Shown here in pieces: positions 1 through 64,000 of a stretch of 64,000 bases of DNA. The DNA lies in NCBI RefSeq assembly GCF_002117485.1, contig NZ_CP021030.1:313001-377000 (forward strand). The letters are read 5' to 3'. Origin of the DNA: Rhizobium sp. NXC14 (lineage in GTDB: Bacteria; Pseudomonadota; Alphaproteobacteria; Rhizobiales; Rhizobiaceae). Each line of letters opens with the position of its first letter. Within the stretch, counting starts at the first letter, position 1. The notes under the pieces were generated by a model. The model saw nothing but the letters and a program-made list of their open reading frames with translations. It was not told where the DNA came from and did no database searches. Position numbers and translations under genes: made by a program.

Positions 1-764
1 GGGATCACGCGCTGGTAATCCGGGAATGTGCCGTCGATCAGTTTCGAGGTCAGAACGATCGAGCCGATCGTCATGCGGATCTTGGCGTCGGAAACCTCGA
101 CGGTGACGATCGCTTCCGGATTGTCGACCAGCTTCTGCAGTTCGCCGACCGTCTTGCGCGGAATGATGATGCCGGGCATGCCCTCGGAGCCCGACGGCGC
201 GTCGACATCGGCGCGGGCCAGCCGGTGGCCGTCGGTCGCCACCGCCCTGAGCTTCAGCTCACCATTGCTCTCGATCGTGTGGAAGAAGATGCCGTTCAGA
301 TAATAACGTGTCTCTTCCGTCGAGATCGCGAACTGGGTGCGGTCGATCAGCATCTTCAGATCGGTCGCCTTCAACTTGAAGGAATGCGTGAAGGTGCCGG
401 CGGTCAGATCCGGGAAATCGGATTGCGGCAGGCACTGCAGCGAGAATTTCGAGCGGCCGGACTGGACGGTCATCGAGCCGCCGTCGGTGCTGGTCGCCAG
501 CAGCACTTCGGCGCCATCGGGAAGCTTGCGCACGATATCATAGAGAAGGTGAGCGGGAACGGTGGTGGCGCCTGCTTGTTCGACGTTTGCCGGCGTCGCC
601 TCGGTGATTTCGAGGTCGAGGTCGGTCGCCTTCATGTCGAGGTTCTGGCCATCGGCCTTCAGCAGTACGTTGGACAGGATCGGGATCGTGTTGCGACGTT
701 CGACCACACGGTGGACGTGGTTCAGCGATTTCAGAAGGTTTGACCGCTCAATAGTAATACGCAT
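1..764 (-). CDS. dnaN: DNA polymerase III subunit beta (sliding clamp), 3'-truncated by window edge
   Basis: Encodes the ring-shaped processivity clamp that tethers DNA polymerase III to the template. The translation starts MRITIERSNLLKSLNHVHRV, a typical clamp N-terminus, and continues through the conserved stretches RNTIPILSN and ATDGHRLA. About 254 residues are present; the family is about 370-375 residues long, so domains I and II are complete and domain III lies outside the window. The ATG (complement of 762-764) is the first in-frame start compatible with the family N-terminus. The gene is divergent from rsmI across a 258-bp gap. It is not next to dnaA, which lies about 43 kb away, as is usual in rhizobia. 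Confidence 0.96.
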   Translation of the reverse strand, partial: MRITIERSNLLKSLNHVHRVVERRNTIPILSNVLLKADGQNLDMKATDLDLEITEATPANVEQAGATTVPAHLLYDIVRKLPDGAEVLLATSTDGGSMTVQSGRSKFSLQCLPQSDFPDLTAGTFTHSFKLKATDLKMLIDRTQFAISTEETRYYLNGIFFHTIESNGELKLRAVATDGHRLARADVDAPSGSEGMPGIIIPRKTVGELQKLVDNPEAIVTVEVSDAKIRMTIGSIVLTSKLIDGTFPDYQRVI

Positions 765-1022
765 GGGATGCTACCGCTTTCGACCGTGACTGCCCGGGCG
801 CATCGAAGGCCCGAAGAATGCTTTCCCGATTTAGGTCGGGGGAGTGGAGGGGCAAAATGGCAGACTTCAGCATTGGATGGCAAGAGGCATGGACGGCTGA
901 GCCCTCGCATTTCAGGTTTTCCGGAGCAATCCTCACAGAAATCCCAACCCTTGCCGAAGCGCCGCCGCTCGCCCATAAAGGCCCGATGACGGGCGAAGGC
1001 CGTCGAGACGAAGGCAAATGGC

Positions 1023-1937
1023 ATGAACGAGCAAACCACAGCGGAGGACGCCAGCCGGCGAAGCTTCCGCCTCCACAACATGGCGGTGCCGGCGCGGCCG
1101 CTGGAGCCGGCGCTCTATCTTGTCGCCACTCCCATCGGCAATCTCGGCGACATCACGCTGCGCGCATTGGAAACGCTGGCCGGCGCCGACGTGCTGGCCT
1201 GCGAGGATACGCGCGTCACCCGCGTTCTGCTCGACCGCTACGGCATCCAGAACCGCCCCTTCGCCTATCACGAGCACAATGCCGACGAAGCCGGCCCGCG
1301 GCTCATCCAGGCGCTCGAAGCCGGCCGCTCGGTGGCGCTGGTGTCCGATGCCGGCACGCCGCTCGTCTCCGATCCAGGCTACCGGCTGGCCCGGCAGGCG
1401 ATTGCCGCCGGTTACCGCGTCATTCCCATTCCAGGCGCCTCGGCGCCGCTCGCCGCCCTTGTTGGTTCCGGCCTGCCGAACGACGCCTTTCTCTTTGCCG
1501 GCTTTCTGCCGGCCAAGGACAAGGCCCGCCGCGATCGTCTCGGTGAATTTGCCGCAGCTCCGGCGACGCTGATCTTTTTTGAATCGCCCCATCGCATCGC
1601 TGCCACGCTTCTTGCCGCCGCCGATGTGCTCGGCCCGGGCCGGCCGGCCTGCGTCTGCCGTGAGTTGACCAAGACCTATGAAGAATTCCGCCGCGGCACG
1701 CTGGCCGAACTCGCCGCCCATTACCAGCAGGTGGAAAACGTCAGGGGCGAGATCGTCCTCGTCGTCGGTCCGCCGCAGCCGGTAGAAACCTCCGAGGCCG
1801 ATGTCGAAGCCGTGCTTGCCGATCTGTCGATGTCGATGCCGACAGCAAAGGCTGCGACCGAGGCCGCCCGTCTCACCGGCCTGCCGCGCAAGGCGCTCTA
1901 CCAGCGCCTGCTGGAGATGAAGGGCGGCAATGGGTGA
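1023..1937 (+). CDS. rsmI: 16S rRNA (cytidine1402-2'-O)-methyltransferase
   Basis: SAM-dependent methylase of the tetrapyrrole-methylase fold that 2'-O-methylates C1402 in the decoding centre of 16S rRNA. Visible family signatures are LYLVATPIGNLGDIT, ACEDTRVT, SDAGTPLVSDPGY and FFESPHRI. The product is 304 residues; typical RsmI is about 280-300. An internal Met (codon at 1080, MAVPARP) is an alternative start that would remove a 19-residue N-terminal extension. The stop overlaps the start of the UPF0102 gene by 8 bp, so the two are probably translationally coupled. This neighbour pairing is common in bacteria. Confidence 0.94.
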   Translation: MNEQTTAEDASRRSFRLHNMAVPARPLEPALYLVATPIGNLGDITLRALETLAGADVLACEDTRVTRVLLDRYGIQNRPFAYHEHNADEAGPRLIQALEAGRSVALVSDAGTPLVSDPGYRLARQAIAAGYRVIPIPGASAPLAALVGSGLPNDAFLFAGFLPAKDKARRDRLGEFAAAPATLIFFESPHRIAATLLAAADVLGPGRPACVCRELTKTYEEFRRGTLAELAAHYQQVENVRGEIVLVVGPPQPVETSEADVEAVLADLSMSMPTAKAATEAARLTGLPRKALYQRLLEMKGGNG

Positions 1938-2298
1938 TAAAGACCTCACCGCCGTAAAAAGGAAGGCGCTGCGCCGCGGCCGCATGTCGGAATATGTCGC
2001 CGCCGCCTTCCTGATGCTGAAGGGATACCGTATCCTGGCGCTGCGCCACCGCACCAGGCTCGGCGAGATCGATATCGTCGCCCGCAAGGGCGATCTCGCC
2101 GTCTTCGTCGAGGTCAAGGCCCGCCATGGCGAGGCTGCGGCGATCGACGCCGTGTCTGTCGCCGCTCAGAAGCGGATCCGGGCGGCAAGCGATCTGTGGC
2201 TCGCCCGCCAGGCGGATCAGGCCCGCCTTTCCCAGCGCTACGATATCGTCGCGGTCATGCCCGGCCGGTTGCCGCGGCACTTTCCCGACGCCTTCTGA
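1930..2298 (+). CDS. UPF0102 (YraN) family nuclease-fold protein
   Basis: A 122-residue protein with the YraN core: an N-terminal helix (GRMSEYVAAAFLMLKGY), then LGEIDIVARKGDLAVFVEVKAR. That D-x(n)-E-V-K pattern is the PD-(D/E)XK nuclease signature, here matching Holliday-junction-resolvase-like folds. The biochemical role of the family is unsettled, so the function is given only as a fold. It overlaps rsmI by 8 bp and is probably cotranscribed with it. The start ATG sits inside the last rsmI codons, and the length is normal for the family. Confidence 0.9.
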   Translation: MGDKDLTAVKRKALRRGRMSEYVAAAFLMLKGYRILALRHRTRLGEIDIVARKGDLAVFVEVKARHGEAAAIDAVSVAAQKRIRAASDLWLARQADQARLSQRYDIVAVMPGRLPRHFPDAF

Positions 2299-2417
2299 GC
2301 GCTTTCAGCCCGGTCGAGTTTCCGGATTGTTAAAATTTTAGTCCCCCGTTGAACGAGCTCCTTAGGACTTTCTGCTACCCACCGTCGCAATAGGGGTTGA
2401 GATTAGGGGGTTGTTGC

Positions 2418-2921
2418 GTGGCCTTGAAGATGATGCTTGCAAGCGCGGTCGCCATGGCGGCGCGCTCGGTGCCGTATATCGCGCTGAAGCCGGCCGGGAA
2501 ATCCTTCGTCGCGCATGCGAGCGACCACCTGCCGCTGAAATCGACGCCGATCAATCCCGACTGGATCATCAGCGGCAATCCGCAGGCGCGCACCGCCGAA
2601 CATTCGCGCGGACATGACGAGGCGTCGCTGACGGCGATCTGGGACTGCACGGCGGGCGAATTCCGCTGGTATTTCGGCTGGGACGAGACCGTGATGATCC
2701 TCGAAGGCGAGGTCCATATCACCGCCGAGGATGGCACGGAACGGACCCTGCGCACCGGCGACGTCGCCTTTTTCGCCGGTGGAACCTGGGCGAGCTGGCG
2801 GGTCGACACCTACGTCCGCAAGGTCGCCTTCCTGCGCAAGCCTTTCCCGAAGCCTTTGGCGATCGCCTATCGTCTGCGCAACATGCTGCGCAACGGCGGC
2901 AGCCAGGGCATCGCCGCCTGA
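2418..2921 (+). CDS. Cupin-domain protein (ureidoglycine-aminohydrolase-like cupin_3 fold)
   Basis: A roughly 167-residue small beta-barrel protein. The cupin core is visible as FRWYFGWDETVMILEGEVHITAEDG followed by TGDVAFFAGGTWASW, resembling cupin_3/DUF861 proteins. The substrate is unknown. The GTG at 2418 is chosen because a GGGGG ribosome-binding stretch lies 7-8 bases upstream. A TTG at 2397 or an ATG at 2430 are alternatives. The N-terminal region (residues about 4-17) is mildly hydrophobic but is not a convincing signal peptide. It lies alone between yraN and gshB, and no regulatory logic is visible. Confidence 0.72.
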   Translation: MALKMMLASAVAMAARSVPYIALKPAGKSFVAHASDHLPLKSTPINPDWIISGNPQARTAEHSRGHDEASLTAIWDCTAGEFRWYFGWDETVMILEGEVHITAEDGTERTLRTGDVAFFAGGTWASWRVDTYVRKVAFLRKPFPKPLAIAYRLRNMLRNGGSQGIAA

Positions 2922-3008
2922 AAGTTGCGAACGCCCGAAGCCCTTGATGACCGTTGCGTTTAATGCCGGGCCGACCTACATCTGTCCGGCATTCAGCGAG
3001 GGACGGAA

Positions 3009-3956
3009 ATGGCCAAGATCACCAATGTAGCGGTCCAGATGGATCATGTCGCCGGCATCAATATCGCAGGTGACTCCACCTTCGCCATGAGCCTGGAAGC
3101 GCAGGCGCGCGGCTACAGGCTCTTCCATTACACCCCCGAGCGCCTGAGCTTCCGCGACGGCAAGCTCTTTGCGAGCGTCGAGCCGATGGTCCTGCGCGAC
3201 GTCAAGGGTGATCACTTCGAGCTTGGCGCGCCCGAACGCGTCGACCTTTCGACCATGGATGTGGTGCTGCTGCGCCAGGATCCGCCCTTCGACATGGCCT
3301 ATATCACCTCGACGCATCTGCTCGAGCGCATCCACCCGAAGACGCTCGTTGTCAACGATCCGGCCTGGGTTCGCAATTCGCCGGAGAAGATCTTCGTCAC
3401 CGAATTCTCCGACCTGATGCCGAAGACGCTGATCACCAAGGATCCGGCCGAAATCCGCCGCTTCCGCGATGAGATGGGCGACATCATCCTGAAGCCGCTC
3501 TATGGCAATGGCGGCGCCGGCGTTTTCCATTCGACCCGCGACGATCGCAATCTCTCATCGCTCTTGGAAATGTTCGGCCAGCTTTTCCGCGAACCCTTCA
3601 TCGCCCAGCAATATCTGCCCGACGTGCGCAAGGGCGACAAGCGCATCATCCTCGTCGACGGCGAGTTCGCCGGCGCGATCAACCGCGTGCCGGCCGAGCA
3701 TGACAGCCGCTCCAACATGCATGTCGGCGGCCGCGCCGAGGCGACCGAGCTGACGCCGCGCGAAAAGGAAATCTGCGCCCGCATCGGCCCGGCGCTGAGG
3801 GAACGCGGCTTCCTGCTCGTCGGAATTGACGTCATCGGAGATTACATGACCGAGATCAACGTAACCTCGCCGACAGGCATCCGCGAGGTCAGGAAGTTCG
3901 GCGGCGCCGATATAGCAAGCCTGCTCTGGGACGCGATCGAGCGCAAGCGCGGCTGA
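3009..3956 (+). CDS. gshB: Glutathione synthetase
   Basis: ATP-dependent ligase that joins gamma-glutamylcysteine to glycine, the second step of glutathione synthesis in the cytosol. The translation (315 aa, normal length) shows GshB landmarks: N-terminal [18 protein letters not shown], the stretch [14 protein letters not shown], the ATP-grasp core [14 protein letters not shown], and the C-terminal [31 protein letters not shown] ribosome-binding site precedes the ATG. It appears to be its own transcription unit, upstream of comM in the same direction with a gap of about 156 bp. Confidence 0.96.
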
Positions 3957-4112
3957 GGCTGCGATCGGGTACAACCGCGCCCACCGCTGATTATCTGTCT
4001 GCGTTCTTTTATTGTTCTTGTTTTAGTCCGGCTTCCGTGCCAGATTGCAACCGCTGGCTTTCAACGGCCACAGGGGGCGGTCTCTAAGAGTTTGCGGGAC
4101 AAGGGTGGGCAT

Positions 4113-5645
4113 ATGGTCGCGCGTGTCAGTACGGTAGCATTCCAGGGCATCGAAGGCGTTCCGGTCGAGGTTCAGGTCATGATCGCGCCCGGCAAGGTCG
4201 GCATGCAGATCGTCGGCCTGCCTGACAAGGCGGTAGCCGAAAGCCGTGAGCGTGTGCAGGCTGCCCTTCACGCCTCCGGCCTGGCGCTGCCGGGCAAACG
4301 GGTGACCGTCAATCTGGCGCCCGCCGATCTGCCGAAGGAAGGTTCGCACTTCGATCTGCCAATCGCACTCGCGCTGATGGCGGCTCTCGGCGCCATTCCT
4401 GGCGACGCGCTGACCGATTATGTCGTCGTCGGCGAACTCAATCTCGACGGGACGATCGCCGCCATTGCCGGCGCGCTGCCGGCCGCGATCGGCGCCAATG
4501 CGCTCGGCAAGGGGCTGATCTGCCCGGCCGAAAGCGGCGCGGAAGCCGCCTGGGCCGGCGCCGAGGTCGATATTCTCGCCCCGCGCAGCCTGATTGCCCT
4601 TGCCAATCATTTCCGCGGCACGCAGGTACTGTCTAGGCCGGAGCCGTCGATCCGCGCCAATGCCGCCAACCTGCCGGACCTTGCCGAGATCAAGGGCCAG
4701 GAAAGCGCAAAACGCGCGCTCGAGGTGGCGGCCGCCGGCGGCCACAATCTCCTGATGGTCGGGCCTCCCGGCTCCGGCAAGTCGATGCTGGCGTCGCGCC
4801 TGCCGTCGATCCTGCCGCCGCTTTCGCCGACCGAACTGCTTGAAGTGTCGATGGTTCATTCGATCGCCGGCCAGCTCACCGGCGGCAAGCTGTCCGACCG
4901 CCGGCCTTTCCGCACCCCGCACCACTCCGCCACCATGGCAGCGCTTGTCGGCGGCGGCCTCCGCGCCCGGCCGGGCGAAGCCTCGCTTGCCCATCACGGC
5001 GTGCTCTTCCTCGACGAATTCCCCGAGTTCACGCCGCAGGCGCTCGATGCGCTGCGCCAGCCGCTCGAAGGCGGCGAATGCGTCATCGCGCGCGCCAATC
5101 ACCGCGTATCCTATCCGGCGAAATTCCAGCTGATCGCGGCGATGAACCCCTGCCGCTGCGGCATGGCCGGTGAGCCCGGCCACACCTGCGCGCGCGGCCC
5201 GCGCTGCATGAGCGACTATCAGGCCCGCATCTCCGGCCCGCTGATGGACCGCATCGATATCCGCATTGACGTGCCCGCCGTTTCCGCCGCCGATCTGATC
5301 CGGCCGATGGCGGCCGAGGCCAGCGCCGACGTCGCCCGCCGCGTCGCCCAGGCCCGCGAGATCCAGCAGGAGCGGTTCGAACGCGCCGGCGCCAGGGATA
5401 TCGGCACCAATGCCCGCTGCTCCACCGCGATGATCGAAAAACTCGCCGAGCCCGATGCGAGCGGCCTGCAGCTCCTGCGCGACGCCGCTGACAAGATGAA
5501 ATTCTCCGCCCGCGGCTACCACCGCGTCCTCAAGGTTGCCCGCACGTTGGCCGATCTCGACGACAAACCGACCGTCGGGCGTCTGCATCTCGCCGAAGCG
5601 ATTTCTTACCGCATCGCTGGTGAGAGGTTGACGGCGGCGGCGTGA
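4113..5645 (+). CDS. comM: YifB/ComM family AAA+ ATPase (Mg-chelatase-like)
   Basis: A 510-residue protein with the YifB/ComM architecture: an N-terminal Lon-S16-like domain (from MVARVSTVAFQGIEG to about residue 165), a central Mg-chelatase AAA+ domain with Walker A GPPGSGKS near residue 217, Walker B VLFLDEFPEF and the sensor stretch NPCRCG, and a C-terminal extension. ComM proteins are hexameric helicases that promote branch migration during natural transformation; a role in transformation here is inference. The ATG at 4113 has a good AAGGGTGG site. A TTG 21 bases upstream gives a less likely longer form. Confidence 0.93.
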   Translation: MVARVSTVAFQGIEGVPVEVQVMIAPGKVGMQIVGLPDKAVAESRERVQAALHASGLALPGKRVTVNLAPADLPKEGSHFDLPIALALMAALGAIPGDALTDYVVVGELNLDGTIAAIAGALPAAIGANALGKGLICPAESGAEAAWAGAEVDILAPRSLIALANHFRGTQVLSRPEPSIRANAANLPDLAEIKGQESAKRALEVAAAGGHNLLMVGPPGSGKSMLASRLPSILPPLSPTELLEVSMVHSIAGQLTGGKLSDRRPFRTPHHSATMAALVGGGLRARPGEASLAHHGVLFLDEFPEFTPQALDALRQPLEGGECVIARANHRVSYPAKFQLIAAMNPCRCGMAGEPGHTCARGPRCMSDYQARISGPLMDRIDIRIDVPAVSAADLIRPMAAEASADVARRVAQAREIQQERFERAGARDIGTNARCSTAMIEKLAEPDASGLQLLRDAADKMKFSARGYHRVLKVARTLADLDDKPTVGRLHLAEAISYRIAGERLTAAA

Positions 5646-5722
5646 GGTAGAAGTGAATAGGGAATGGCAAATAGCGAAAAGCTAGCTAATTGCTTGCTTC
5701 ACGCCAATCCGTCCCACATCCT

Positions 5723-5829
5723 ATTCGCTATTCGCTATTCGCTATTCGCTATTCGCTATTCGCTATTCGCTATTCGCTATTCGCTATTCGCTATTCGCTA
5801 TTCGCTATTCGCTATTCGCTATTCGCTAT

Positions 5830-5831
<2 letters not shown>
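5723..5831. repeat. Tandem heptamer array, ATTCGCT x 15.6
   Basis: Fifteen uninterrupted, perfect copies of the 7-base unit ATTCGCT (5723-5827) are followed by a partial copy ATTC (5828-5831). The partial copy overlaps the cysK stop codon (complement of 5830-5832). The flank at 5667-5700 carries a reverse-complement-like piece (AATAGCGAAAAG). The period of seven is not a multiple of three. All six frames stay open across much of it, which creates spurious ORFs. The array fills almost the whole gap between the convergent comM and cysK genes. Perfect identity between copies suggests recent slippage expansion and probable length variation between strains. Confidence 0.97.
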
Positions 5832-6792
<961 letters not shown>

Positions 6793-6936
6793 GGTGCTCT
6801 CCCTTTGGACTTCGGTCCCTGAAATCGAGGAGGAGAATAGGGTCAAAGACGGAATGAGACCAGAGCCCGTTCGTCCCGGGCTGGGGTGGCGGAGAGAAAA
6901 TAAGCTTTGAAAACCGTTCCTTGACGGATGTTTATT

Positions 6937-7554
6937 TCACGCAGCCCGCGTGGCGATGAAGGCTGCCGTGCCGGCAAGGATGCCGGCTGCAACCCGGTTC
7001 AGCGCCTGCAGGGCGCGCGGCTGTTTCAACATGGTGCGGGCGCGCGCCGCAAGCAGCATATAGGGCACCAGCACGGTGATCAGCACCACGAAGGTGACGG
7101 CGAGCAGAAGCGCATAGTCGCGCAGGGTGATATTGCCGATATCGATCAGCGTCGGCGCCAGCGCGACATAAAACAGCATCGTCTTCGGGTTGCCCAGCGT
7201 CACCAGCAGGCCCGAAAGGAAGGACAGGCCGACATTGCCGGATTTTTTTGCGGCAATATCCTGCGGCAGCAGCCCTGCCGTCCACAGTTTCCAGGCGATG
7301 TAGCCGAGATAGAGGGCGCCGGCGATCTTGATGATGAGGAAAACTTCCGTGAAGGTCTGCGCCACGAAAGCTAGGCCCAGAATGACCGCGGTGAGATAGG
7401 TCATATCGCCGAGCACCAGGCCGAGACCCATGAAGAAGGTCTCGCGGAAATTCGAGCCGAGCGCACGCGCGACGATCGCGGTAATGCCGGGCCCCGGAAT
7501 GGCCGCGGCGATGAACAACGCTCCGGCATAGGCAAGCAAGGCGGCAAGGCTCAT
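6937..7554 (-). CDS. LysE/RhtB family amino-acid exporter
   Basis: A 205-residue inner-membrane protein with about six predicted hydrophobic segments and the LysE/RhtB N-terminal signature AAAIPGPGITAIVARALG, followed by GLGLVLGDMTYL. Family members export amino acids or related metabolites by proton exchange; the substrate cannot be read from sequence. The EamA-type DMT exporter lies just upstream in the same direction (gap 115 bp), and an Lrp-type regulator is divergent beyond it. Lrp-controlled exporters are a common arrangement, so an amino-acid efflux role is plausible. Confidence 0.9.
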   Translation of the reverse strand: MSLAALLAYAGALFIAAAIPGPGITAIVARALGSNFRETFFMGLGLVLGDMTYLTAVILGLAFVAQTFTEVFLIIKIAGALYLGYIAWKLWTAGLLPQDIAAKKSGNVGLSFLSGLLVTLGNPKTMLFYVALAPTLIDIGNITLRDYALLLAVTFVVLITVLVPYMLLAARARTMLKQPRALQALNRVAAGILAGTAAFIATRAA

Positions 7555-7669
7555 CTGTGGCTCCTCTTCCCCGGCGTTTTACATCCCCCGGGCCTTGCCA
7601 TCAATCCGCTGGCGCTGATGGGTCCATCACGAGAAGAAATGCTTGCCGCCGCGTGCCTGCGCAGACATC

Positions 7670-8569
7670 TCAGCCCTGAAGCGCCCACGGCCGTAGCCAG
7701 CGCGGCGTCCAGCCGAGATTCATGCCGGCGGCGGCCAGCAGGATGATTACGGCGCCCGCGACCTGCATCGGCTGGAGCGCATGGCCGAAGGCCAGCCGGT
7801 CGACGAGGATCGCGGCGATCGGATAGAGGAAGGAGAGCGCCCCGGTCAGATGCGTCGGCAGCCGCTGGATCGCGCCGTAGAGCAGCACATACATCAGCCC
7901 GGTATGGACGACTCCGATCGTCACCAGGATCGCCCAGCCGCCGGCATCGCCGGGCAGTTGCGAAAACTCCGTCATCGGCGCCAGCATCAGCATGCCGGTT
8001 GTGACCTGGATCAGCGCGATCAGATGCGGCGGCGTGCCTTTCAGCCATTTCGCGGCAAGAGCTGCCAGCGCGTAGAAGAAGGCCGCACCCAGCGCCATCA
8101 GAATGCCGAGGCCGTAGCCATCCATTCCCCCGCCGGCCTGAGGTTTTGCCTCGACGATCGCCGCCATGCCTGCAAAGGCGAGCGTCAGCCAGAACAGCTT
8201 GGCGGCGGTGATCTTTTCGCCGAGGAACAGCGCCCCGAGCACCAGCAGCATGAAGGGCTGGGTGTTGTAGACGGTCGTGGCGATCGAGATCGTCGCATGC
8301 GAATAGGAGGCGAAGAGCAGCAGCCAGTTGACGACAATGGCGACGCCGCCGAAGACGGCGATGCCGAAGGCGCGCAGCGTGATGATGCCAGGCCGCAGCA
8401 GCCCGAGGGCGCCGCAGATGACGAGCAGCGTCATCGAACCGAACAGGCAGCGCCAGAAAACCACACCGCTGACCGGCTGGCCCGACATGACGACGAACCA
8501 GCCGATCGTCCCCGAGATCAGCATCGCTGCCGTCATTTCCACCGAACCTCTTTTGATATCGCCGCTCAT
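7670..8569 (-). CDS. EamA-family DMT superfamily transporter
   Basis: A 299-residue integral membrane protein with two internally similar halves of about five hydrophobic segments each (for example MLISGTIGWFVVMSGQPVSGVVFWR in the first half and SFLYPIAAILVDRLAFG in the second), the classic 10-TMS EamA layout. Such proteins export metabolites or amino acids, but the substrate is unknown. It is divergent from the Lrp-family gene at 8681, with a 111-bp AT-richer gap that probably holds both promoters and the regulator's binding sites. Confidence 0.9.
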   Translation of the reverse strand: MSGDIKRGSVEMTAAMLISGTIGWFVVMSGQPVSGVVFWRCLFGSMTLLVICGALGLLRPGIITLRAFGIAVFGGVAIVVNWLLLFASYSHATISIATTVYNTQPFMLLVLGALFLGEKITAAKLFWLTLAFAGMAAIVEAKPQAGGGMDGYGLGILMALGAAFFYALAALAAKWLKGTPPHLIALIQVTTGMLMLAPMTEFSQLPGDAGGWAILVTIGVVHTGLMYVLLYGAIQRLPTHLTGALSFLYPIAAILVDRLAFGHALQPMQVAGAVIILLAAAGMNLGWTPRWLRPWALQG

Positions 8570-8680
8570 GGTAGCCTCCGTTTTGCTCGGACGATTTTAT
8601 TGCGTTAGCAGCTGGTTCCATATAGAAACAAGAAGGATAAAAACGGCTTTTGCCTAATCATTGAAGGGAAAATAATTACC

Positions 8681-9154
8681 GTGCCTAATGGTGTGCTGGA
8701 GCTCGATGATATCGATCAGTCCATTCTGGAGGCGCTGGCCGGCAATGCCCGGATTTCGCTGAAGGAGCTGGCGCAGCAGGTCGGGCTTTCCTCGCCGAGC
8801 GCTGCCGAACGTCTGCGCCGGCTGGAGGAGCGCGGCGTCATCAAGGCCTTCACCATCGATCTCGACCCAGCCGCCGTCGGCTATCCCCTGCAGGCGATCG
8901 TGCGGGTGCGGCCGCTGCCGGGACAGCTGCACATTGTCGAGCGCATCATCCAGGACATTCCCGAAATCGTCGAATGCGACAAGGTGACGGGCGAGGATTG
9001 TTTTATCGCCCGCCTCGTGGTGCGCTCGATGGCGGAGCTCGACGGCATTCTGGACAAGGTCGCCGAACGGGCGGAAACCAACACCTCGATGATCAAATCG
9101 TCGCCTGTCAAACGTCGCCTGCCGCCGCTCTCACGCGGGAAACAGGATCGCTGA
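8681..9154 (+). CDS. Lrp/AsnC family transcriptional regulator
   Basis: A 157-residue regulator. Residues about 6-60 form the AsnC-type helix-turn-helix (DDIDQSILEALAGNARISLKE, then LSSPSAAERLRRLEERGVI), and the C-terminal RAM ligand-binding domain follows (IVRVRPLPGQL to about residue 145). The start is a GTG at 8681 with GAAGGGAA upstream. It is divergent from the EamA exporter gene and probably controls it in response to an amino acid. The convergent GNAT gene ends 5 bp past its stop, which leaves almost no intergenic space. Confidence 0.92.
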   Translation: MPNGVLELDDIDQSILEALAGNARISLKELAQQVGLSSPSAAERLRRLEERGVIKAFTIDLDPAAVGYPLQAIVRVRPLPGQLHIVERIIQDIPEIVECDKVTGEDCFIARLVVRSMAELDGILDKVAERAETNTSMIKSSPVKRRLPPLSRGKQDR

Positions 9155-9159
9155 AACGG

Positions 9160-10059
9160 TCAGAAATCCGCCAGTGGCGAGAGCATGGCCGGAAAATGCG
9201 GGGTGACATCGCCGAGCCCACGCTGCATCAGTGTTGTGGTGCTTTCCAAAGGCTGTGGAGTACCCACCCAGTCCAGTTTCTCCGGACGGAAAAACACGTC
9301 AATGCCGGCGGAGGCGATGTCGAGTCCGCCGAGGATAGCGGCAAGTGATGGGATATCGCTCGCGACGACGTCGAGAAGGCTGAAGCGACCCGCCGCATCC
9401 ATTTTCCAGGCGATGACTGCTTGCTGGTCTTCGAGGAAGCTGACACGGATCTCGGGATCGATCTGCGTATTGATGAGAAACATCGCCGCATTTGTAGTCA
9501 CCGAGAGCGTCGTCGAAACGGGGCTGCGCGTTTTCAGCAGCGCTTGCAGCAGGGCAAGATCGTCCGCATTCGTCGGCGAAAGCGGCAGGGCCGGTGCGGC
9601 TGATGTCGACGGAGCGGGGGCGGCCCCTTCATAGCGGTGCAGCGGTATCGAGCGGAAACCGTAAGGCTCGTAGAGCGAGGGCTTGTCGGTGTAGAGGATG
9701 ACGGCCTCGAAGCCCTGCTGCTCGCACCAGTCGAGCGCTTTCACCGTCAGGTCGCGATAGAGCCCGCGACCGCGCCACTGCGGCCGCACCGCGCCGGATT
9801 GAAGGCCGGCGGCATGAACGACCCTGCCATTGATGACGAAGGGCAGCGCAAAGGCGGAGATATTGGCAGCAAGCTCGCCTGTGGCATCGAACCAGCCGAA
9901 GGGCATGCTGGTAGGGTCGGGTCCGCCGAGATGCTTCAGCGGGCCGATGTCAATGCCGAAAATATCCTGAAGCAGGCGCACCAGCGCTGCCCAACCAGCG
10001 GGGTCGCCGAAATAATCTTGTCGGAAGGTTAAGCCCGTGCTGTCGAGGCGCTTTGCCAT
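9160..10059 (-). CDS. GNAT-family N-acetyltransferase
   Basis: A 299-residue protein starting [18 protein letters not shown]. An acetyl-CoA-binding motif A is visible (VRPQWRGRGLYRDL, about residues 90-103), followed by FEAVILYTDKPSLYEPYGFRS, typical of the Eis-like branch. The C-terminal half has no motif I recognise. The acceptor substrate is unknown. The ATG at 10059 shares one base with the dut stop codon (TGATG), which indicates an operon with translational coupling. A much longer open frame upstream is antisense read-through across dut and was not used. Confidence 0.82.
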   Translation of the reverse strand: MAKRLDSTGLTFRQDYFGDPAGWAALVRLLQDIFGIDIGPLKHLGGPDPTSMPFGWFDATGELAANISAFALPFVINGRVVHAAGLQSGAVRPQWRGRGLYRDLTVKALDWCEQQGFEAVILYTDKPSLYEPYGFRSIPLHRYEGAAPAPSTSAAPALPLSPTNADDLALLQALLKTRSPVSTTLSVTTNAAMFLINTQIDPEIRVSFLEDQQAVIAWKMDAAGRFSLLDVVASDIPSLAAILGGLDIASAGIDVFFRPEKLDWVGTPQPLESTTTLMQRGLGDVTPHFPAMLSPLADF

Positions 10060-10529
10060 CAAACGCCGGTGGAGCCGAAGCCGCCTGCGCCGCGCGCCGT
10101 TTCGCTCGCCACTGACAGTTCCGTCACCCGCGCCTGGGTCACCGGCGCGATCACCATCTGGGCGATGCGCATGCCGCGTTCGATGACGAAGGCTTCCTCG
10201 CCGAGATTGGCGAGCAGCACTTTCACCTCGCCGCGATAGTCGCTGTCGACGGTGCCGGGCGAGTTCAGGCAAGTGATGCCGTGTTTGAAGGCAAGGCCGG
10301 AGCGCGGCCGCACCTGTCCCTCGAAACCTTCCGGGATTTCAAAGATGAACCCCGTCGGCACCAGCGCCCGCTGGCCGGGTGAGAGCGTCAGCGGTTCGCC
10401 GTCGGCGACGGCGGCGCGCAGGTCCATGCCGGCCGCCCCCTTGCTTTCATAGGCGGGCAGGTCGAGGCCTTCGCCGTTGGCCAGGCGGATGAGGTTCAGC
10501 GTCGGCCTGAGATCGTGATGAATGGTCAT
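10059..10529 (-). CDS. dut: Deoxyuridine 5'-triphosphate nucleotidohydrolase (dUTPase)
   Basis: Hydrolyses dUTP to dUMP and pyrophosphate, keeping uracil out of DNA and supplying dTMP synthesis. All five trimeric dUTPase motifs can be followed in the 156-residue product: [37 protein letters not shown] and the C-terminal P-loop-like [10 protein letters not shown]. The start ATG (complement of 10527-10529) leaves a short N-terminal tail typical of alphaproteobacteria. It is divergent from prfC and overlaps the downstream GNAT gene by one base. Confidence 0.96.
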
Positions 10530-10619
10530 GACCCATTACTTTGCACCTCAACGGGTAAGGTCAATTGCATTGGCGGGCTTTAATCGCTAGGTAAGCCGCA
10601 ATTCCACAGGATTCACACT

Positions 10620-12203
10620 ATGGCCGAAAGTCTCGCCGAGGCGGTCTCCCGCCGCCGCACATTCGCTATTATCGCCCACCCGGACGCGGGCAAGACGACA
10701 CTCACCGAAAAGCTGCTGCTGTTCGGCGGCGCCATCCAGCTTGCCGGCGAAGTCAAGGCGAAGAAGGACCGCATGCAGACGCGCTCCGACTGGATGAAGA
10801 TCGAGCGCGAGCGCGGCATCTCGGTCGTCACCTCAGTGATGACATTCGAATATAACGACAATGTCTTCAACATCCTCGACACGCCCGGCCACGAGGATTT
10901 CGCCGATGACACCTATCGCACGCTGACGGCCGTCGACGCCGCCGTCATGGTCATCGATGCCGCCAAGGGCATCGAGCCGCGGACGCTGAAGCTCTTCGAA
11001 GTCTGCCGCATGCGCGATATCCCGATCATCACCTTCATCAACAAGATGGATAGGGAAAGCCGCGATCCCTTCGAGATCCTCGATGAGGTCGAAGAGAAGC
11101 TGGCGCTGGATACGGCGCCGATTACCTGGCCGATCGGCCGTTCGAAGACCTTCTGCGGCTCCTATCATCTCGCCAACAGCACCGCCCGCGGTTCCGACAC
11201 CGAAGTCGAGACGACGCCGGTCAACGGCCCGCAGGCAGTTGCCGACAGGCTGCCGGAAAACGAACGTAAAGCCTTCATCGACGAGACGGAGCTTGCGATC
11301 GAGGCCTGCCGCCCCTTCGACCGCGATTCTTTCCTCGAAGGCCATATGACGCCTGTCTTCTTCGGCTCGGCGCTGCGCAATTACGGCGTTCGCGATCTCA
11401 TCAATGCGCTCGGCGAATTTGCGCCGCCGCCGCGTGACCAGGTCGCCGATACCAGGACCGTGCACGCGACCGACGACAAGATGACGGCCTTCGTTTTCAA
11501 GATTCAGGCGAACATGGATCCGAACCACCGCGACCGCATCGCCTTTGCCCGCATCTGCTCGGGCAAGCTCGAGCGCGGCATGAAGGCAAGGCTTGCCCGC
11601 ACCGGCAAGCAGCTCGGCCTGACGGCGCCGCAGTTCTTCTTCGCCTCGCAGCGCCAGCTCGCCGACACCGCCTATGCCGGCGACGTCGTCGGCATTCCCA
11701 ACCACGGGACGCTGCGCATCGGCGATACGCTGACCGAAGGCGAAGCCCTGGTCTTCCAGGGCGTGCCGAATTTCTCGCCTGAAATTCTGCGCCGCGTTCG
11801 TCTCGAAGACGCAATGAAGGCGAAGAAGCTCAAGGAAGCGCTGCAGCAGATGGCCGAGGAAGGCGTCGTGCAGCTGTTCTCGCCGGAAGACGGTTCACCG
11901 GCGATCGTCGGCGTGGTCGGCGCCCTGCAGCTCGACGTCCTGAAGGAGCGGCTGATGGCCGAATACGGCCTGCCGGTCTCCTTCGAAATGTCGCGTTTCT
12001 CCGTCTGCCGCTGGATCTCGGCCGACCAGCCGGCCGATCTGGAAAAGTTCCTCACCGTCAAGCGCGGCGATATCGCCCGCGACCTCGACGGCGATCCGGT
12101 CTTCCTCGCTCAGGACGCCTTCTCGCTGCGTTACGAGGCGGAGCGCTACCCGGCGATCAAGATGGTCGCTATCAAGGAATATCACGCCGCCAAGGCGGCG
12201 TGA
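10620..12203 (+). CDS. prfC: Peptide chain release factor 3 (RF3 GTPase)
   Basis: Translational GTPase that recycles RF1/RF2 from the ribosome after peptide release. The 527-residue product has G1 AHPDAGKTTLTE, the switch I region ERERGISVVTSVMTF, G3 DTPGHEDF, G4 NKMDRE, and the RF3-specific C-terminal domain (FSVCRWISAD). The length matches RF3 rather than EF-G. A CACAGGATTCACACT leader precedes the ATG. It is convergent with the secretion-adaptor gene, only 30 bp beyond its stop. Confidence 0.96.
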   Translation: MAESLAEAVSRRRTFAIIAHPDAGKTTLTEKLLLFGGAIQLAGEVKAKKDRMQTRSDWMKIERERGISVVTSVMTFEYNDNVFNILDTPGHEDFADDTYRTLTAVDAAVMVIDAAKGIEPRTLKLFEVCRMRDIPIITFINKMDRESRDPFEILDEVEEKLALDTAPITWPIGRSKTFCGSYHLANSTARGSDTEVETTPVNGPQAVADRLPENERKAFIDETELAIEACRPFDRDSFLEGHMTPVFFGSALRNYGVRDLINALGEFAPPPRDQVADTRTVHATDDKMTAFVFKIQANMDPNHRDRIAFARICSGKLERGMKARLARTGKQLGLTAPQFFFASQRQLADTAYAGDVVGIPNHGTLRIGDTLTEGEALVFQGVPNFSPEILRRVRLEDAMKAKKLKEALQQMAEEGVVQLFSPEDGSPAIVGVVGALQLDVLKERLMAEYGLPVSFEMSRFSVCRWISADQPADLEKFLTVKRGDIARDLDGDPVFLAQDAFSLRYEAERYPAIKMVAIKEYHAAKAA

Positions 12204-12233
12204 CCGGGAGTCTTGGAAGCGTGGGCGCTGCGG

Positions 12234-13571
12234 CTATTTTTCCCGCATCGCCCGGCGGAAGTTCTGTGTGATCGGCTCGGCGAGGTAAGAAAGCACGGTG
12301 CGGGCACCCGTCCGGATCATCGTCTCGCTCGACATGCCGGGCAACAGCTTGCGGCCCTCCAGCTTGGCAAGCTCGCTCTGGTCGATCACAACGGTCGCGG
12401 CGAAATAAGGCGCGCCGCTGCGCTCCTCCACCATCCTGTCGGCCGATACGATCTCCACGACACCGTCGAGCGGCGGCAGGTTGTAGCGGGCAAAGGCCGG
12501 AAAACTCACGCGCGCCGGCTGTCCGGGAGCGATCGTCTCGACGTCTTCCGGTCTGACCATCGCCTCGATGACGAGCTGCTGTCCCATCGGGACGATCGTC
12601 ATCAGGGTCTCGCCGGGTTTCACCACGCCCCCGGTCGTATGGACCTTCAGGTCCATGATGATGCCGTCAACCGGCGCGACGACGTTGGTGCGGGCGAGCA
12701 CGTCTTTGGCGGAGCGTTCTTCCTGCCTGAGGTCAAACATTTCCGCTTCGACTTTGCTCAGCTCCTCGACGGCCTGGTTCAGCTGCAAGGTGTTGAGGTT
12801 GAGGATCTGCATGTCGATCTCGGCCATGGCGCTCCTGGCGCGAGCGATGGCTGCGACATTGGTCGCGCGCTCCCCTTCGACTTCCCGCTGTTGCCGTCTG
12901 AGCAGCAGCCAACGCTCGCGGGTGACGAGGCCGCGCTTGACAAGGCTCTCGAGATCCCTGGTTTCGCCTTCGAACACCTCGATCTGCTTATCCTCGGTAA
13001 CGATGAGTTCCTGCAGTCCCGTTATCTCTTCCTCGGTCTGGCGGCGGCGCTGGCTGAGGATCTCTCGCTCGTCCTTCAGATTGTGGTGTTTCGCCGAAAA
13101 CACGTCACGTTGAGCGGCCACCGCGTCCTTTGCCGATTTGGTGGGGTTTGCAAGCAGCGCCGGATCGAACTCGATCTCGGCTTTGCCGTCGCGCTCGGCC
13201 CTCAGGCGAGCGGCCAGCGCCTCGCGCGTCGCGATCCGGTTCTGGACCAGATCAAGCCTTGCCCTCGCCTGCGTGTCATCGAGTTGGAGGAGGACCTTGC
13301 CGGCCTTGACGATGTCGCCGTTGGCGGCGGTCAATCCTGCAATGATCCCGCCCTCGAGGTGCTGAATGAGCTTGCGGTCACCGGCAACCTTGACAAGGCC
13401 GGGCGCCACTGCGGCGCTGTCCAGCGGTGCAAGCGTCGCCCAGCCTCCGGCCATGCCGAAGAACAGGAACATGATCGCAAAGCCGGTGAAAGTTAGGCCC
13501 GTGAGCCGCAGCGGGACCGGTGCAACGGGCGGCGAAACGGGTAATGGAACGACCTTCAGGTCCTTTTTCAT
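12234..13571 (-). CDS. HlyD/PrtE-family type I secretion periplasmic adaptor
   Basis: A 445-residue membrane-fusion protein. One N-terminal transmembrane helix (LTGLTFTGFAIMFLFFGMAGGW, split by the membrane boundary) is followed by a lipoyl half-domain, a long coiled coil (about residues 130-300, rich in E/R/L such as LSQRRRQTEEEITGLQELI) and a C-terminal beta-barrel with VVKPGETLMTIVP. It bridges the ABC exporter to an outer-membrane TolC-type channel that is not encoded here. It is the last gene of the unit exoprotein-ABC-HlyD, 18 bp after the ABC gene. The architecture resembles rhizobial PrsE; orthology is not proven. Confidence 0.92.
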   Translation of the reverse strand: MKKDLKVVPLPVSPPVAPVPLRLTGLTFTGFAIMFLFFGMAGGWATLAPLDSAAVAPGLVKVAGDRKLIQHLEGGIIAGLTAANGDIVKAGKVLLQLDDTQARARLDLVQNRIATREALAARLRAERDGKAEIEFDPALLANPTKSAKDAVAAQRDVFSAKHHNLKDEREILSQRRRQTEEEITGLQELIVTEDKQIEVFEGETRDLESLVKRGLVTRERWLLLRRQQREVEGERATNVAAIARARSAMAEIDMQILNLNTLQLNQAVEELSKVEAEMFDLRQEERSAKDVLARTNVVAPVDGIIMDLKVHTTGGVVKPGETLMTIVPMGQQLVIEAMVRPEDVETIAPGQPARVSFPAFARYNLPPLDGVVEIVSADRMVEERSGAPYFAATVVIDQSELAKLEGRKLLPGMSSETMIRTGARTVLSYLAEPITQNFRRAMREK

Positions 13572-13589
13572 GGCGGTTTCGTTCCCTTG

Positions 13590-15320
13590 CTACTTCGCCA
13601 CGATCGTCGGCATTTGAGCGACCTTGCGCACGCGCGCAGCGAGCTCATTGAAAACATGGTCGCGTGGGCCGAAGAGATCCTGCTGGCCACGATTGAGGAC
13701 AAGGATCTTGTCGACCGTCTCCATGATGTTCGGTCGATGGGCGATCAGGATGACGGTCGTGCCCGCCGCCTTGATCGTGCCGAGCGCAGATATCAATGCC
13801 TCCTCACCGTCGCGGTCGAGATTGGAGTTGGGTTCGTCCAGGATGACGAGCGCCGGATCGCCGTAGAGGGCCCGGGCCAAGCCGATGCGCTGGCGCTGTC
13901 CTCCGGACAGCACCGCGCCGGATTCGCCGATTTCGGTGAGATAACCTTTCGGCAGTCCTTTGATCAGTTCGTGAACGCCCGCCAGCTGCGCGGCCTTGAC
14001 GACCTTGTCGAAGATCACCGGGCTGAGTTTGGCGAAGCGGCAGATATTTTCGGAAACCGTCCCCGCGAAGAGTTCGATATCCTGGGGCAAGTAACCGACA
14101 TGATGGCCACGGTCCTCCGCCGCCCACTGGGCGACATCCATGCCGTCGAGCAGCGCACGACCGCCGGAGGGGCGCCAGGCGCCGGCCAGTATGCGCGCCA
14201 GGCTGGTCTTGCCGGCCGCACTCTGGCCGATCAAAGCCATGGCTTCACCCGGCTCGAGATGGAAGCTGATCCCTTTCAGGATAGGTTCGCCGCCCTGCCG
14301 GGAAAGCACGATATTGTCGGCCTCGAACCTCCCGGTGGGCCGCGGCAGCGCCAGAACCGGGGTCGCCTCGGGGTGCTGGCCTGCAACGGCGGTGAGGCGC
14401 CGGTAAGCGGCCCGCGCTCCGACTGTCGCCTTCCACGTGCCGATCGCCTGTTCGACCGGCGACAATGCACGACCCATCAGGATCGAGGCTGCGACCATGA
14501 TGCCGGGGGAGGCTTCGTTGCGAAGAACGAGATAGGCTCCAAGTCCCAATATGCCCATCTGCAGGGCCAGCCGGTGACAACGGGCGATGGCGGAGATGAT
14601 GCCGCCGCGGTTGGCGGCAACGACCTGGCCCTTGTTCGCTTCGTCCTGCTGCAGCTTCCAGCCTTCCAGCAAGGGTTTCAACATGCCCATCGCCTGGACA
14701 ACCTCGGCATTGCGGATCGCCGCCTCGGCCTGGACATAGGCGCGCGACTGCGCGCCGGCAGCCTCGGTCAACGGCTTGCGTGTCAGCCATTCATTGAGCA
14801 GGGCCAACACGAAAAGCACCCCGCCGCCGCAAAGCGCCAGCCAGCCCAGCCAGGGGTGCATGAAGAAGATGGCGGCGAAAAACAAAGGCGCCCAGGGCGC
14901 GTCGAGGATTGGGAAGATGCTTGGGCTGGTAAAAAAATTCCGCACCTGGTCGAGGTCCCGCAGCGGACGGGCATTGGCCTGGCCGGGTGCCGAGGCGGCA
15001 TATTCCACCGATGCGGTCAGCAGCACCGGCGCCAGGCGTGCGTTCATCCAGGATCCGACCTTTGCCAGAAGACGCCCGCGCACCACCTCCAGCCCCGCCA
15101 TTGCCACAAGCGCGCCGGCCGCCATCAACGAAAGCATCGCCAACGTCTCCAGGCTGTGGCTGGACAGCACGCGGTGGTAGACCTGGAGCATGTAAAGCGC
15201 CCCGGTCAGCATCAGCACGTTGATGCCCCCGCTGAACCAGAGAAGCGGCCGGATGGCGCGTCTGGCTTCTTTCATCACCACCTGCAGGGCAGGGGGCTGT
15301 TGCTTTGTTTTCATCATCAT
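13590..15320 (-). CDS. Type I secretion system permease/ATPase (PrsD/HlyB-like ABC exporter)
   Basis: A 576-residue half-transporter with an N-terminal membrane domain (residues about 20-310, including GGINVLMLTGALYMLQVY and MLSLMAAGALVAMAGLEVVRG) and a C-terminal nucleotide-binding domain with Walker A LIGQSAAGKTSLARIL, signature LSGGQRQRIGLARAL and Walker B ALVILDEPNSNLD. There is no N-terminal C39 peptidase-like domain, as is usual for PrtD/PrsD exporters of C-terminal-signal substrates. It lies between the exoprotein gene (77 bp upstream) and the HlyD gene (18 bp downstream), all on the minus strand, so its substrate is probably the exoprotein. Confidence 0.94.
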   Translation of the reverse strand: MMMKTKQQPPALQVVMKEARRAIRPLLWFSGGINVLMLTGALYMLQVYHRVLSSHSLETLAMLSLMAAGALVAMAGLEVVRGRLLAKVGSWMNARLAPVLLTASVEYAASAPGQANARPLRDLDQVRNFFTSPSIFPILDAPWAPLFFAAIFFMHPWLGWLALCGGGVLFVLALLNEWLTRKPLTEAAGAQSRAYVQAEAAIRNAEVVQAMGMLKPLLEGWKLQQDEANKGQVVAANRGGIISAIARCHRLALQMGILGLGAYLVLRNEASPGIMVAASILMGRALSPVEQAIGTWKATVGARAAYRRLTAVAGQHPEATPVLALPRPTGRFEADNIVLSRQGGEPILKGISFHLEPGEAMALIGQSAAGKTSLARILAGAWRPSGGRALLDGMDVAQWAAEDRGHHVGYLPQDIELFAGTVSENICRFAKLSPVIFDKVVKAAQLAGVHELIKGLPKGYLTEIGESGAVLSGGQRQRIGLARALYGDPALVILDEPNSNLDRDGEEALISALGTIKAAGTTVILIAHRPNIMETVDKILVLNRGQQDLFGPRDHVFNELAARVRKVAQMPTIVAK

Positions 15321-15396
15321 GTCTCTGGGTACGAGATTACATGCGAATGCAAAGACAGTGAGGGGGCAGTCTTGGCTGCCCCCGTTTGGTCAGTTG

Positions 15397-18300
15397 TCAG
15401 GCGACGTCGACAAGGATGTGCTGCATCGCTGTCTGATCGCCATCGGCGTCCACCACATTGAAGGCGAAGTCGAGATTGGCGTTCGGCGTCTGCGTCACGG
15501 TCGAGGTGAAGCCGATATCGGTGATCTTCAGCACGTCGTTATCGGTGGCATCGAAGTCGACCAGACTTGACGCCGCATTGCTGCCGCCATTGGCGCCGGT
15601 CACGCTGTTGAGGTCGATCGCCGCAGCGGTGCCGGTGATCCCATTGCCCGACTGCATGATTTGCGCACCCTGCAACACGTAGTCTTCGCCGGCGGCGTTG
15701 TAGTCGTTCTGCTCGACAATCACGAGGCCGTCATTATTGTCGAGCGTGAACTCGGTATTATAAGGCGCCGGAACCTGGCCGGTCTTGTAGATATCGGCGT
15801 TCGACACATACATCGCCCGGGTGATCGTCGAGTTGTCGTCCGCGTTGCCGGCGATGTTGTCGGCGCCGTTCTTGTCAATCAGGTTGAGGATCAGCATCAG
15901 ATCCTCGCTGCTGCCGATGCCGTCGAACTTGATGGCCATCGCGCCGGCGGTCGCCGTCGGGGTTGTGACTTCGTTGGCGATGCCGACATTGCTGTTGAAG
16001 AACCGCAAGGTCAGCAGTTCGTCTTTCTGGATCGTGTCGCCCGCAACACCGTTGGTGCTCTGTGTTGCTGAGACCCAGGTTTCGTTGGTGTTGCTGACCA
16101 TCTCGTGAGCGTCGGGGGTGAAGGTGGAGTCATTGGATGACCCCTCGCCATTGCTCGTGAGGCTGAACGGGTGGGATTTGTCGATCAGGTTGCCGGTGAA
16201 CTGTACGTAGAAGTCTTCGTCCGCCGTTGTGTTCGGATCATCCGCCTGCAGTTTTTCCACCACGATCTCAGGATGGCCGGTATTGCCCGTCGGCTCCTTG
16301 GACAAGAGTTCGCTGGTGTGGAGCACGTCGAAGCTGAAGCCTTCGAGCGGATCCGTCAGCTGGATCGTGTAGGTGTCGGCGACCTTGTCGAAGACCAGGG
16401 TGCCGCCTGCCGTTCCGACCTGGTTGCCGGCCGCCGGGTCCTTGTCATAGGTGAAGGTGAAGTTGAACGTCGCGGAAGTCAGGCTCTCCGAGGCGAGCGT
16501 TACATTCGAACTGAGAAGACTGCCGCCGCCGCCGCCGGTGATCGTGCCGGTCAGTCCGATCTGGACGCCGGCTGTCTGGGTGTCCTGGTCGACGAAGTCG
16601 GAGCCGCCATTCGTATAGAACGCGGCCGGATGAATGTCCGCGCCGATATCATAGCCGAAGGCGCCGCTCGCCGATGCGTTGAGTACATTGGCCAGGGTCT
16701 CATGCTCGATAGCCAGAGTAGCCGGGTTACCGTCGAACGGCTTTGTGATCGTCGGCCCGTCATCCTCGAAGTTGAGGTTCTGGCCGATATTGCGGATGGC
16801 CGAGGCCTGATCACCGTCACGGTCGGTGATGGTGGCGGTCAGGGTGACGAGGTTGGCGTTCGCCAGGGTTCGGCTGTCATCCGGGTCGCTGGCATTGGCA
16901 TGGACGATTGCCCTTTGCTGGTCCAGGGTGACGACGCCTGCAGTGCTGACGCTGACGGTGAAGACGACCGCGCCGGCGACGGATCCGGCGCGTCCGACGA
17001 CATTGCCGCCTTCGAGGTAGAGCAGCACGGACTGGCCGGTTGCGGTGTCGGTGAGGCCGCTGGCACTGCCGGCCTGGCTGATGCCGAGCGCATAGGTGGT
17101 GGCCGCGGCGCCATCGGCCCCCGCATTCGAGGTGAAGGAGGTTGAGAAGTCACCGGTGGCGTTGGTCGTCAGGACGGTCTCGTCGACTGTCACCTGCGGT
17201 GGAGTGCCGCTTGCCGTAATACTAGGCCCGTCATCTTTGAAGTTGAGGTTCTGGCCGATATTGTGGGTGGCCGGGGCGTGATCGCCGTCACGATCGGTGA
17301 TGGTGGCGGTCAGGGTGACGAGGTTGGCGGCCGCCAGGGTTCGGCTGTCATCCGGGTTAGTGGCGTCCGCATGAACGATTGCCCGCTGCTGATCGAGGGT
17401 GACGACGCCGGCAGCGCTGACGCTGACGGTGAAGACGATTGCGCCGGCGGCGGATCCGGCGCGTCCGACCACATTGCCGCCTTCGAGGAAGAGCAGCACG
17501 GACTGGCCGGTAGCGGTGTCGGTGAGGCCGCTGACATTGTTGCCCTGATTGATGCCAAGCGCATAAGTAATGGCGGCGCCGCCGCCATCGGCCCCGGCAT
17601 TCGAGGTGAAGAAGGTCGAGAAGTCGGCGCTGGCATTATCCGCCAGCACGGTCTCGTCGACTGTCAGTTGCGGCGGGGTGCCGGTTGCCGTGATGCTCGG
17701 CCCGTCATCGTCGAAGTTGATGAAGGAGCCAACTTCTTCGTTATAGGCGTTACTGACGTCACCGCTGAAATGCACTTCCTTGACATCGAAATAGTCATGC
17801 CCGGCGTCGATATTCTTGATGGTGAAACGGTCGAAAGTTCCGCCAGCCCCGCCGGCGGTGGCGAAGTCGACCGTCACGCCCTCGCCGACATTGCGAAGGA
17901 TCAGCCCGGTTCCTGAGAGATCGACAGTAATGCCGAGTGCTGCTGCTGTCGTTGCCACACCGTTCAGCTTGAAAGTTACGCCGGTGATATTGATCTCGGT
18001 ATCGTTGTCGTCAGTGGGGAACGAAGCGCCCTCCACATTGTCGTTATTATTATAGGCATGGATCTCCATGTCGGCGACGCTGCTGGTCGGCGTCGACTGC
18101 GAGACCGAAAAACCGGCGCTCGAGACGTTCTCGATGTGCGAGCCATAATCGGGTGCAGTCGGCGTGTCGGTAAAGCTTTTCCCCGCACTCTGGATGCCGC
18201 CGGTGATCAGGTCGATCTGAAGTTCACGGCCCTCGCGCACGTCTTGAGAGGCGACGCCAAGGCCTTGGGTGCTGACATTGACTTCCGCCTGCACGCCATT

Positions 18301-18954
18301 GTCGTGTGCCGTCACCAGGATCTTCTGCGGGCTGGCGGCGTCGGCGTCGAGAATATACCAGTTGTTATGTCCTGAAGGGGCATCGCCAAGCTGGCTGAAA
18401 TTCACCACCGTGGTTCCGGTGACCGAGGCGAACACCTTGTTGGTCAGATCAATGCGGTCGTCGGCGTTGTTCACATCGGGATGGAGCAACGGCACGTATT
18501 GGACGGTATAGAGGTCGGCGTTGGTGGCGCTGGTGCTGAGGAGCGCCAGCGAAAAGGCGAGCGGCCCCCCGGCGGCCGGCGCGGTGAGCGCGTCGGACGT
18601 GCCGATCACCCCGATCACGACGTTTGCATGCGTTGCATCTTGGAACAGCCAAACGTATTTGCCGTCGACGGTGCGAATGCCGCTGTTGACGCCGACCGTG
18701 GTGGAGTATGGGGTCCCGGAAGAGTTCTGGGTGAGAACCACCGAGGTGATGGTTTCCCCGGCGTTGGCCGAGGCCACGACGAAATTGCTCTGGTAGGCGA
18801 CTTCCGGCGTGGTCAGCCCACCGGCAGCGTCGAGGCTCAACAGATATTGCACCGTCGCATTGTTATGTGGCGCAATCGCTGGGTTGACGTCGTCGTCCTG
18901 GAAACTGGGGGTTTCGTCGATGATGAGATCTTGAGTTGTGATATCGAGTGCCAT
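15397..18954 (-). CDS. Giant secreted DUF5801/T1SS-143-type repeat exoprotein, likely type I secretion substrate
   Basis: An acidic 1185-residue protein without an N-terminal signal peptide (MALDITTQDLIIDETPSFQDDD) and almost free of cysteine. The C-terminus ends in short aliphatic residues (QHILVDVA), as expected for a C-terminal type I signal. It contains repeated DDGPSI modules and two nearly identical tandem domains (residues about 419-576 and 577-733), each with LTVDETVL, TDTATGQSVLLFLEGGNVVGR and VTLTATITDRDGD; these resemble the DUF5801 repeats-in-toxin family. Classical RTX nonapeptide arrays are absent; only one weak GADNIAGNADDN is seen. The likely role is surface adhesion or matrix formation. 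It is transcribed first in the type I secretion unit. Confidence 0.86.
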   Translation of the reverse strand: MALDITTQDLIIDETPSFQDDDVNPAIAPHNNATVQYLLSLDAAGGLTTPEVAYQSNFVVASANAGETITSVVLTQNSSGTPYSTTVGVNSGIRTVDGKYVWLFQDATHANVVIGVIGTSDALTAPAAGGPLAFSLALLSTSATNADLYTVQYVPLLHPDVNNADDRIDLTNKVFASVTGTTVVNFSQLGDAPSGHNNWYILDADAASPQKILVTAHDNGVQAEVNVSTQGLGVASQDVREGRELQIDLITGGIQSAGKSFTDTPTAPDYGSHIENVSSAGFSVSQSTPTSSVADMEIHAYNNNDNVEGASFPTDDNDTEINITGVTFKLNGVATTAAALGITVDLSGTGLILRNVGEGVTVDFATAGGAGGTFDRFTIKNIDAGHDYFDVKEVHFSGDVSNAYNEEVGSFINFDDDGPSITATGTPPQLTVDETVLADNASADFSTFFTSNAGADGGGAAITYALGINQGNNVSGLTDTATGQSVLLFLEGGNVVGRAGSAAGAIVFTVSVSAAGVVTLDQQRAIVHADATNPDDSRTLAAANLVTLTATITDRDGDHAPATHNIGQNLNFKDDGPSITASGTPPQVTVDETVLTTNATGDFSTSFTSNAGADGAAATTYALGISQAGSASGLTDTATGQSVLLYLEGGNVVGRAGSVAGAVVFTVSVSTAGVVTLDQQRAIVHANASDPDDSRTLANANLVTLTATITDRDGDQASAIRNIGQNLNFEDDGPTITKPFDGNPATLAIEHETLANVLNASASGAFGYDIGADIHPAAFYTNGGSDFVDQDTQTAGVQIGLTGTITGGGGGSLLSSNVTLASESLTSATFNFTFTYDKDPAAGNQVGTAGGTLVFDKVADTYTIQLTDPLEGFSFDVLHTSELLSKEPTGNTGHPEIVVEKLQADDPNTTADEDFYVQFTGNLIDKSHPFSLTSNGEGSSNDSTFTPDAHEMVSNTNETWVSATQSTNGVAGDTIQKDELLTLRFFNSNVGIANEVTTPTATAGAMAIKFDGIGSSEDLMLILNLIDKNGADNIAGNADDNSTITRAMYVSNADIYKTGQVPAPYNTEFTLDNNDGLVIVEQNDYNAAGEDYVLQGAQIMQSGNGITGTAAAIDLNSVTGANGGSNAASSLVDFDATDNDVLKITDIGFTSTVTQTPNANLDFAFNVVDADGDQTAMQHILVDVA
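16754..17698 (-). repeat. Two tandem ~472-bp direct repeats within the exoprotein gene
   Basis: The phrase GGCCCGTCATC opens units at 16754, 17225 and 17699 (plus-strand reading), giving one 471-bp and one 474-bp unit, equal to 157 and 158 codons. The units are highly similar at DNA level, including long identical blocks such as those containing GTCGGTGATGGTGGCGGTCA. The third occurrence at 17699 opens into unrelated sequence. Such in-frame tandem units can recombine to add or delete whole domains without breaking the reading frame. Confidence 0.9.
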
Positions 18955-18992
18955 GGAGCTTCTCCCTCGGCTAGCTCGCAGAGGGTCACAGA

Positions 18993-19020
18993 GTCCGGAT
19001 GCCGAACTGCATCCCCGGAC
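18993..19020 (-). promoter_or_regulatory. Inverted repeat 39 bp upstream of the exoprotein start
   Basis: Arms GTCCGG+ATGC (18993-19002) and GCAT+cc+CCGGAC (19009-19020) surround a 6-base loop with a 2-base bulge. Located just before the exoprotein ATG, it could form a leader hairpin or serve as a protein-binding site. Its function is inferred only from position. Confidence 0.45.
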
Positions 19021-19047
19021 CCACCCTCTTGCGTATTGAACCTAGAG

Positions 19048-19081
19048 CTCTCGATCGACTGCGATTGTGGTCGATCGAGAG
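19048..19081 (-). promoter_or_regulatory. Perfect 12-bp inverted repeat upstream of the secretion unit
   Basis: CTCTCGATCGAC (19048-19059) and its exact reverse complement GTCGATCGAGAG (19070-19081) flank a 10-base spacer, about 94 bp upstream of the exoprotein start. It is a candidate operator or leader stem-loop. There is no T-run on the minus strand to make it a terminator. Confidence 0.5.
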
Positions 19082-19571
19082 AACTAGCTCATTCACAGTT
19101 GGAGGGTATTAGGACTAAAGTCCCTATACGCGTTACGACCAAAGCCCGCATCTAAGGCTGCTATGATAGCTTCTCTGAAGCCTACGTCCAAAAAAATGCA
19201 ATACAAGGATGTAAAATTCAGAAGAAATCCACTGAGTACTGAGACAGCCTTCCGCGCCGTATGCGCGATTATCCCCTCATCTTCCATATACTATAAATTG
19301 ATCTTCGATGCACTTAGCCAGTTCGAGCTAAGATCAGAGCAATATTGACGGGTTCTCTCTTTGGCTGTTCGCGCAACACTGCAAATGACTCCGCCCGTTG
19401 TGGGATGCCAGTGGAAGTCATTGCCGGCGATCGAAGGGAGTGGTCTTTGGCTTGCGCTGTCGCCACAGCCGGCCCATCACCGTGCGGTCCGGCAACTCAA
19501 CGCGCTGACAAAGTGGCTGATGACCGAATGCGGCCTAACCCCTCCTTTAGTCAGGTCCTAAGGACCTTGGC

Positions 19572-19976
19572 TCAGTTAGCCTCGCCATCGAACCGCGGCA
19601 GCGGCTCGATATTCACCACCCACGGCAGAGCCGACCGGCACCATATCTGTTTCTTTGGCGTCAGGTCCCGCCGCTGGTCGATGCTGCCGACGCGGATGCC
19701 GATCGCGCGGCCTTCGCCGCCCGTGCGGTAGAGTGGCGATCCGCAATTCGGACAGAAGAATTGCCGGCTGAGGGCGCCGCTGTCGCCATGTTTCGTATAC
19801 ATGTGCGGCTCGCCGGAAATGAGCGTGAAGCTTTCCGGTTGCACCGGCGCGGTGACGCGATAGGCCGAGCCCGTCAATCGCTGGCAATCGGTGCAGTGGC
19901 AGATCGAGATGCGTTCCGGATCGATCTCCGCCTGATAGCGGATTGCGCCGCAATGACATCCTCCCGTTATATGCAT
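19572..19976 (-). CDS. GFA-family (CENP-V/GFA fold) zinc protein
   Basis: A 134-residue GFA-domain protein starting MHITGGCHCGAIRYQ, with zinc-ligand cysteines in GGCHCG, CHCTDCQ and FFCPNCGSPLY. The family is named after glutathione-dependent formaldehyde-activating enzyme, but most members have no proven activity. The ATG at 19976 has a GAGGAG site 7 bases upstream; the longer frame starting at 20090 lies inside the preceding gene. The S10 peptidase gene ends 10 bp upstream on the same strand, so the two are probably cotranscribed. Confidence 0.88.
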   Translation of the reverse strand: MHITGGCHCGAIRYQAEIDPERISICHCTDCQRLTGSAYRVTAPVQPESFTLISGEPHMYTKHGDSGALSRQFFCPNCGSPLYRTGGEGRAIGIRVGSIDQRRDLTPKKQIWCRSALPWVVNIEPLPRFDGEAN

Positions 19977-19986
19977 CGGCAACTCC

Positions 19987-21519
19987 TCAATCCGCCGGCT
20001 GTGCGGCCGGGCGTGCGGCATAGAAGGCCTTGGCGTCGGCCGTGAAGGCGGCCCGTTGATCGGCTTGCGTGTAGAACATATGGCCGCCATGATAGAGCTT
20101 CAGCCCGACGCGGCCATTGGCGAGCGACGGCGGCAGGTGGTCGACCACATAGCGGCTGACGCTGTAAGGCGTCACCAGATCGCTGTAGCCATGCGCGATC
20201 AGCAGATGGAAGGCCGTGTTCGAGGCGAGCAGCTGCCGGATGTCGTCGGTGGCGCTCGCCTGGAAGCGTGATCCGCCGCCGCGGCCGCCACCCCAGTCCC
20301 AGCGCCGGCTGATATCGCTGTCTAGCAGCGAATAGGTCATTTCGGTTTTGAAGCCGAGCTCGTTGCGGGCATAGTCGGCGAAGGCGCCGCCGTAGGCGCG
20401 GGCGAAGCCGTCGAGGATGGCGTCGTCGCCGCGGTCGTAATCCGACTCCGGATAGGGGTCGGGCGCTGCAAAGGACGCGTCGTAGGGGCTCCTCAGCTCG
20501 CCGCTGCCGCCGTTCGAGTGCTTGACGAAAGAGTTGCCTGGGAAGCCGCGGTTGCGGGCGACGATATCCTGCGGAATGCCGGTGAGCCCGGCGATCCTGC
20601 CATAGAAGGCTGCAGCATCGGCGCCCGTCGGCGGCGGGCCGGCGAGCGTCGTCAAATAATCGCCGAGCGCGAAACGCTCCGCTTGCCTCTGCTTCTCCTC
20701 GGTAAAGCCATTGTGCCGATCGAGTTCGGCTGCAGCCAACGACGGCAGCTCGAGTGCCGCGCCGAGCGCGAACTGGTCGGCATCGAACATCAGCTGCCCT
20801 TCGAGCAGCGGCGAGAGCATCACGGCGCCGGCGACGACAATGCCTTGGCTTTCCTGCAGGGTGGAAGCAACCTTGGCGGCGCGGAAACCGCCATAGCTTT
20901 CGCCGAGCAGATATTTCGGCGAGTTGGAACGGTTGTTATGCGCGATATAGAGCGCGATCGCCTTGGCGATGCTCTGGGCATCCGAGTTGACGTTGTAATA
21001 GTTGGAGGCGTCGTCGGCCTTCGCTGTCCGGCTCCAGCCGGTGCCGATCGGATCGATCAGCACGAGATCGGTAAAGTCGAGCCAGCTATGCTCGTTATCA
21101 ATGAATTTCGCATGGGCGCCGTCGCGTGCCTGAGGCCCGAAATCGAGCACTTTTGGCCCGACCAGCCCGAGATGCAGAAAGGCGGAGGCCGCGCCCGGCC
21201 CGCCGTTGAAGACAAAGGTCAGCGGCCGATCCGGCCCGCCACCCTTGGCGACATAGGCGGTGTAGAAGATCGCGCCGGTCTGCGCTCCGTCTTGGCCGAA
21301 GAGATCAAGAGTACCGGCGGTCGCGGTATAGGCGATCTTTCGGCCGTCGATCGTCAGCTCGTGCTCCGTGACGGAGTCGGCTGGCAGCAGCTTCAGCACG
21401 CCGTCGCGCGCACTGCGCTCGACATTTGCCTGGCGCCCGCCGCTTTCCTGCGCCAGGGAAAAGGCAGGCCCCAGCGATGCCATCAACGCGGTGAGCAGAA
21501 ACAGGGTTCGTATGCGCAC
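19987..21519 (-). CDS. S10 family serine carboxypeptidase-like protein, exported
   Basis: A 510-residue alpha/beta-hydrolase of the peptidase S10 type. The N-terminus is a signal peptide (MRIRTLFLLTALMASLGPAF then SLAQ), so the enzyme is periplasmic or secreted. Visible are LTFVFNGGPGAASAFLHLG (oxyanion loop), LIDPIGTGWSR, the nucleophile elbow GESYGGFRA, a late Asp region (HGYSDLVTPY) and the terminal His motif YHGGHMFY. The catalytic Ser-Asp-His set therefore looks complete. Substrates in bacteria are largely unknown. The following GFA gene is 10 bp away. Confidence 0.9.
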   Translation of the reverse strand: MRIRTLFLLTALMASLGPAFSLAQESGGRQANVERSARDGVLKLLPADSVTEHELTIDGRKIAYTATAGTLDLFGQDGAQTGAIFYTAYVAKGGGPDRPLTFVFNGGPGAASAFLHLGLVGPKVLDFGPQARDGAHAKFIDNEHSWLDFTDLVLIDPIGTGWSRTAKADDASNYYNVNSDAQSIAKAIALYIAHNNRSNSPKYLLGESYGGFRAAKVASTLQESQGIVVAGAVMLSPLLEGQLMFDADQFALGAALELPSLAAAELDRHNGFTEEKQRQAERFALGDYLTTLAGPPPTGADAAAFYGRIAGLTGIPQDIVARNRGFPGNSFVKHSNGGSGELRSPYDASFAAPDPYPESDYDRGDDAILDGFARAYGGAFADYARNELGFKTEMTYSLLDSDISRRWDWGGGRGGGSRFQASATDDIRQLLASNTAFHLLIAHGYSDLVTPYSVSRYVVDHLPPSLANGRVGLKLYHGGHMFYTQADQRAAFTADAKAFYAARPAAQPAD

Positions 21520-21624
21520 GATTTGTCCTCCGGCGGATGCGGGCTGAGATAGCGTAGCATCCGCGATCGGCGACCGGAATCAAGAGATGGTGATGGGCCG
21601 GGGATGGCAAAGGTGAGGCGCGGC

Positions 21625-22914
21625 TCAGGCTTTCTCGACCGCGTGCACATTCACCTCCAGCGCCCGGCCGGCCTTCCAGCCGTTGATCGCGGCTCCGAGC
21701 CCGAGCGCGACGAACAGAACCGCACACCAGGAAAAGCTTCCGGTCCAGCCGCGGATGAGGCCGACGATCAGCGGGCCGATTGCGGCGAGGAGGTAGCCGA
21801 CGCATTGCGCCATGCTGGAGAGATGGGCGGCGACATCGGGGTCGCGCGAGCGCAGCACGATCGTCGTCATGGCGGCCGCGATCAGTCCTCCCTGGCCGAT
21901 GCCTTGCAGCACCGCCCACAGCCAGACGCTCGAAAGCGGCGCAAAGAGCAGTCCAAGCAGAGCGGTGACCGCAACGCCGCAGAGGCCGGCATTGATCAAT
22001 CGCTGGTCTCTGCCGCGCACGGCGATATGCGGCACGACGAGGCAGGAGGCCGCCTGCACCATCACCGAGAGCGAAACGATCGCTCCGGCCGTGACGCCGT
22101 CGAGCCCGCGTTCGCGCAAGATGGGAACCAGCCAGCCGAAGACGCAGTAGGCAAGCGCCGATTGCAGCCCCATGAACAGCGTGACCTGCCAGGCCAGCCG
22201 GTCCCGCCAGAGTCCGTCGATGCGAAAGCCGTTTCGCCTTGCTCCGGCGCCGCCGCGAAGGACCTGCGGCAGCCAGATGAGCCCGACGGCGAGCGCCGGC
22301 AGCGCCCATGCGGCGAGCGCGCCGCCGAGAGAGCCGCCGAGCGCGTGCTCGATCGGCAGGGTCAGCCCGGCCGCACTGGCAGCACCTGCACAGAGCGCCA
22401 TCGTATAAAAGCCGGTCATCAGCGCGGCGCGTCTGGGGAAGTCTCGCTTCACCAGTCCCGGCAGCAGCACGTTGCCGACGGCGATGCAAGCACCGGCAAG
22501 CGCCGTGCCGATAAAGAGCAGCGGCACGGAGGAAAGCCCACGCAAAGCTGTGCCGAGCGCAAGCAGCAGGAGAACGCCGAGCAGTGTGCGTTCCGTTCCG
22601 ATGCGCTGGGCAAGACGCGGCGCAAGCGGCGAGAAGATGCCGAGACAGACGACCGGAAGCGTCGTCAGCAGGCTGGCGCCGAGCGCGCCCAGCCCGAGTT
22701 CGGAGCGGATCTCCGGCAGGAGCGCCGAGGCGCTCGAAAAGACCGGGCGCAGGTTGAAAGCGATGAGCACGAGGCTCGCGCCGAGCAGCAAACTGGCCGC
22801 ACCATTCCGCACCGGCGTTGCCTGCTGGGCGGGAAGAGTGCCAGCCTCGGCATCGATCAGCAATTCGTCGGCCACGTCAAGCGTGACGGCGGCAGCGTTG
22901 GAAGGTGTATTCAT
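21625..22914 (-). CDS. MFS transporter, CynX/NimT type
   Basis: A 429-residue 12-TMS permease. After a cytosolic N-terminus of about 35 residues come ASLVLIAFNLRPVFSSASALLPEIRSELGL, typical of the CynX/NimT (cyanate or 2-nitroimidazole transporter-like) MFS branch, and later SPLAPRLAQRIGTERTL. The substrate is unknown. The start ATG overlaps the stop of the upstream GntR gene by 4 bp (ATGA), so the regulator and permease form an operon, probably controlled by the palindrome before gntR. Confidence 0.9.
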   Translation of the reverse strand: MNTPSNAAAVTLDVADELLIDAEAGTLPAQQATPVRNGAASLLLGASLVLIAFNLRPVFSSASALLPEIRSELGLGALGASLLTTLPVVCLGIFSPLAPRLAQRIGTERTLLGVLLLLALGTALRGLSSVPLLFIGTALAGACIAVGNVLLPGLVKRDFPRRAALMTGFYTMALCAGAASAAGLTLPIEHALGGSLGGALAAWALPALAVGLIWLPQVLRGGAGARRNGFRIDGLWRDRLAWQVTLFMGLQSALAYCVFGWLVPILRERGLDGVTAGAIVSLSVMVQAASCLVVPHIAVRGRDQRLINAGLCGVAVTALLGLLFAPLSSVWLWAVLQGIGQGGLIAAAMTTIVLRSRDPDVAAHLSSMAQCVGYLLAAIGPLIVGLIRGWTGSFSWCAVLFVALGLGAAINGWKAGRALEVNVHAVEKA

Positions 22915-23588
22915 GACAGGATCATTCGGTCGAGTGCGGCAAGAACGGGGGTCATGAACCGGCGCACCGCCGCATCCGCCTGGTCGGGATCGCCGGTGTC
23001 GATCGCATCGACGATATCGACATGCGCCTGCATATCGGGTTCGGGAATATCCTTGCCGAGCGTGGCCGCAATGGTGTCGGCGATCGAGGCCGAGAAGAAA
23101 GCGTAGATCTCGATCATCGCCCGATTGCCGGAAGCAGCGATGACCGCCCTGTGAAAGGCGAGGTCCCGCTCGATGAAGGCGCCTTCATCGCCGCTGGCGT
23201 AACTGCCGCGTTCGTTCAGCAGCCGGCGCAGCTCGGCAATCGTCTCCGGCGTCTTGCGCATCGCCGTCAGGCGTGCCGCCTCGACATCGAGTGCGCAGCG
23301 CGCTTCGAACTGATCGCGCAGGCTGGCGCGCCGCGCCATGGTCAGCGGCCGGCCGGCGTCGCTGGTCGAACGCACATAGGTGCCCGATCCCTGCCTGGTT
23401 TCGAGATAACCCTGGGAGACGAGAACCCGCACCGCCTCGCGCACAGTGCCGCGGCTGACTGAGAGCGTGGCCGACAGCGAAGCCTCGTTCGGCAGCTTGT
23501 CGCCGACCGCCCAGCGCTTGCCGAGAATGTCGCTGCGGATTGCCTCGATCGCCTCATCGGCGAGATTGGTCTTGCTGAGCGCCTGCAT
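22911..23588 (-). CDS. GntR-family (FadR/FCD type) transcriptional regulator
   Basis: A 225-residue regulator with an N-terminal winged helix (residues about 10-75, LPNEASLSATLSVSRGTVREAVRVLVSQGYLETRQGSG split across the wing) and a C-terminal all-helical FCD ligand-binding domain (DLAFHRAVIAASGN carries metal-ligand-type residues). It very likely represses its own operon with the downstream MFS permease. The ATG at 23588 directly touches a 43-bp palindrome that also covers the -10 region, leaving only a weak AGAAG in place of a normal ribosome-binding site. Confidence 0.92.
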   Translation of the reverse strand: MQALSKTNLADEAIEAIRSDILGKRWAVGDKLPNEASLSATLSVSRGTVREAVRVLVSQGYLETRQGSGTYVRSTSDAGRPLTMARRASLRDQFEARCALDVEAARLTAMRKTPETIAELRRLLNERGSYASGDEGAFIERDLAFHRAVIAASGNRAMIEIYAFFSASIADTIAATLGKDIPEPDMQAHVDIVDAIDTGDPDQADAAVRRFMTPVLAALDRMILS

Positions 23589-23648
23589 CTTCTACTCATA
23601 AAGTCATCAGATGACTTTATGAGTAGAAGAATTCCGATCGTCCGTCAA
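23588..23648 (-). promoter_or_regulatory. gntR promoter with a 43-bp near-perfect palindromic operator
   Basis: The palindrome has 21-bp perfectly complementary arms (23588-23608 and 23610-23630) around one central base at 23609; the core is GTCATC-A-GATGAC. On the minus strand a -35 TTGACG (23643-23648) and a -10 TACTCA (23620-23625) are separated by 17 bases, so the palindrome covers the -10, the start point and the region up to the ATG. This fits autorepression by the GntR protein. A leader hairpin that masks translation initiation is also possible. Confidence 0.8.
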
Positions 23649-23665
23649 TGTCGGAAATACAGGCA

Positions 23666-23691
23666 ATAAAAAAGGGCCGCCTCGGCGACCC
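23666..23691 (-). terminator. Rho-independent terminator of the 23-codon mini-gene
   Basis: On the minus strand GGGTCGCC (23691-23684) pairs with GGCGGCCC (23681-23674), with one G-U pair, across a 2-base loop, followed by TTTTTT (23673-23668). It separates the mini-gene transcript from the gntR promoter. Confidence 0.85.
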
Positions 23692-23752
23692 TTTCCATGA
23701 GTTTGGCCTCGAACTGGCCTGGACTGTCAAAGCAGCCCCAGGAAGGCGGGTC

Positions 23753-23824
23753 TTAGAGCGAGGGCTGCCTCGCTTTCATCACCTCTTCCATGCCCGATAC
23801 GAGGTCCGAAATCTCATTAGACAT
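23753..23824 (-). CDS. 23-residue small ORF in an independent short transcript
   Basis: The minus-strand ATG at 23824 opens a 24-codon frame, beginning MSNEISDLVSGMEEVMK and ending RQPSL then TAA. It has one of the best ribosome-binding sites in the window, AAGGAAGG seven bases before the ATG. A candidate promoter lies upstream and a clear terminator about 60 bases downstream. The peptide is amphipathic and acidic/basic, without a signal or membrane segment. No Trp, His or other attenuator-type residue run is present, and the next gene has its own promoter, so a leader-peptide role looks unlikely. I do not recognise it; it may be a dual-function sRNA. Confidence 0.6.
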   Translation of the reverse strand: MSNEISDLVSGMEEVMKARQPSL

Positions 23825-23861
23825 TGGATCACCTTCCTTTCGTTCTGTTGCTGATATGAGA

Positions 23862-23889
23862 AAGGTAGGATGATTCGCGCCAGATGCAA
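23862..23889 (-). promoter_or_regulatory. Candidate sigma70-type promoter of the mini-gene
   Basis: The minus strand reads TTGCAT (23889-23884), 16 bases, then TACCTT (23867-23862), which places the start of transcription near 23855 and gives a leader of about 30 bases before the mini-gene ATG. The predicted transcript to the terminator is about 190 nt. Confidence 0.5.
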
Positions 23890-24093
23890 GAAGAAATTGC
23901 ATTCAAGGCATCCCTCTGGGCCAGGCCCGCGTTCACAAAAGAACACAGGCTTTCGCCGAATTTGAAGTTCCACTCGGCCACCAAACCGTCATGATCGGCC
24001 TGCAAATCAGTCGCGCGTTAAGCTGTTATTAGTCATGACGTTCGACAATTTAGAGCATGCCCGCCGATGCTGCGGGTTCCGGAGCAAAGAGCC

Positions 24094-24906
24094 ATGTGTC
24101 GCTGGGCAGCCTATCGCGGAGACCCTCTCTACCTCGAGGAGCTGGTCTCTTCGCCCGCCCATTCGCTGATCGAGCAATCCCATTGCGCCACCCGCGCCAA
24201 GACCGCGACCAATGGCGACGGCTTCGGCATCGCCTGGTATGGCGACAGGCCCGAGCCCGGCCGCTACCGCGACATCCTGCCGGCCTGGTCGGATTGCAAT
24301 CTGAGGAGCCTGGCGCGGCAGATCCGCTCGCCGCTCTTCCTCGCCCATGTCCGCGCCGCCACCGGCGGTGGCACGCGCCGGGACAATTGCCATCCCTTCA
24401 CGCATGAGACCTGGTCCTTCATGCACAACGGCCAGATATCGGGCTTCGAGCGCTTGCGCCGGCCGATGGAAGCGATGCTTGAAGACGAGCTGTTCAATGC
24501 CCGCAGCGGCACGACCGATTCCGAACTGATGTTCCTGCTGGCGCTGCAGTTCGGCCTGCGCGAGGCGCCGGTCGCCGCGATGGCTGAAATGATCGGCTTC
24601 GTCGAAGATCTCGCCGAAAACACCATCGGCTCGATCTTGCTGCGCTTCACCGCCGCCTTCTCCGACGGCAAGTCGCTCTATGCGATCCGCTATGCCACCG
24701 ATCGCAAGGCGCCGACGCTCTACGCCTCGCCCGTCGGTGCCGGCTATTGCCTCGTCTCCGAACCCTTGAACGACGATGTCGACGCCTGGACGGAGATTCC
24801 TGATGGCAGCGCCGTCCTCGTCGGCAAAAACGGTATCGATGTCGCGGAATTTCGGCCGGAAAGACCGAGCAAAGCCAAATCGCAACGCATGGCTATCTCG
24901 GCATGA
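24094..24906 (+). CDS. Class II glutamine amidotransferase (YafJ-like)
   Basis: A 270-residue protein starting Met-Cys-Arg-Trp (MCRWAAYRGDP). After Met removal, Cys2 becomes the N-terminal nucleophile typical of Ntn-type class II glutaminase domains. Other class II marks are GDGFGIAWYG, FLAHVRAATGG and HPFTHETWSFMHNGQISGF. No synthase domain follows, so it is the stand-alone YafJ/EgtC-like type whose acceptor is unknown. The ATG at 24094 (GGAG 9 bases upstream) is chosen over an upstream ATG at 24067 because it puts Cys at position 2. Its stop codon lies in the left arm of a palindromic repeat. Confidence 0.9.
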   Translation: MCRWAAYRGDPLYLEELVSSPAHSLIEQSHCATRAKTATNGDGFGIAWYGDRPEPGRYRDILPAWSDCNLRSLARQIRSPLFLAHVRAATGGGTRRDNCHPFTHETWSFMHNGQISGFERLRRPMEAMLEDELFNARSGTTDSELMFLLALQFGLREAPVAAMAEMIGFVEDLAENTIGSILLRFTAAFSDGKSLYAIRYATDRKAPTLYASPVGAGYCLVSEPLNDDVDAWTEIPDGSAVLVGKNGIDVAEFRPERPSKAKSQRMAISA

Positions 24907-24948
24907 TCCTTTCCGAAAAACGGGATCGATTTTCGACGAGGATCATGC
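24901..24948. repeat. Palindromic intergenic element supplying stop codons to both flanking genes
   Basis: Outer arms GCATGATCC (24901-24909) and GGATCATGC (24940-24948) enclose inner CGAAAA/TTTTCG arms. The TGA of the amidotransferase gene (24904-24906) and the TGA of the convergent coaBC gene (complement of 24943-24945) both lie within the arms. The sequence belongs to the GCATGATCC-CGAAAA type of short palindrome that I recall as widespread in rhizobial intergenic regions. It may also act as a bidirectional terminator. Confidence 0.8.
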
Positions 24949-26151
24949 GCGGAAGCGTTCGGCGATCAGCGCCGCCAGCCTTTCGGCGACCTCTTCCTTC
25001 GTCAGGTCTGGCCATTGCTCGACGCCGTCGTGGCGAATGAGTTTGACGCGGTTGCGGCTGCCGCCCATGATGCCGGTCGCCGGCGAAACGTCATTGGCGA
25101 CAATCAGGTCGGCGCCCTTCCGCTCGAGTTTCGCCTTGGCATTGCTTTCCACATCCTGGGTCTCGGCGGCAAAGCCGATCACCAGCCTCGGCCGCATCGT
25201 ATGATGTCCGAGAGTCTTCAATATGTCGGGGTTCTCGGTCAGCGCCAGCGTCGGAATGGATTCGCCGGGATGTTTCTTCAGTTTCTGGTCGGCGGCGGAC
25301 GCCACGCGCCAGTCCGCCACCGCCGCCACCATCACGGCGATATCGGCCGGCAGCGCCGCCAGCACGGCATCGCGCATTTCCTCGGCCCGCTCGACATGGA
25401 CGACATTGGCGCCGACCGGATCGGCGATCGTCACCGGCCCGGAGACGAGCGTCACCTCGGCCCCGAGCTTGGCCAGGGCTGCGGCGATCGCATGCCCCTG
25501 CCGGCCGGAGGAGCGGTTGGCGATGTAGCGCACCGGATCGATCGGCTCATGGGTCGGTCCCGAGGTGACGATCGCCTTGCGGCCCTTCAGCGGCCTTTCC
25601 CCCTCGTCGAGCATGGTTTCGGCAGCAGCGACGATCTCCAGCGGCTCCGCCATCCGGCCGAGCCCCGCCTCCCGGCTTTCGGCCATCTCGCCGGCCGTCG
25701 GCCCGACGAAACGCACGCCGTCTTCCCTGAGCCTCGCCGCATTGCGCCGTGTCGCCGGATGCGCCCACATGCGAGGGTTCATCGCCGGTGCGGCCAGCAC
25801 CGGCCTGTCCGTCGCCAGGAGCACGGTCGAGGCGAGGTCATCGGCAAGCCCGTTCGCCATTTTCGCCATCAGGTCGGCCGTCGCCGGGGCGATCAGCACG
25901 AGATCGCAGTCGCGCGCCAGCCTGATATGGCCGACATCCTGTTCGTCCTGCCGCGAAAAGAGATCGACGAAGACATGGTCTGCCGCCAGCGCGCCGACCG
26001 CAAGCGGCGTAACGAACTCCTGCGCGCCTTTGGTCATGACCGGACGCACGCTTGCGCCGCGCTCCCGCAACCGGCGGATCAGATCCAGGCTCTTATAGGC
26101 GGCGATGCCGCCCGAGATGATGAGGAGGATGCGTTTGCCGCTGAGAGCCAT
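24943..26151 (-). CDS. coaBC: Bifunctional phosphopantothenoylcysteine decarboxylase / phosphopantothenate-cysteine ligase
   Basis: Catalyses two consecutive steps of coenzyme A synthesis. The N-terminal FMN-dependent CoaC half (residues about 1-180) shows LLIISGGIAAYKSLDLIRRL, the substrate-binding PAMNPRMW motif and the catalytic His region. The C-terminal CoaB half shows IVTSGPTHEPIDPVRYIANR, SSGRQGHAIA and the MVAAVADWR stretch. The 402-residue length is standard for the fusion. It is convergent with the amidotransferase gene, and its stop codon lies in the shared palindrome. Confidence 0.95.
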   Translation of the reverse strand: MALSGKRILLIISGGIAAYKSLDLIRRLRERGASVRPVMTKGAQEFVTPLAVGALAADHVFVDLFSRQDEQDVGHIRLARDCDLVLIAPATADLMAKMANGLADDLASTVLLATDRPVLAAPAMNPRMWAHPATRRNAARLREDGVRFVGPTAGEMAESREAGLGRMAEPLEIVAAAETMLDEGERPLKGRKAIVTSGPTHEPIDPVRYIANRSSGRQGHAIAAALAKLGAEVTLVSGPVTIADPVGANVVHVERAEEMRDAVLAALPADIAVMVAAVADWRVASAADQKLKKHPGESIPTLALTENPDILKTLGHHTMRPRLVIGFAAETQDVESNAKAKLERKGADLIVANDVSPATGIMGGSRNRVKLIRHDGVEQWPDLTKEEVAERLAALIAERFRA

Positions 26152-26284
26152 GGCCTTCTACCCGTCGCCTTTTTCTGATTGATCTTGACCCTAAGCCTTT
26201 GGCGCAGAACATGCAATCGCGCGGGCGAGCGAGGTGACAGGCCCTGTGGGAGTCGGGGCGAAACGGAGAGGTTGCCGCAAATCT

Positions 26285-26305
26285 CTTCTCCCCTCGGGGG
26301 AGAAG
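26285..26305. repeat. Hairpin remnant of a rhizobial mosaic intergenic repeat
   Basis: CTTCTCCCC (26285-26293) and GGGGAGAAG (26297-26305) form a 9-bp stem with a 3-base loop, followed by GTGCCGGCAGGCGATGAGG. This matches the left end of the longer repeat at 31804-32006 (stem, then GGTGGCCCGAAGG and GATGAGGG). It lies in the 245-bp gap between coaBC and the SDR gene, in which I see no gene. Confidence 0.65.
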
Positions 26306-26396
26306 GTGCCGGCAGGCGATGAGGCTACACGGCGTTCCCTCTCATCTTGGCCGATCCATTTCGCCCCAACCCGCAGCGAATAACCGCCCCACCATC

Positions 26397-27161
26397 TCAG
26401 GTGCGAGTGATCGAAATGCCGCCGTCGACCAGCGAGGCCGTACCGGTGACGAAGCTCGCATCATCGGAGGCGAGGTAGAGAACCGAGCGGGCGACTTCAT
26501 CAGGTGTCGCGACGCGCTTCAGCGCATGCATAGCGGTGATGGCAGCCTGCTTGTCTGCTGTATCGTTCACATCGCGGTACATGTCGGTATCGACGGCCCC
26601 CGGCAGGATGGCGTTGACGCGCACGCCCTGCGGCCCGAACTCGGCGGCGAGAGCCTGCGTCAGGCCGATCAGGCCGGATTTGCTGGCGGCATAGGCGGCA
26701 ACGCCGGGAAAGGCGAAGCTGTAGCCGACGAAGGTCGAGGTGAAGATCACCGAGCCGCCGCCATTTTCTGCCATCGCGCCGATCTGATGTTTGGCAGCGA
26801 GAAAGGATGCTGTGAGATTGACGGCCAGCGCGTCGCTGAAGCCTGCTTCCGAGACACCGGTGCTCGGACCGGCTTCGCCGATGATGCCGGCATTGTTGAA
26901 GGCGATGTCGAGCTTGCCATAATTCGTCATCGCGGCGGCCACCAGCGCTTTATGATGATCTTCCGAGCGGACGTCGCCGGCAACGGCAATAGCCTTGCCG
27001 CCCTCGGCCTCGATCTCTGCGACGAGGCTGTGGAGTTCGCGCTCGCGGCGCGCGCCGACGACGACCTTGGCACCTTCGGCGGCAAAGAGCTTTGCCGTGA
27101 CGCGGCCGATGCCGGAGCTTGCGCCGGTAACGATTGCGACCTTGTCATTCAAGCGGTTCAT
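26397..27161 (-). CDS. SDR-family NAD(P)-dependent oxidoreductase
   Basis: A 254-residue classical short-chain dehydrogenase starting MNRLNDKVAIVTGASSGIGR, which carries the TGxxxGxG dinucleotide loop. It also has the NNAG motif (IAFNNAGIIG), the catalytic Tyr-x3-Lys (YAASKSGL) and the C-terminal LVDGGISITRT. The substrate is unknown. The ATG at 27161 has an AGGAG site 7-8 bases upstream; the longer frame from 27224 is rejected. It is divergent from the LysR gene (123-bp gap), the classic layout for a LysR-controlled enzyme. Confidence 0.92.
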   Translation of the reverse strand: MNRLNDKVAIVTGASSGIGRVTAKLFAAEGAKVVVGARRERELHSLVAEIEAEGGKAIAVAGDVRSEDHHKALVAAAMTNYGKLDIAFNNAGIIGEAGPSTGVSEAGFSDALAVNLTASFLAAKHQIGAMAENGGGSVIFTSTFVGYSFAFPGVAAYAASKSGLIGLTQALAAEFGPQGVRVNAILPGAVDTDMYRDVNDTADKQAAITAMHALKRVATPDEVARSVLYLASDDASFVTGTASLVDGGISITRT

Positions 27162-27283
27162 GGTTGCATCTCCTGTGGTTGACCCGAGGCGGCCCTTGCC
27201 GTTTCGTTGATCAGAAGATGGCATTTTCTTTTCGTTCGGATTAGTCTCCAGATTGAGGAACTGGAATTCGGAAATACCGAACG

Positions 27284-28189
27284 ATGATCAGGATAGAAGG
27301 CATCGCGGCTTTCGTTGCCGTGACGGAGGCAGGCTCGGTCAGCGAGGCGGCCAGGCGGCTGCGGCTGTCCAAATCCGTCGTCAGCGAAAGATTGGCGGAA
27401 TTGGAGAAGTCCTTGGGCGGCGTCCTGCTGCACCGAACGACACGCAAGCTCACCTTGACGGAGGACGGAACTGTATTTCTGCAGCGCGCCGCGCGCATCG
27501 TGCGTGAAATTGACGAGGCCGCCGCCGATATGGCCGAGCGGCGCGGCACGCTGTCCGGTCCGATCCGCATCGCCGCCCCGGTCACGTTCGGCCGCATGCA
27601 TCTCGGCCCGGCGCTCTACCCCTTTCTTGCCGACCATCCCGATATCGAGTTGACGCTCGATATCGATGACCGCCGCGTCGATGCGGCCTCGGACGGCTAC
27701 GACGCCATCATCCGCAACGGCCCGATCGCCGACAGCCGGCTGGTCGCCTGGAAGCTCACCCATAGCCGCCGTCTTCTCTGCGCCTCGCCGGATTATCTGG
27801 CCCGCGAGGGAACGCCGTCGTCGCTCGCCGACCTCAACCGCCATCGCGGCGTCTTCTACACCAATCGCGGCGTTGCCGACTGGCGCTTCCAGACGCCGGA
27901 GGGGGCGGTCGTCGTCCGCGCCAAACCGGCGCTCGCCATCAATAATGGCGACATGCTGCGCGATGCCGCGATTGCCGGCCTTGGCATCGCGCTGCTGCCG
28001 GCCTTCATCGCCGGCCCGGCCATTCGCGAGGGGCGGCTTGCCGAAATCGATGTCGGTCACAGGCCGGAGGCCGAATTCATCTATATGGCCCATCCCGAGG
28101 GCCGAAATCCCTCGGCCAAGCTTCGCGCTATCGCCGATCACCTGAGAAAGAGCTTCGGGGACCCGCCCTATTGGGATCCAGCGGGCTAA
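27284..28189 (+). CDS. LysR-family transcriptional regulator
   Basis: A 301-residue LTTR. The N-terminal winged helix-turn-helix covers residues about 1-60 (VAVTEAGSVSEAARRLRLSKS then VVSERLAELEKSLGGVLLHRTTR), and the substrate-binding domain begins at LSGPIRIAAPVTFGRMHLGPAL, typical of the subgroup regulating small oxidoreductases and exporters. It is divergent from the SDR gene and followed 3 bp later by an MFS gene in the same direction, so it may control both. A T-N11-A operator could lie in the 27162-27283 gap; I could not fix one by eye. Confidence 0.92.
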   Translation: MIRIEGIAAFVAVTEAGSVSEAARRLRLSKSVVSERLAELEKSLGGVLLHRTTRKLTLTEDGTVFLQRAARIVREIDEAAADMAERRGTLSGPIRIAAPVTFGRMHLGPALYPFLADHPDIELTLDIDDRRVDAASDGYDAIIRNGPIADSRLVAWKLTHSRRLLCASPDYLAREGTPSSLADLNRHRGVFYTNRGVADWRFQTPEGAVVVRAKPALAINNGDMLRDAAIAGLGIALLPAFIAGPAIREGRLAEIDVGHRPEAEFIYMAHPEGRNPSAKLRAIADHLRKSFGDPPYWDPAG

Positions 28190-28192
28190 CGC

Positions 28193-30063
<1,871 letters not shown>

Positions 30064-30114
30064 GTCATGGCTCCTGATGGGATGACAAACAATTTATAGA
30101 AAGTTCAGGGATAT

Positions 30115-31776
30115 TCATCCAAGCTTTATATAGGGAACGTCCTTCTTCGCCACCTCATCAAGCGCCTCGTCATATCCGGCATCGGCATATCGCATCACGC
30201 CGAGCGCGGTGTCATTGGTCAGCGCATGGTCGAGCCGTTCGTCGGCGGCGTCGGTGCCGTCGGCGATCACGGTGACGCCGCAGCTGGTCATGTAGCCGGC
30301 ATAGCCGCCGCCGCCGGAATGGACGACGACGAGATCGGCCATCGAGGAGCAGAGCATCATCGCATCGATCAGCGGCCAGTCGGCGATCGCGTCGGAGCCG
30401 TCCTTCATCCGCTCGGTCATGATATTCGGATGCGCCATGGCGCCGGCATCGAGATGGTCGCGGGAAAAGGCGACAGGACCCTTGATCTCGCCGCTTGCAA
30501 CCAGCGCATTGACACGCCGCGCCAGCAGCGTGCGTTCGCCGTGACCGAGCCAGGCGATGCGCGCCGGCAGCCCCTCGAAGGGCACGTGCTCGCGCGCCAG
30601 CCGGATCCAGTTGGTGATGATCTTGTTGTCGGGAAACATCTGGATGAGCAGGTCGTCAATCCTCGCGATATCGCTCTCCTCGCCCGACAGAGCCATCCAG
30701 CGGAACGGCCCGATCGCCCGGGCAAACAGCGGCCTGAGATAGGCTTCGGTGAAGATCGGAATATCGAAGGCGTTGGCGACGCCCCCCTCGCGGGCCTGCG
30801 TGCGGATGAGGTTGCCGTTGTCGAAGACTTCCGAGCCCTTCTTCTGGAAGGCGAGCATCGCGCTCACATGCTCGACGATTGAGGCGCGGCTTGCCGCCAT
30901 CAATTGCCCCTGGCCATCGTCGCGCAGGCCTTGGACCTGATCGAGGCTCATGCCCTTCGGCACGTAGCCATAGACGAGGTCATGCGCCGAGGTCTGATCG
31001 GTGACGATATCTGGCACGATGCCGCGCCGGGCAATCTCGGGATAGACCTCCGCCGCATTGCCGACGAGACCGACGGACAGCGCCCGCTTCGCCTTTACGG
31101 CTGCATCGATCATCTCAAGGGCGGTATCGAGATCGGGAGCGATTTCCTGGAGATAGCCGATCTGCTGGCGCTTGCGCGCCCGCTCCGGGTCGATGTCGAC
31201 GCAGAGGATCGCCGCGCCCGCCATGCGGCCGGCGAGCGGCTGTGCGCCGCCCATACCGCCGAGGCCGGCCGTCAGCACGAAGCGGCCGTGGAGGTCGCCG
31301 CCGAAGCGCCGCTCGGCAATGCGCATGAAGATTTCATAGGTGCCCTGGATGACGCCTTGGCTGCCGATATATTGCCAGGCTCCGGCCGTCAGCCCACCCC
31401 AGCAGATCAGCCCTTTGCGCTGCAGCTCGTAGAACACTTCGGCCTTTGCCCATTGCCCGACGATGTTGCAATTCGCCATGATGACGAGGGGAGCCCTGGC
31501 ATGGGTCTTTACGAGCCCTATCGGCTTGCCGGACTGGATGAGCAGCGTCTGGTCCTCATCCATCTCCGTCAGCGCCTTGACAATGCCCTTGTGCGCCGCC
31601 CAGTTGCGGGCGGCCTTGCCGAGCGCGGCATAGACGATCAGATTGTCGGGATCCTCGCCGACGGCGAGCACGTTTTCGAGCAGCCGCAGCAGCGCCTCCT
31701 GCCGCCAGCCCTTGGCGCGCAACTCCGGCCCACCGGGAATCGGAAATTTCGGATGGCGTGGATTGACCTTCGGCAT
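30115..31776 (-). CDS. HutU-family hydratase, probable thiourocanate hydratase
   Basis: A 553-residue urocanase-family protein with an NAD+-binding Rossmann insert (VLTAGLGGMGGAQPLAGRMAG). Features at odds with urocanate hydratase: the Cys of the conserved GLPARICW motif (catalytic Cys410 in Pseudomonas) is Ala408 (GLPARIAWLGHG), and HHGGGVGMGY reads HSGGGGYAGY. The expected role is hydration of thiourocanate, produced from ergothioneine, using tightly bound NAD+. The ATG at 31776 (GAGGAA site) is used; a longer frame upstream runs through a repeat element. It is the last gene of the minus-strand operon, separated from the TfoX gene by that repeat. Ordinary urocanase remains possible. Confidence 0.82.
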   Translation of the reverse strand: MPKVNPRHPKFPIPGGPELRAKGWRQEALLRLLENVLAVGEDPDNLIVYAALGKAARNWAAHKGIVKALTEMDEDQTLLIQSGKPIGLVKTHARAPLVIMANCNIVGQWAKAEVFYELQRKGLICWGGLTAGAWQYIGSQGVIQGTYEIFMRIAERRFGGDLHGRFVLTAGLGGMGGAQPLAGRMAGAAILCVDIDPERARKRQQIGYLQEIAPDLDTALEMIDAAVKAKRALSVGLVGNAAEVYPEIARRGIVPDIVTDQTSAHDLVYGYVPKGMSLDQVQGLRDDGQGQLMAASRASIVEHVSAMLAFQKKGSEVFDNGNLIRTQAREGGVANAFDIPIFTEAYLRPLFARAIGPFRWMALSGEESDIARIDDLLIQMFPDNKIITNWIRLAREHVPFEGLPARIAWLGHGERTLLARRVNALVASGEIKGPVAFSRDHLDAGAMAHPNIMTERMKDGSDAIADWPLIDAMMLCSSMADLVVVHSGGGGYAGYMTSCGVTVIADGTDAADERLDHALTNDTALGVMRYADAGYDEALDEVAKKDVPYIKLG

Positions 31777-31803
31777 AGTGGGTTCCTCGTTTGGTTCTCT
31801 GCT

Positions 31804-32006
31804 TTTCCCTTCTCCCCAGCGGGGAGAAGGTGGCCCGAAGGGTCGGATGAGGGGGCCGCACGGCACGCCCTCTATTGCTCTTCGCTTGCGCTCAGCGCAT
31901 TCGCTCCTGGCGTCGCTCACCCCCTCATCTGTCCTTCGGACATCTGACCGGGGTCGAGCCGCAGGTCTAGCCCCGTCCTTCAGACCCCCACAGGGGAGAA
32001 GGGAAA
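31804..32006. repeat. ~203-bp mosaic intergenic repeat with 14-bp terminal inverted repeats
   Basis: Ends TTTCCCTTCTCCCC (31804-31817) and GGGGAGAAGGGAAA (31993-32006) are perfect inverted repeats. Inside are a short hairpin (CTCCCCAGCGGGGAG), the phrases GGATGAGGG and CCCCTCATC, and CATCTGTCCTTCGGACATCTG. The combination is typical of the abundant mosaic/RIME-type elements of rhizobial genomes; the name is from memory. There is no transposase frame. It sits between the TfoX and hydratase genes of one operon and could affect mRNA processing there. Confidence 0.8.
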
Positions 32007-32011
32007 TGGCA

Positions 32012-32341
32012 TCACTTGCTCGGCAGCGATTCCACATAGGCAAGCGCCGCATCGAGCAGACGCCGTCTCAGGGCATCGTCGCCGTAAGCCTCGGCGGAGG
32101 CGCGCAGCCAGCCGTGCATGACCCGCTCGCCCATCAGCATCCGGATTACGCCCGGCAGCGCCAGTGCCCAATCATCATTGCCCTTGCCGAGACGGATCAG
32201 CATGCCGTCACTGCGCGCACCGCAGAGAAGATTGCCGTCCAACAGGAAGGCGCGGCCGCCGAACATGGATTTTTCGCTGAGGCCAGGACGATCGCCGAGT
32301 TCCTCACGCAGCAGTTCTTCAAGGCCGGGATCGCGTGCCAT
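32012..32341 (-). CDS. TfoX/Sxy N-terminal-domain protein
   Basis: A 109-residue protein with the TfoX N-domain pattern: LEELLREELGDRPGLSEKSM, then FGGRAFLLDGNLLCGARSDGMLIRLG. There is no C-terminal TfoX domain, so it is the short type, which is common in rhizobia and of unknown function. It starts 3 bp after the DUF917 stop and therefore lies within the presumed ergothioneine operon. No role in that pathway is known to me, and it may simply be carried along. Length and composition resemble its neighbours. Confidence 0.85.
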   Translation of the reverse strand: MARDPGLEELLREELGDRPGLSEKSMFGGRAFLLDGNLLCGARSDGMLIRLGKGNDDWALALPGVIRMLMGERVMHGWLRASAEAYGDDALRRRLLDAALAYVESLPSK

Positions 32342-32344
32342 GGC

Positions 32345-33442
32345 TCAGGCCTTCGCCGCCAGTGCATAACGCGCGATCTCGATTCCCATCGCCTTTTCGA
32401 CGGCGGGATAAACGGTCGGATCGAGCACGCTGGCCGACAGCGGAATGATGTCCATCGGCACATGCAGGATGAAGATTTGCATGCCCTCCCTGAGTTGGCC
32501 GACACTCAGCGGCTCGCCCTCAGGCGATAGTGTGGTGATGACGGCGGGGAAAGTCGCAAGCCGCCCGCCACCCGCATCGTCGACGGCCATATATTCGTTC
32601 ATCACATGCAGCGTCACCGATCTATCACCCGAGCCGACGGCGATGGTGCCGATATCGAAGGCTTCCTTGGTATAGACGACGTCCTTGCGGACGATGACGC
32701 CTTCGGCGAGGATATATCCGCCCGTCGTCTTGCAGATCGCGTCGATGACGGCTGATCCGCCGCGCTTTTCCGCCGCGATGATTGCTTCCCCGAGCGCAAG
32801 CGCCATCGAGATGCCGCCGAGAGCCGCATGGGCCCTGATATAGGAGGCCCGGAGGGGATTGCGGCAGCTGGCGATGAAGCCGCCGGACTGATCGGCGGCG
32901 GCGCGCAGCACCGGCGAGATCTTGGCCGTCGCGCCCTTCACCACCAGCTCAATGTAACGGTTCTCGGCCCTGTTGCCGCCGACGGCGGTCTGGATCATCG
33001 GCTCGGGTGAGGCGGCCATGCCGATCGAGCCCATGTCGCCGGTCGGATGTGCGCGGATATCGCCGACGGCATCGACCACCTTGGTGCCGAGGATCGCCGA
33101 TGGCAGCCAGCCGTTCAGCGTCGAGGATTTGCCGTTCTGACCTATGATCAGCCCGGAAAGCCTTTCGCCGAGCGCCTCCTGCAGCAATTGCACGGCCTTG
33201 ACGTAGTCGACGCCCTGCATTTCCCAAGGCGTGGTGGAAGCCGGCGCGCCGATCGCCGCCGCCGTGGCGATCCAGGCGTCATCCTTCAATTCGTCGACAG
33301 ACACCAGTTCCGGCTTGCCGATGGTGACGGCCGCAAGCCCGAGCATCCGACCGTGATCGGCCCAGCCGCCACCGCCGGCGGCATAGACGGAGCCGCCTTT
33401 GACAGCGGCTTCCACGTCCTTCTCAACCAGTATGCGTCCCAT
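32345..33442 (-). CDS. DUF917 protein, probable thiohydantoin desulfurase
   Basis: A 365-residue DUF917-family protein starting MGRILVEKDVEAAVKGGSVY then AAGGGGWADHGRMLG, with conserved TPWEMQGVDYVKAVQLL, HPTGDMGSIGM and VCKTTGG-like CKTTGGYILAEG stretches. DUF917 proteins occur in hydantoin-type catabolic clusters, and in ergothioneine breakdown one is reported to remove sulfur from the thiohydantoin intermediate. The gene overlaps the upstream carbamoylase-like gene by 20 bp and is followed at 3 bp by the TfoX gene. The desulfurase role comes from context, not from a catalytic motif I can point to. Confidence 0.82.
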   Translation of the reverse strand: MGRILVEKDVEAAVKGGSVYAAGGGGWADHGRMLGLAAVTIGKPELVSVDELKDDAWIATAAAIGAPASTTPWEMQGVDYVKAVQLLQEALGERLSGLIIGQNGKSSTLNGWLPSAILGTKVVDAVGDIRAHPTGDMGSIGMAASPEPMIQTAVGGNRAENRYIELVVKGATAKISPVLRAAADQSGGFIASCRNPLRASYIRAHAALGGISMALALGEAIIAAEKRGGSAVIDAICKTTGGYILAEGVIVRKDVVYTKEAFDIGTIAVGSGDRSVTLHVMNEYMAVDDAGGGRLATFPAVITTLSPEGEPLSVGQLREGMQIFILHVPMDIIPLSASVLDPTVYPAVEKAMGIEIARYALAAKA

Positions 33443-34703
33443 CGACCTTCTCCCGCTTCGAATCCTTGTCCATCTCGCGCACCGCTTGGAAAAGCACGGC
33501 TGCGCCGAGCGCGATATCGTCATTGTCGGCCCATTCGTCGGGGCAGTGGCTGCGACCTCCCCGGCAGGGCACGAAGATCATTGCCGCCGGCGCCACCTTG
33601 GCGATCCAGGCGGTATCGTGCCCTGCGCCGGAGGCCATGCGCCGGTATTTTGCGCCGACGCGTTCGCAGGCGGTCTCCAGCGTCGAAAGCAGCGCGGCAT
33701 CGCTGGGCGTTGGCAGATTGTCGGAAACCCGGTTCGGCGTCTCGATCGTCACGCCGTAGGCGGTCGCCAGCTTTTCGACATGGCCATCGAGCCAGCGGCA
33801 GAAGGCTTCCATGTCGGCGCGGATTTCCGCGCGCCCGTCGATCAGCAGCACAACCTTCGACGGCACGACATTGGCGGCATTCGGCTCGATCCTGAACTCG
33901 CCGACCGTCGCCGCGAAATGCCCCGGCGTCTTGGCAAGCTCGGCGGCAGCATTGCGGATGTCGAGCACTAGCTGCGAAGCCGCCAGCAGCGCATCCGCCC
34001 GCCTGTCCATCGGCGTCGTGCCGGCATGGTCGGCCCGGCCCTCGATGGTGATCTCGATACGGGTGATGCCGGAGATTGCCGTGACGATGCCGATATCCTC
34101 CCTTTCGGCTTCGAGCACCGGCCCCTGCTCGATATGGAGCTCCAGGAAGCCTGCCAGATCGGGCCGCTTCTGCTGTCCCAGCACGCCGGGCTCACCGCCC
34201 ACCTGGGCGATGCCGCCGGCAAGATCGAGGCCGCCGCTTGCCCGCGACAGCCAGGCTTCCGGCAACTGCCCGGTCATGCCGCGGCTGCCGATGCATGAGA
34301 CGCCGAAGATACTGACCTCCTCGGCAAGGAAATCGACGATCTCCAGATCGTGGTCCAGTTCCAGGCCGTGGTCATGCAGCGCCCGCGCCACCTCGAGCGC
34401 CGCGACCACGCCGGCAACGCCGTCGAAGCGGCCGCCCTCCGGCACAGTGTCGGAATGCGAGCCGAGCATGATCGTGCCGGACCAGGGCTTCCTGCCGGTG
34501 CGCCGGCCGATCAGATTGCCGGCGGCATCGATCCGCGTTTCCAGCCCTGCCGCCTTCATCCGCGCCTCGATATGGGCCCGGCCTTCCAGAAAGAGCGGCG
34601 TGAAAGCCCGCCGTGTCCAGGGGCGCCCCGGCTCGGTGATATCGGCAAGCGCCTCGATGTCTTCAGCGATCCGGCCGGCATTGACGGGAAGATTACGGCT
34701 CAT
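33423..34703 (-). CDS. M20-type Zn-dependent amidase: N-carbamoyl-amino-acid hydrolase (hydantoinase/carbamoylase family)
   Basis: A 426-residue metallopeptidase-fold amidohydrolase. Metal-ligand motifs are visible: GSHSDTVPEGGRFDGVAGV, the Glu-Glu pair in FLAEEVSIFG, and LELHIEQGP; the dimerisation/substrate His lies in GRADHAGTTPMDRR and a C-terminal SGAGHDT supplies another ligand region. The family includes N-carbamoyl-L-amino acid hydrolases, beta-ureidopropionase and allantoate amidohydrolase. Here the expected reaction is removal of the carbamoyl group from N-carbamoyl-L-glutamate as the last step of the pathway. It overlaps the hydantoinase-like gene by 4 bp and the DUF917 gene by 20 bp. 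Confidence 0.86.
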   Translation of the reverse strand: MSRNLPVNAGRIAEDIEALADITEPGRPWTRRAFTPLFLEGRAHIEARMKAAGLETRIDAAGNLIGRRTGRKPWSGTIMLGSHSDTVPEGGRFDGVAGVVAALEVARALHDHGLELDHDLEIVDFLAEEVSIFGVSCIGSRGMTGQLPEAWLSRASGGLDLAGGIAQVGGEPGVLGQQKRPDLAGFLELHIEQGPVLEAEREDIGIVTAISGITRIEITIEGRADHAGTTPMDRRADALLAASQLVLDIRNAAAELAKTPGHFAATVGEFRIEPNAANVVPSKVVLLIDGRAEIRADMEAFCRWLDGHVEKLATAYGVTIETPNRVSDNLPTPSDAALLSTLETACERVGAKYRRMASGAGHDTAWIAKVAPAAMIFVPCRGGRSHCPDEWADNDDIALGAAVLFQAVREMDKDSKREKVDGTHTG

Positions 34704-36079
34704 GTGGCGGCTCCCGAAATGACCTGGCGCGGCGGCGGCCGGACGAACCGGCCGGTGCCGGGCGAGGCCAGCACCTTGCCGCCCTCGGCGATCTTTTCGC
34801 CGCGCAGATAGGTGGCGGAGACGGTCCAGGGCAGGCGAATGCCATTATAGGGGCTCCAGCCGACGACGTTGTTGCCGCTCGCAGACGCATCGTAGATGCT
34901 TTCGCGCGGCTCCAGCAAGGTGATGTCGGCGTCCTTGCCTGGTGTCAGCGCTCCCTTGATATGGTCGAGCCGGAAATGCTTCGCCGGATTTTCGGCCATC
35001 AGCCGCGCGGCCCAGGTAAGGGGAATGCCGCGCTCGAGAGCGCCTTTGACGAAAAGCGGCACCATCACATCGAGACCGGGAACACCGGATGCATTGGCGA
35101 GCATGTCGGGATCGGTCTTGCGGTTCTCCGACCAGCTGACGTGATCGGTCGAGACCAACCAGACATCGCCTTTGGCCACCTTCCGCCAGAGCCTCTCCAC
35201 CTCGGCGCGCCGCCGCACCGGCGGGTTGATCTTCGCCTTGCCGCCGAGGCGCCTCACATCGTTTTCCTCGTCGAGCGTCAGGTAATGGATGCAGCATTCG
35301 ACTGTCGCGGCAAAACCATCACGGCGATAGGCGCGGGCGATGTCGTAGCCGCGCCCGAGCGAGCAGTGCACAACGTGTGCGGGGCAGCCGGTATTGGCCC
35401 CGGTCTCGAAGATCGTGTGCATCGCCAGCAATTCGGTAATCGCCGGCCGAGATAGGCCGTGCGCCCGCCAGTCGGTGATGCCGCTTGCCTTTACCTGCTC
35501 CATATAGCTGCGCACCGCCTCGTCATCCTCATTATGCACACCTGCCGTGAGCCCGGTCGGCGCGATCGCCGCAAAGCAGGCGTCCAACAGGGCGGGGGGA
35601 ATGCGCGGAAAACGTTTGGGATCGGTGCCGAAGGTCGAAAATTTGAAGGCGGCGACGCCGGCCTCGACCATCTCCGGGATTCGCGCCGGGCCTTCTTGCG
35701 GATCGATGGTGCCGTAGAGCGCGAAATCGACGCGCGCCTGCGGCGCGGCATGGTCGATCTTCCGCTTGACCGCCGCCGCCGAGCAGACGAGATTGCCCTC
35801 GTCGTAAGGCATGTCGACGATCGTCGTCACGCCGCCGGCCGCTGCCGACCGCGTCGACCAGACGAAATCCTCCTGATCCTTCTGGGAAAGCGAATGCACC
35901 TGCGCGTCGATGGCGCCGGGCAGGATCAACGCTCTTCCGAGCAGATGCCGTTCGCGCGCCGCAGGCGGGACGCCGAGGCCGACTTCGGCGATCTTGCCGG
36001 CGTGCACGGCGACATAACCCGCTTCGACGATGCGGTCCGGCAGCACCACCGTGCCCTGCAGAACGAGATCGAAGTCCAT
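34700..36079 (-). CDS. Hydantoinase/dihydroorotase-like cyclic amidohydrolase
   Basis: A 459-residue amidohydrolase-superfamily enzyme starting MDFDLVLQGTVVLPDRIVEA. The metal-binding region after strand 1 reads PGAIDAQVHSLSQKDQEDF: the usual His-x-His is Gln-x-His, a variant also seen in some dihydroorotases. Later marks are the bridging-lysine region AAFKFSTFG, HCSLGRGYD, and DHVSWSEN carrying the late Asp. The expected role is opening the hydantoin ring of hydantoin-5-propionate to N-carbamoyl-glutamate. The ATG at 36079 has a GAGGAAG site; the frame's longer start at 36208 lies in the gap after the lyase gene. It couples to the next gene by an ATGA overlap. Confidence 0.85.
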   Translation of the reverse strand: MDFDLVLQGTVVLPDRIVEAGYVAVHAGKIAEVGLGVPPAARERHLLGRALILPGAIDAQVHSLSQKDQEDFVWSTRSAAAGGVTTIVDMPYDEGNLVCSAAAVKRKIDHAAPQARVDFALYGTIDPQEGPARIPEMVEAGVAAFKFSTFGTDPKRFPRIPPALLDACFAAIAPTGLTAGVHNEDDEAVRSYMEQVKASGITDWRAHGLSRPAITELLAMHTIFETGANTGCPAHVVHCSLGRGYDIARAYRRDGFAATVECCIHYLTLDEENDVRRLGGKAKINPPVRRRAEVERLWRKVAKGDVWLVSTDHVSWSENRKTDPDMLANASGVPGLDVMVPLFVKGALERGIPLTWAARLMAENPAKHFRLDHIKGALTPGKDADITLLEPRESIYDASASGNNVVGWSPYNGIRLPWTVSATYLRGEKIAEGGKVLASPGTGRFVRPPPRQVISGAAT

Positions 36080-36208
36080 GCCGCTTCCTCCTAGACTGAC
36101 ATCGGTTGCCGGCCGAAACGTGATGCCAAAGCTTGAACGTCTTTCGGACGGCATCACGCACCGACTGGTTAATGTAGGGCAGGATCGAGATTTTGGGCTC
36201 GCCCGCAA

Positions 36209-37786
36209 TCACCCTGCTCGGCTGGCCAAGCGCCCTTCGATGGGCTCCGGCGAACCGAGTGCGAAGAAATCGTCGAAGGAGGCGATCGAAACCTGCTCGG
36301 TCAGCTTCGCGAGAAAGTCGTCCGATCCGAGCTCTTCCTCGATCGCCTCCACCTCAGCCGAAAGCGGCCGGTCGACGGTATAAAAGGCCGCATGTTTGCG
36401 CACGACGTCGTAGAGCATGCCGGCTACGCCCTTCGGTTCATCGCCGAGTATGTCGATCGCCTGCGCAGATAGCAGTGCCTCGAGTGCCGCGAGGCGCTTC
36501 AGCGCCTGCATCTGCCGCTCGAAGCGCTCGATGACCAGCGGCAGGAAGGCGGCCTCGTCCTCCAGGCCGGCCGCAACGACCAGCGACTGCGCCGAAACGG
36601 GACCGGACATCGACAGGACGCGCGAGAAGATTTCGCCGGCAAGCTTGATGATCGGCCCGAAGCCGGTGGCAATCCGTCCCGGCGGCACGAGGTTAACCGG
36701 CAGGTCGCGCCGTTGACCGTTGCCGAGAATGACGCAGCGGTTGAAGGCGTTGCGCGCCGCATGCGCCATGCAGAGTGCGGCCGATTCGAGCAGGATCGTC
36801 ACATCGAGCGGAAGCGAACCGCCTGATGTCATCACCCGGCCCTCGACGACGACCGGATTGTCGTCCGAGCGTCCGGTGGCGGCAAGAATCTTGTGACCGG
36901 TCGAAAGCAGATTTTCGATGACGGCGCCGAACACCTGGGCGATCATGCGCAGGCTGAGCGGATCTTGCACATGCGTTGCAACCGGCCAGTCCCATTCGTC
37001 CGAGGCGTTGCAGAGCCAGGCGCCGATCAGCGCCTCACGCGCCGTGCCGACATGGCGGACCGCCTTCCAGGGATCGCGGGAGGCGCCGAGCGCACCTGAT
37101 GCCATCATCCCGGTCGAAAGCAGGATGCGGATCGAGGCCGCGGCATTTCGCGTCGTTTCCGCCGCTGCCGCAAAACTCACCGCATTGATGCTGAGCGAGG
37201 CGAGACTGTCGCGCGGCGCCATCCGCACCGGCTGCAGACCCGCCGCCCGGAAAGCGTCGGCCGCCTGCATCCGGCTGCCGCGGTAGACCGCTTCACCGAC
37301 GCCGGTCAGCACCGCGCCGATCTGCCCCATCAGGCCAATATCAGCGCAGCCGATCGAGCCGGTGCGGCGCACCACAGGAATGAGATCAGCCTCGAGCATC
37401 GTGATATAGGCCTCGATCAGTTCCGGCGTGCAGCCGACCTGGCCGGTCAGCGCCGTGTTGATGCGGATCGCCATGGCATTGCGCACGACATTGCAGGAAA
37501 ACGGCGTGCCGGTGCCGAAGTGATGGGCACGCACCAGGCCGAGGTTAAAAGTGTCGAGTTCATCGGCCGACCACTCCACATCCTTCATGGCGCCGACGCC
37601 CGTGGTCGAGCCGTAAACGGGCGTGCCGGCGGCAATCGCGTCCTCGACGATCTCGCGGGCAATCGCGATGCGGGCCATGCCGGTCGGTGAAGCCGAAATC
37701 CTCGCCTTGCCGGCACCAATCGTTACCATCTCGGCAAAACCGAGCGGTCGTCCGGAAAGTTCGATACCAAGGCGTTCGTGCTGCAT
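36209..37786 (-). CDS. HAL-family lyase without MIO triad, probable ergothionase
   Basis: A 525-residue member of the histidine/phenylalanine ammonia-lyase superfamily, with the active-site Tyr loop VYGSTTGVG (Tyr58) and the RTGSIG stretch that normally leads into Ala-Ser-Gly-Asp. Here the triad that cyclises to the MIO electrophile is replaced by Cys147-Ala148-Asp149 (GSIGCADIG). It should therefore not work as an ordinary histidine ammonia-lyase. Ergothionase, which eliminates trimethylamine from ergothioneine to thiourocanate, is a MIO-independent member of this superfamily and fits the neighbourhood. It is first in the operon, with AGGAG before the ATG and ubiB 88 bp upstream. Confidence 0.84.
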   Translation of the reverse strand: MQHERLGIELSGRPLGFAEMVTIGAGKARISASPTGMARIAIAREIVEDAIAAGTPVYGSTTGVGAMKDVEWSADELDTFNLGLVRAHHFGTGTPFSCNVVRNAMAIRINTALTGQVGCTPELIEAYITMLEADLIPVVRRTGSIGCADIGLMGQIGAVLTGVGEAVYRGSRMQAADAFRAAGLQPVRMAPRDSLASLSINAVSFAAAAETTRNAAASIRILLSTGMMASGALGASRDPWKAVRHVGTAREALIGAWLCNASDEWDWPVATHVQDPLSLRMIAQVFGAVIENLLSTGHKILAATGRSDDNPVVVEGRVMTSGGSLPLDVTILLESAALCMAHAARNAFNRCVILGNGQRRDLPVNLVPPGRIATGFGPIIKLAGEIFSRVLSMSGPVSAQSLVVAAGLEDEAAFLPLVIERFERQMQALKRLAALEALLSAQAIDILGDEPKGVAGMLYDVVRKHAAFYTVDRPLSAEVEAIEEELGSDDFLAKLTEQVSIASFDDFFALGSPEPIEGRLASRAG

Positions 37787-37874
37787 GTGCCGTATCTCCT
37801 AAACTGCGAGACTAAGCCAGCCCTCCGTCACACGGGATATCCTAAATGCCGAACACAGCATGTTATCGGAGCGG

Positions 37875-39449
37875 TCAGCTCAGCATCCAGGCAATATAGA
37901 GGAGCGTCAATGCAATCACCCAGAGCGCGATCCTGGCCGAGCGGTTGTGCCGCGCCTCGGCCTTGCCGATCGCCTCGGCCGTCTGGTCGTCGAAACGCAG
38001 GCCGTGTTCGCTCATATGCAGCAGCTGATGGTGGAATTTCTCGGTTTTCGCCGCGATCTCGGGCGCGGCTTCGGCGAGCTTGACCGCCGCCTTCAGCCCG
38101 TCCTTGAGGTCGGTGACGATCCGTTTCGGGCCGAGATTGGTGCGGATCCAGTCGCCGACGACAGGCTCGGAGGCCTTCCACATATTGAAGCGCGGGTTGA
38201 GCATGCGCGACACACCTTCGACCACGACCATGGTCTTCTGCAGCATCACCAGTTCCGGCCGTGTTGCCATGTCGAACAGTTCGGTCACTTCGAACAGCAG
38301 CGTCAGGAGCTTGCCCATCGAGATCGTCTCGGCCGGCTGCCCGTGGATCGGCTCGCCGATTGCCCGGATCGCCTGGGCGAAGCTTTCGACATTGTGGTGG
38401 CCGGGCACGTAGCCGGCCTCGAAATGCACCTCGGCGACACGGATGTAATCGCGGGTGATGAAGCCATAGAGGATCTCGGCGAGGAACCGTCGCTCCTTTT
38501 TGCCGAGCCGCCCGACAATGCCCATGTCGACGGCGACGATCATGCCGCCGGCATCGACGAAGAGATTGCCGGGATGCATGTCAGCATGGAAGAAACCGTC
38601 GCGCAGCGTGTGGCGCAGGAAGGACTGGATCAGCGTGTCGGCGAGCAGGTTGAGATCATGGCCGGCCGCGCGCAGCCCCTCGACATCGGACATTCTCGTG
38701 CCGTCGATCCACTCCATGGTGATGACGTCGCGGCCGGTGCGCTCCCAGTCGACCTTCGGCACTCGAAAGCCGGGATCGCTGTCGGTGTTTTCAGCAATCT
38801 CCGAAAGCGCTGCCGCCTCAAGGCGAAGATCCATCTCCACCTTCGTCGTCTGTTCCAGCGTCTTCGTCACCTCGACGGGCCGCAGCCGCCGGCTGGACGG
38901 CATGAAGCGCTCCTGCATATGGGCGACCAGGTACATTGCCTCGATGTCATGGACAAAACGCTGGCGAACGCCGGGCCGCACGATCTTGACGGCGACCTTC
39001 CTTCGGCCTTCTGCCGTTTCGACTTCGGCCGGATGCACCTGCGCGATGGAGGCTGCGGCGATCGGCTCGCCGAAGCTCGCATAGAGTTCGTCGACCGGCC
39101 GCCCGAGCGATCCTTCGATATTCGCCTTGGCGGCCGCCGAGGGAAAGAAGGCCATCCGGTCCTGCAGCTGCGACAGGTCGTTGGCGAATTCGACGCCGAC
39201 GACGTCAGGCCGCGTCGCCAGGAACTGACCGATCTTGACATAGGAGGGGCCGAGCCGCTCGACCGCCTGTGCCAGCCGATCGCTGCGCTTCTGATACCGC
39301 GCCCTGCCGCGCTCGAAAATCGTAACGAAGGATTTAGCAAGCGCGACCGAAGGCGGCAGTCCTTCGGACGGCAGGGCCGACACGACACCCTCACGCACGA
39401 GCACCCAGCCGACGCGCCAAAGGCGAAAATAGGCTCCGAAAGTGCTCAT
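37875..39449 (-). CDS. ubiB: Ubiquinone biosynthesis regulatory protein kinase-like UbiB
   Basis: A 524-residue ABC1/ADCK atypical-kinase protein needed for ubiquinone synthesis at the inner membrane. Signature features are YVKIGQFLATRPDVV (the KxGQ motif), ASIAQVHPAEV in place of a Gly-rich loop, VKIVRPGV with the ATP-site Lys, FFHADMHPGNLFV (catalytic loop) and VAVDMGIVGRL (DFG-like). One or two C-terminal membrane helices follow (IALWVIALTLLYIAWML). It starts 48 bp after ubiE on the same strand, a common ubiE-ubiB arrangement. Confidence 0.94.
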   Translation of the reverse strand: MSTFGAYFRLWRVGWVLVREGVVSALPSEGLPPSVALAKSFVTIFERGRARYQKRSDRLAQAVERLGPSYVKIGQFLATRPDVVGVEFANDLSQLQDRMAFFPSAAAKANIEGSLGRPVDELYASFGEPIAAASIAQVHPAEVETAEGRRKVAVKIVRPGVRQRFVHDIEAMYLVAHMQERFMPSSRRLRPVEVTKTLEQTTKVEMDLRLEAAALSEIAENTDSDPGFRVPKVDWERTGRDVITMEWIDGTRMSDVEGLRAAGHDLNLLADTLIQSFLRHTLRDGFFHADMHPGNLFVDAGGMIVAVDMGIVGRLGKKERRFLAEILYGFITRDYIRVAEVHFEAGYVPGHHNVESFAQAIRAIGEPIHGQPAETISMGKLLTLLFEVTELFDMATRPELVMLQKTMVVVEGVSRMLNPRFNMWKASEPVVGDWIRTNLGPKRIVTDLKDGLKAAVKLAEAAPEIAAKTEKFHHQLLHMSEHGLRFDDQTAEAIGKAEARHNRSARIALWVIALTLLYIAWMLS

Positions 39450-39497
39450 GCTGAAGTGCCCCGCCGAGGGAGGTTCGTCTTTTTTTCCTTCATTCCC

Positions 39498-40274
39498 TCA
39501 GAGCTTCCAGCCGGAATGGAGCGCGGCGATGCCGCCGGTATAATTGGTATAGGTGACGCGCGAAAAGCCGGCCTGGCGGATCATCGCTGCGAAATTCTCC
39601 TGGTTCGGAAACTTGCGGATCGATTCGACCAGATACTGGTAGGGTTCGGCATCGCCGGTGATCGCCTTGCCGAATTGCGGAATGGCGTTGAACGACCAGG
39701 CATCATAGATCTTGTCGAGAAGCGGCATATCGACTTCCGAAAACTCCAGGACCAGCAGCCGTCCGCCGCGTTTCAACACGCGATAGGCCTCCGACAGCGC
39801 CTTGTCGATCCTCGGCACGTTGCGAATGCCGAAGGCGATCGTATAGGCGTCGAAGCTCGCGGCCTCGAAGGGCAGTTCCTCGGCATTCGCCTCGATGAAG
39901 GTGAGATTGTCGGAAAGCTTCTTCTTTGCCGCCCGTTCGGCGCCGACGCCGAGCATCGAGCCGTTGATATCGAGCACCGTCGCATGTGCCTGCCGACCAG
40001 AGGCCTCGATGATGCGAAAGGCGATGTCGCCCGTGCCGCCGGCAACGTCGAGCACCTTGTAGCCCGGCTCCTTGCGCGGGTTGAGCGCCGAGATCATCGC
40101 ATCTTTCCAGGCCCGGTGCATGCCCAAGGACATCACATCGTTCATGATGTCGTAGCGTTTGGCGACCTTGTGAAACACCTGGTTGACCAGACCCTGCTTC
40201 TCGCCGCCCGGCACCTCGCGGAAGCCGTAGGAGGTCTCCATGCCGCCATCGGCGGAAGTGCGGCTTTCTGACAT
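39498..40274 (-). CDS. ubiE: Demethylmenaquinone/2-methoxy-6-polyprenyl-1,4-benzoquinol methylase
   Basis: SAM-dependent C-methyltransferase of ubiquinone (and menaquinone) biosynthesis. The 258-residue product has the UbiE signature [23 protein letters not shown] motif [14 protein letters not shown], the [17 protein letters not shown] region and [20 protein letters not shown]. Length and motifs are standard. It is divergent from mutM (147-bp gap) and upstream of ubiB. Confidence 0.96.
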
Positions 40275-40421
40275 CAGGCTGCTCCGTTCCTTGAAGATCG
40301 GCGCGGCGACCGTAGCGAAAGACCGCGCGCGACGTTATCACTGGACCGCGCTCTCCGCGGCACATGGCGCTATAGCGCACATCGTCCTCGGTTGAAACAC
40401 GTTCGATAGAGATGGGTTAAG

Positions 40422-41312
40422 ATGCCGGAATTGCCAGAAGTCGAAACGGTCAAGCGCGGCCTGGCGCCGGCGATGGAAGGCGCTCTCATTGCCAGGCTGG
40501 AACTGCGGCGCAGGGATCTGCGCTTCCCCTTTCCCGATGCCTTGGCCGACAGGGTTTCCGGCCGCACCATCATCGGCCTTGGTCGCCGTGCCAAATATCT
40601 GCTGGTCGATCTCGATGATGGCAACACGCTGATTTCCCATCTCGGCATGTCCGGTTCCTTTCGCATCGAGGAGAACTCCGCCTCCGCCATGCCGGGGCAA
40701 TTCCACCACGCCCGCTCGAAGGATGAGAAACACGATCACGTCGTTTTTCATCTGCAGGGACCGGGCGGCTCTTGCCGCGTCATCTACAACGACCCGCGCC
40801 GTTTCGGCTTCATGGATATGGTCGGACGCGCCGATCTCGCCGCCCATCCCTTCTTCCGCGATCTCGGCCCGGAGCCGACGGGAAACGAACTCGGCGCCGC
40901 TTATCTGGCCGAACGTTTTCGCGACAAGGCGCAGCCGCTGAAGAGCGCGCTGCTCGACCAGAAGAACATTGCCGGTCTCGGCAATATTTATGTATGCGAG
41001 GCGCTGTGGCGCGCGCATTTGTCGCCGCTGCGTGCTGCCGGCACGCTGGTGACGCCGGGCGGCCGGCCGAAGCATGAGCTCGCCCTGCTGGTCGCCTCGA
41101 TCCGCGACGTCATCGCCGATGCAATCGCCGCCGGCGGATCGTCGCTGCGAGACCATATCCAGGCCGACGGATCGCTCGGCTATTTCCAGCATTCCTTCTC
41201 CGTCTATGATCGCGAAGGTGAGGCTTGCGGCACGCCCGGCTGCGGCGCTACGGTCGCCCGGATCGTGCAGGCGGGCCGCTCCACCTTCTATTGCGCCGCC
41301 TGTCAGAAGTAA
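40422..41312 (+). CDS. mutM: Formamidopyrimidine-DNA glycosylase
   Basis: Bifunctional base-excision repair glycosylase/AP lyase that removes 8-oxoguanine and formamidopyrimidines. The mature N-terminus Pro2-Glu3 ([14 protein letters not shown]) carries the catalytic proline and glutamate. Also visible are the beta-hairpin LGRRAKYL with its catalytic Lys, the ligand stretch SHLGMSGSF, the H2TH region and a C-terminal zinc finger (CGTPGCG to [10 protein letters not shown]). The 296-residue length is normal. The enoyl-CoA hydratase gene begins 23 bp after the stop and is probably cotranscribed. Confidence 0.96.
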
Positions 41313-41335
41313 CAGTGAGAAACCGGGAGAACAGC

Positions 41336-42109
41336 ATGGCTTACGAGACCTTGATCGTCGAAACCCGAGGCACTGTCGGCCTCGTCACGCTGAACCGCCC
41401 GCAGGCGCTGAACGCGCTGAACTCCACCGTGCTGAGGGAACTGAAGCAGGCCTATGCCGCTTTCCATGAAGACGATGCCGTCGGTGCGATCGTGCTCACC
41501 GGCTCCGAACGCGCCTTTGCCGCCGGCGCCGACATCAAGGAGATGCAGTCGCTTCAGTTCGCCGATATCTATAAGAGTGATTTCATCAGCGGCTGGGATG
41601 ACGTCGCCAAGGCACGCAAGCCGGTGATTGCTGCCGTCAGCGGTTTTGCCCTCGGCGGTGGCTGCGAACTCGCCATGATGTGCGATTTCATTATCGCCTC
41701 GGAGACCGCGAAGTTCGGCCAGCCGGAAATCACCCTTGGCGTCATTCCCGGCATGGGCGGCTCGCAGCGGCTGACGCGCGCCGTCGGCAAGGCGAAGGCC
41801 ATGGACCTGATCCTGACCGGCCGCGTGATGGATGCGGCCGAGGCGGAACGATCCGGACTCGTTTCGCGTGTGGTGGCGCCCGAGCGTCTCATCGACGAGG
41901 CTTTGGCCGCAGCCGAAAAGATCGCCTCGCTTTCACAGCCCTCGGTCATGATGGCCAAGGAGGCGGTCAACCGCGCCTTCGAGACGACGCTGGAGGAAGG
42001 GTTGCGGTTCGAACGCCGCCTGTTTCATAGTCTCTTTGCCACGGACGATCAGAAAGAAGGCATGGCCGCCTTCATCGAGAAGCGCAAACCTGCCTTCAAG
42101 CACCGTTGA
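41336..42109 (+). CDS. Enoyl-CoA hydratase
   Basis: A 257-residue crotonase-fold enzyme that hydrates 2-enoyl-CoA in fatty-acid beta-oxidation. It begins [20 protein letters not shown] and has the CoA/oxyanion motifs [12 protein letters not shown] and [19 protein letters not shown], the catalytic Glu in [15 protein letters not shown], and the C-terminal [14 protein letters not shown]. The pattern matches mitochondrial-type short-chain enoyl-CoA hydratase. The ATG at 41336 has GGGAGAA upstream; the longer frame overlapping mutM is rejected. Confidence 0.93.
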
Positions 42110-42151
42110 ATGCTTTTCGGCGCTTGCTGCCGGAAAGCTTGAAAATCCGCG

Positions 42152-42179
42152 TTGACGTGGGCCGGCTTTAGGGTTATAT
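42152..42179 (+). promoter_or_regulatory. Strong sigma70-type promoter of rpsT
   Basis: TTGACG (42152-42157), a 16-base spacer and TTATAT (42174-42179) form a near-consensus housekeeping promoter. The start point would be near 42186, giving an rpsT leader of about 115 bases. Confidence 0.7.
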
Positions 42180-42300
42180 GCCCGCCCACGGTTCGGAAAG
42201 CCGCTCTGGTTTTCCGCGATTGCTCCCGTATTGCTGGACTTGGTGGCCGCAGGGCCCGCGGTAATGGCGGAGTTTGTTCGAATTCTTGAGAGAGGCATCC

Positions 42301-42579
42301 ATGGCCAATACAACTTCGGCGAAAAAAGCGACCCGCAAGATCGCCCGCCGTACCGACGTCAATAAGGCTCGTCGCTCGCGCGTGCGTACTTTCGTTCGCC
42401 AGGTCGAAGAGGCCATCGCATCCGGTGACGCCGACAAGGCGAAGGCAGCTTTCCTGGCTGCTCAGCCGGAACTCGCCCGCGCCGCCAGCAAGGGCGTGCT
42501 GCACTCCAACACGGCATCGCGCAAGGTCTCTCGCTTGGCCGCTCGTGTGAAGGCTCTGTCGGTCTCCACGACCGCGTAA
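42301..42579 (+). CDS. rpsT: 30S ribosomal protein S20
   Basis: A 92-residue basic protein starting [18 protein letters not shown], the S20 signature, with internal repeats of Lys/Arg and the [19 protein letters not shown] motif. It binds 16S rRNA early in 30S assembly. The ATG at 42301 has a GAGAGAGG site upstream; the in-frame TTG at 42274 is not used. A strong promoter lies upstream and a clear terminator 30 bp downstream, so it forms a monocistronic unit. Confidence 0.97.
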
Positions 42580-42609
42580 TAATCCATTAACGACCTCCTC
42601 GTTATGATT

Positions 42610-42635
42610 AGCCCGGTAATTTTACCGGGCTTTTT
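42610..42635 (+). terminator. Rho-independent terminator of rpsT
   Basis: AGCCCGGTAA (42610-42619) and TTACCGGGCT (42622-42631) form a perfect 10-bp stem with a 2-base spacer, followed by TTTT. It lies 30 bp past the rpsT stop. Confidence 0.95.
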
Positions 42636-42943
42636 CGATTCCGCCGAACAACCTCTGCATGGTAAATCTCACGACTGTTTCGTGTCAGTGCCATGACATG
42701 AAAAATACTTTAAAAACAAGTACTTGCGCAAGGATGCTTTCCCGTTGCGCGACTCTGGCCGAACCTTTGCGGATCACGGACGAGTCAAGAAGATTTTTAT
42801 TTTTTTTCTTTCTTTGCGTGTCAAAATAGCCCGAATGGGGAATCTCTTTGATTCAACTGCGATTCTTTTTTGACGCTGGCGTGACGCCCGAAAAGGGCGG
42901 CCGGAGTCAATGGCCGCATCTTAATTTTGCGTAAAATTCATCG

Positions 42944-42972
42944 TTGATCTTGCCATTTGATCCTGCCTAAAT
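42944..42972 (+). promoter_or_regulatory. Candidate promoter of the rpsT-dnaA intergenic RNA
   Basis: TTGATC (42944-42949), a 17-base spacer and CTAAAT (42967-42972) make a fair sigma70 promoter with a predicted start near 42979. Confidence 0.5.
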
Positions 42973-42978
42973 GGCGTC

Positions 42979-43083
42979 CAACAGAGGGCGCGGACATCAC
43001 CTGCAGAGTTCGGTCTTAACTGCCACGTCGGCAGGGCGATGAATTTGTGCCATCTGTTACGGAGCCTTGCGCTTCCGTTTTTT
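42979..43083 (+). ncRNA. Candidate small RNA between rpsT and dnaA
   Basis: A stretch of about 105 nt is bounded by a promoter (42944-42972) and a terminator. The terminator stem is ACGGAGC (43059-43065) with GC-T-TCCGT (43071-43078, one bulged T), ending in TTTTTT. An internal hairpin CTGCC-ACGTC-GGCAG is at 43020-43034. No ORF with an RBS is present. Size, stem-loop pattern and position beside a cell-cycle gene recall rhizobial trans-acting sRNAs such as the S. meliloti EcpR1 type; that link is only a hypothesis. Alternatively it could be an attenuated dnaA leader. Confidence 0.5.
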
Positions 43084-43417
43084 CAAGCACTTGACGGATT
43101 TGGGCCGTAACGTGGCTGTTACGGGGCAGGGATGTTTTGTGCCTATGGCAAGCACACGTTTAACGTGAGGCTGCCGGATAGGGATAGTAATATTGCGTTC
43201 GGGCTGGTCGGCCGAAAACGAGGATTGACCGACAGCCTGGCACGGAAAGCCGATGAAGGCGCCGCATGAATGCGGTACCTGCAACGGGCTTCTGTGTCGT
43301 GTTTGAGTGAACCGGCAGGCGAGTGGCTTCATGAGGATGCCGCCAGCCCGTCAAAGCGGGGAATGATCGGGCGGCTGTTTTAGCGGAGGCCGCCCGGTGG
43401 AATTGAAAGGCGGCATT

Positions 43418-44968
43418 ATGCAGATGAATACGATGATGGCAGGCGGGCTCGACAATGGAGATGCGGCACCGCAAGCGTTCGGCTCCATGCGCCAGGAAGT
43501 GGGGGAAGCTAAGGCGGAAATGAAGCAGAGCATTTTGTTTGAGCGCGTCAGCGCGCGCTTGAAGGCCCAGGTCGGTCCTGACGTCTATGCCAGCTGGTTT
43601 GCCAGGTTGAAGCTGCATTCGGTCTCGAAGAGCGTTGTTCGCCTTTCGGTTCCCACGACCTTCCTGAAGTCGTGGATCAACAATCGTTATCTCGATCTCA
43701 TCACCGGTCTGTTCCAGGCCGAAGACCCGGAAATCCTGAAAGTCGAAATCCTGGTGCGCACCGCAACGCGCAGCGGCATGAAGGCCGTCGACGAGGTGGT
43801 TCAGCCCGAGCCGGCTGCTCCCGCGCAGATGCGTCGTCCGCCGAGCGCCCAGCCGGCCGGTCAGGCTGTCCAGCAGGCAGTTTCGGCCGTTGCCGCCGCA
43901 AGGCCAGCAAGCCTCGGTACCCCGCTGTTCGGCTCGCCGCTCGACAGCCGTTTCACCTTCGATACCTTCGTGGAAGGCAGCTCGAACCGCGTCGCGCTTG
44001 CGGCTGCCAAGACGATCGCGGAAGTCGGCTCCGGCGCCGTACGGTTCAATCCGCTCTTTGTCCATTCGACGGTCGGGCTCGGCAAGACTCATCTCTTGCA
44101 GGCGATCGCCAATGCGGCGGTCCAGAACCCGCGGGCCCTGCGTGTCGTCTATCTGACGGCCGAATATTTCATGTGGCGCTTCGCCACGGCAATCCGCGAC
44201 AATGATGCGCTGACGCTGAAAGACTCGTTGCGCAACATCGACCTCTTGATCATCGACGACATGCAGTTCCTGCAGGGCAAGATGATCCAGCATGAATTCT
44301 GCCATCTTCTGAATATGCTGCTCGACAGCGCCAAGCAGGTCGTCGTCGCCGCCGACCGCGCTCCATGGGAGCTGGAGTCGCTCGATCCGCGCGTCCGCTC
44401 GCGCCTGCAGGGCGGCGTTGCCATCGAACTCGACGCGCCGGATTATGAAATGCGGCTCGAAATCCTCAAGCGGCGCCTGGCCGCGGCCCGGCTCGAGGAC
44501 CCCTCTCTCGAAATTCCCGCAGACCTCCTGCAGCATGTCGCCCGCAATATCACGGCCAGCGGCCGGGAACTCGAAGGCGCCTTCAACCAGCTGATCTTCC
44601 GCCGCTCCTTCGAGCCGAACCTGTCGATCGAGCGCGTCGACGAATTGCTCGCCCATCTCGTCGGTTCGGGCGAACCGCGCCGTGTACGCATCGAGGATAT
44701 CCAGCGCATCGTCGCCAGGCATTACAACGTCTCGCGCCAGGAACTGGTCTCCAATCGGCGCACCCGCGTCATTGTCAAGCCGCGCCAGATCGCCATGTAT
44801 CTGTCGAAGACGCTGACGCCGCGCTCCTTTCCGGAAATCGGCCGCCGCTTCGGCGGGCGCGATCACACGACCGTGCTGCATGCTGTGCGCAAGATCGAGG
44901 AGCTGATATCAGGTGACACCAAGCTTTCGCATGAAATCGAGCTGCTGAAGCGGCTGATCAACGAGTAG
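43418..44968 (+). CDS. dnaA: Chromosomal replication initiator protein DnaA
   Basis: AAA+ initiator that binds DnaA boxes and opens the origin. Domain I runs from about residue 35 ([24 protein letters not shown], split at the helix), domain II is a Pro/Ala-rich linker, domain III has Walker [15 protein letters not shown] and Walker [13 protein letters not shown], and domain IV ends with [19 protein letters not shown], the DnaA-box-binding signature. The start is uncertain: ATG 43418 (GAAAGG site) gives 516 residues, GTG 43397 (GGAGG site) gives 523, and an internal ATG (MKQSIL) gives 482. A terminator follows the stop. Confidence 0.95.
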
Positions 44969-44992
44969 TCGGCGGACCTGTCGGGAAATTTG

Positions 44993-45019
44993 ACGGCTGG
45001 AAGCGATTCCAGCCGTTTT
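44993..45019 (+). terminator. Rho-independent terminator of dnaA
   Basis: ACGGCTGGAA (44993-45002) and TTCCAGCCGT (45007-45016) form a perfect 10-bp stem with a GCGA loop, followed by a T-rich tail (TTTCCTTT), 24 bp after the dnaA stop. Confidence 0.93.
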
Positions 45020-45091
45020 CCTTTATAAGCTTTTTATTCTATATCTCCCCGCGTCCAAGAAGAGCGCCGAACGGCGCATGGGAGGGAATGA

Positions 45092-46174
45092 ATGAGTTTC
45101 GAAAAGATCGCCGTTCTCGGCCTCGGCAAGGTCGGGCGGCTGGCGGCAACGCTGTTGCATGAAGGCGGCTTCAAGGTCATTGGTGTCGACGCGCAGCTGC
45201 CCCTGGGCGAGCTGCCCTTTACATGCCGCGCAGGCGACATATCCGATCCGCAGGTGATCGGCGAACTGCTCTCGAACGTTGAGGCGGTGCTGTCTTGCCT
45301 GCCCTATCACCTGAACATCGAGCTGGCTCGCGCTGCCCATCTTGCCGGCATTCATTACTTCGATCTTACGGAAGACGTCCCAACCACCAATTTCATCATC
45401 GAACTGTCGAAGACCGCCCGCGGACTGATGGCGCCGCAATGCGGCCTGGCGCCCGGTTTCGTCGGCATCGTCGGCGCAAGCCTGGCCGACGGCTTCGATC
45501 GCTGCCGATCGATCCGCATGCGCGTCGGCGCCCTGCCGCAGCATCCCACGGGTCTTCTCGGCTATGCCTTCAACTGGTCGCCGGAAGGCGTCGTCAACGA
45601 ATATCTGAATGATTGCGAGGTCATCGAAGCCGGCGTGCGCAAGCTCGTCTCGCCGATGGAGTGGCACGAGACCATCTATGTCGGTGGTGTCAAGCTCGAA
45701 GCCTTCACGACATCGGGCGGCCTCGGCACCATGTGCGACACCATGCTCGGCACGGTTGACAATCTCGACTACAAGACCATGCGTTATCCCGGCCATATGG
45801 AGCTGATGAACTTCTTCTTCCATGAGCTCTTGATGCGCGACAAGCGCAAGCTCGCCGGCGAGATCCTGACCAATGCCAAGCCGCCTGTCGAAGACGATGT
45901 CGTCTACGTGCACGTGGCCGCGGAAGGCACGGAGAACGGCAGCCTGCGTCGCAAGGAATTCGTGCGCGCTTATTACCCGATCGAGATCGCCGGCGCCCGC
46001 CGCACAGCGATCGCCTGGACGACGTCGGCCTCGGTCGTCGCCGTCATCGAGATGGTCCGCGATGGTCTCTTGCCGGCGGCCGGTTTCCTGCACCAGGAAC
46101 ACATTCCGCTGGAGATGTTCCTGAAGACGCCGACCGGCAGCCTCTTCAAGGCAGGCGCCACCAGCCACGGCTGA
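45092..46174 (+). CDS. Saccharopine dehydrogenase-family oxidoreductase
   Basis: A 360-residue protein with an N-terminal Rossmann domain (KIAVLGLGKVGRLAATLL, dinucleotide loop GxGxxG) and a saccharopine-dehydrogenase-like C-terminal domain (YFDLTEDVPTTNFI, CGLAPGFVGIVGASLADGF, YPGHMELMNFF). The family includes saccharopine reductases and carboxynorspermidine-type enzymes, so the substrate cannot be read from sequence. A GGGAGGGAATGA site overlaps the start. It stands alone between dnaA and the convergent hemW. Confidence 0.85.
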   Translation: MSFEKIAVLGLGKVGRLAATLLHEGGFKVIGVDAQLPLGELPFTCRAGDISDPQVIGELLSNVEAVLSCLPYHLNIELARAAHLAGIHYFDLTEDVPTTNFIIELSKTARGLMAPQCGLAPGFVGIVGASLADGFDRCRSIRMRVGALPQHPTGLLGYAFNWSPEGVVNEYLNDCEVIEAGVRKLVSPMEWHETIYVGGVKLEAFTTSGGLGTMCDTMLGTVDNLDYKTMRYPGHMELMNFFFHELLMRDKRKLAGEILTNAKPPVEDDVVYVHVAAEGTENGSLRRKEFVRAYYPIEIAGARRTAIAWTTSASVVAVIEMVRDGLLPAAGFLHQEHIPLEMFLKTPTGSLFKAGATSHG

Positions 46175-46230
46175 GAAGATTTTTCGGCGCGGGCAGCGAT
46201 ATCGTTACCGCGCCGGAACTCTTATGGGTG

Positions 46231-47433
46231 TCAGCAGGCGAGATCGGCGACGACGGAATCGAGGATCAGCATGCCCGATGGCGTGCAGCGCAGCCGCGAA
46301 TTGCCGATCCGCTCGACGAATTTATGTTCGAGCAGGAATTCCTCGCGTTTCGGGTCGAGCTCACGGCCCGAAAGCTGCTGCCAGCGGGCGAGATCGACGC
46401 CTTCCCTGAGCCGCAGTCCCATCAGCAGCAGTTCGTCCGACTGTTCCTCGAAACCGAGCCGCTCCTCATCGAGAATGCCGTGGCCGTCGCGCTCGACCAT
46501 CTCGAGCCAGGCTTCCGGCTTGCGCTCGGTCGCCGTCGCGAGCTTCTCATGCCCACGCGTCAGGCGGCCGTGCGCGCCCGGACCGATGCCGGCATAGTCG
46601 CCGTAACGCCAATAGGTCAGGTTATGGCGGCTTTCGGCACCCGGCCGGGCATGATTGGAAACCTCGTAGGCGGGCATGCCCTCACGCGCCGTGATCTCCT
46701 GCGTCGCCTCGTAGAGCAGGGCCGATTGCTCGCCGTCCGGCACGATCAGCTTGCCTGATTTGTGCAGGCCGAAGAAGGGCGTGCCTTCCTCGATGGTCAG
46801 CTGATAGAGCGACAGATGGTCGACCGCATAGGAGATCGCTTCCTTCAGTTCCTTCTCCCATTCCTCGACCGTCTGGTCCGGCCGGGCATAGATGAGGTCG
46901 AAGGACATGCGCGGGAAGATCTCGCGCGCCAGCCGGATCGCCTTCAGCGCGTCGGCGACGTCATGCAGCCGGCCGAGGAATTTCAGATCGCGGTCGTTCA
47001 GCGCCTGTACGCCGAGCGAGACACGGTTGACGCCGGCCGCGCGGTAGCCGCGGAACCGTTCGGCCTCGACGCTCGACGGATTGGCTTCCATGGTGATTTC
47101 GATGCCGGCGGGCACATGCCAGTGCCGCGCGATGCCGTCGAGAATGGCATCGACCGTTTTCGGCTTCATCAGCGATGGCGTGCCGCCGCCGAGGAAGATG
47201 CTCGTCACCGTCTTCGGCCCGCTCATTGCCCGAACTGCCGCCATCTCCTTCAGAAAGGCCGATGCAAAGCGCTCCTGGTCCACCGGCTGATGGCGTACAT
47301 GGCTGTTGAAGTCGCAATAGGGACACTTCGCCGCGCAGAAGGGCCAATGCACATAGACGCCGAAGCCGGGCTCGCCGGTATCGGGCAGCAGCGCGGCGTC
47401 GCGCGAGAGGCTTGGCGTATCGAAATTGCCCAC
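46231..47433 (-). CDS. hemW: Radical SAM protein HemW (heme chaperone, formerly HemN-like)
   Basis: A 400-residue radical SAM enzyme with the cluster motif Cys-x3-Cys-x2-Cys in YVHWPFCAAKCPYCDFNSH, then IFLGGGTPSLM, NRVSLGVQALND, FDLIYARPDQT and a C-terminal winged domain (LLMGLRLREGVD). HemW inserts heme into respiratory enzymes; it lacks the extra features of true coproporphyrinogen dehydrogenase HemN. It starts 9 bp after the rdgB stop, giving the tight minus-strand chain rph-VOC-rdgB-hemW. Confidence 0.93.
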   Translation of the reverse strand: MGNFDTPSLSRDAALLPDTGEPGFGVYVHWPFCAAKCPYCDFNSHVRHQPVDQERFASAFLKEMAAVRAMSGPKTVTSIFLGGGTPSLMKPKTVDAILDGIARHWHVPAGIEITMEANPSSVEAERFRGYRAAGVNRVSLGVQALNDRDLKFLGRLHDVADALKAIRLAREIFPRMSFDLIYARPDQTVEEWEKELKEAISYAVDHLSLYQLTIEEGTPFFGLHKSGKLIVPDGEQSALLYEATQEITAREGMPAYEVSNHARPGAESRHNLTYWRYGDYAGIGPGAHGRLTRGHEKLATATERKPEAWLEMVERDGHGILDEERLGFEEQSDELLLMGLRLREGVDLARWQQLSGRELDPKREEFLLEHKFVERIGNSRLRCTPSGMLILDSVVADLAC

Positions 47434-47442
47434 GAACAGACC

Positions 47443-48087
47443 TTATGCCTCCAGGCAGGTTTCGACGAAAAGTTTGAAGGCACGGGCCCGGTGCGACAGC
47501 GCCTGCGGCTTGCCGAGGTTCCAGCCGTGTTTCTCCTCGCCGCTCATTTCGCCGAAGGTGACGTCATAACCCTCGGGCTGAAAGACCGGATCGTAGCCGA
47601 AGCCTTGCGTGCCGCGCGGCGGCCAGACGACATGGCCTTCGACCTCGCCGCGGAAAAGCTCGGTATGCCCGTCCGGCCAGGCAAGGCAGAGCACGCTGAC
47701 GAAACGCGCCCCGCGCTGTTCAGGCGTCGTTGCGCCGGCATCCTGCAGCGCCTTTTCCACCTTGGCCATCGCCATGTCGAAATCGCGCGTGCCGTCTGCG
47801 GTCTCCGCCCAGTTGGCGGTGTAGACGCCGGGATCGCCACCGAGCGCGTCGACCACCAGCCCGGAATCATCCGAAAGCGCCGGCATGCCGGCGGCATTGG
47901 CCGAGGCCACCGCCTTGATCGTCGCATTCTCCTCGAAGCTCGTGCCGGTCTCGTCAGGTTCGACGAAATTCAGTTCGGCCGCGGATTTGGCGGTGAAGCC
48001 AAGCGGCCCGATCAATTCCTGGATCTCGCGGATCTTGCCGGCATTGTGGCTGGCGACGACGATTGTTTTGGTTTCGAGCTTGCGCAA
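47443..48087 (-). CDS. rdgB: dITP/XTP pyrophosphatase (non-canonical purine NTP)
   Basis: A HAM1/RdgB-family nucleotide pool sanitiser that hydrolyses dITP, ITP and XTP to monophosphates. The 214-residue product shows [19 protein letters not shown] (nucleotide-binding loop), [24 protein letters not shown], and FGYDPVFQP with SHRARAF. The start is a TTG at 48087 (LRKLETKT), which matches the family N-terminus. It begins one base after the stop of the VOC gene, and AGGA upstream lies inside that gene, indicating translational coupling. Confidence 0.93.
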
Positions 48088-48088
48088 T

Positions 48089-48514
48089 TCAGATATCCTG
48101 TTCGAGGCCCCAGATTTTTGCCTCCGCGCATTCCAGGCTGTTGCCGGCAGGGTCGCGGAAATAGATCGAGCGGCCGCCATTTGGCCAGTGCACCTCGGAT
48201 TCGATCGCGACATCAGCCGCCTTCAGCCGTTCGGCCATGGCATCGATATTGCGGCCGGACACACGAAAACAGGCATGGCCCTGGCCGGTCGCGCCATGCG
48301 GCGGCACCTGCAGCGCGTCGGCTGCCGGCGGCTTTATCGTTTCTTCGGGGTTGAAGATGAGGAGAACGCCTGGCCCACAGCGGAAGAAGACATGCCGGTT
48401 GCCGGCGCGGGAGATCTTTTCAAGCCCGAGAACGCCCTCGTAGAACGTCTCGGCCTGATCGAGATCGCGCGCATAAAGCGCCGTTTCCAACATGCCTTCC
48501 AGCATGGCATTCAT
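48089..48514 (-). CDS. VOC-family glyoxalase-like protein
   Basis: A 141-residue single VOC domain starting [26 protein letters not shown] (split at the first strand), with a His in GHACFRVSG and a late Glu in [12 protein letters not shown] as likely metal ligands. Enzymatic activity is unknown. It overlaps the rph stop by 4 bp (ATGA) and its stop is one base before the rdgB TTG start, so it is embedded in a three-gene coupled chain. Start alternatives at Met4 and Met8 cannot be excluded. Confidence 0.86.
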
Positions 48515-49230
48515 CCCGCAATCGCCTCTTTCTGCAGGGTGACGAGTTCGCTGATGCCGTTCTTGGCAAGCCGCATCAGAGAGCTGAATTCCTCTTCGCT
48601 GAACGGCGTGCCTTCGGCCGTGCCCTGGATTTCGACGATGCCGCCGGCGCCGGTCATGACGAAGTTCGCATCGGTCTCGGCAGAGGAATCCTCGAGATAA
48701 TCGAGGTCGATCACCGGCTGGTTGGCGAAAACGCCGCAGGAGATGGCGGCGACATGATCCTTCAGGACCCGGTCGACCTTGATCATGTTGCGGCTTTCCA
48801 TCCATTTCAGGCAATCGTAAAGCGCGATCCAGCCGCCGGTGATCGAGGCCGTCCGTGTGCCGCCATCGGCCTGGATGACGTCGCAATCGAGCGTGATCTG
48901 CTTTTCGCCGAGCGCCTGCAGATCGACGACGGCGCGCAGCGACCGGCCGATCAGCCGTTGGATTTCCTGCGTGCGGCCGCCCTGCTTGCCGGCGGCGGCC
49001 TCGCGTTTCATGCGCTCGCCGGTCGCCCGCGGCAGCATGCCGTATTCGGCCGTGACCCAGCCCTTGCCGGTGTTGCGCAGCCATGGCGGCGTCTTTTCCT
49101 CGAGGCTTGCGGTGCAAAGCACATGAGTATCGCCGAATTTCACCAGGCAGGAGCCTTCCGCATGCTTGGAAAAATTGCGCTCGAACGAGACCTTGCGCAT
49201 CTGGTCGGTTTTTCTGCCTGAAGGCCGCAT
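48511..49230 (-). CDS. rph: Ribonuclease PH
   Basis: Phosphorolytic 3'-5' exoribonuclease that trims tRNA 3' ends. The 239-residue product begins [20 protein letters not shown], followed by [27 protein letters not shown] (phosphate site), [19 protein letters not shown] and [16 protein letters not shown]. The ATG at 49230 has a GGAGATAAGA site; longer frames upstream overlap the hrcA promoter region. It is divergent from hrcA, an arrangement common in rhizobia. Confidence 0.96.
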
Positions 49231-49292
49231 TCTTATCTCCTGGAGTTGCTGACCGCTTCTACGATTGGCGGCGCTCATTTGCAAATTCCCTT

Positions 49293-49320
49293 TTGCCACG
49301 CGTGCGAGTTTGACTATATT
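49293..49320 (+). promoter_or_regulatory. Candidate sigma70-type promoter of hrcA-grpE
   Basis: TTGCCA (49293-49298), 16 bases and TATATT (49315-49320) lie 35 bp before the hrcA ATG. No CIRCE inverted repeat (TTAGCACTC-N9-GAGTGCTAA) is visible between rph and hrcA. Confidence 0.5.
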
Positions 49321-49355
49321 TTCGGGAGCATCATCAGCGTGGGTTCGAGAGGTTC

Positions 49356-50444
49356 ATGGGCATCAGGTCGACGTCGGTTTCGGATGCCGTTGCTGCGCTG
49401 GACGAGCGCTCCAGAGAAATTTTTCGCCGCATCGTCGAGGGTTATCTCGAAAGCGGCGAGCCGCTCGGCTCGCGCAATCTGTCGCGCCTGTTGCCGATGT
49501 CACTCTCGCCGGCGTCGGTGCGAAATGTCATGAGCGATCTCGAGGAACTCGGTCTCATCTATTCCCCCCATGTCAGCGCCGGCCGGCTGCCGACCCAGAT
49601 CGGGCTGCGCTTCTTCGTCGATGCCTTCATGCAGATCGGCGATCTCTCCGCCGAGGACCGCGCCAGTATCGACCGCCAAGTGCGGGCCGAAAGCGGCGGC
49701 AATCCGGTGGAATCGATGATGAACGAGGCGAGCCGCATGCTTTCCGGCATCTCGCGCGGGGCCGGCCTCGTCATCACCTCGAAAAGCGATCCGGTGCTGA
49801 AACATGTCGAGTTCATCCGGCTTGAACCGACAAAGGCGCTCGCCGTGCTCGTCGGCGATCACGACCAGGTGGAAAACCGCATCATCGAACTGCCTGCAGG
49901 CATCACCTCCTCGCAGTTGACGGAGGCGGCGAATTTCCTCAACGCGCACATGTCTGGCCAGACGCTGCCGGAGCTGCGCAAACAATTAAGCCGTTTGAAG
50001 GATGATGTCCGCCACGAGCTCGATGCGCTCTCGCGCGATCTTGTAGAGCGCGGCATCGCCGTCTGGGCCGGCAGCCCGGAGGAGGGAAAGCCCGCCCAGC
50101 TGATCATCCGCGGCCGCGCCAACCTGCTCGAGGGCCTTGCCGGCGCCGAAGATCTCGACCGGCTTCGCATGCTGTTCGACGATCTCGAAAAAAAGGACAG
50201 CCTGATCGAGCTTCTCAACCTGGCCGAAAGCGGTTCGGGCGTGCGCATCTTCATCGGTTCGGAAAACAAGCTCTTCTCGCTGTCCGGCTCGTCGCTCATC
50301 GTCGCGCCCTATCGCGACGATGATGACCGGATTGTCGGCGCTGTCGGCGTCATCGGCCCGACGCGGCTCAATTATTCCCGCATCGTGCCGATGGTGGATT
50401 ACACCGCTCAGCTCGTCTCCCGCCTGTCGCGCAATCCGCTTTGA
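49356..50444 (+). CDS. hrcA: Heat-inducible transcription repressor HrcA
   Basis: A 362-residue repressor of groESL-type operons that binds CIRCE elements. The N-terminal winged helix is visible in VEGYLESGEPLGSRNLSRLL then LSPASVRNVMSDLEELGLIYSPHVSAGRLPT (split by the wing), followed by a GAF-like central region and a C-terminal IGPTRLNYSRIVPMVDYTA, the family hallmark. Length is typical for alphaproteobacteria. It is transcribed with grpE 110 bp downstream. Confidence 0.95.
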   Translation: MGIRSTSVSDAVAALDERSREIFRRIVEGYLESGEPLGSRNLSRLLPMSLSPASVRNVMSDLEELGLIYSPHVSAGRLPTQIGLRFFVDAFMQIGDLSAEDRASIDRQVRAESGGNPVESMMNEASRMLSGISRGAGLVITSKSDPVLKHVEFIRLEPTKALAVLVGDHDQVENRIIELPAGITSSQLTEAANFLNAHMSGQTLPELRKQLSRLKDDVRHELDALSRDLVERGIAVWAGSPEEGKPAQLIIRGRANLLEGLAGAEDLDRLRMLFDDLEKKDSLIELLNLAESGSGVRIFIGSENKLFSLSGSSLIVAPYRDDDDRIVGAVGVIGPTRLNYSRIVPMVDYTAQLVSRLSRNPL

Positions 50445-50554
50445 CATCATCACTGAGGAAGCGCGGAATTTTCGCTTCTTCGTCACGCAGACTTGATTTT
50501 TTTCGGCCAAACCTCGATATCGGGCGCATCTGAAAATACCAACCGGAGACCGTC

Positions 50555-51190
50555 ATGACCGATGAAACGACGAAAAACGGACCTGACGCAACTGCGGCCG
50601 ATGCCGCAGCCGACGCTGCCGTCAACGTCGAGACTGCCACTGTCGAGCAGGAGGAGGCCAAGCAGCCGGATCCGCTCGAGCTTCTGAAGGCCGAGAATGC
50701 CGAGCTGCGTGACCGCTATCTGCGACTTGCCGCCGAGATGGATAATCTGCGCCGTCGCACCGAGCGCGAGGTGAAGGATGCAAAATCCTATTCCGTCGCC
50801 GGTTTCGCACGCGACATGCTCGCCGTCTCGGACAATTTGCGCCGGGCGCTGGACGCCATCTCTCCCGAGGCCAAAGCCACGGCCGACGCCGGCCTCACCA
50901 CGCTGATCGAAGGTGTGGAAATGACCGAGCGCTCGATGCTCTCGGCGTTGGAGCGACACGGCGTTCGCAAGCTGGAGCCGGTCGGCCAGAAATTCGATCC
51001 GAATTTCCATCAGGCAATGTTCGAGGTGCCGAACTCCGAAGTGCCGAACAACACCGTCGTCCAGGTCGTGCAGGCCGGCTTCACCATCGGCGAGCGCGTC
51101 CTGCGCCCGGCCATGGTCGGCGTCGCCAAGGGCGGCCCGAAACCGGTCGAGGCCGAAGCCAATTCCGTCTTCGACGAGAAGGACGCCTGA
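50555..51190 (+). CDS. grpE: Nucleotide exchange factor GrpE
   Basis: A 211-residue co-chaperone that releases ADP from DnaK. The acidic, poorly ordered N-terminus (to about residue 40) is followed by a long helix ([20 protein letters not shown], then [19 protein letters not shown]) and the beta-wing with [20 protein letters not shown] and the final [17 protein letters not shown] site precedes the ATG. It lies after hrcA and is convergent with the nucleoside hydrolase gene. Confidence 0.95.
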
Positions 51191-51223
51191 GGTCGTTTCG
51201 CTCTTCGGAGAAGCAAAGAATAA

Positions 51224-52168
51224 TCAGATGCGGGCGAAGCGCTCGATCAGGAGATCGAAGAAACCGTCCGCATCGACGTAACGCATCACCTTGGCGTTGC
51301 GCTTGCGGTCGGTCACATGCCACCAGTCGACGACGGTCATGCCGGCGGTAAGTTCGGACCGGACCTCGATCTCGACATTGCAGTCCCGGCCCTGGAAAAG
51401 TTCCGGCTTCAGCAGATAGGCGACGACCGTCGGGTCGTGCAACGGCCCGCCGTCTGAGCCGTATTTCTCGATATCGAAGCGTTCGAAGAATTCCAGCATT
51501 TCGACCATCGCCTTTGCCGGAGCCGTGCCGATCTCGTCTATGCGTTTGACCCGGTCCTTGCGGGTCAGCAGCTGGTGCGTCACGTCGAGCGGCATCATCA
51601 CGATCGGAACGCCCGAGCGGAAAACGATATCGGCCGCCTCGGGATCGACATAGATGTTGAATTCGGCGGCCGGCGTAATATTGCCGCCCTCGAAGAAGCC
51701 GCCGCCCATCATCACCAGCTCGCGAATGCGGGCAACGATGTCGGGCGCCTTCTGGAAGGCCATACCGATATTGGTGAGCGGCCCGAGCGTGCAGAGCGTC
51801 ACCGTGCCTTCAGGCTCGCGGCGCAGCGTCTCGATGATGAAATCGACGGAATGGCCGGGTTGCAGCGCCATCGTCGGTTCGGGCAGAACAGGGCCGTCGA
51901 GGCCGGTCTTGCCGTGCACATGTTCTGCCGTCACCAGCTTGCGGGCGATCGGCTTGTCGGCGCCAGCGAAAACCTTCACATCCGTGCGGCCGCAGAGTTC
52001 GCAGACGATGCGCGCGTTGCGGCTGGTGAGAGACAGCGGCACGTTGCCGGCGACCGTCGTGATCCCCAGCACCTCGAGCTCATCCGGGCTGCCGAAAGCC
52101 AGCATGATGGCGGCCGCGTCGTCCTGGCCGGGATCGGTGTCGATGATGATCTTTCTCGCGCTTGCCAT
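51224..52168 (-). CDS. Nucleoside hydrolase (inosine-uridine preferring type)
   Basis: A 314-residue ribonucleoside hydrolase with the calcium-binding N-terminal motif IIIDTDPGQDDAAAIMLA, then EVLGITTVAGNVPL, TLGPLTNI, VMMGGGFFEGGN, EFNIYVDPEAA and a late GGPLHDPTVVAY with the catalytic His and Asp ligand. It cleaves the N-glycosidic bond of nucleosides for salvage or catabolism; base preference is unclear. It is monocistronic, convergent with grpE and divergent from hsp20. Confidence 0.93.
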   Translation of the reverse strand: MASARKIIIDTDPGQDDAAAIMLAFGSPDELEVLGITTVAGNVPLSLTSRNARIVCELCGRTDVKVFAGADKPIARKLVTAEHVHGKTGLDGPVLPEPTMALQPGHSVDFIIETLRREPEGTVTLCTLGPLTNIGMAFQKAPDIVARIRELVMMGGGFFEGGNITPAAEFNIYVDPEAADIVFRSGVPIVMMPLDVTHQLLTRKDRVKRIDEIGTAPAKAMVEMLEFFERFDIEKYGSDGGPLHDPTVVAYLLKPELFQGRDCNVEIEVRSELTAGMTVVDWWHVTDRKRNAKVMRYVDADGFFDLLIERFARI

Positions 52169-52354
52169 TCCAATCGTCCCGTTCTCGCCACGCCGCTTAT
52201 CCCCGCGGGCACCATTTCTTCATTTCCCGTCACAAATCGGCACATTCCGCGCGGGCATGTTTTGATGCGAGGCAGCAGGTCCTTTGTCAAGCAAGGAGGC
52301 AGACGCCGCCATTCGAAAAGTGACAGATGTTTAAATCGGGGAGGGCGCGCGCGC

Positions 52355-52383
52355 CTTGCAGCGCCGTGATCATGCCCCCATAT
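52355..52383 (+). promoter_or_regulatory. RpoH (sigma32)-type promoter of hsp20
   Basis: CTTGCAG (52355-52361), 14 bases and CCCCATAT (52376-52383) closely match the heat-shock sigma consensus CTTGAAA-N14-CCCCATnT. The start point would be near 52390, 60 bp before the hsp20 ATG, just at the start of the candidate RNA thermometer. Confidence 0.8.
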
Positions 52384-52388
52384 TAGCG

Positions 52389-52449
52389 GCATCCGGATGC
52401 TGCACTTTTAGGTCCGGGATGGTCGCTTGCATCAAGGACTTGAAAAGAG
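52389..52449 (+). promoter_or_regulatory. ROSE-like RNA thermometer in the hsp20 5'UTR
   Basis: The leader has a hairpin GGCATC-CG-GATGCT (about 52389-52402) and then, before the start codon, GTC-G-CTTG (52422-52429) pairing with CAAGGAC (52433-52439) around a CAT loop, with one bulged G. The pairing buries the AAGGA Shine-Dalgarno (52434-52438) and contains TCGCT, the anti-SD pentamer with bulged G that defines ROSE elements of rhizobial small heat-shock genes. Melting at high temperature would free the SD. Functional proof is lacking. Confidence 0.65.
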
Positions 52450-52875
52450 ATGAGCCGCATTACCCCTTTCGCCAGCCCTCTGCTTCTGGGCTTTGACGCC
52501 ATGGAAAAGACGCTGGAGCGCATTTCCAAGGCGAGCGACGGATACCCGCCTTACAATATCGAACGTATCGCCGCCGACAGCGGCGCGCCCGAGCGTCTGC
52601 GCATCACCCTTGCCGTTGCCGGTTTCAGCGAGGAGGAGCTTGATGTCTCCACCGAGGAGAACCAGCTTGTCATCCGCGGCCGTCAGGTGGAGCAGGGCGA
52701 GCGGGATTATCTCTATCGCGGCATCGCCGCCCGCCAGTTCCAGCGCACCTTCGTGCTGGCCGACGGCATGCAGGTCTTGGGCGCCGGCCTAAAGAACGGT
52801 CTGCTCTCCGTCGATCTAATTCGACCCGAACCCGCCCGCATGGTCAAGAAAATTAACATTTCGGTTTCACAGTAG
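52450..52875 (+). CDS. Small heat-shock protein Hsp20/IbpA type
   Basis: A 141-residue alpha-crystallin-type chaperone that holds unfolding proteins. The N-terminal arm MSRITPFASPLLLGFDAMEK is followed by the crystallin domain (PYNIERI to about residue 130; RITLAVAGFSEEELDVSTEE), the AGLKNGLLSVDLIRPEP strand motif and a short C-terminal KKINISVSQ tail. It has an RpoH-type promoter and a ROSE-like leader upstream, and a DUF1150 gene 47 bp downstream, a pairing usual in rhizobia. Confidence 0.93.
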   Translation: MSRITPFASPLLLGFDAMEKTLERISKASDGYPPYNIERIAADSGAPERLRITLAVAGFSEEELDVSTEENQLVIRGRQVEQGERDYLYRGIAARQFQRTFVLADGMQVLGAGLKNGLLSVDLIRPEPARMVKKINISVSQ

Positions 52876-52922
52876 AACAACGGTTTGTCGAACCGTTGGT
52901 CCCTTCTTCCGGAGGAACAGGA

Positions 52923-53180
52923 ATGTTGATGAAAGAAGCCACGTCTCACTTGACCAAATCCGAGCTTGCCCACATCGGCAACGGCGAGGTCGCCTACATC
53001 AGAAAGATGCGCACCGAAGAGGTCGCCAAGTGCTTTCCAGAGGCGCCGGATATCGATCCGAATGTCGATCTCTGGGCGCTCTTCGGCGCCGACGGCACGC
53101 CGATTCTGCTGACGGACAACCGTTCCAGCACCTTTTTCAAAGCGGCCGAGGACGAATTGAAGACGGTCAGCCTGCACTGA
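52923..53180 (+). CDS. DUF1150 family protein
   Basis: An 85-residue protein with the DUF1150 pattern: LTKSELAHIGNGEVAYIRKM, then DLWALFGADGTPILLTDNRSS. The function is unknown; the family sits next to small heat-shock genes in many alphaproteobacteria. The ATG at 52923 has GGAGGAACAGGA directly upstream, so it is preferred over an earlier in-frame GTG or ATG-like start at 52896. It is probably cotranscribed with hsp20 and shares its heat control. Confidence 0.9.
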   Translation: MLMKEATSHLTKSELAHIGNGEVAYIRKMRTEEVAKCFPEAPDIDPNVDLWALFGADGTPILLTDNRSSTFFKAAEDELKTVSLH

Positions 53181-53267
53181 CCGTCAACACCGTCTGCTAC
53201 GTTTCACTGCTTGCGGTGCACGGTCGCTCTATTCGATTTCGCTGCCGTCGGGACGGATGTCGCGACA

Positions 53268-53834
53268 TTATCGCCAATCGAACCACGGCGTCAGCAAGCC
53301 CGTCTTGCGCCGATAGGCTTCATATTCGGATGCCAGCGGTGATAGGGCGAATTTCCTCTCCTCGCTGCGGGCTGCAATCACGTAGACAACCGTAAAAAAT
53401 AAGACCGGCAGGATCGACCATATCGACCAAGATGCCAGCGCCCACCCCGACCAGAAGAGCAGGTAGGACGTGTAAAAAGGGTGCCGCAGGTAGCGATAGG
53501 GACCGTCGGTGACAAGACTATCTGGGTGATCGAGGGTGAACACAAAGCGCAACCTGGCCTCTCGCGACGCCGACACCGCCCACCAGAACAAGCCCGCCGA
53601 CCCGATTTCAAATCCCAGTCCGACGACCTGTACCCATAGCGTCTGCGTCCCGGACCAAACCAGGTACAGGAAAAACGCCGTCGTCGCGATGACGACGACG
53701 GTGATCAGCTTTGCTCCGGCTTCCATCTTCGGCGAGTTGAAGTGGCCTCGCAACGACCACGCGTAGAACCCGACGACACTCAGGCTGGTGATCGAAATAA
53801 CAATGTCCAGAAGAAATTGCATCGTGATGCTCAT
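53268..53834 (-). CDS. Isoprenylcysteine carboxyl methyltransferase (ICMT/PEMT)-like membrane protein
   Basis: A 188-residue integral membrane protein with about five hydrophobic segments. The C-terminal SAM-binding region has GPYRYLRHPFYTSYLLFWSG and EERKFALSPLASEYEAYRRKT, the hallmark RHPxY and Glu-Glu patterns of ICMT/PEMT/NnrU-like methyltransferases. Bacterial members methylate unknown lipids or small molecules. It is convergent with the DUF1150 gene and divergent from the alpha/beta-hydrolase gene. Confidence 0.87.
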   Translation of the reverse strand: MSITMQFLLDIVISITSLSVVGFYAWSLRGHFNSPKMEAGAKLITVVVIATTAFFLYLVWSGTQTLWVQVVGLGFEIGSAGLFWWAVSASREARLRFVFTLDHPDSLVTDGPYRYLRHPFYTSYLLFWSGWALASWSIWSILPVLFFTVVYVIAARSEERKFALSPLASEYEAYRRKTGLLTPWFDWR

Positions 53835-54035
53835 CGCGAAAGGTTGGTTGCAATTGCTGCTGCGACAGACCTAACCCGTATACAACGCCAAGGCAAATGA
53901 TTGTGCATTGATGCGTAACCGCCCCGAAACGTGTCGTGATTGCACGACCTGGTTCAGATCTGGTTTACGATGATCATGCACCTGGCATAGATATTTTCGT
54001 GCAAGACTTTGGCTGCGCGTTAGGGGTCGCAGTTT

Positions 54036-54914
54036 ATGGACATATTTCACTGTACAATCGACACCAGCCACGGCGCTGTGCGCATCAGTGACACTATTGA
54101 TGGCGCTGCTGCACTGGTTATGATACACGGTTCGGGCAGCTCACGGACGGTCTTTTCACAGCAATTACACAGCCATTTGTCCCGGAATTGGCGTCTGATT
54201 GCGCTCGATCTTCCGGGACATGGCGAATCGAGCGACGCTCGAGATCCGCAGTCAACTTACACCGTCACCGGTCTTGCCGACTGCATAGGAGAGGTGGCAG
54301 CCCGCCTGGGGCTCCGTCGCTTTCCCGTGCTGGGATGGTCGCTTGGCGGTCACGTCGCGATTGAGATGGCGGGCAGCAGCAACGGCATTTCGGGCCTGAT
54401 GTTGTGCGGCACACCACCGATCCACAGCGGTCTCCTCGGAATGTTGCGGGGATTCCATCCATCATTTGATATTCTTCTGGCATCAAAAGAGAACTTTACA
54501 TCGCGTGATGTGGAGCGGTTTCAGTCTCTTTGCTTTGGAGACACGAGCAACCCCTCCTTTCGCGATGCCATAGCGCGCGCGGACGGGAGACTAAGGAGCG
54601 TTTTTTCTCGCGCAATGTTGCGGGGGCAGGGCGTGGATCAGCGCCGCACCGTCGAACAGGCTGATATACCCATTGCTTTTGTGAATGGATCTTATGACCC
54701 CTTTGTCAAACTCAGCTATTTTTCGGGCCTGAACATCCAGTTGCTCTTCGAAGGCAAAGCGCATGTAATAGAAGGGGCTGGACACGCGCCCTTCTGGGAA
54801 AAGCCGGAGAGCTTCAACTCGATGCTCGACCGGTTCCTGAACACAGTCGCCGCTCATGAAGCCAATACCGACCTGAAAAATCAACACTGTCGCCGCAGTG
54901 GAAGCCAGATATAG
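54036..54914 (+). CDS. Alpha/beta-fold hydrolase
   Basis: A 292-residue esterase/hydrolase-fold protein with the oxyanion motif MIHGSGSSRTVFSQQL, LIALDLPGHGESSDA, the nucleophile elbow VLGWSLGGHVA, an Asp region VNGSYDPFVK and the terminal His motif EGAGHAPFWEKP. The catalytic triad therefore looks complete. The substrate is unknown. Codon use and base composition are less GC-biased than in neighbouring genes, which suggests later acquisition. No good RBS is seen before the ATG; it may start at a later codon. Confidence 0.83.
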   Translation: MDIFHCTIDTSHGAVRISDTIDGAAALVMIHGSGSSRTVFSQQLHSHLSRNWRLIALDLPGHGESSDARDPQSTYTVTGLADCIGEVAARLGLRRFPVLGWSLGGHVAIEMAGSSNGISGLMLCGTPPIHSGLLGMLRGFHPSFDILLASKENFTSRDVERFQSLCFGDTSNPSFRDAIARADGRLRSVFSRAMLRGQGVDQRRTVEQADIPIAFVNGSYDPFVKLSYFSGLNIQLLFEGKAHVIEGAGHAPFWEKPESFNSMLDRFLNTVAAHEANTDLKNQHCRRSGSQI

Positions 54915-55123
54915 GATCATCATTTCGGCACATGATATGCTCCCGGTCATTTTCTCCCTTCCATTTGAGCGGAGGGTGGCCAGCACGGAAATAGTCGCGT
55001 CAGCGGCAATTGCAACCGTTCCACGGCGGAACTCTACGCGCCACAAGTGAGAGCGTAGCGCGTTCAGTTCGGTTTGTTTTCGTCGTCGGTTTTAGAGCAG
55101 GATGCCGGAAATTGCCGACAGCC

Positions 55124-55825
55124 TCAGATCTTCCTGAAGGTCAGATAGGCCGAAGAGCGGCCCTCGCGGCGTGCCTTGGCCTCGTAGCGCGTGCTCGGCC
55201 AGCCCTCATAGGGGGTCAGCCAATCCGCCGCATTGTCGGCCAGCCAGTCGAAGCCGCCATGGTCGCGGCATTTGATCAGCGTCCAGTTCACATAGGTGTC
55301 GATGTCGGAGGCGAAGCAGAACAGGCCGCCGGGCTTCAGCACCCGGTGGAAGCGGTCGAGATTGGTCTTGGAGACGAAGCGGCGTTTCCAGTGCTTCCGC
55401 TTCGGCCAGGGATCGGGATAGAGCAGATCGATGTGGTCGAGCGAAGCGTCCGGCAGCCAGTCGAGCAGTTGCGTCGCATCGTCATTATAGACGCGAATGT
55501 TCTGCGCGCCCGTCTGGCCGACGCGTGACAAAAGCTTCTGCATCGAATTGACGAAGGGCTCGACGCCGATGAAGCCGGTGGACGGGGTCTCCAGCGCGCG
55601 ATGCATCAGATGCTCGCCGCCGCCGAAACCGATTTCCAGCCGCAATGTCTTGACCGGAACCGGGAAGAGGGAGGTCAGCGGCTCCGGGGGAGCCGCCGAG
55701 AGATCGATGAGGAATGCCGGGAGCAGGCTATTCAGCGTTTCCGCCTGCTGTTCGCGCAGGGCCTTTCCCTTGCGGCGACCGAAAAAGGCTTCGGTCGCCC
55801 GTCCCCGGCGCTCCATATCCGTCAT
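55124..55825 (-). CDS. trmB: tRNA (guanine46-N7)-methyltransferase
   Basis: A 233-residue SAM-dependent enzyme that makes m7G46 in the tRNA variable loop. Visible are the SAM motif [48 protein letters not shown] (the family's conserved PDPWPKxxHxKRR) and the C-terminal [12 protein letters not shown]. The start ATG overlaps the metK stop by 4 bp (ATGA), so metK and trmB are translationally coupled. Confidence 0.96.
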
Positions 55826-57075
55826 GCAGCGACCTTGGTCTTGACGGCTTCCTTGAGCGCCTTGACGAGGTCGGTGCGCTCCCAGGAGAACGAGCCGTCG
55901 CGGCCAGCCTTGCGGCCGAAATGACCATAGGCCGAGGTCTTGGCGTAGATCGGCTTGTTGAGGTCGAGGTGACGGCGGATGCCCGACGGCGACAGGTCCA
56001 TATTCTGGCGGATCGCCGCTTCAACCTGGTCTTCCGACACACCCTTGCCGGTGCCGTGCAGGTCGACATAGATCGACAGCGGCTGAGCGACGCCGATAGC
56101 GTAGGAGAGCTGGATCGTGCAGCGGTCGGCGAGGCCGGCGGCGACGACGTTCTTGGCGAGGTAGCGGGCGGCATAGGCAGCCGAACGGTCGACCTTGGTC
56201 GTGTCCTTGCCGGAAAATGCGCCGCCGCCATGTGGAGCCGCACCGCCATAGGTGTCGACGATGATCTTGCGGCCGGTCAGGCCCGCATCGCCGTCCGGTC
56301 CGCCGATGACGAACTTGCCGGTCGGATTGATGTACCACTTGCAATCCTCGGCGATCTTCAGTTCACCGAGCGCCTCGCGAATATAGGGCTCGACGACGGC
56401 CCGGACCTTCTTGGAATCCCAGCTCTCGTCGAGATGCTGGGTCGAAAGCACGATCGAGGTCACTTCCGACGGCTTGCCGTCGACGTAACGCACGGTCACC
56501 TGGCTCTTGGCGTCGGGGCCGAGCTTGGCGACTTCACCGTCGCCCTTCTTGCGGGCCGCAGCAAGCAGCTGCAGAATCCTGTGGGAATAATAGATCGGAG
56601 CCGGCATCAGGTCCGGCGTTTCCTTGCAGGCGTAACCAAACATGATGCCCTGGTCGCCGGCGCCCTCGTCGCCCTGCTGGTCGGCGGCGCTGTCGACGCC
56701 CTGGGCGATATCGGCCGACTGCGAGTGCAGCAGCACGTCGATCTTTGCCTTCTTCCAGTGGAAGCCGTCCTGTTCGTAGCCGATATCCTTGATGGCGCGG
56801 CGAGCAGCGGCCTTGAACTTCGAGGGATTGATGACGTCCTTGCCGTCCTTGTCCTTCTTCATCAGGCTCGGCGGCAGGCGGACCTCGCCGGCGATGACGA
56901 CGCGATTGGTCGTTGCCAGCGTTTCGCAGGCAATGCGCACGCCCCACGGATTGACGCCGGTCTTGGCCGCTTCGCGGTAGACCAGATCGACGATCTCGTC
57001 GGAGATGCGGTCACACACTTTGTCCGGATGACCTTCGGCAACAGATTCGCTGGTAAAGAGATAATTCGCGCGCAT
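55822..57075 (-). CDS. metK: S-adenosylmethionine synthetase
   Basis: Makes SAM from methionine and ATP. The 417-residue product begins [20 protein letters not shown] then [12 protein letters not shown], and contains the ATP-binding [15 protein letters not shown] and the P-loop-like GGGAFSGKD with [10 protein letters not shown], all diagnostic. The ATG at 57075 is chosen by family N-terminus and GAGGGGAA upstream. Upstream lie a promoter with an AT-rich palindrome and the praR terminator. No SAM riboswitch of a type I can recognise is visible in the 100-base leader. Confidence 0.96.
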
Positions 57076-57151
57076 TCCGGGATTCCCCTCAAAGAATAAA
57101 AGCAAGCTAGTAGGTACTCAGTTCGAGCGCTGATGACAAGCGCACAAGGAC

Positions 57152-57186
57152 ATAAATATATCTTTATATCTGCGGCGATGTGACAA
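57152..57186 (-). promoter_or_regulatory. metK promoter with AT-rich palindromic operator
   Basis: The minus strand has -35 TTGTCA (57186-57181), 17 bases and -10 AGATAT (57163-57158). Overlapping the -10 is a 16-bp palindrome with one mismatched pair (57152-57167; plus strand ATAAATATATCTTTAT). It resembles operators of ArsR-type methionine-cycle regulators such as SahR, from memory only. SAM/SAH-linked repression of metK is a reasonable hypothesis. Confidence 0.55.
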
Positions 57187-57204
57187 ATTTTGCCCGAAAA
57201 ACGC

Positions 57205-57226
57205 AAAAAAGCGGCCTTTCGACCGC
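57205..57226 (-). terminator. Rho-independent terminator of praR
   Basis: On the minus strand GCGGTC (57226-57221), loop GAAA, GGCCGC (57216-57211, one G-U pair), then TTTTTT. It lies about 28 bp past the praR stop and isolates praR from metK. Confidence 0.85.
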
Positions 57227-57253
57227 CTTTCCTATTTTGCGATGAGAGCTGGA

Positions 57254-57673
57254 TCAGTCAGCGTCGGCTTCGGCAGCGAGCGCCTTGACCAGTTCCACGA
57301 CCTTGCGGCGTACCTTGGGATCGGAAATCTTGACGAAGGCACGGTTGAGCTGCAGACCCTCCGAGGAGGAGAGGAAATCGACGACGTAATTCGAGCTGGA
57401 GGCTTCGGCCATGCCGCCGACGGCGCCGGCATGTTCGCCGGGCGCATCTTCGAAGAAGAAGGAGACCGGAACATTGAGGATGCTCGAGATGTTCTGCAGA
57501 CGGCTTGCGCCGACACGGTTGGTGCCCTTCTCATATTTCTGGATCTGCTGGAAGGTGATGCCGAGGCTTTCGCCAAGCTTTTCCTGGCTCATGCCCAACA
57601 TCGTCCGGCGAAGGCGAATGCGGCTGCCAACATGGATGTCGATCGGATTCGGCTTCTTCTTATTTTCAATCAT
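57254..57673 (-). CDS. praR: XRE-family regulator of the PraR/PhrR type
   Basis: A 139-residue protein with an N-terminal XRE helix-turn-helix (residues about 14-70: GSRIRLRRTMLGMSQEKLGE, then FQQIQKYEKGTNRVGASRL) and a conserved acidic C-terminal tail (FVKISDPKVRRKVVELVKAL). This is the PraR/PhrR pattern of rhizobia; in R. leguminosarum PraR represses quorum-sensing and attachment genes. The symbol rests on remembered similarity and on its place beside lnt and metK. It has its own terminator before metK. Confidence 0.75.
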   Translation of the reverse strand: MIENKKKPNPIDIHVGSRIRLRRTMLGMSQEKLGESLGITFQQIQKYEKGTNRVGASRLQNISSILNVPVSFFFEDAPGEHAGAVGGMAEASSSNYVVDFLSSSEGLQLNRAFVKISDPKVRRKVVELVKALAAEADAD

Positions 57674-57820
57674 GGTCGTGCCCTAGCTACGAATTTCTGT
57701 TTCCAACCGGCATGCCCCTGATCCATCCCAAAACGCCACGTTGTAAGCGGCGGGAACCCGCCGATAAACATACGTTAAGAACGCCGATTGACACCACTAT
57801 GCAATTTTAGGGGTTTTTGG

Positions 57821-59425
57821 TCAATTCAACCCTAAAATAAAACCTCCGCGTGAAATTAGCGCAATCAAAATCAGCAGTGCTTCGATCAACCAGAAGTATG
57901 TCTGAAGGGGGTATGTGGTTCCGAACCCATTGCCGAACCCATCAACAGTTGCATCAATAAAGCCGGTCTCACCAAGACCGAGGCCTGCGATGATTTCCCC
58001 ATGCGCGTTCACGAGTGCCGATATGCCGTTGTTGGCGTCGCGAATCAGCGGCAGGCCGGTCTCGATTGCCCGCACCCGCGCCTGCTGAAAATGCTGGTAG
58101 GGTCCGGGCGTGATGCCGAACCAGGCATCGTTGGTGAGGTTGAGGAGCGCGTTGGCATCCACGATGTCGCCAGTCATTTCGCCCGGAAAGATGATCTCAT
58201 AGCAGATCAGCGGGTAGAGATTGAGGCCGCCGGGCAGCGCCAACAGGTGCCGGGTTGCGGCGGCCGAAAAGCCGCCCGGTATCTCGACGACGTTCTGGAT
58301 GCCGAGTTCGGTGAGGATGTCCTCAAAGGGCAGATATTCGCCGAAAGGCACGAGATGCACCTTGTCGGAGGCGGCGATGATCTGGCCGCGGCCGTCGATC
58401 ACATAGATGGAATTGTAGTAGCGCACCGGTGTGCCGGGCCCTATCTCCTCGGCGCGCACTGCGCCGGCGATCAGGATCTGGTCGTCGTCGAGCGTATCGG
58501 CGATCCGCGTCAGCGCATCCTGGTTGTCGGTGAGGATGAAGGGGATCGAGGTTTCCGGCCAGACGATGATGTTGGGTTTGCGTCCGCCATTCCTCGGCGC
58601 TTCGGCCGAAAGCTTCAGATGGGTCTCGAAGATCGCATTGCGGTCGGCGTCGTTGTCCATCTTCGCCGCCTGATCGATGGCCGGCTGCACCAGCCGCACC
58701 ACGGGCCGCTTGTCCTCGGGCAAGGGCTGCGGCCGCGGCGCCAGATGGAGGGCATAGGCGCCGTAACCGAGATGGGCGGCAAACAGCAGGGCGGCGAGCG
58801 CAATTCCAGGCTTCGCGCCCTGTCGCGTCCCGATCAGCGCCGGGGCGGAAAAGACGAAGACGGCAAGTGTCGCCACCCCCGTCACGCCGATCACATGCGC
58901 CGACTGCATCATCAGCGGAACGGGCATCAGGCCGTAACCGATGGCATTCCAGGGAAAGCCGGTGAGAATCACGCTTCGAAGCCATTCCATCAGGCCGAAA
59001 CCGGCCGCAAGTGCGGCGATCCGTCCCATGCCGTCCGACCAGACGATCCGGGCAAGTGCAGTCGCCAGCCCATAGAAGACCGCAAGGCCGGCCGGCAGTC
59101 CGAGGACTGCCAGGGGCAGTGCCCAGGCAAATTCCTCCGAATCGACCAGCAAGGCATGGCCGATCCACCAGAGGCCGGCGACGAAATAGCCGAAGCCGAA
59201 CAGCCAGCCGACGGCAAAGGCCGGCCATAGCCTGCCGATCATGCCGCTTTCAGGAGAAGCCGCCGCCCCGTCGAGCAGCCAGACGAGCAGCGTGAAGGAG
59301 AGAAACATCGCAGCGAAAAAACCGAAAGGCGGCAGCGCCAGAGCGGCGAATGCTCCAGCGGCGACGGCCACCAACGACCGTTTTAACCCCCAGACGAGGA
59401 TAACCCTGTCCGCAAGCCGCTCCAT
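57821..59425 (-). CDS. lnt: Apolipoprotein N-acyltransferase
   Basis: Inner-membrane enzyme that adds the third acyl chain to lipoproteins in the periplasm. The 534-residue product has about six N-terminal membrane helices and a nitrilase-fold domain with the catalytic Glu-Lys-Cys: WPETSIPF, SDKVHLVPFGEYLPF and YPLICYEIIFPG, then NDAWFG. A last C-terminal helix is present. The ATG at 59425 (MERLADRV) is preferred over a start 9 codons upstream. It lies between corC and praR. Confidence 0.94.
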   Translation of the reverse strand: MERLADRVILVWGLKRSLVAVAAGAFAALALPPFGFFAAMFLSFTLLVWLLDGAAASPESGMIGRLWPAFAVGWLFGFGYFVAGLWWIGHALLVDSEEFAWALPLAVLGLPAGLAVFYGLATALARIVWSDGMGRIAALAAGFGLMEWLRSVILTGFPWNAIGYGLMPVPLMMQSAHVIGVTGVATLAVFVFSAPALIGTRQGAKPGIALAALLFAAHLGYGAYALHLAPRPQPLPEDKRPVVRLVQPAIDQAAKMDNDADRNAIFETHLKLSAEAPRNGGRKPNIIVWPETSIPFILTDNQDALTRIADTLDDDQILIAGAVRAEEIGPGTPVRYYNSIYVIDGRGQIIAASDKVHLVPFGEYLPFEDILTELGIQNVVEIPGGFSAAATRHLLALPGGLNLYPLICYEIIFPGEMTGDIVDANALLNLTNDAWFGITPGPYQHFQQARVRAIETGLPLIRDANNGISALVNAHGEIIAGLGLGETGFIDATVDGFGNGFGTTYPLQTYFWLIEALLILIALISRGGFILGLN

Positions 59426-59536
59426 GCGCACTCCCATCAAACCGCGAATCAACCCATGCGCAGTCTTTCAAAAAAGCGGCTCTTTGTCCTGTTTCCGCAA
59501 CGGCCCTGAAAGGCGACCCGATTTTCGTACTGATGC

Positions 59537-60682
59537 CTAGTTCGTGGTCGATTCGGCCGGCCGGTCGTCGCCGGTCTCGGATCCGGGCGTGATGTCGCCA
59601 GCCTCCTTGGCGCGGCGGCGGATCGCGTGGCGCTTGCGGGTGATGCGCAGCCGCTTGATGCGGCGCGGATCTGCGTCAAGAATATGGAATTCGAAGTTCG
59701 GCAGGGCCTGGACGACTTCGCCGCGAACGGGGATGCGGCCGAGCGCGGAGAAGATCAGCCCTCCCAGCGTGTCAACCTCGTCGACCTGTTCGCTGATGTC
59801 GAAATCCGGTCCGATCGCTTCAGCGATCTCTTCCAGCTCAACACGGGCGTCGGCGACGAAGACGTCTTCGGCGACGCGCTTGAACATCACCTCTTCGTCG
59901 TCATGTTCGTCGTCGATGTCGCCGACCACCATTTCGACGATGTCCTCGTGCGAGGCGAGACCGTCGGTGCCGCCATACTCGTCGATGACGAGCGCCATCT
60001 GCGTACGGTTCACCTGCATTCTGCGCAAGAGGTCGGAGGCCAGCATCGACGGCGGCACGAACAGGATCTTGCGGATGATGCCGGCCTCGGCGAGCGTCTT
60101 CTGCAGGTCGACCCGGGCAAGATCGAAATTCGGCTTGCTCGAGCGCGGCGGCTTCTGGATGTTCTCCGGCGCGACTTCGATCGCCGGGGCTGCAGCGGCC
60201 GGCTTTGCCGGGCCACGGCGCTTGTTGCGCGCCTGCTTGGCGACGTAGGAGAGCAGGTCGCGGATATGCACCATGCCGCGTGGGTCATCGAGCGTATCGG
60301 CATAAACAGGCATGCGCGAGCGGCCGGATTCCTCGAAAAGGATCATCAGCTCGCCGATGGTGATATTTTGGTCCACCGCCTCGATATCGGCGCGCGGCAC
60401 CATCACGTCGGCGACGCGCACCTCGCGAAAGCGCAGGATATTGTGCAGCATCGCCCGTTCGTCGGGCGAAAAAGCGTCGTCGCCGGCCGCATCGGTCATC
60501 AGCGCATCGGCAAGATCCTCGCGCAGTCGCGAGCCCTGCTGCGGGCGGAGAATGCGGGCGGCGCGCGACCAGAAGGATTGGGATCGGCCGGATGGCCGAC
60601 TACTACTGCCGACCTCATCCGAAGAAGAGGATGGCTCGGAGTCCTTGGCGTCTGCCGCCGGCTTCGTCGTAAAGTCGCTCAT
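59537..60682 (-). CDS. corC: CBS-domain hemolysin/CorC-type protein
   Basis: A 381-residue soluble protein with two CBS domains (residues about 90-280; [15 protein letters not shown] and [19 protein letters not shown] are signature stretches) and a C-terminal CorC/transporter-associated domain ([18 protein letters not shown]). The N-terminal DUF21 membrane domain is absent, as in CorC/YbeX. Roles proposed for the family are magnesium efflux and ribosome-assembly support. It overlaps ybeY by 4 bp (ATGA), giving phoH-ybeY-corC-lnt in the usual bacterial order. Confidence 0.9.
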
Positions 60683-61194
60683 GGTTCCATTTTAAGGTCT
60701 TGACCCTCGTAGGGATCAGATAGGCCGAGCTGCGCCAAAATGCGAGTCTCCAGCCCCTCCATAATTTCGGCTTCGGCATTATTCATATGGTCGTAGCCGA
60801 GAAGATGCAAGAAACCGTGCACCAGAAGATGGGTCAGGTGGTCGTCGAAGCTCTTTTCGAGTTCCTGGGCTTCCCGCTCCACCGTCTCCCGGGCGATGAT
60901 GATGTCGCCAAGCATCGGCCCGGGCAGCTTGCCGCGCTGAACCGGAAAGGCCGGGAAGGAGAGGACATTGGTCGGCTTGTCCTTGCCGCGCCATTCGGCA
61001 TTGATGTCCTGGATCGAGGCATCGTCGGTAAAGACCAGCGAAACCTCCGGCGGCATCTTCGGGAAGGGCTGCTTCTCATTGTCGCGAAGATAGACCGCGG
61101 CGGCCCCAAGCACACGCTCGCAAAAAACCAGTAGCGTTTCCTCGCCGGGCCAGCCGATGTTCTCGATGCTGATCTGGATGTCGAGTTCAGCCAT
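60679..61194 (-). CDS. ybeY: Endoribonuclease YbeY (rRNA maturation)
   Basis: A 171-residue metallo-RNase for 16S rRNA 3'-end maturation and ribosome quality control. The zinc site [11 protein letters not shown] (His-x3-His-x5-His) is present near residue 130, preceded by [17 protein letters not shown] and TNVLSFPAF. The length is normal. The ATG shares a base with the phoH stop (TGATG) and the end overlaps corC by 4 bp. Confidence 0.95.
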
Positions 61195-62246
61195 CAGTCC
61201 TGCCGACCGACGTCTTCGGCTTCGACAAGATAGGTGGCGTCATAGGCTCTGACGATGCGCCCGACCAGCGGATGGCGTACGACGTCGGTGTCCTTGAAAC
61301 GCACGATCGAGATGCCCTCAACGCCGTTCAGCAGCTCCAGGGCCTCGACGAGGCCGGATTTGACGCCCCGCGGCAGGTCGATCTGGCTCGGGTCGCCGGT
61401 GACGATCATGCGGGCATTTTCGCCGAGACGCGTCAGGAACATCTTCATCTGCATCGACGTCGTATTTTGCGCTTCGTCGAGGATGATGGCGGCGTTGGCG
61501 AGCGTGCGGCCGCGCATGAAGGCGAGCGGCGCAATTTCAATGACGCCGGCGGTGATGGCCCGATCGACCTTGTCGGCCGGGATCATATCGTAGAGCGCGT
61601 CATAGAGCGGGCGAAGATAAGGGTCGACCTTTTCCTTCATGTCACCGGGCAGGAAGCCGAGGCGCTCGCCGGCCTCGACGGCCGGGCGCGACAGTATGAT
61701 TTTTTCGACTGCGCCGCGCTCCAGCATCTGGGCGGCATGGGCGACGGCGAGATAGGTCTTGCCGGTGCCGGCCGGGCCGACGCCGAAGACGAGCTCGGCG
61801 CGCTCCAGCGCCCTGATATAGGCGTCTTGCGTCGGCGTGCGGGCGATAATCGTCTTCTTGCGCGTCGAAATCTGCGCCATTGTCAGCTTGGCCTTGCGCT
61901 CCATGGTGGGAAGGCTGAGCTGATCGTCGGCGGCGACCGCCATGCGGATTGCGCCCTCGACGTCGGATCGTTCCACGCTGCCGCCTTTCTGAAGCTTTTC
62001 ATAGAGATAATCGAGCGTGCGCCGCGCCTGATTGGTGGTCACGACATCGCCCGATATGACGACGGAATTGCCGCGTGCCCGCGCATCGATATTCAGCCGC
62101 TCCTCGAGCAGCTTTAGATGCTGGTCGAACTGGCCGAAGAGTTCGCTGGCGAACCGATTGTTCTCGAACGTCAGGACGAAGTGATTGGTGTCGCTCGGCG
62201 TGCGGGGGTGGCGCGGTGAAGAAGAAACCAATTCTTGTCCGTTCAA
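61194..62246 (-). CDS. PhoH-family ATPase (YbeZ)
   Basis: A 350-residue PhoH-like protein with an N-terminal KH-like segment, Walker [18 protein letters not shown], the stretch [20 protein letters not shown], Walker [12 protein letters not shown] and [12 protein letters not shown]. It is thought to be an RNA helicase-type partner of YbeY. The frame begins at a TTG (complement of 62244-62246) with AGGAGCC upstream; no in-frame ATG is available near the family N-terminus. It follows miaB by 18 bp. Confidence 0.92.
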
Positions 62247-62264
62247 GCGGTCGGGCTCCTTGGG

Positions 62265-63674
62265 TTAGACCGTAGCCTCTGCGCGTTCGGCAAACAGGCT
62301 GTTCGTTCCGGTTCCGGTGATTCGCACTTTGATAATGTCACCGATTTGCGATGCTTTTGCATCAACATTCACGGATTGAAGCCAGGGAGAACGTCCGATC
62401 AGCTGACCCGGCATGCGGCCGGGCTTTTCGAGCAGCAGATCGATCTCCTTGCCGATGCAGGATTCGGCAAATTCCTGCTGCTGCTTCAAAAGAAGCACTT
62501 GCAGGCGTTCCAGCCGTTCTGCCTTGATCTCTTCCGGCACCTGGTCCTTCAGTTCCGCGCCGGGCGTGCCCGGCCGAGTCGAGTATTTGAACGAGAAGGC
62601 CTGCGCATAGCGCACCTCCTCCACAAGTCTGAGTGTATCCTCAAAATCCTTGTCTGTCTCCCCCGGAAAACCGGTGATGAAATCGCCCGATAGCGCGATG
62701 TCCTGACGCACGGCGCGGATGCGCTCGATCAGACTGAGATATTCGGCCGCCGTATGACGGCGGTTCATCGCCTTCAGGATTCGGTCGGAGCCCGATTGCA
62801 CCGGCAGGTGCAGGTAGGGCATCAGCGCCCGGAGGTCGCGATGCGCCTCGATCAGCCGGTCGTCCATGTCGCGGGGATGGCTTGTGGTATAACGCAGCCG
62901 CGCCAGGCCGGGGATCTCGGCAAGCCGGTAGAGCAGGTCGCCGAGGCTCCATGCCTCGCCACGCGGTCCGGCGCCATGCCAGGCATTGACGTTCTGGCCG
63001 AGCAGGGTGATTTCGCGCACTCCGGCTTCGACGAGCTTTTCGGCCTCCTCGACGATCTGCGAGACCGGCCGCGACACTTCCGAGCCGCGCGTATAAGGCA
63101 CGACGCAGAATGTGCAGAACTTGTCGCAGCCCTCCTGCACCGTCAGGAAGGCGGTGACGCCGCGGGCGCGGATCTTGCGGCTCTCGGCAATCGGCAGATG
63201 CTCGAACTTGTCCTCGATCGCATATTCCGTATCGACGACGCGCTGGCCCTCTTTGGCCCGGCGCAGCGCCTCCGGCAGGCGGTGATAAGTCTGCGGCCCA
63301 ATGACGACGTCGACAGCCGGCGCCCGGCGCAGGATCTCCTCACCTTCGGCCTGGGCGACGCAGCCGGTTACGCCGATCATCATATCGCGGCCGTCGGCTG
63401 CCTTCTTCTTTTTCATCTCGCGCAGCCGTCCGAGCGCCGAATAGACCTTCTCGGCCGCCTTCTCCCTGATATGACAGGTGTTGAGCAGAACGAGATCCGC
63501 CTGTTCCATGTCTTCGGTCGGTTCGTAGCCGTCGCGGGCAAGCGCATCGCTCATGCGCATGGAATCATAGACGTTCATCTGGCAGCCATAGGTCTTGATG
63601 AAGACCTTGCGGCTGTTGCTGCCGTCACGGAGAGAAACCTCCGGGGCCTGAAGAAGGGCGTTATCCTGTGTCAT
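62265..63674 (-). CDS. miaB: tRNA-2-methylthio-N6-dimethylallyladenosine synthase
   Basis: A 469-residue radical SAM methylthiotransferase acting on i6A37 of tRNAs. Visible are the UPF0004 domain ([17 protein letters not shown] with Cys, [22 protein letters not shown]), the radical SAM cluster [17 protein letters not shown] (Cys-x3-Cys-x2-Cys), and a C-terminal TRAM domain. All three N-terminal cluster cysteines are present. It starts the phoH-ybeY-corC-lnt series, 48 bp after the acyltransferase gene. Confidence 0.96.
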
Positions 63675-63722
63675 GGCGCGCTATTTAGTGGTTTTTGACG
63701 TCCGAGAAAAGAGACTCTCGGC

Positions 63723-64000
63723 TCACCCGACATTGTGCCCGCGCAGGCTTGTGTTGAGAAGGCTGCGGATGCGCGAGGCGATCGTCGCGCTCACCTCTTT
63801 GCGATTGCTCTCGGCGCGGTATTCCACCGCCTCGCCGAAGGAAACTTCCGCGTCGATGGCGCCGCATCTGAGGATGTCGATCAGATGCGGCAGGAGCTCG
63901 ATATCCCCCGGCCAGGCGGCGAGCGGCCGGTGGTAGCGCCCCATCGGAATGCCATGCACCCTGGTATAGGCGACGGCCACCGGCTGCACCACGACGGTTC
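63723..64000 (-). CDS. Lysophospholipid acyltransferase (PlsC-type), 5'-truncated by window edge
   Basis: The C-terminal roughly 91 residues of an acyltransferase, reading VQPVAVAYTRVHGIPMGRYH, then RPLAAWPGDIELLPHL and EVSFGEAVEY. This matches the end of 1-acyl-sn-glycerol-3-phosphate acyltransferases, which make phosphatidic acid. The catalytic HxxxxD region lies outside the window. It is on the same strand as miaB and upstream of it, and the frame is open to the window end. Confidence 0.75.
   Translation of the reverse strand, partial: TVVVQPVAVAYTRVHGIPMGRYHRPLAAWPGDIELLPHLIDILRCGAIDAEVSFGEAVEYRAESNRKEVSATIASRIRSLLNTSLRGHNVG

Follow-up and report, generated by a model that had tools for sequence, protein, structure and literature searches.

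Results

A probable operon for ergothioneine catabolism

The six genes lying on the minus strand between positions 30115 and 37786 very probably constitute a complete chromosomal operon for the catabolism of ergothioneine to glutamate. They belong to the 64,000-nt stretch analyzed here (hereafter, the window), part of a 4.49-Mb contig in a genome of 6.69 Mb and four contigs. Four of the five enzymes (hydantoinase, carbamoylase, desulfurase and hydratase) exceed the cut-offs of NCBIfam equivalog models for ergothioneine catabolism, while the lyase is MIO-free and has ergothionase-type residues. These data support the ergothioneine reading of the locus proposed in an earlier note.

All six genes listed in that note were found as codirectional open reading frames, in the order given and each with the Pfam family ascribed to it (Table 1). 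Their description as near-continuous holds for every junction but the last. The lyase and hydantoinase genes are 129 bp apart; the hydantoinase and carbamoylase genes share an ATGA (34700-34703) and the carbamoylase and desulfurase genes overlap by 20 bp (33423-33442), both overlaps having been claimed previously. Three base pairs separate the desulfurase gene from the TfoX gene, which is followed by a 235-bp gap, with a palindromic repeat at 31810-31828, before the hydratase gene. Start codons were corrected to ATG at 36079 for the hydantoinase (the longest frame opens with TTG at 36208), at 33442 for the desulfurase and at 31776 for the hydratase, whose open frame extends to 32052. Rfam models applied to the whole window at gathering cut-offs gave no match.

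Table 1. Genes of the predicted ergothioneine operon and the element preceding them.
Feature	Position	Strand	Evidence
MIO-free HAL-superfamily lyase, predicted ergothionase	36209..37786	-	PF00221, 279.7 bits
Hydantoin-5-propionate amidohydrolase (ErtD-like)	34700..36079	-	NF058538, 775.8 bits (cut-off 600)
N-carbamyl-L-glutamate amidohydrolase (ErtE-like, M20 family)	33423..34703	-	NF058540, 633.2 bits (cut-off 520)
Thiohydantoin desulfurase (DUF917 / S-Me-THD domains)	32345..33442	-	PF06032 + PF20906; NF058529, 599.4 bits (cut-off 440)
TfoX_N-domain protein, 109 aa, putative accessory	32012..32341	-	PF04993, 40.7 bits (cut-off 30.1)
Thiourocanate hydratase (HutU paralogue)	30115..31776	-	NF058530, 1056.3 bits (cut-off 930)
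Predicted operator/promoter element TGTGTTCGGCATTTAGGATATCCCGTG	37831..37857	-	Begins 71 bp 5' of the lyase start codon; position checked

Judging from the families of the encoded proteins, the MIO-free lyase, presumably cytosolic, would split ergothioneine into thiourocanate and trimethylamine, and the HutU paralogue would hydrate thiourocanate to thiohydantoin propionate. The DUF917 desulfurase would then remove sulfide to give hydantoin-5-propionate, whose ring would be opened by the hydantoinase; the M20 carbamoylase would convert the resulting N-carbamoyl-glutamate to L-glutamate, CO2 and ammonia. Such an operon could let Rhizobium use ergothioneine as a source of nitrogen, sulfur and carbon. 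What the data establish is the protein families, the active-site residues, the gene linkage, the distribution and the conservation of the upstream element; reactions, substrate, localization, uptake and regulation are predictions.

The gene set is not a chance assembly, since NCBIfam E-values are at or below 2.3e-180 for the four enzymes having an ergothioneine model and the order of the five enzymes recurs in related loci. The hydratase is 66% identical to PDB 7ned, as against 50-52% to two HutU sequences; its signature segments are common with 7ned, and in a tree of 11 rows only it groups with 7ned, apart from HutU. Public names met on such genes are "aromatic amino acid lyase", "histidine ammonia-lyase", "urocanate hydratase", "DUF917 family protein" and "allantoinase". 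The earlier remark that automatic annotation would probably take the operon for histidine degradation is borne out by some of these names, but not by NCBIfam release 20, which fits the four enzymes other than the lyase.

A lyase of a separate clade

No ergothionase model matched the lyase, and the hutH equivalog gives 207.3 bits, far under its cut-off of 539. A PDB sequence search returned the Treponema denticola ergothionase (6s7j) as the best match, with 169 bits versus 132 for HAL; pairwise scores are 188 and 139 bits. Similarly, a fold search with the predicted structure ranks 6s7j first, by a small margin over HAL (TM 0.82 vs 0.81). The MIO Ala-Ser-Gly triad is absent: Cys-Ala stands in its place, with a one-residue deletion as in the T. 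denticola enzyme. Leu277 at the position of HAL Tyr280 and an extra lysine, Lys381, are both common to 6s7j. The leucine replaces the catalytic Tyr280, and the added lysine lies near the active site. Triad loss with the deletion, the leucine and the added lysine occur in all 29 own-type lyases from the 39 family loci and in 24/24 rows of alignment A2 (23 of the 120 lyases listed, plus the window). T. denticola-type rows keep these features in 5/5 cases apart from the first triad residue, and the two HALs compared have none of them.

In a tree of 39 rows (root arbitrary, long branches flagged; L038, L040, L063, L066 and L068 left out), the window clade is separate from the T. denticola enzyme, with 100/100 support on a very long branch (4.8). 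This enzyme is the one characterized ergothionase in the tree; others are reported from Burkholderia HME13 (BAM63550) and A. radiobacter. The clear grouping with hutH and hutU that the earlier note had set against its own reading was not found: the lyase and the hydratase each lie away from the HutH and HutU rows used. Since the lyase forms a separate clade and is 27.5% identical to the T. denticola ergothionase versus 26.3% to HAL, the substrate we infer for it rests on residues and linkage.

A T. denticola-type lyase accompanies the same downstream genes in 4 of the 39 loci (L037-L040, one genus) and in Burkholderia arboris; two lyase types therefore appear to feed one pathway. By eye, the L037-type and B. 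arboris lyases have a signal-like N-terminus and the window lyase does not. In-frame stops were reported in 12 of 31 lyase matches, which resembled pseudogenes or recoding. For the four loci checked (L057, L061, L065 and L066) this reading was rejected: the stop lies within 3 to 12 codons of where the alignment finishes and so is the true gene end, which the alignment had overrun.

Distribution of the operon and of the TfoX gene

Of the 297 genomes of the family, 40 have the desulfurase; 31 of these 40, and no others, have the window-type lyase. Five enzymes with order and direction kept are found in 31 of 39 family loci, four of these 31 having the other lyase type. Among named organisms, at least 80 loci carry the desulfurase, and all five enzymes are present in 78 of the best 80 listed; 26 of these 80 entered a 65-row tree, from which loci without both genes were dropped. 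The closest desulfurases of named organisms among the matches listed are those of R. esperanzae and R. aethiopicum (96% identical). EgtD, of ergothioneine biosynthesis, exceeds its cut-off in 21 of the 297 genomes and in none of the 40 with the desulfurase; as p = 0.09, mutual exclusion of biosynthesis and degradation is not claimed.

TfoX_N homologues at E<=1e-22 are present in 15 of 297 genomes and adjoin the desulfurase gene in all 15, making this protein operon-only at that cut-off, a feature new here. Its predicted fold is weakly nearest VP1028 (2od0, E 1.7e-3) and YjbR (2fki); the alignment comprised 19 of the 120 sequences listed. The TfoX protein falls outside the five-step scheme and is probably a non-essential accessory. 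The idea that it stands in for a regulator was discarded because 10 of 39 loci carry both TfoX and the tandem-HTH LysR gene described below.

Alternative readings

Several data go against the ergothioneine reading of the operon: the lyase lies outside the T. denticola clade, its fold margin is small, the carbamoylase scores higher with a generic model (NF009531, 837.8 bits) than with its ErtE model, and locus L042 has lyase, desulfurase and hydratase, while hydantoinase and carbamoylase are missing from the part of it that was read. The distinct lyase clade would suit a different main substrate, another 2-thio- or 2-sulfo-imidazole betaine, with ergothioneine as a side substrate. Ergothioneine sulfonate would be one example, a pathway for which is attributed to A. 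radiobacter (Yan 2022, as cited in PMC13405746). However, the model scores of the hydratase and of the desulfurase each indicate specificity for the thio compound, and T. denticola-type lyases replace the window type beside the same genes (the four loci and B. arboris mentioned above). We find this reading quite improbable.

Degradation of S-methyl-ergothioneine, which would give methanethiol instead of sulfide, is suggested by the desulfurase domains PF06032 and PF20906, a Pfam pair that takes its name from the S-methyl enzyme. Yet the desulfurase reaches 278.5 bits with the S-methyl model NF058532 (cut-off 450) as against 599.4 with the thio model, and the hydratase 737.5 bits with NF058531 (cut-off 880) as against 1056.3. 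With both S-methyl models under cut-off, this very improbable reading was rejected.

Alternatively, the cell might mostly scavenge thiourocanate released by others, with the lyase as a later addition. Loci L041, L233 and L234 have hydratase, desulfurase, hydantoinase and carbamoylase genes near TRAP transporter genes and no lyase in the stretch read, and in four family genomes a MIO-type HutH is the sole HAL-family match. Against this, the window lyase occupies the promoter-proximal end of the operon, and 29 of 39 family loci carry its type and four more the T. denticola type, so that we consider scavenging extremely improbable. Finally, a second histidine utilization (hut) cluster, suggested by the homology of the lyase to HAL and of the hydratase to HutU (694.1 bits with the hutU model, cut-off 375) and by the hut names in public records, has a negligible probability and was rejected on the hutH score, the lost MIO triad with Leu at the Tyr280 position, the presence of hutU and a MIO-type hutH on another contig of the same genome (C3), and three enzymes (desulfurase, hydantoinase, carbamoylase) without a role in hut.

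A conserved element upstream of the lyase gene

A conserved element, new here, precedes the lyase gene of the ergothioneine operon; its role as operator or promoter is predicted. A GTTCNNNATTTGGGATATCCC-like element has its core kept in 104 of the 112 regions preceding a lyase gene, whereas control windows have it in 171 cases out of 5600 (3%). The 112 regions are not independent, since five named-organism loci appear to repeat family genomes already counted (e.g., L153 and G029). In the window genome, the pattern GTTCNNNATNTRGGATAT has a single exact match, the site upstream of the lyase. One site with one mismatch lies elsewhere, at C1:1779246. The probable transcription start lies between ubiB and the lyase gene, at a promoter carrying the conserved element GGATATCC.

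In most relatives, a tandem-HTH LysR gene lies divergently beside the lyase gene, and its product is likely the cognate regulator. In the window's genus this gene is absent from the operon, a contrast that is also new here; the regulator would have to act in trans in the window genome. Downstream of the operon, on the other strand, a single-HTH LysR gene (at 27284) and an MFS transporter gene (at 28193) occupy positions 27284-29461; both are present in 65 of the 80 loci listed.

Transporter leads

No importer tied to the operon was found in the window genome. The operons of L042 and L075 enclose genes for OpuAC-type quaternary-amine transporters, and in L215 an OpuAC-type binding-protein gene lies beside the operon, under the same element; these arrangements favor the ergothioneine reading. 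In the window genome, the OpuAC binding protein encoded at G000:C1:481061-481987 shows 62-70% identity to its counterparts from L042 and L075, and the C1 importer is a lead as a candidate ergothioneine transporter. Its binding-protein family was found in 87 of the 297 genomes, made up of 20 of the 40 that have the operon and 67 of the 257 that lack it (Fisher p 0.004, kinship ignored). No copy of the element precedes the C1 gene, apart from a ribosome-binding-site look-alike, which L110 does not conserve. Of the 30 loci encoding that binding protein, only five, all from the window's genus, show the neighboring LysR gene within the flank covered.

Discussion

As the ergothioneine pathway is already known, the operon described here is an added member with variant features, namely the separate-clade lyase, the operon-bound TfoX gene and the conserved element. 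Among the matches listed, mostly outside the subscription literature, none of the titles and abstract openings deals with a rhizobial ergothioneine operon or with TfoX in one.

A joint reading of these features, possible but on balance doubtful, would be a Rhizobiaceae form of the pathway with a cytosolic lyase of separate descent and a TfoX_N protein serving the pathway. In front of the same four genes, the window lyase would have replaced, or given way to, the T. denticola/Burkholderia type with its signal peptide. A dedicated operator of about CGTTCNNNATTTGGGATATCCC would be read by the tandem-HTH LysR protein, acting in trans in Rhizobium, where the best candidate is C1:482243-483619, adjoining the quaternary-amine importer. 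The element is kept without an adjacent lyase gene in the operons of Paracoccus aminophilus, Neorhizobium NCHU2750 and G237, suggesting thiourocanate as the inducer. A second entry route, for thiourocanate or its dihydro form, is suggested by lyase-free operons near genes for TRAP transporters, UbiD, CoA-transferase or acyl-CoA dehydrogenase. With the element and the TfoX gene, the switching-on of the pathway becomes open to direct testing.

Ergothioneine is a sulfur-containing antioxidant of soil fungi and bacteria. Mycorrhizal inoculation is reported to raise its uptake by bean from soil (PMC10840373). If common legume symbionts carry an operon that consumes ergothioneine, they may compete with the plant, turning the compound into ammonia, sulfide and glutamate. 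In a BLASTP survey of 2026 with the Burkholderia enzyme, ergothionase was concluded to be confined to a few genera, with the concession that the search might overlook divergent homologues (PMC13405746). Downstream equivalogs indicate that 31 of 297 family genomes encode a divergent lyase of that kind.

Comparison with known systems

Beliaeva, Leisinger and Seebeck reportedly described, in 2021, a five-step bacterial pathway in which ergothionase, thiourocanate hydratase, thiohydantoin desulfurase, hydantoinase and carbamoylase turn ergothioneine into trimethylamine, sulfide, CO2, ammonia and glutamate. All five enzyme kinds are present in the one window operon, four of them covered by NCBIfam models. 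The operon departs from that pathway in its TfoX gene, separate-clade lyase and upstream element and, in the window's genus, in having no tandem-HTH LysR gene alongside. With hut it shares a homologous lyase and hydratase and the predicted end product; unlike hut, it has no MIO group, altered active sites and other downstream enzymes. S-methyl-ergothioneine catabolism is a further pathway, represented by NF058531 and NF058532. It draws on the same enzyme families, but the window proteins are under cut-off for both models.

For A. radiobacter, a thesis and Yan 2022 are cited as reports on ergothionase. The T. denticola ergothionase (PDB 6s7j; Maurer 2019, as cited in PMC13405746) resembles the window lyase in its HAL fold, in the loss of the triad by the same deletion, in the leucine at Tyr280 and the added lysine, and in the conserved positions Tyr53, Arg283 and Glu414. 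It differs in having Glu-Gly-Asp where the window lyase, a low-identity homologue from a separate clade, has Cys-Ala-Asp.

Operon structure and downstream enzymes

The six minus-strand ORFs described in the earlier note lie where it placed them, and the overlaps claimed there were found once the starts had been corrected by homology: the hydantoinase and carbamoylase genes meet in an ATGA overlap, and the carbamoylase and desulfurase genes share 20 bp. The last gene is packed less tightly, with 235 bp between TfoX and hydratase. This gap contains a palindromic repeat, found at two sites in the window, which resembles rhizobial intergenic mosaic elements.

Coordinates of the operon and of other features discussed (G000, genome of the window; C1 to C4, its contigs; L, operon or related loci)
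Feature	Location	Details
Six-gene operon, minus strand	window 30115..37786	window = G000:C1:313001-377000
Palindrome TTCTCCCCGCTGGGGAGAA	window 31810-31828 and 26286-26304	0 and 2 mismatches; chance expectation 0.01
VapB-family antitoxin gene	window 29785-30063	NF040493, 68.5 bits (cut-off 60)
SDR, single-HTH LysR, MFS transporter and VOC genes	window 26397-29844	directly downstream of operon
HlyD-family adaptor, ABC exporter, 1185-aa protein with DUF5801 repeats	window 12234-18954	all codirectional
LysR gene, candidate trans regulator	G000:C1:482393-483442	two HTH_1 stretches
Second MIO-free HAL-family lyase with neighbouring genes	G000:C4:399523-407007 (L092 4523-12007)	GSIGAA-DLAP
Third HAL homologue	G000:C3:384630-385994 (L093 8597-10090)	triad region GSAG---YLTH
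hutU	G000:C3:372664-374295	
hutH, MIO-type	G000:C3:375518-376894	
OpuAC/YehZ-type quaternary-amine transporter genes	L042 10700-14671	inside operon
OpuAC/YehZ-type quaternary-amine transporter genes	L075 13159-17031	inside operon (minus strand)
OpuAC/YehZ-type binding-protein gene	L215 3170-4033	adjoins operon

The VapB-family gene overlaps the end of an opposite-strand VOC gene, with no VapC noticed alongside; a vapB-like gene occurs at 19 of the 80 named loci listed. The downstream LysR and MFS genes are both present at 65 of these 80, and the MFS transporter is a candidate importer. The codirectional genes at 12234-18954 look like those of a type I secretion system together with the large protein that it exports.

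Ergothioneine is broken down in five catabolic steps in the published pathway; the operon enzymes would carry out these steps, as assigned from that pathway and their family names. By Pfam, the six products are Lyase_aromatic, amidohydrolase, M20 peptidase, S-Me-THD (N and C domains), TfoX_N and a protein with three urocanase domains. NCBIfam release 20 models gave a finer assignment. The hydantoinase matched ErtD (775.8 bits, cut-off 600), the desulfurase thiohydantoin desulfurase (599.4, cut-off 440) and the hydratase thiourocanate hydratase (1056.3, cut-off 930); the carbamoylase matched ErtE (633.2, cut-off 520), although a generic Zn-hydrolase model outscored it (837.8). The S-methyl desulfurase and S-methyl hydratase models stayed under cut-off for the window proteins (278.5 of 450 and 737.5 of 880, respectively). 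The hydratase is 66% identical to PDB 7ned, as against 50-52% to the HutU of its own genome and to 1x87, and it shares with 7ned the stretches WGGLTAxxWQ, HSGGGGYxGxMTSxGVT and DLVYGYVP, which read differently in the two HutU sequences. The hydratase tree had only 11 rows, two of them HutU. The PDB labels 7ned only 'Urocanate hydratase'; we take it to be a thiourocanate hydratase. Separate hutU and hutH genes lie elsewhere in the genome (see table), where no match to EgtD was found.

The lyase

No ergothionase model was matched by the lyase in NCBIfam release 20; its only hits, to models for histidine, phenylalanine and tyrosine lyases and aminomutases, fell far short of cut-off (hutH, 207.3 of 539). 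Its closest PDB chain is the Treponema denticola ergothionase (169 bits; HAL, 132), with pairwise identities of 27.5% (188 bits) to that enzyme and 26.3% (139 bits) to Pseudomonas putida HAL. The predicted structure (pLDDT 82.8) has ergothionase 6s7j as top fold match (TM 0.82 and 0.87), with HALs a close second (0.81 and 0.84).

In HAL, an Ala-Ser-Gly triad forms the MIO cofactor. This triad is Cys-Ala in the window lyase, with one residue deleted, and Glu-Gly in the T. denticola enzyme, with the identical deletion; both also have Leu for HAL Tyr280, and each carries a Lys that neither of the two compared HALs has. In the 29 window-type lyases of the 39 family loci, active-site Cys, Asp, Tyr, Leu, Arg, Lys and Glu show no variation, and the triad-region Ala is kept in 26 and replaced by Gly in three. 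The last six of the invariant residues also occur in five T. denticola-type rows (four being near-copies from one genus), where Glu replaces Cys. In alignment A2, these active-site residues were invariant in 24 of 24 rows.

In a 39-row tree the window type forms a single clade (100/100), separate from the MIO-type HALs (100/99) and also from the T. denticola type (95/83); the branch to the window clade spans 4.8 changes per column, a length that the tree program flags. By its residues, then, the lyase looks like an ergothionase, as the earlier note had it, but the tree does not place it in one clade with the T. denticola enzyme. Linkage says more than the tree on this point. A T. denticola-type lyase, with a signal-like N-terminus by eye, stands beside the same kinds of downstream genes at L037-L040 (four of the 39 loci) and in Burkholderia arboris. 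The B. arboris hydantoinase and carbamoylase reach just about 43% identity, and their genes lie on the opposite strand.

The genome holds two further HAL homologues. The second MIO-free lyase (nearest PDB chain 6s7j, 269.5 bits) neighbours an OpuAC binding protein (top PDB score 211 bits, to a nicotine-sensor precursor; EgtUC, 167), an ABC permease and ATPase, a GntR/UTRA regulator and two further proteins, one a binding protein of phosphonate type and one of the OCD/mu-crystallin family. Together these genes may form a second betaine-lyase pathway. The third lies beside the hut cluster, downstream of apparent amino-acid ABC transporter genes and regulators.

Distribution and TfoX

Among 297 genomes of the window's family, taken as Rhizobiaceae, 40 have a desulfurase over cut-off, and all 31 with a window-type lyase (E<=1e-100) are among them. 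Of the other nine, G096, G170, G230 and G284 have an adjacent T. denticola type; G049, G068, G152 and G156 have an MIO-type HutH as sole HAL-family hit; and G236, whose locus ends at a contig edge, yielded only MIO-type HutH and a GSAG-type lyase. In G237 the lyase is not at the operon but elsewhere on its contig. A scan of named genomes, with distant taxa under-represented, listed at least 80 loci, from Rhizobium, Neorhizobium, Metarhizobium album, Brucella pituitosa and records labelled just Rhizobiales, Rhizobiaceae or Hyphomicrobiales bacterium. Desulfurase matches on plasmids (E<=1e-40) occur in 16 of 72,556 records; ten are 67-84% identical, including Paracoccus, Thalassospira, Microvirga and Burkholderia.

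TfoX homologues (counted at E<=1e-22, which excludes weaker relatives) occur in 15 of the 297 genomes, all within the 40; measured between alignment ends, 18-28 bp separate the gene from that of the desulfurase. The gene is present at 70 of the 80 named loci listed. As its presence requires nine changes on a desulfurase plus hydratase tree of 65 chosen rows, it has been gained or lost at one fixed place, and gaps lacking it measure 65-89 bp (L159, L162, L201, L209). From this linkage, the nine changes and the short gaps, TfoX appears tied to the operon and yet dispensable. The fold predicted for it (pLDDT 93.2) is weakly nearest VP1028 (E 1.7e-3) and YjbR (4.2e-2), matches that point to no function.

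Upstream element, likely regulator and inducer

The sequence GTGTTCGGCATTTGGGATATCCC, or near variants, is conserved in the ubiB-lyase gap of Rhizobium species. Its core, GGGATAT or AGGATATCC in operon orientation, was found in 104 of 112 lyase-upstream regions (380 bp each, with 350 bp of upstream DNA and 30 bp of the gene; non-independent) as against 171 of 5600 random windows, partly coding, from the same sequences. The core is missing at L037-L040, L073 (which has a one-base variant), L075, L157 and L211. A pattern scan of five genomes from the window's genus gave one exact match in each, solely upstream of the lyase. At L215 the element precedes both the lyase and the binding-protein gene, and in SL42 both the lyase and the hydantoinase gene.

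A divergent LysR gene adjoins the lyase (in L046, the hydantoinase) at 25 of the 39 family loci; the one copy tested by Pfam, from L065, has two HTH_1 stretches. In the window's genus, all five genomes lack this regulator at the operon; of the 80 named loci listed, just three have it (L202, L214, L215), a count in which L167, L172 and L183 end at contig edges. Rhizobium sp. SL42 and Neorhizobium NCHU2750 have it at their operons, which lie on plasmids, so it has not been lost from every rhizobium so named; its presence requires four changes on the 65-row tree. The element is retained at loci without an adjacent regulator gene and, because it outlasts that gene, some factor may still read it. 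The best candidate for a trans regulator, judged by homology, is the C1 LysR gene (E 7.6e-44, 34% across 343 residues; the runner-up scores 42 bits on part of the length), divergent from an OpuAC-type ABC transporter. Its candidacy is weakened because it is only 29-35% identical to the operon regulators, which are 42-79% identical to the query one, and the element was not found in the promoter of the adjacent transporter.

In the Paracoccus aminophilus plasmid operon, NCHU2750 and G237, regulator and element stand upstream of the hydantoinase with no adjacent lyase. Since both are kept there, ergothioneine would be a less likely inducer than thiourocanate or a compound further along the pathway.

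The transporter genes of L042 and L075 and the binding-protein gene of L215 are candidates for ergothioneine import. L042 has lyase, desulfurase, hydratase and transporter; the 19.9 kb read there gave no match to a hydantoinase or carbamoylase, and these two may lie elsewhere in its genome. At L041, L233 and L234 and, by appearance, L043 and L051, the stretch read holds an ergothioneine-type operon but no lyase. TRAP transporter genes accompany UbiD, a UbiX-like flavoprotein, CoA-transferase and acyl-CoA dehydrogenase at L041, UbiD at L234, and CoA-transferase and two acyl-CoA dehydrogenases at L233. This gene content suggests that lyase-free TRAP-linked operons use thiourocanate or its dihydro form.

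Relation to known systems

Both the pathway and models for four of its enzymes are already known, and activity is reported for Agrobacterium radiobacter. Within the literature searched, what seems to be new is that the lyase forms a clade of its own, that TfoX is tied to the operon, that an element is conserved upstream and that the regulator is absent.
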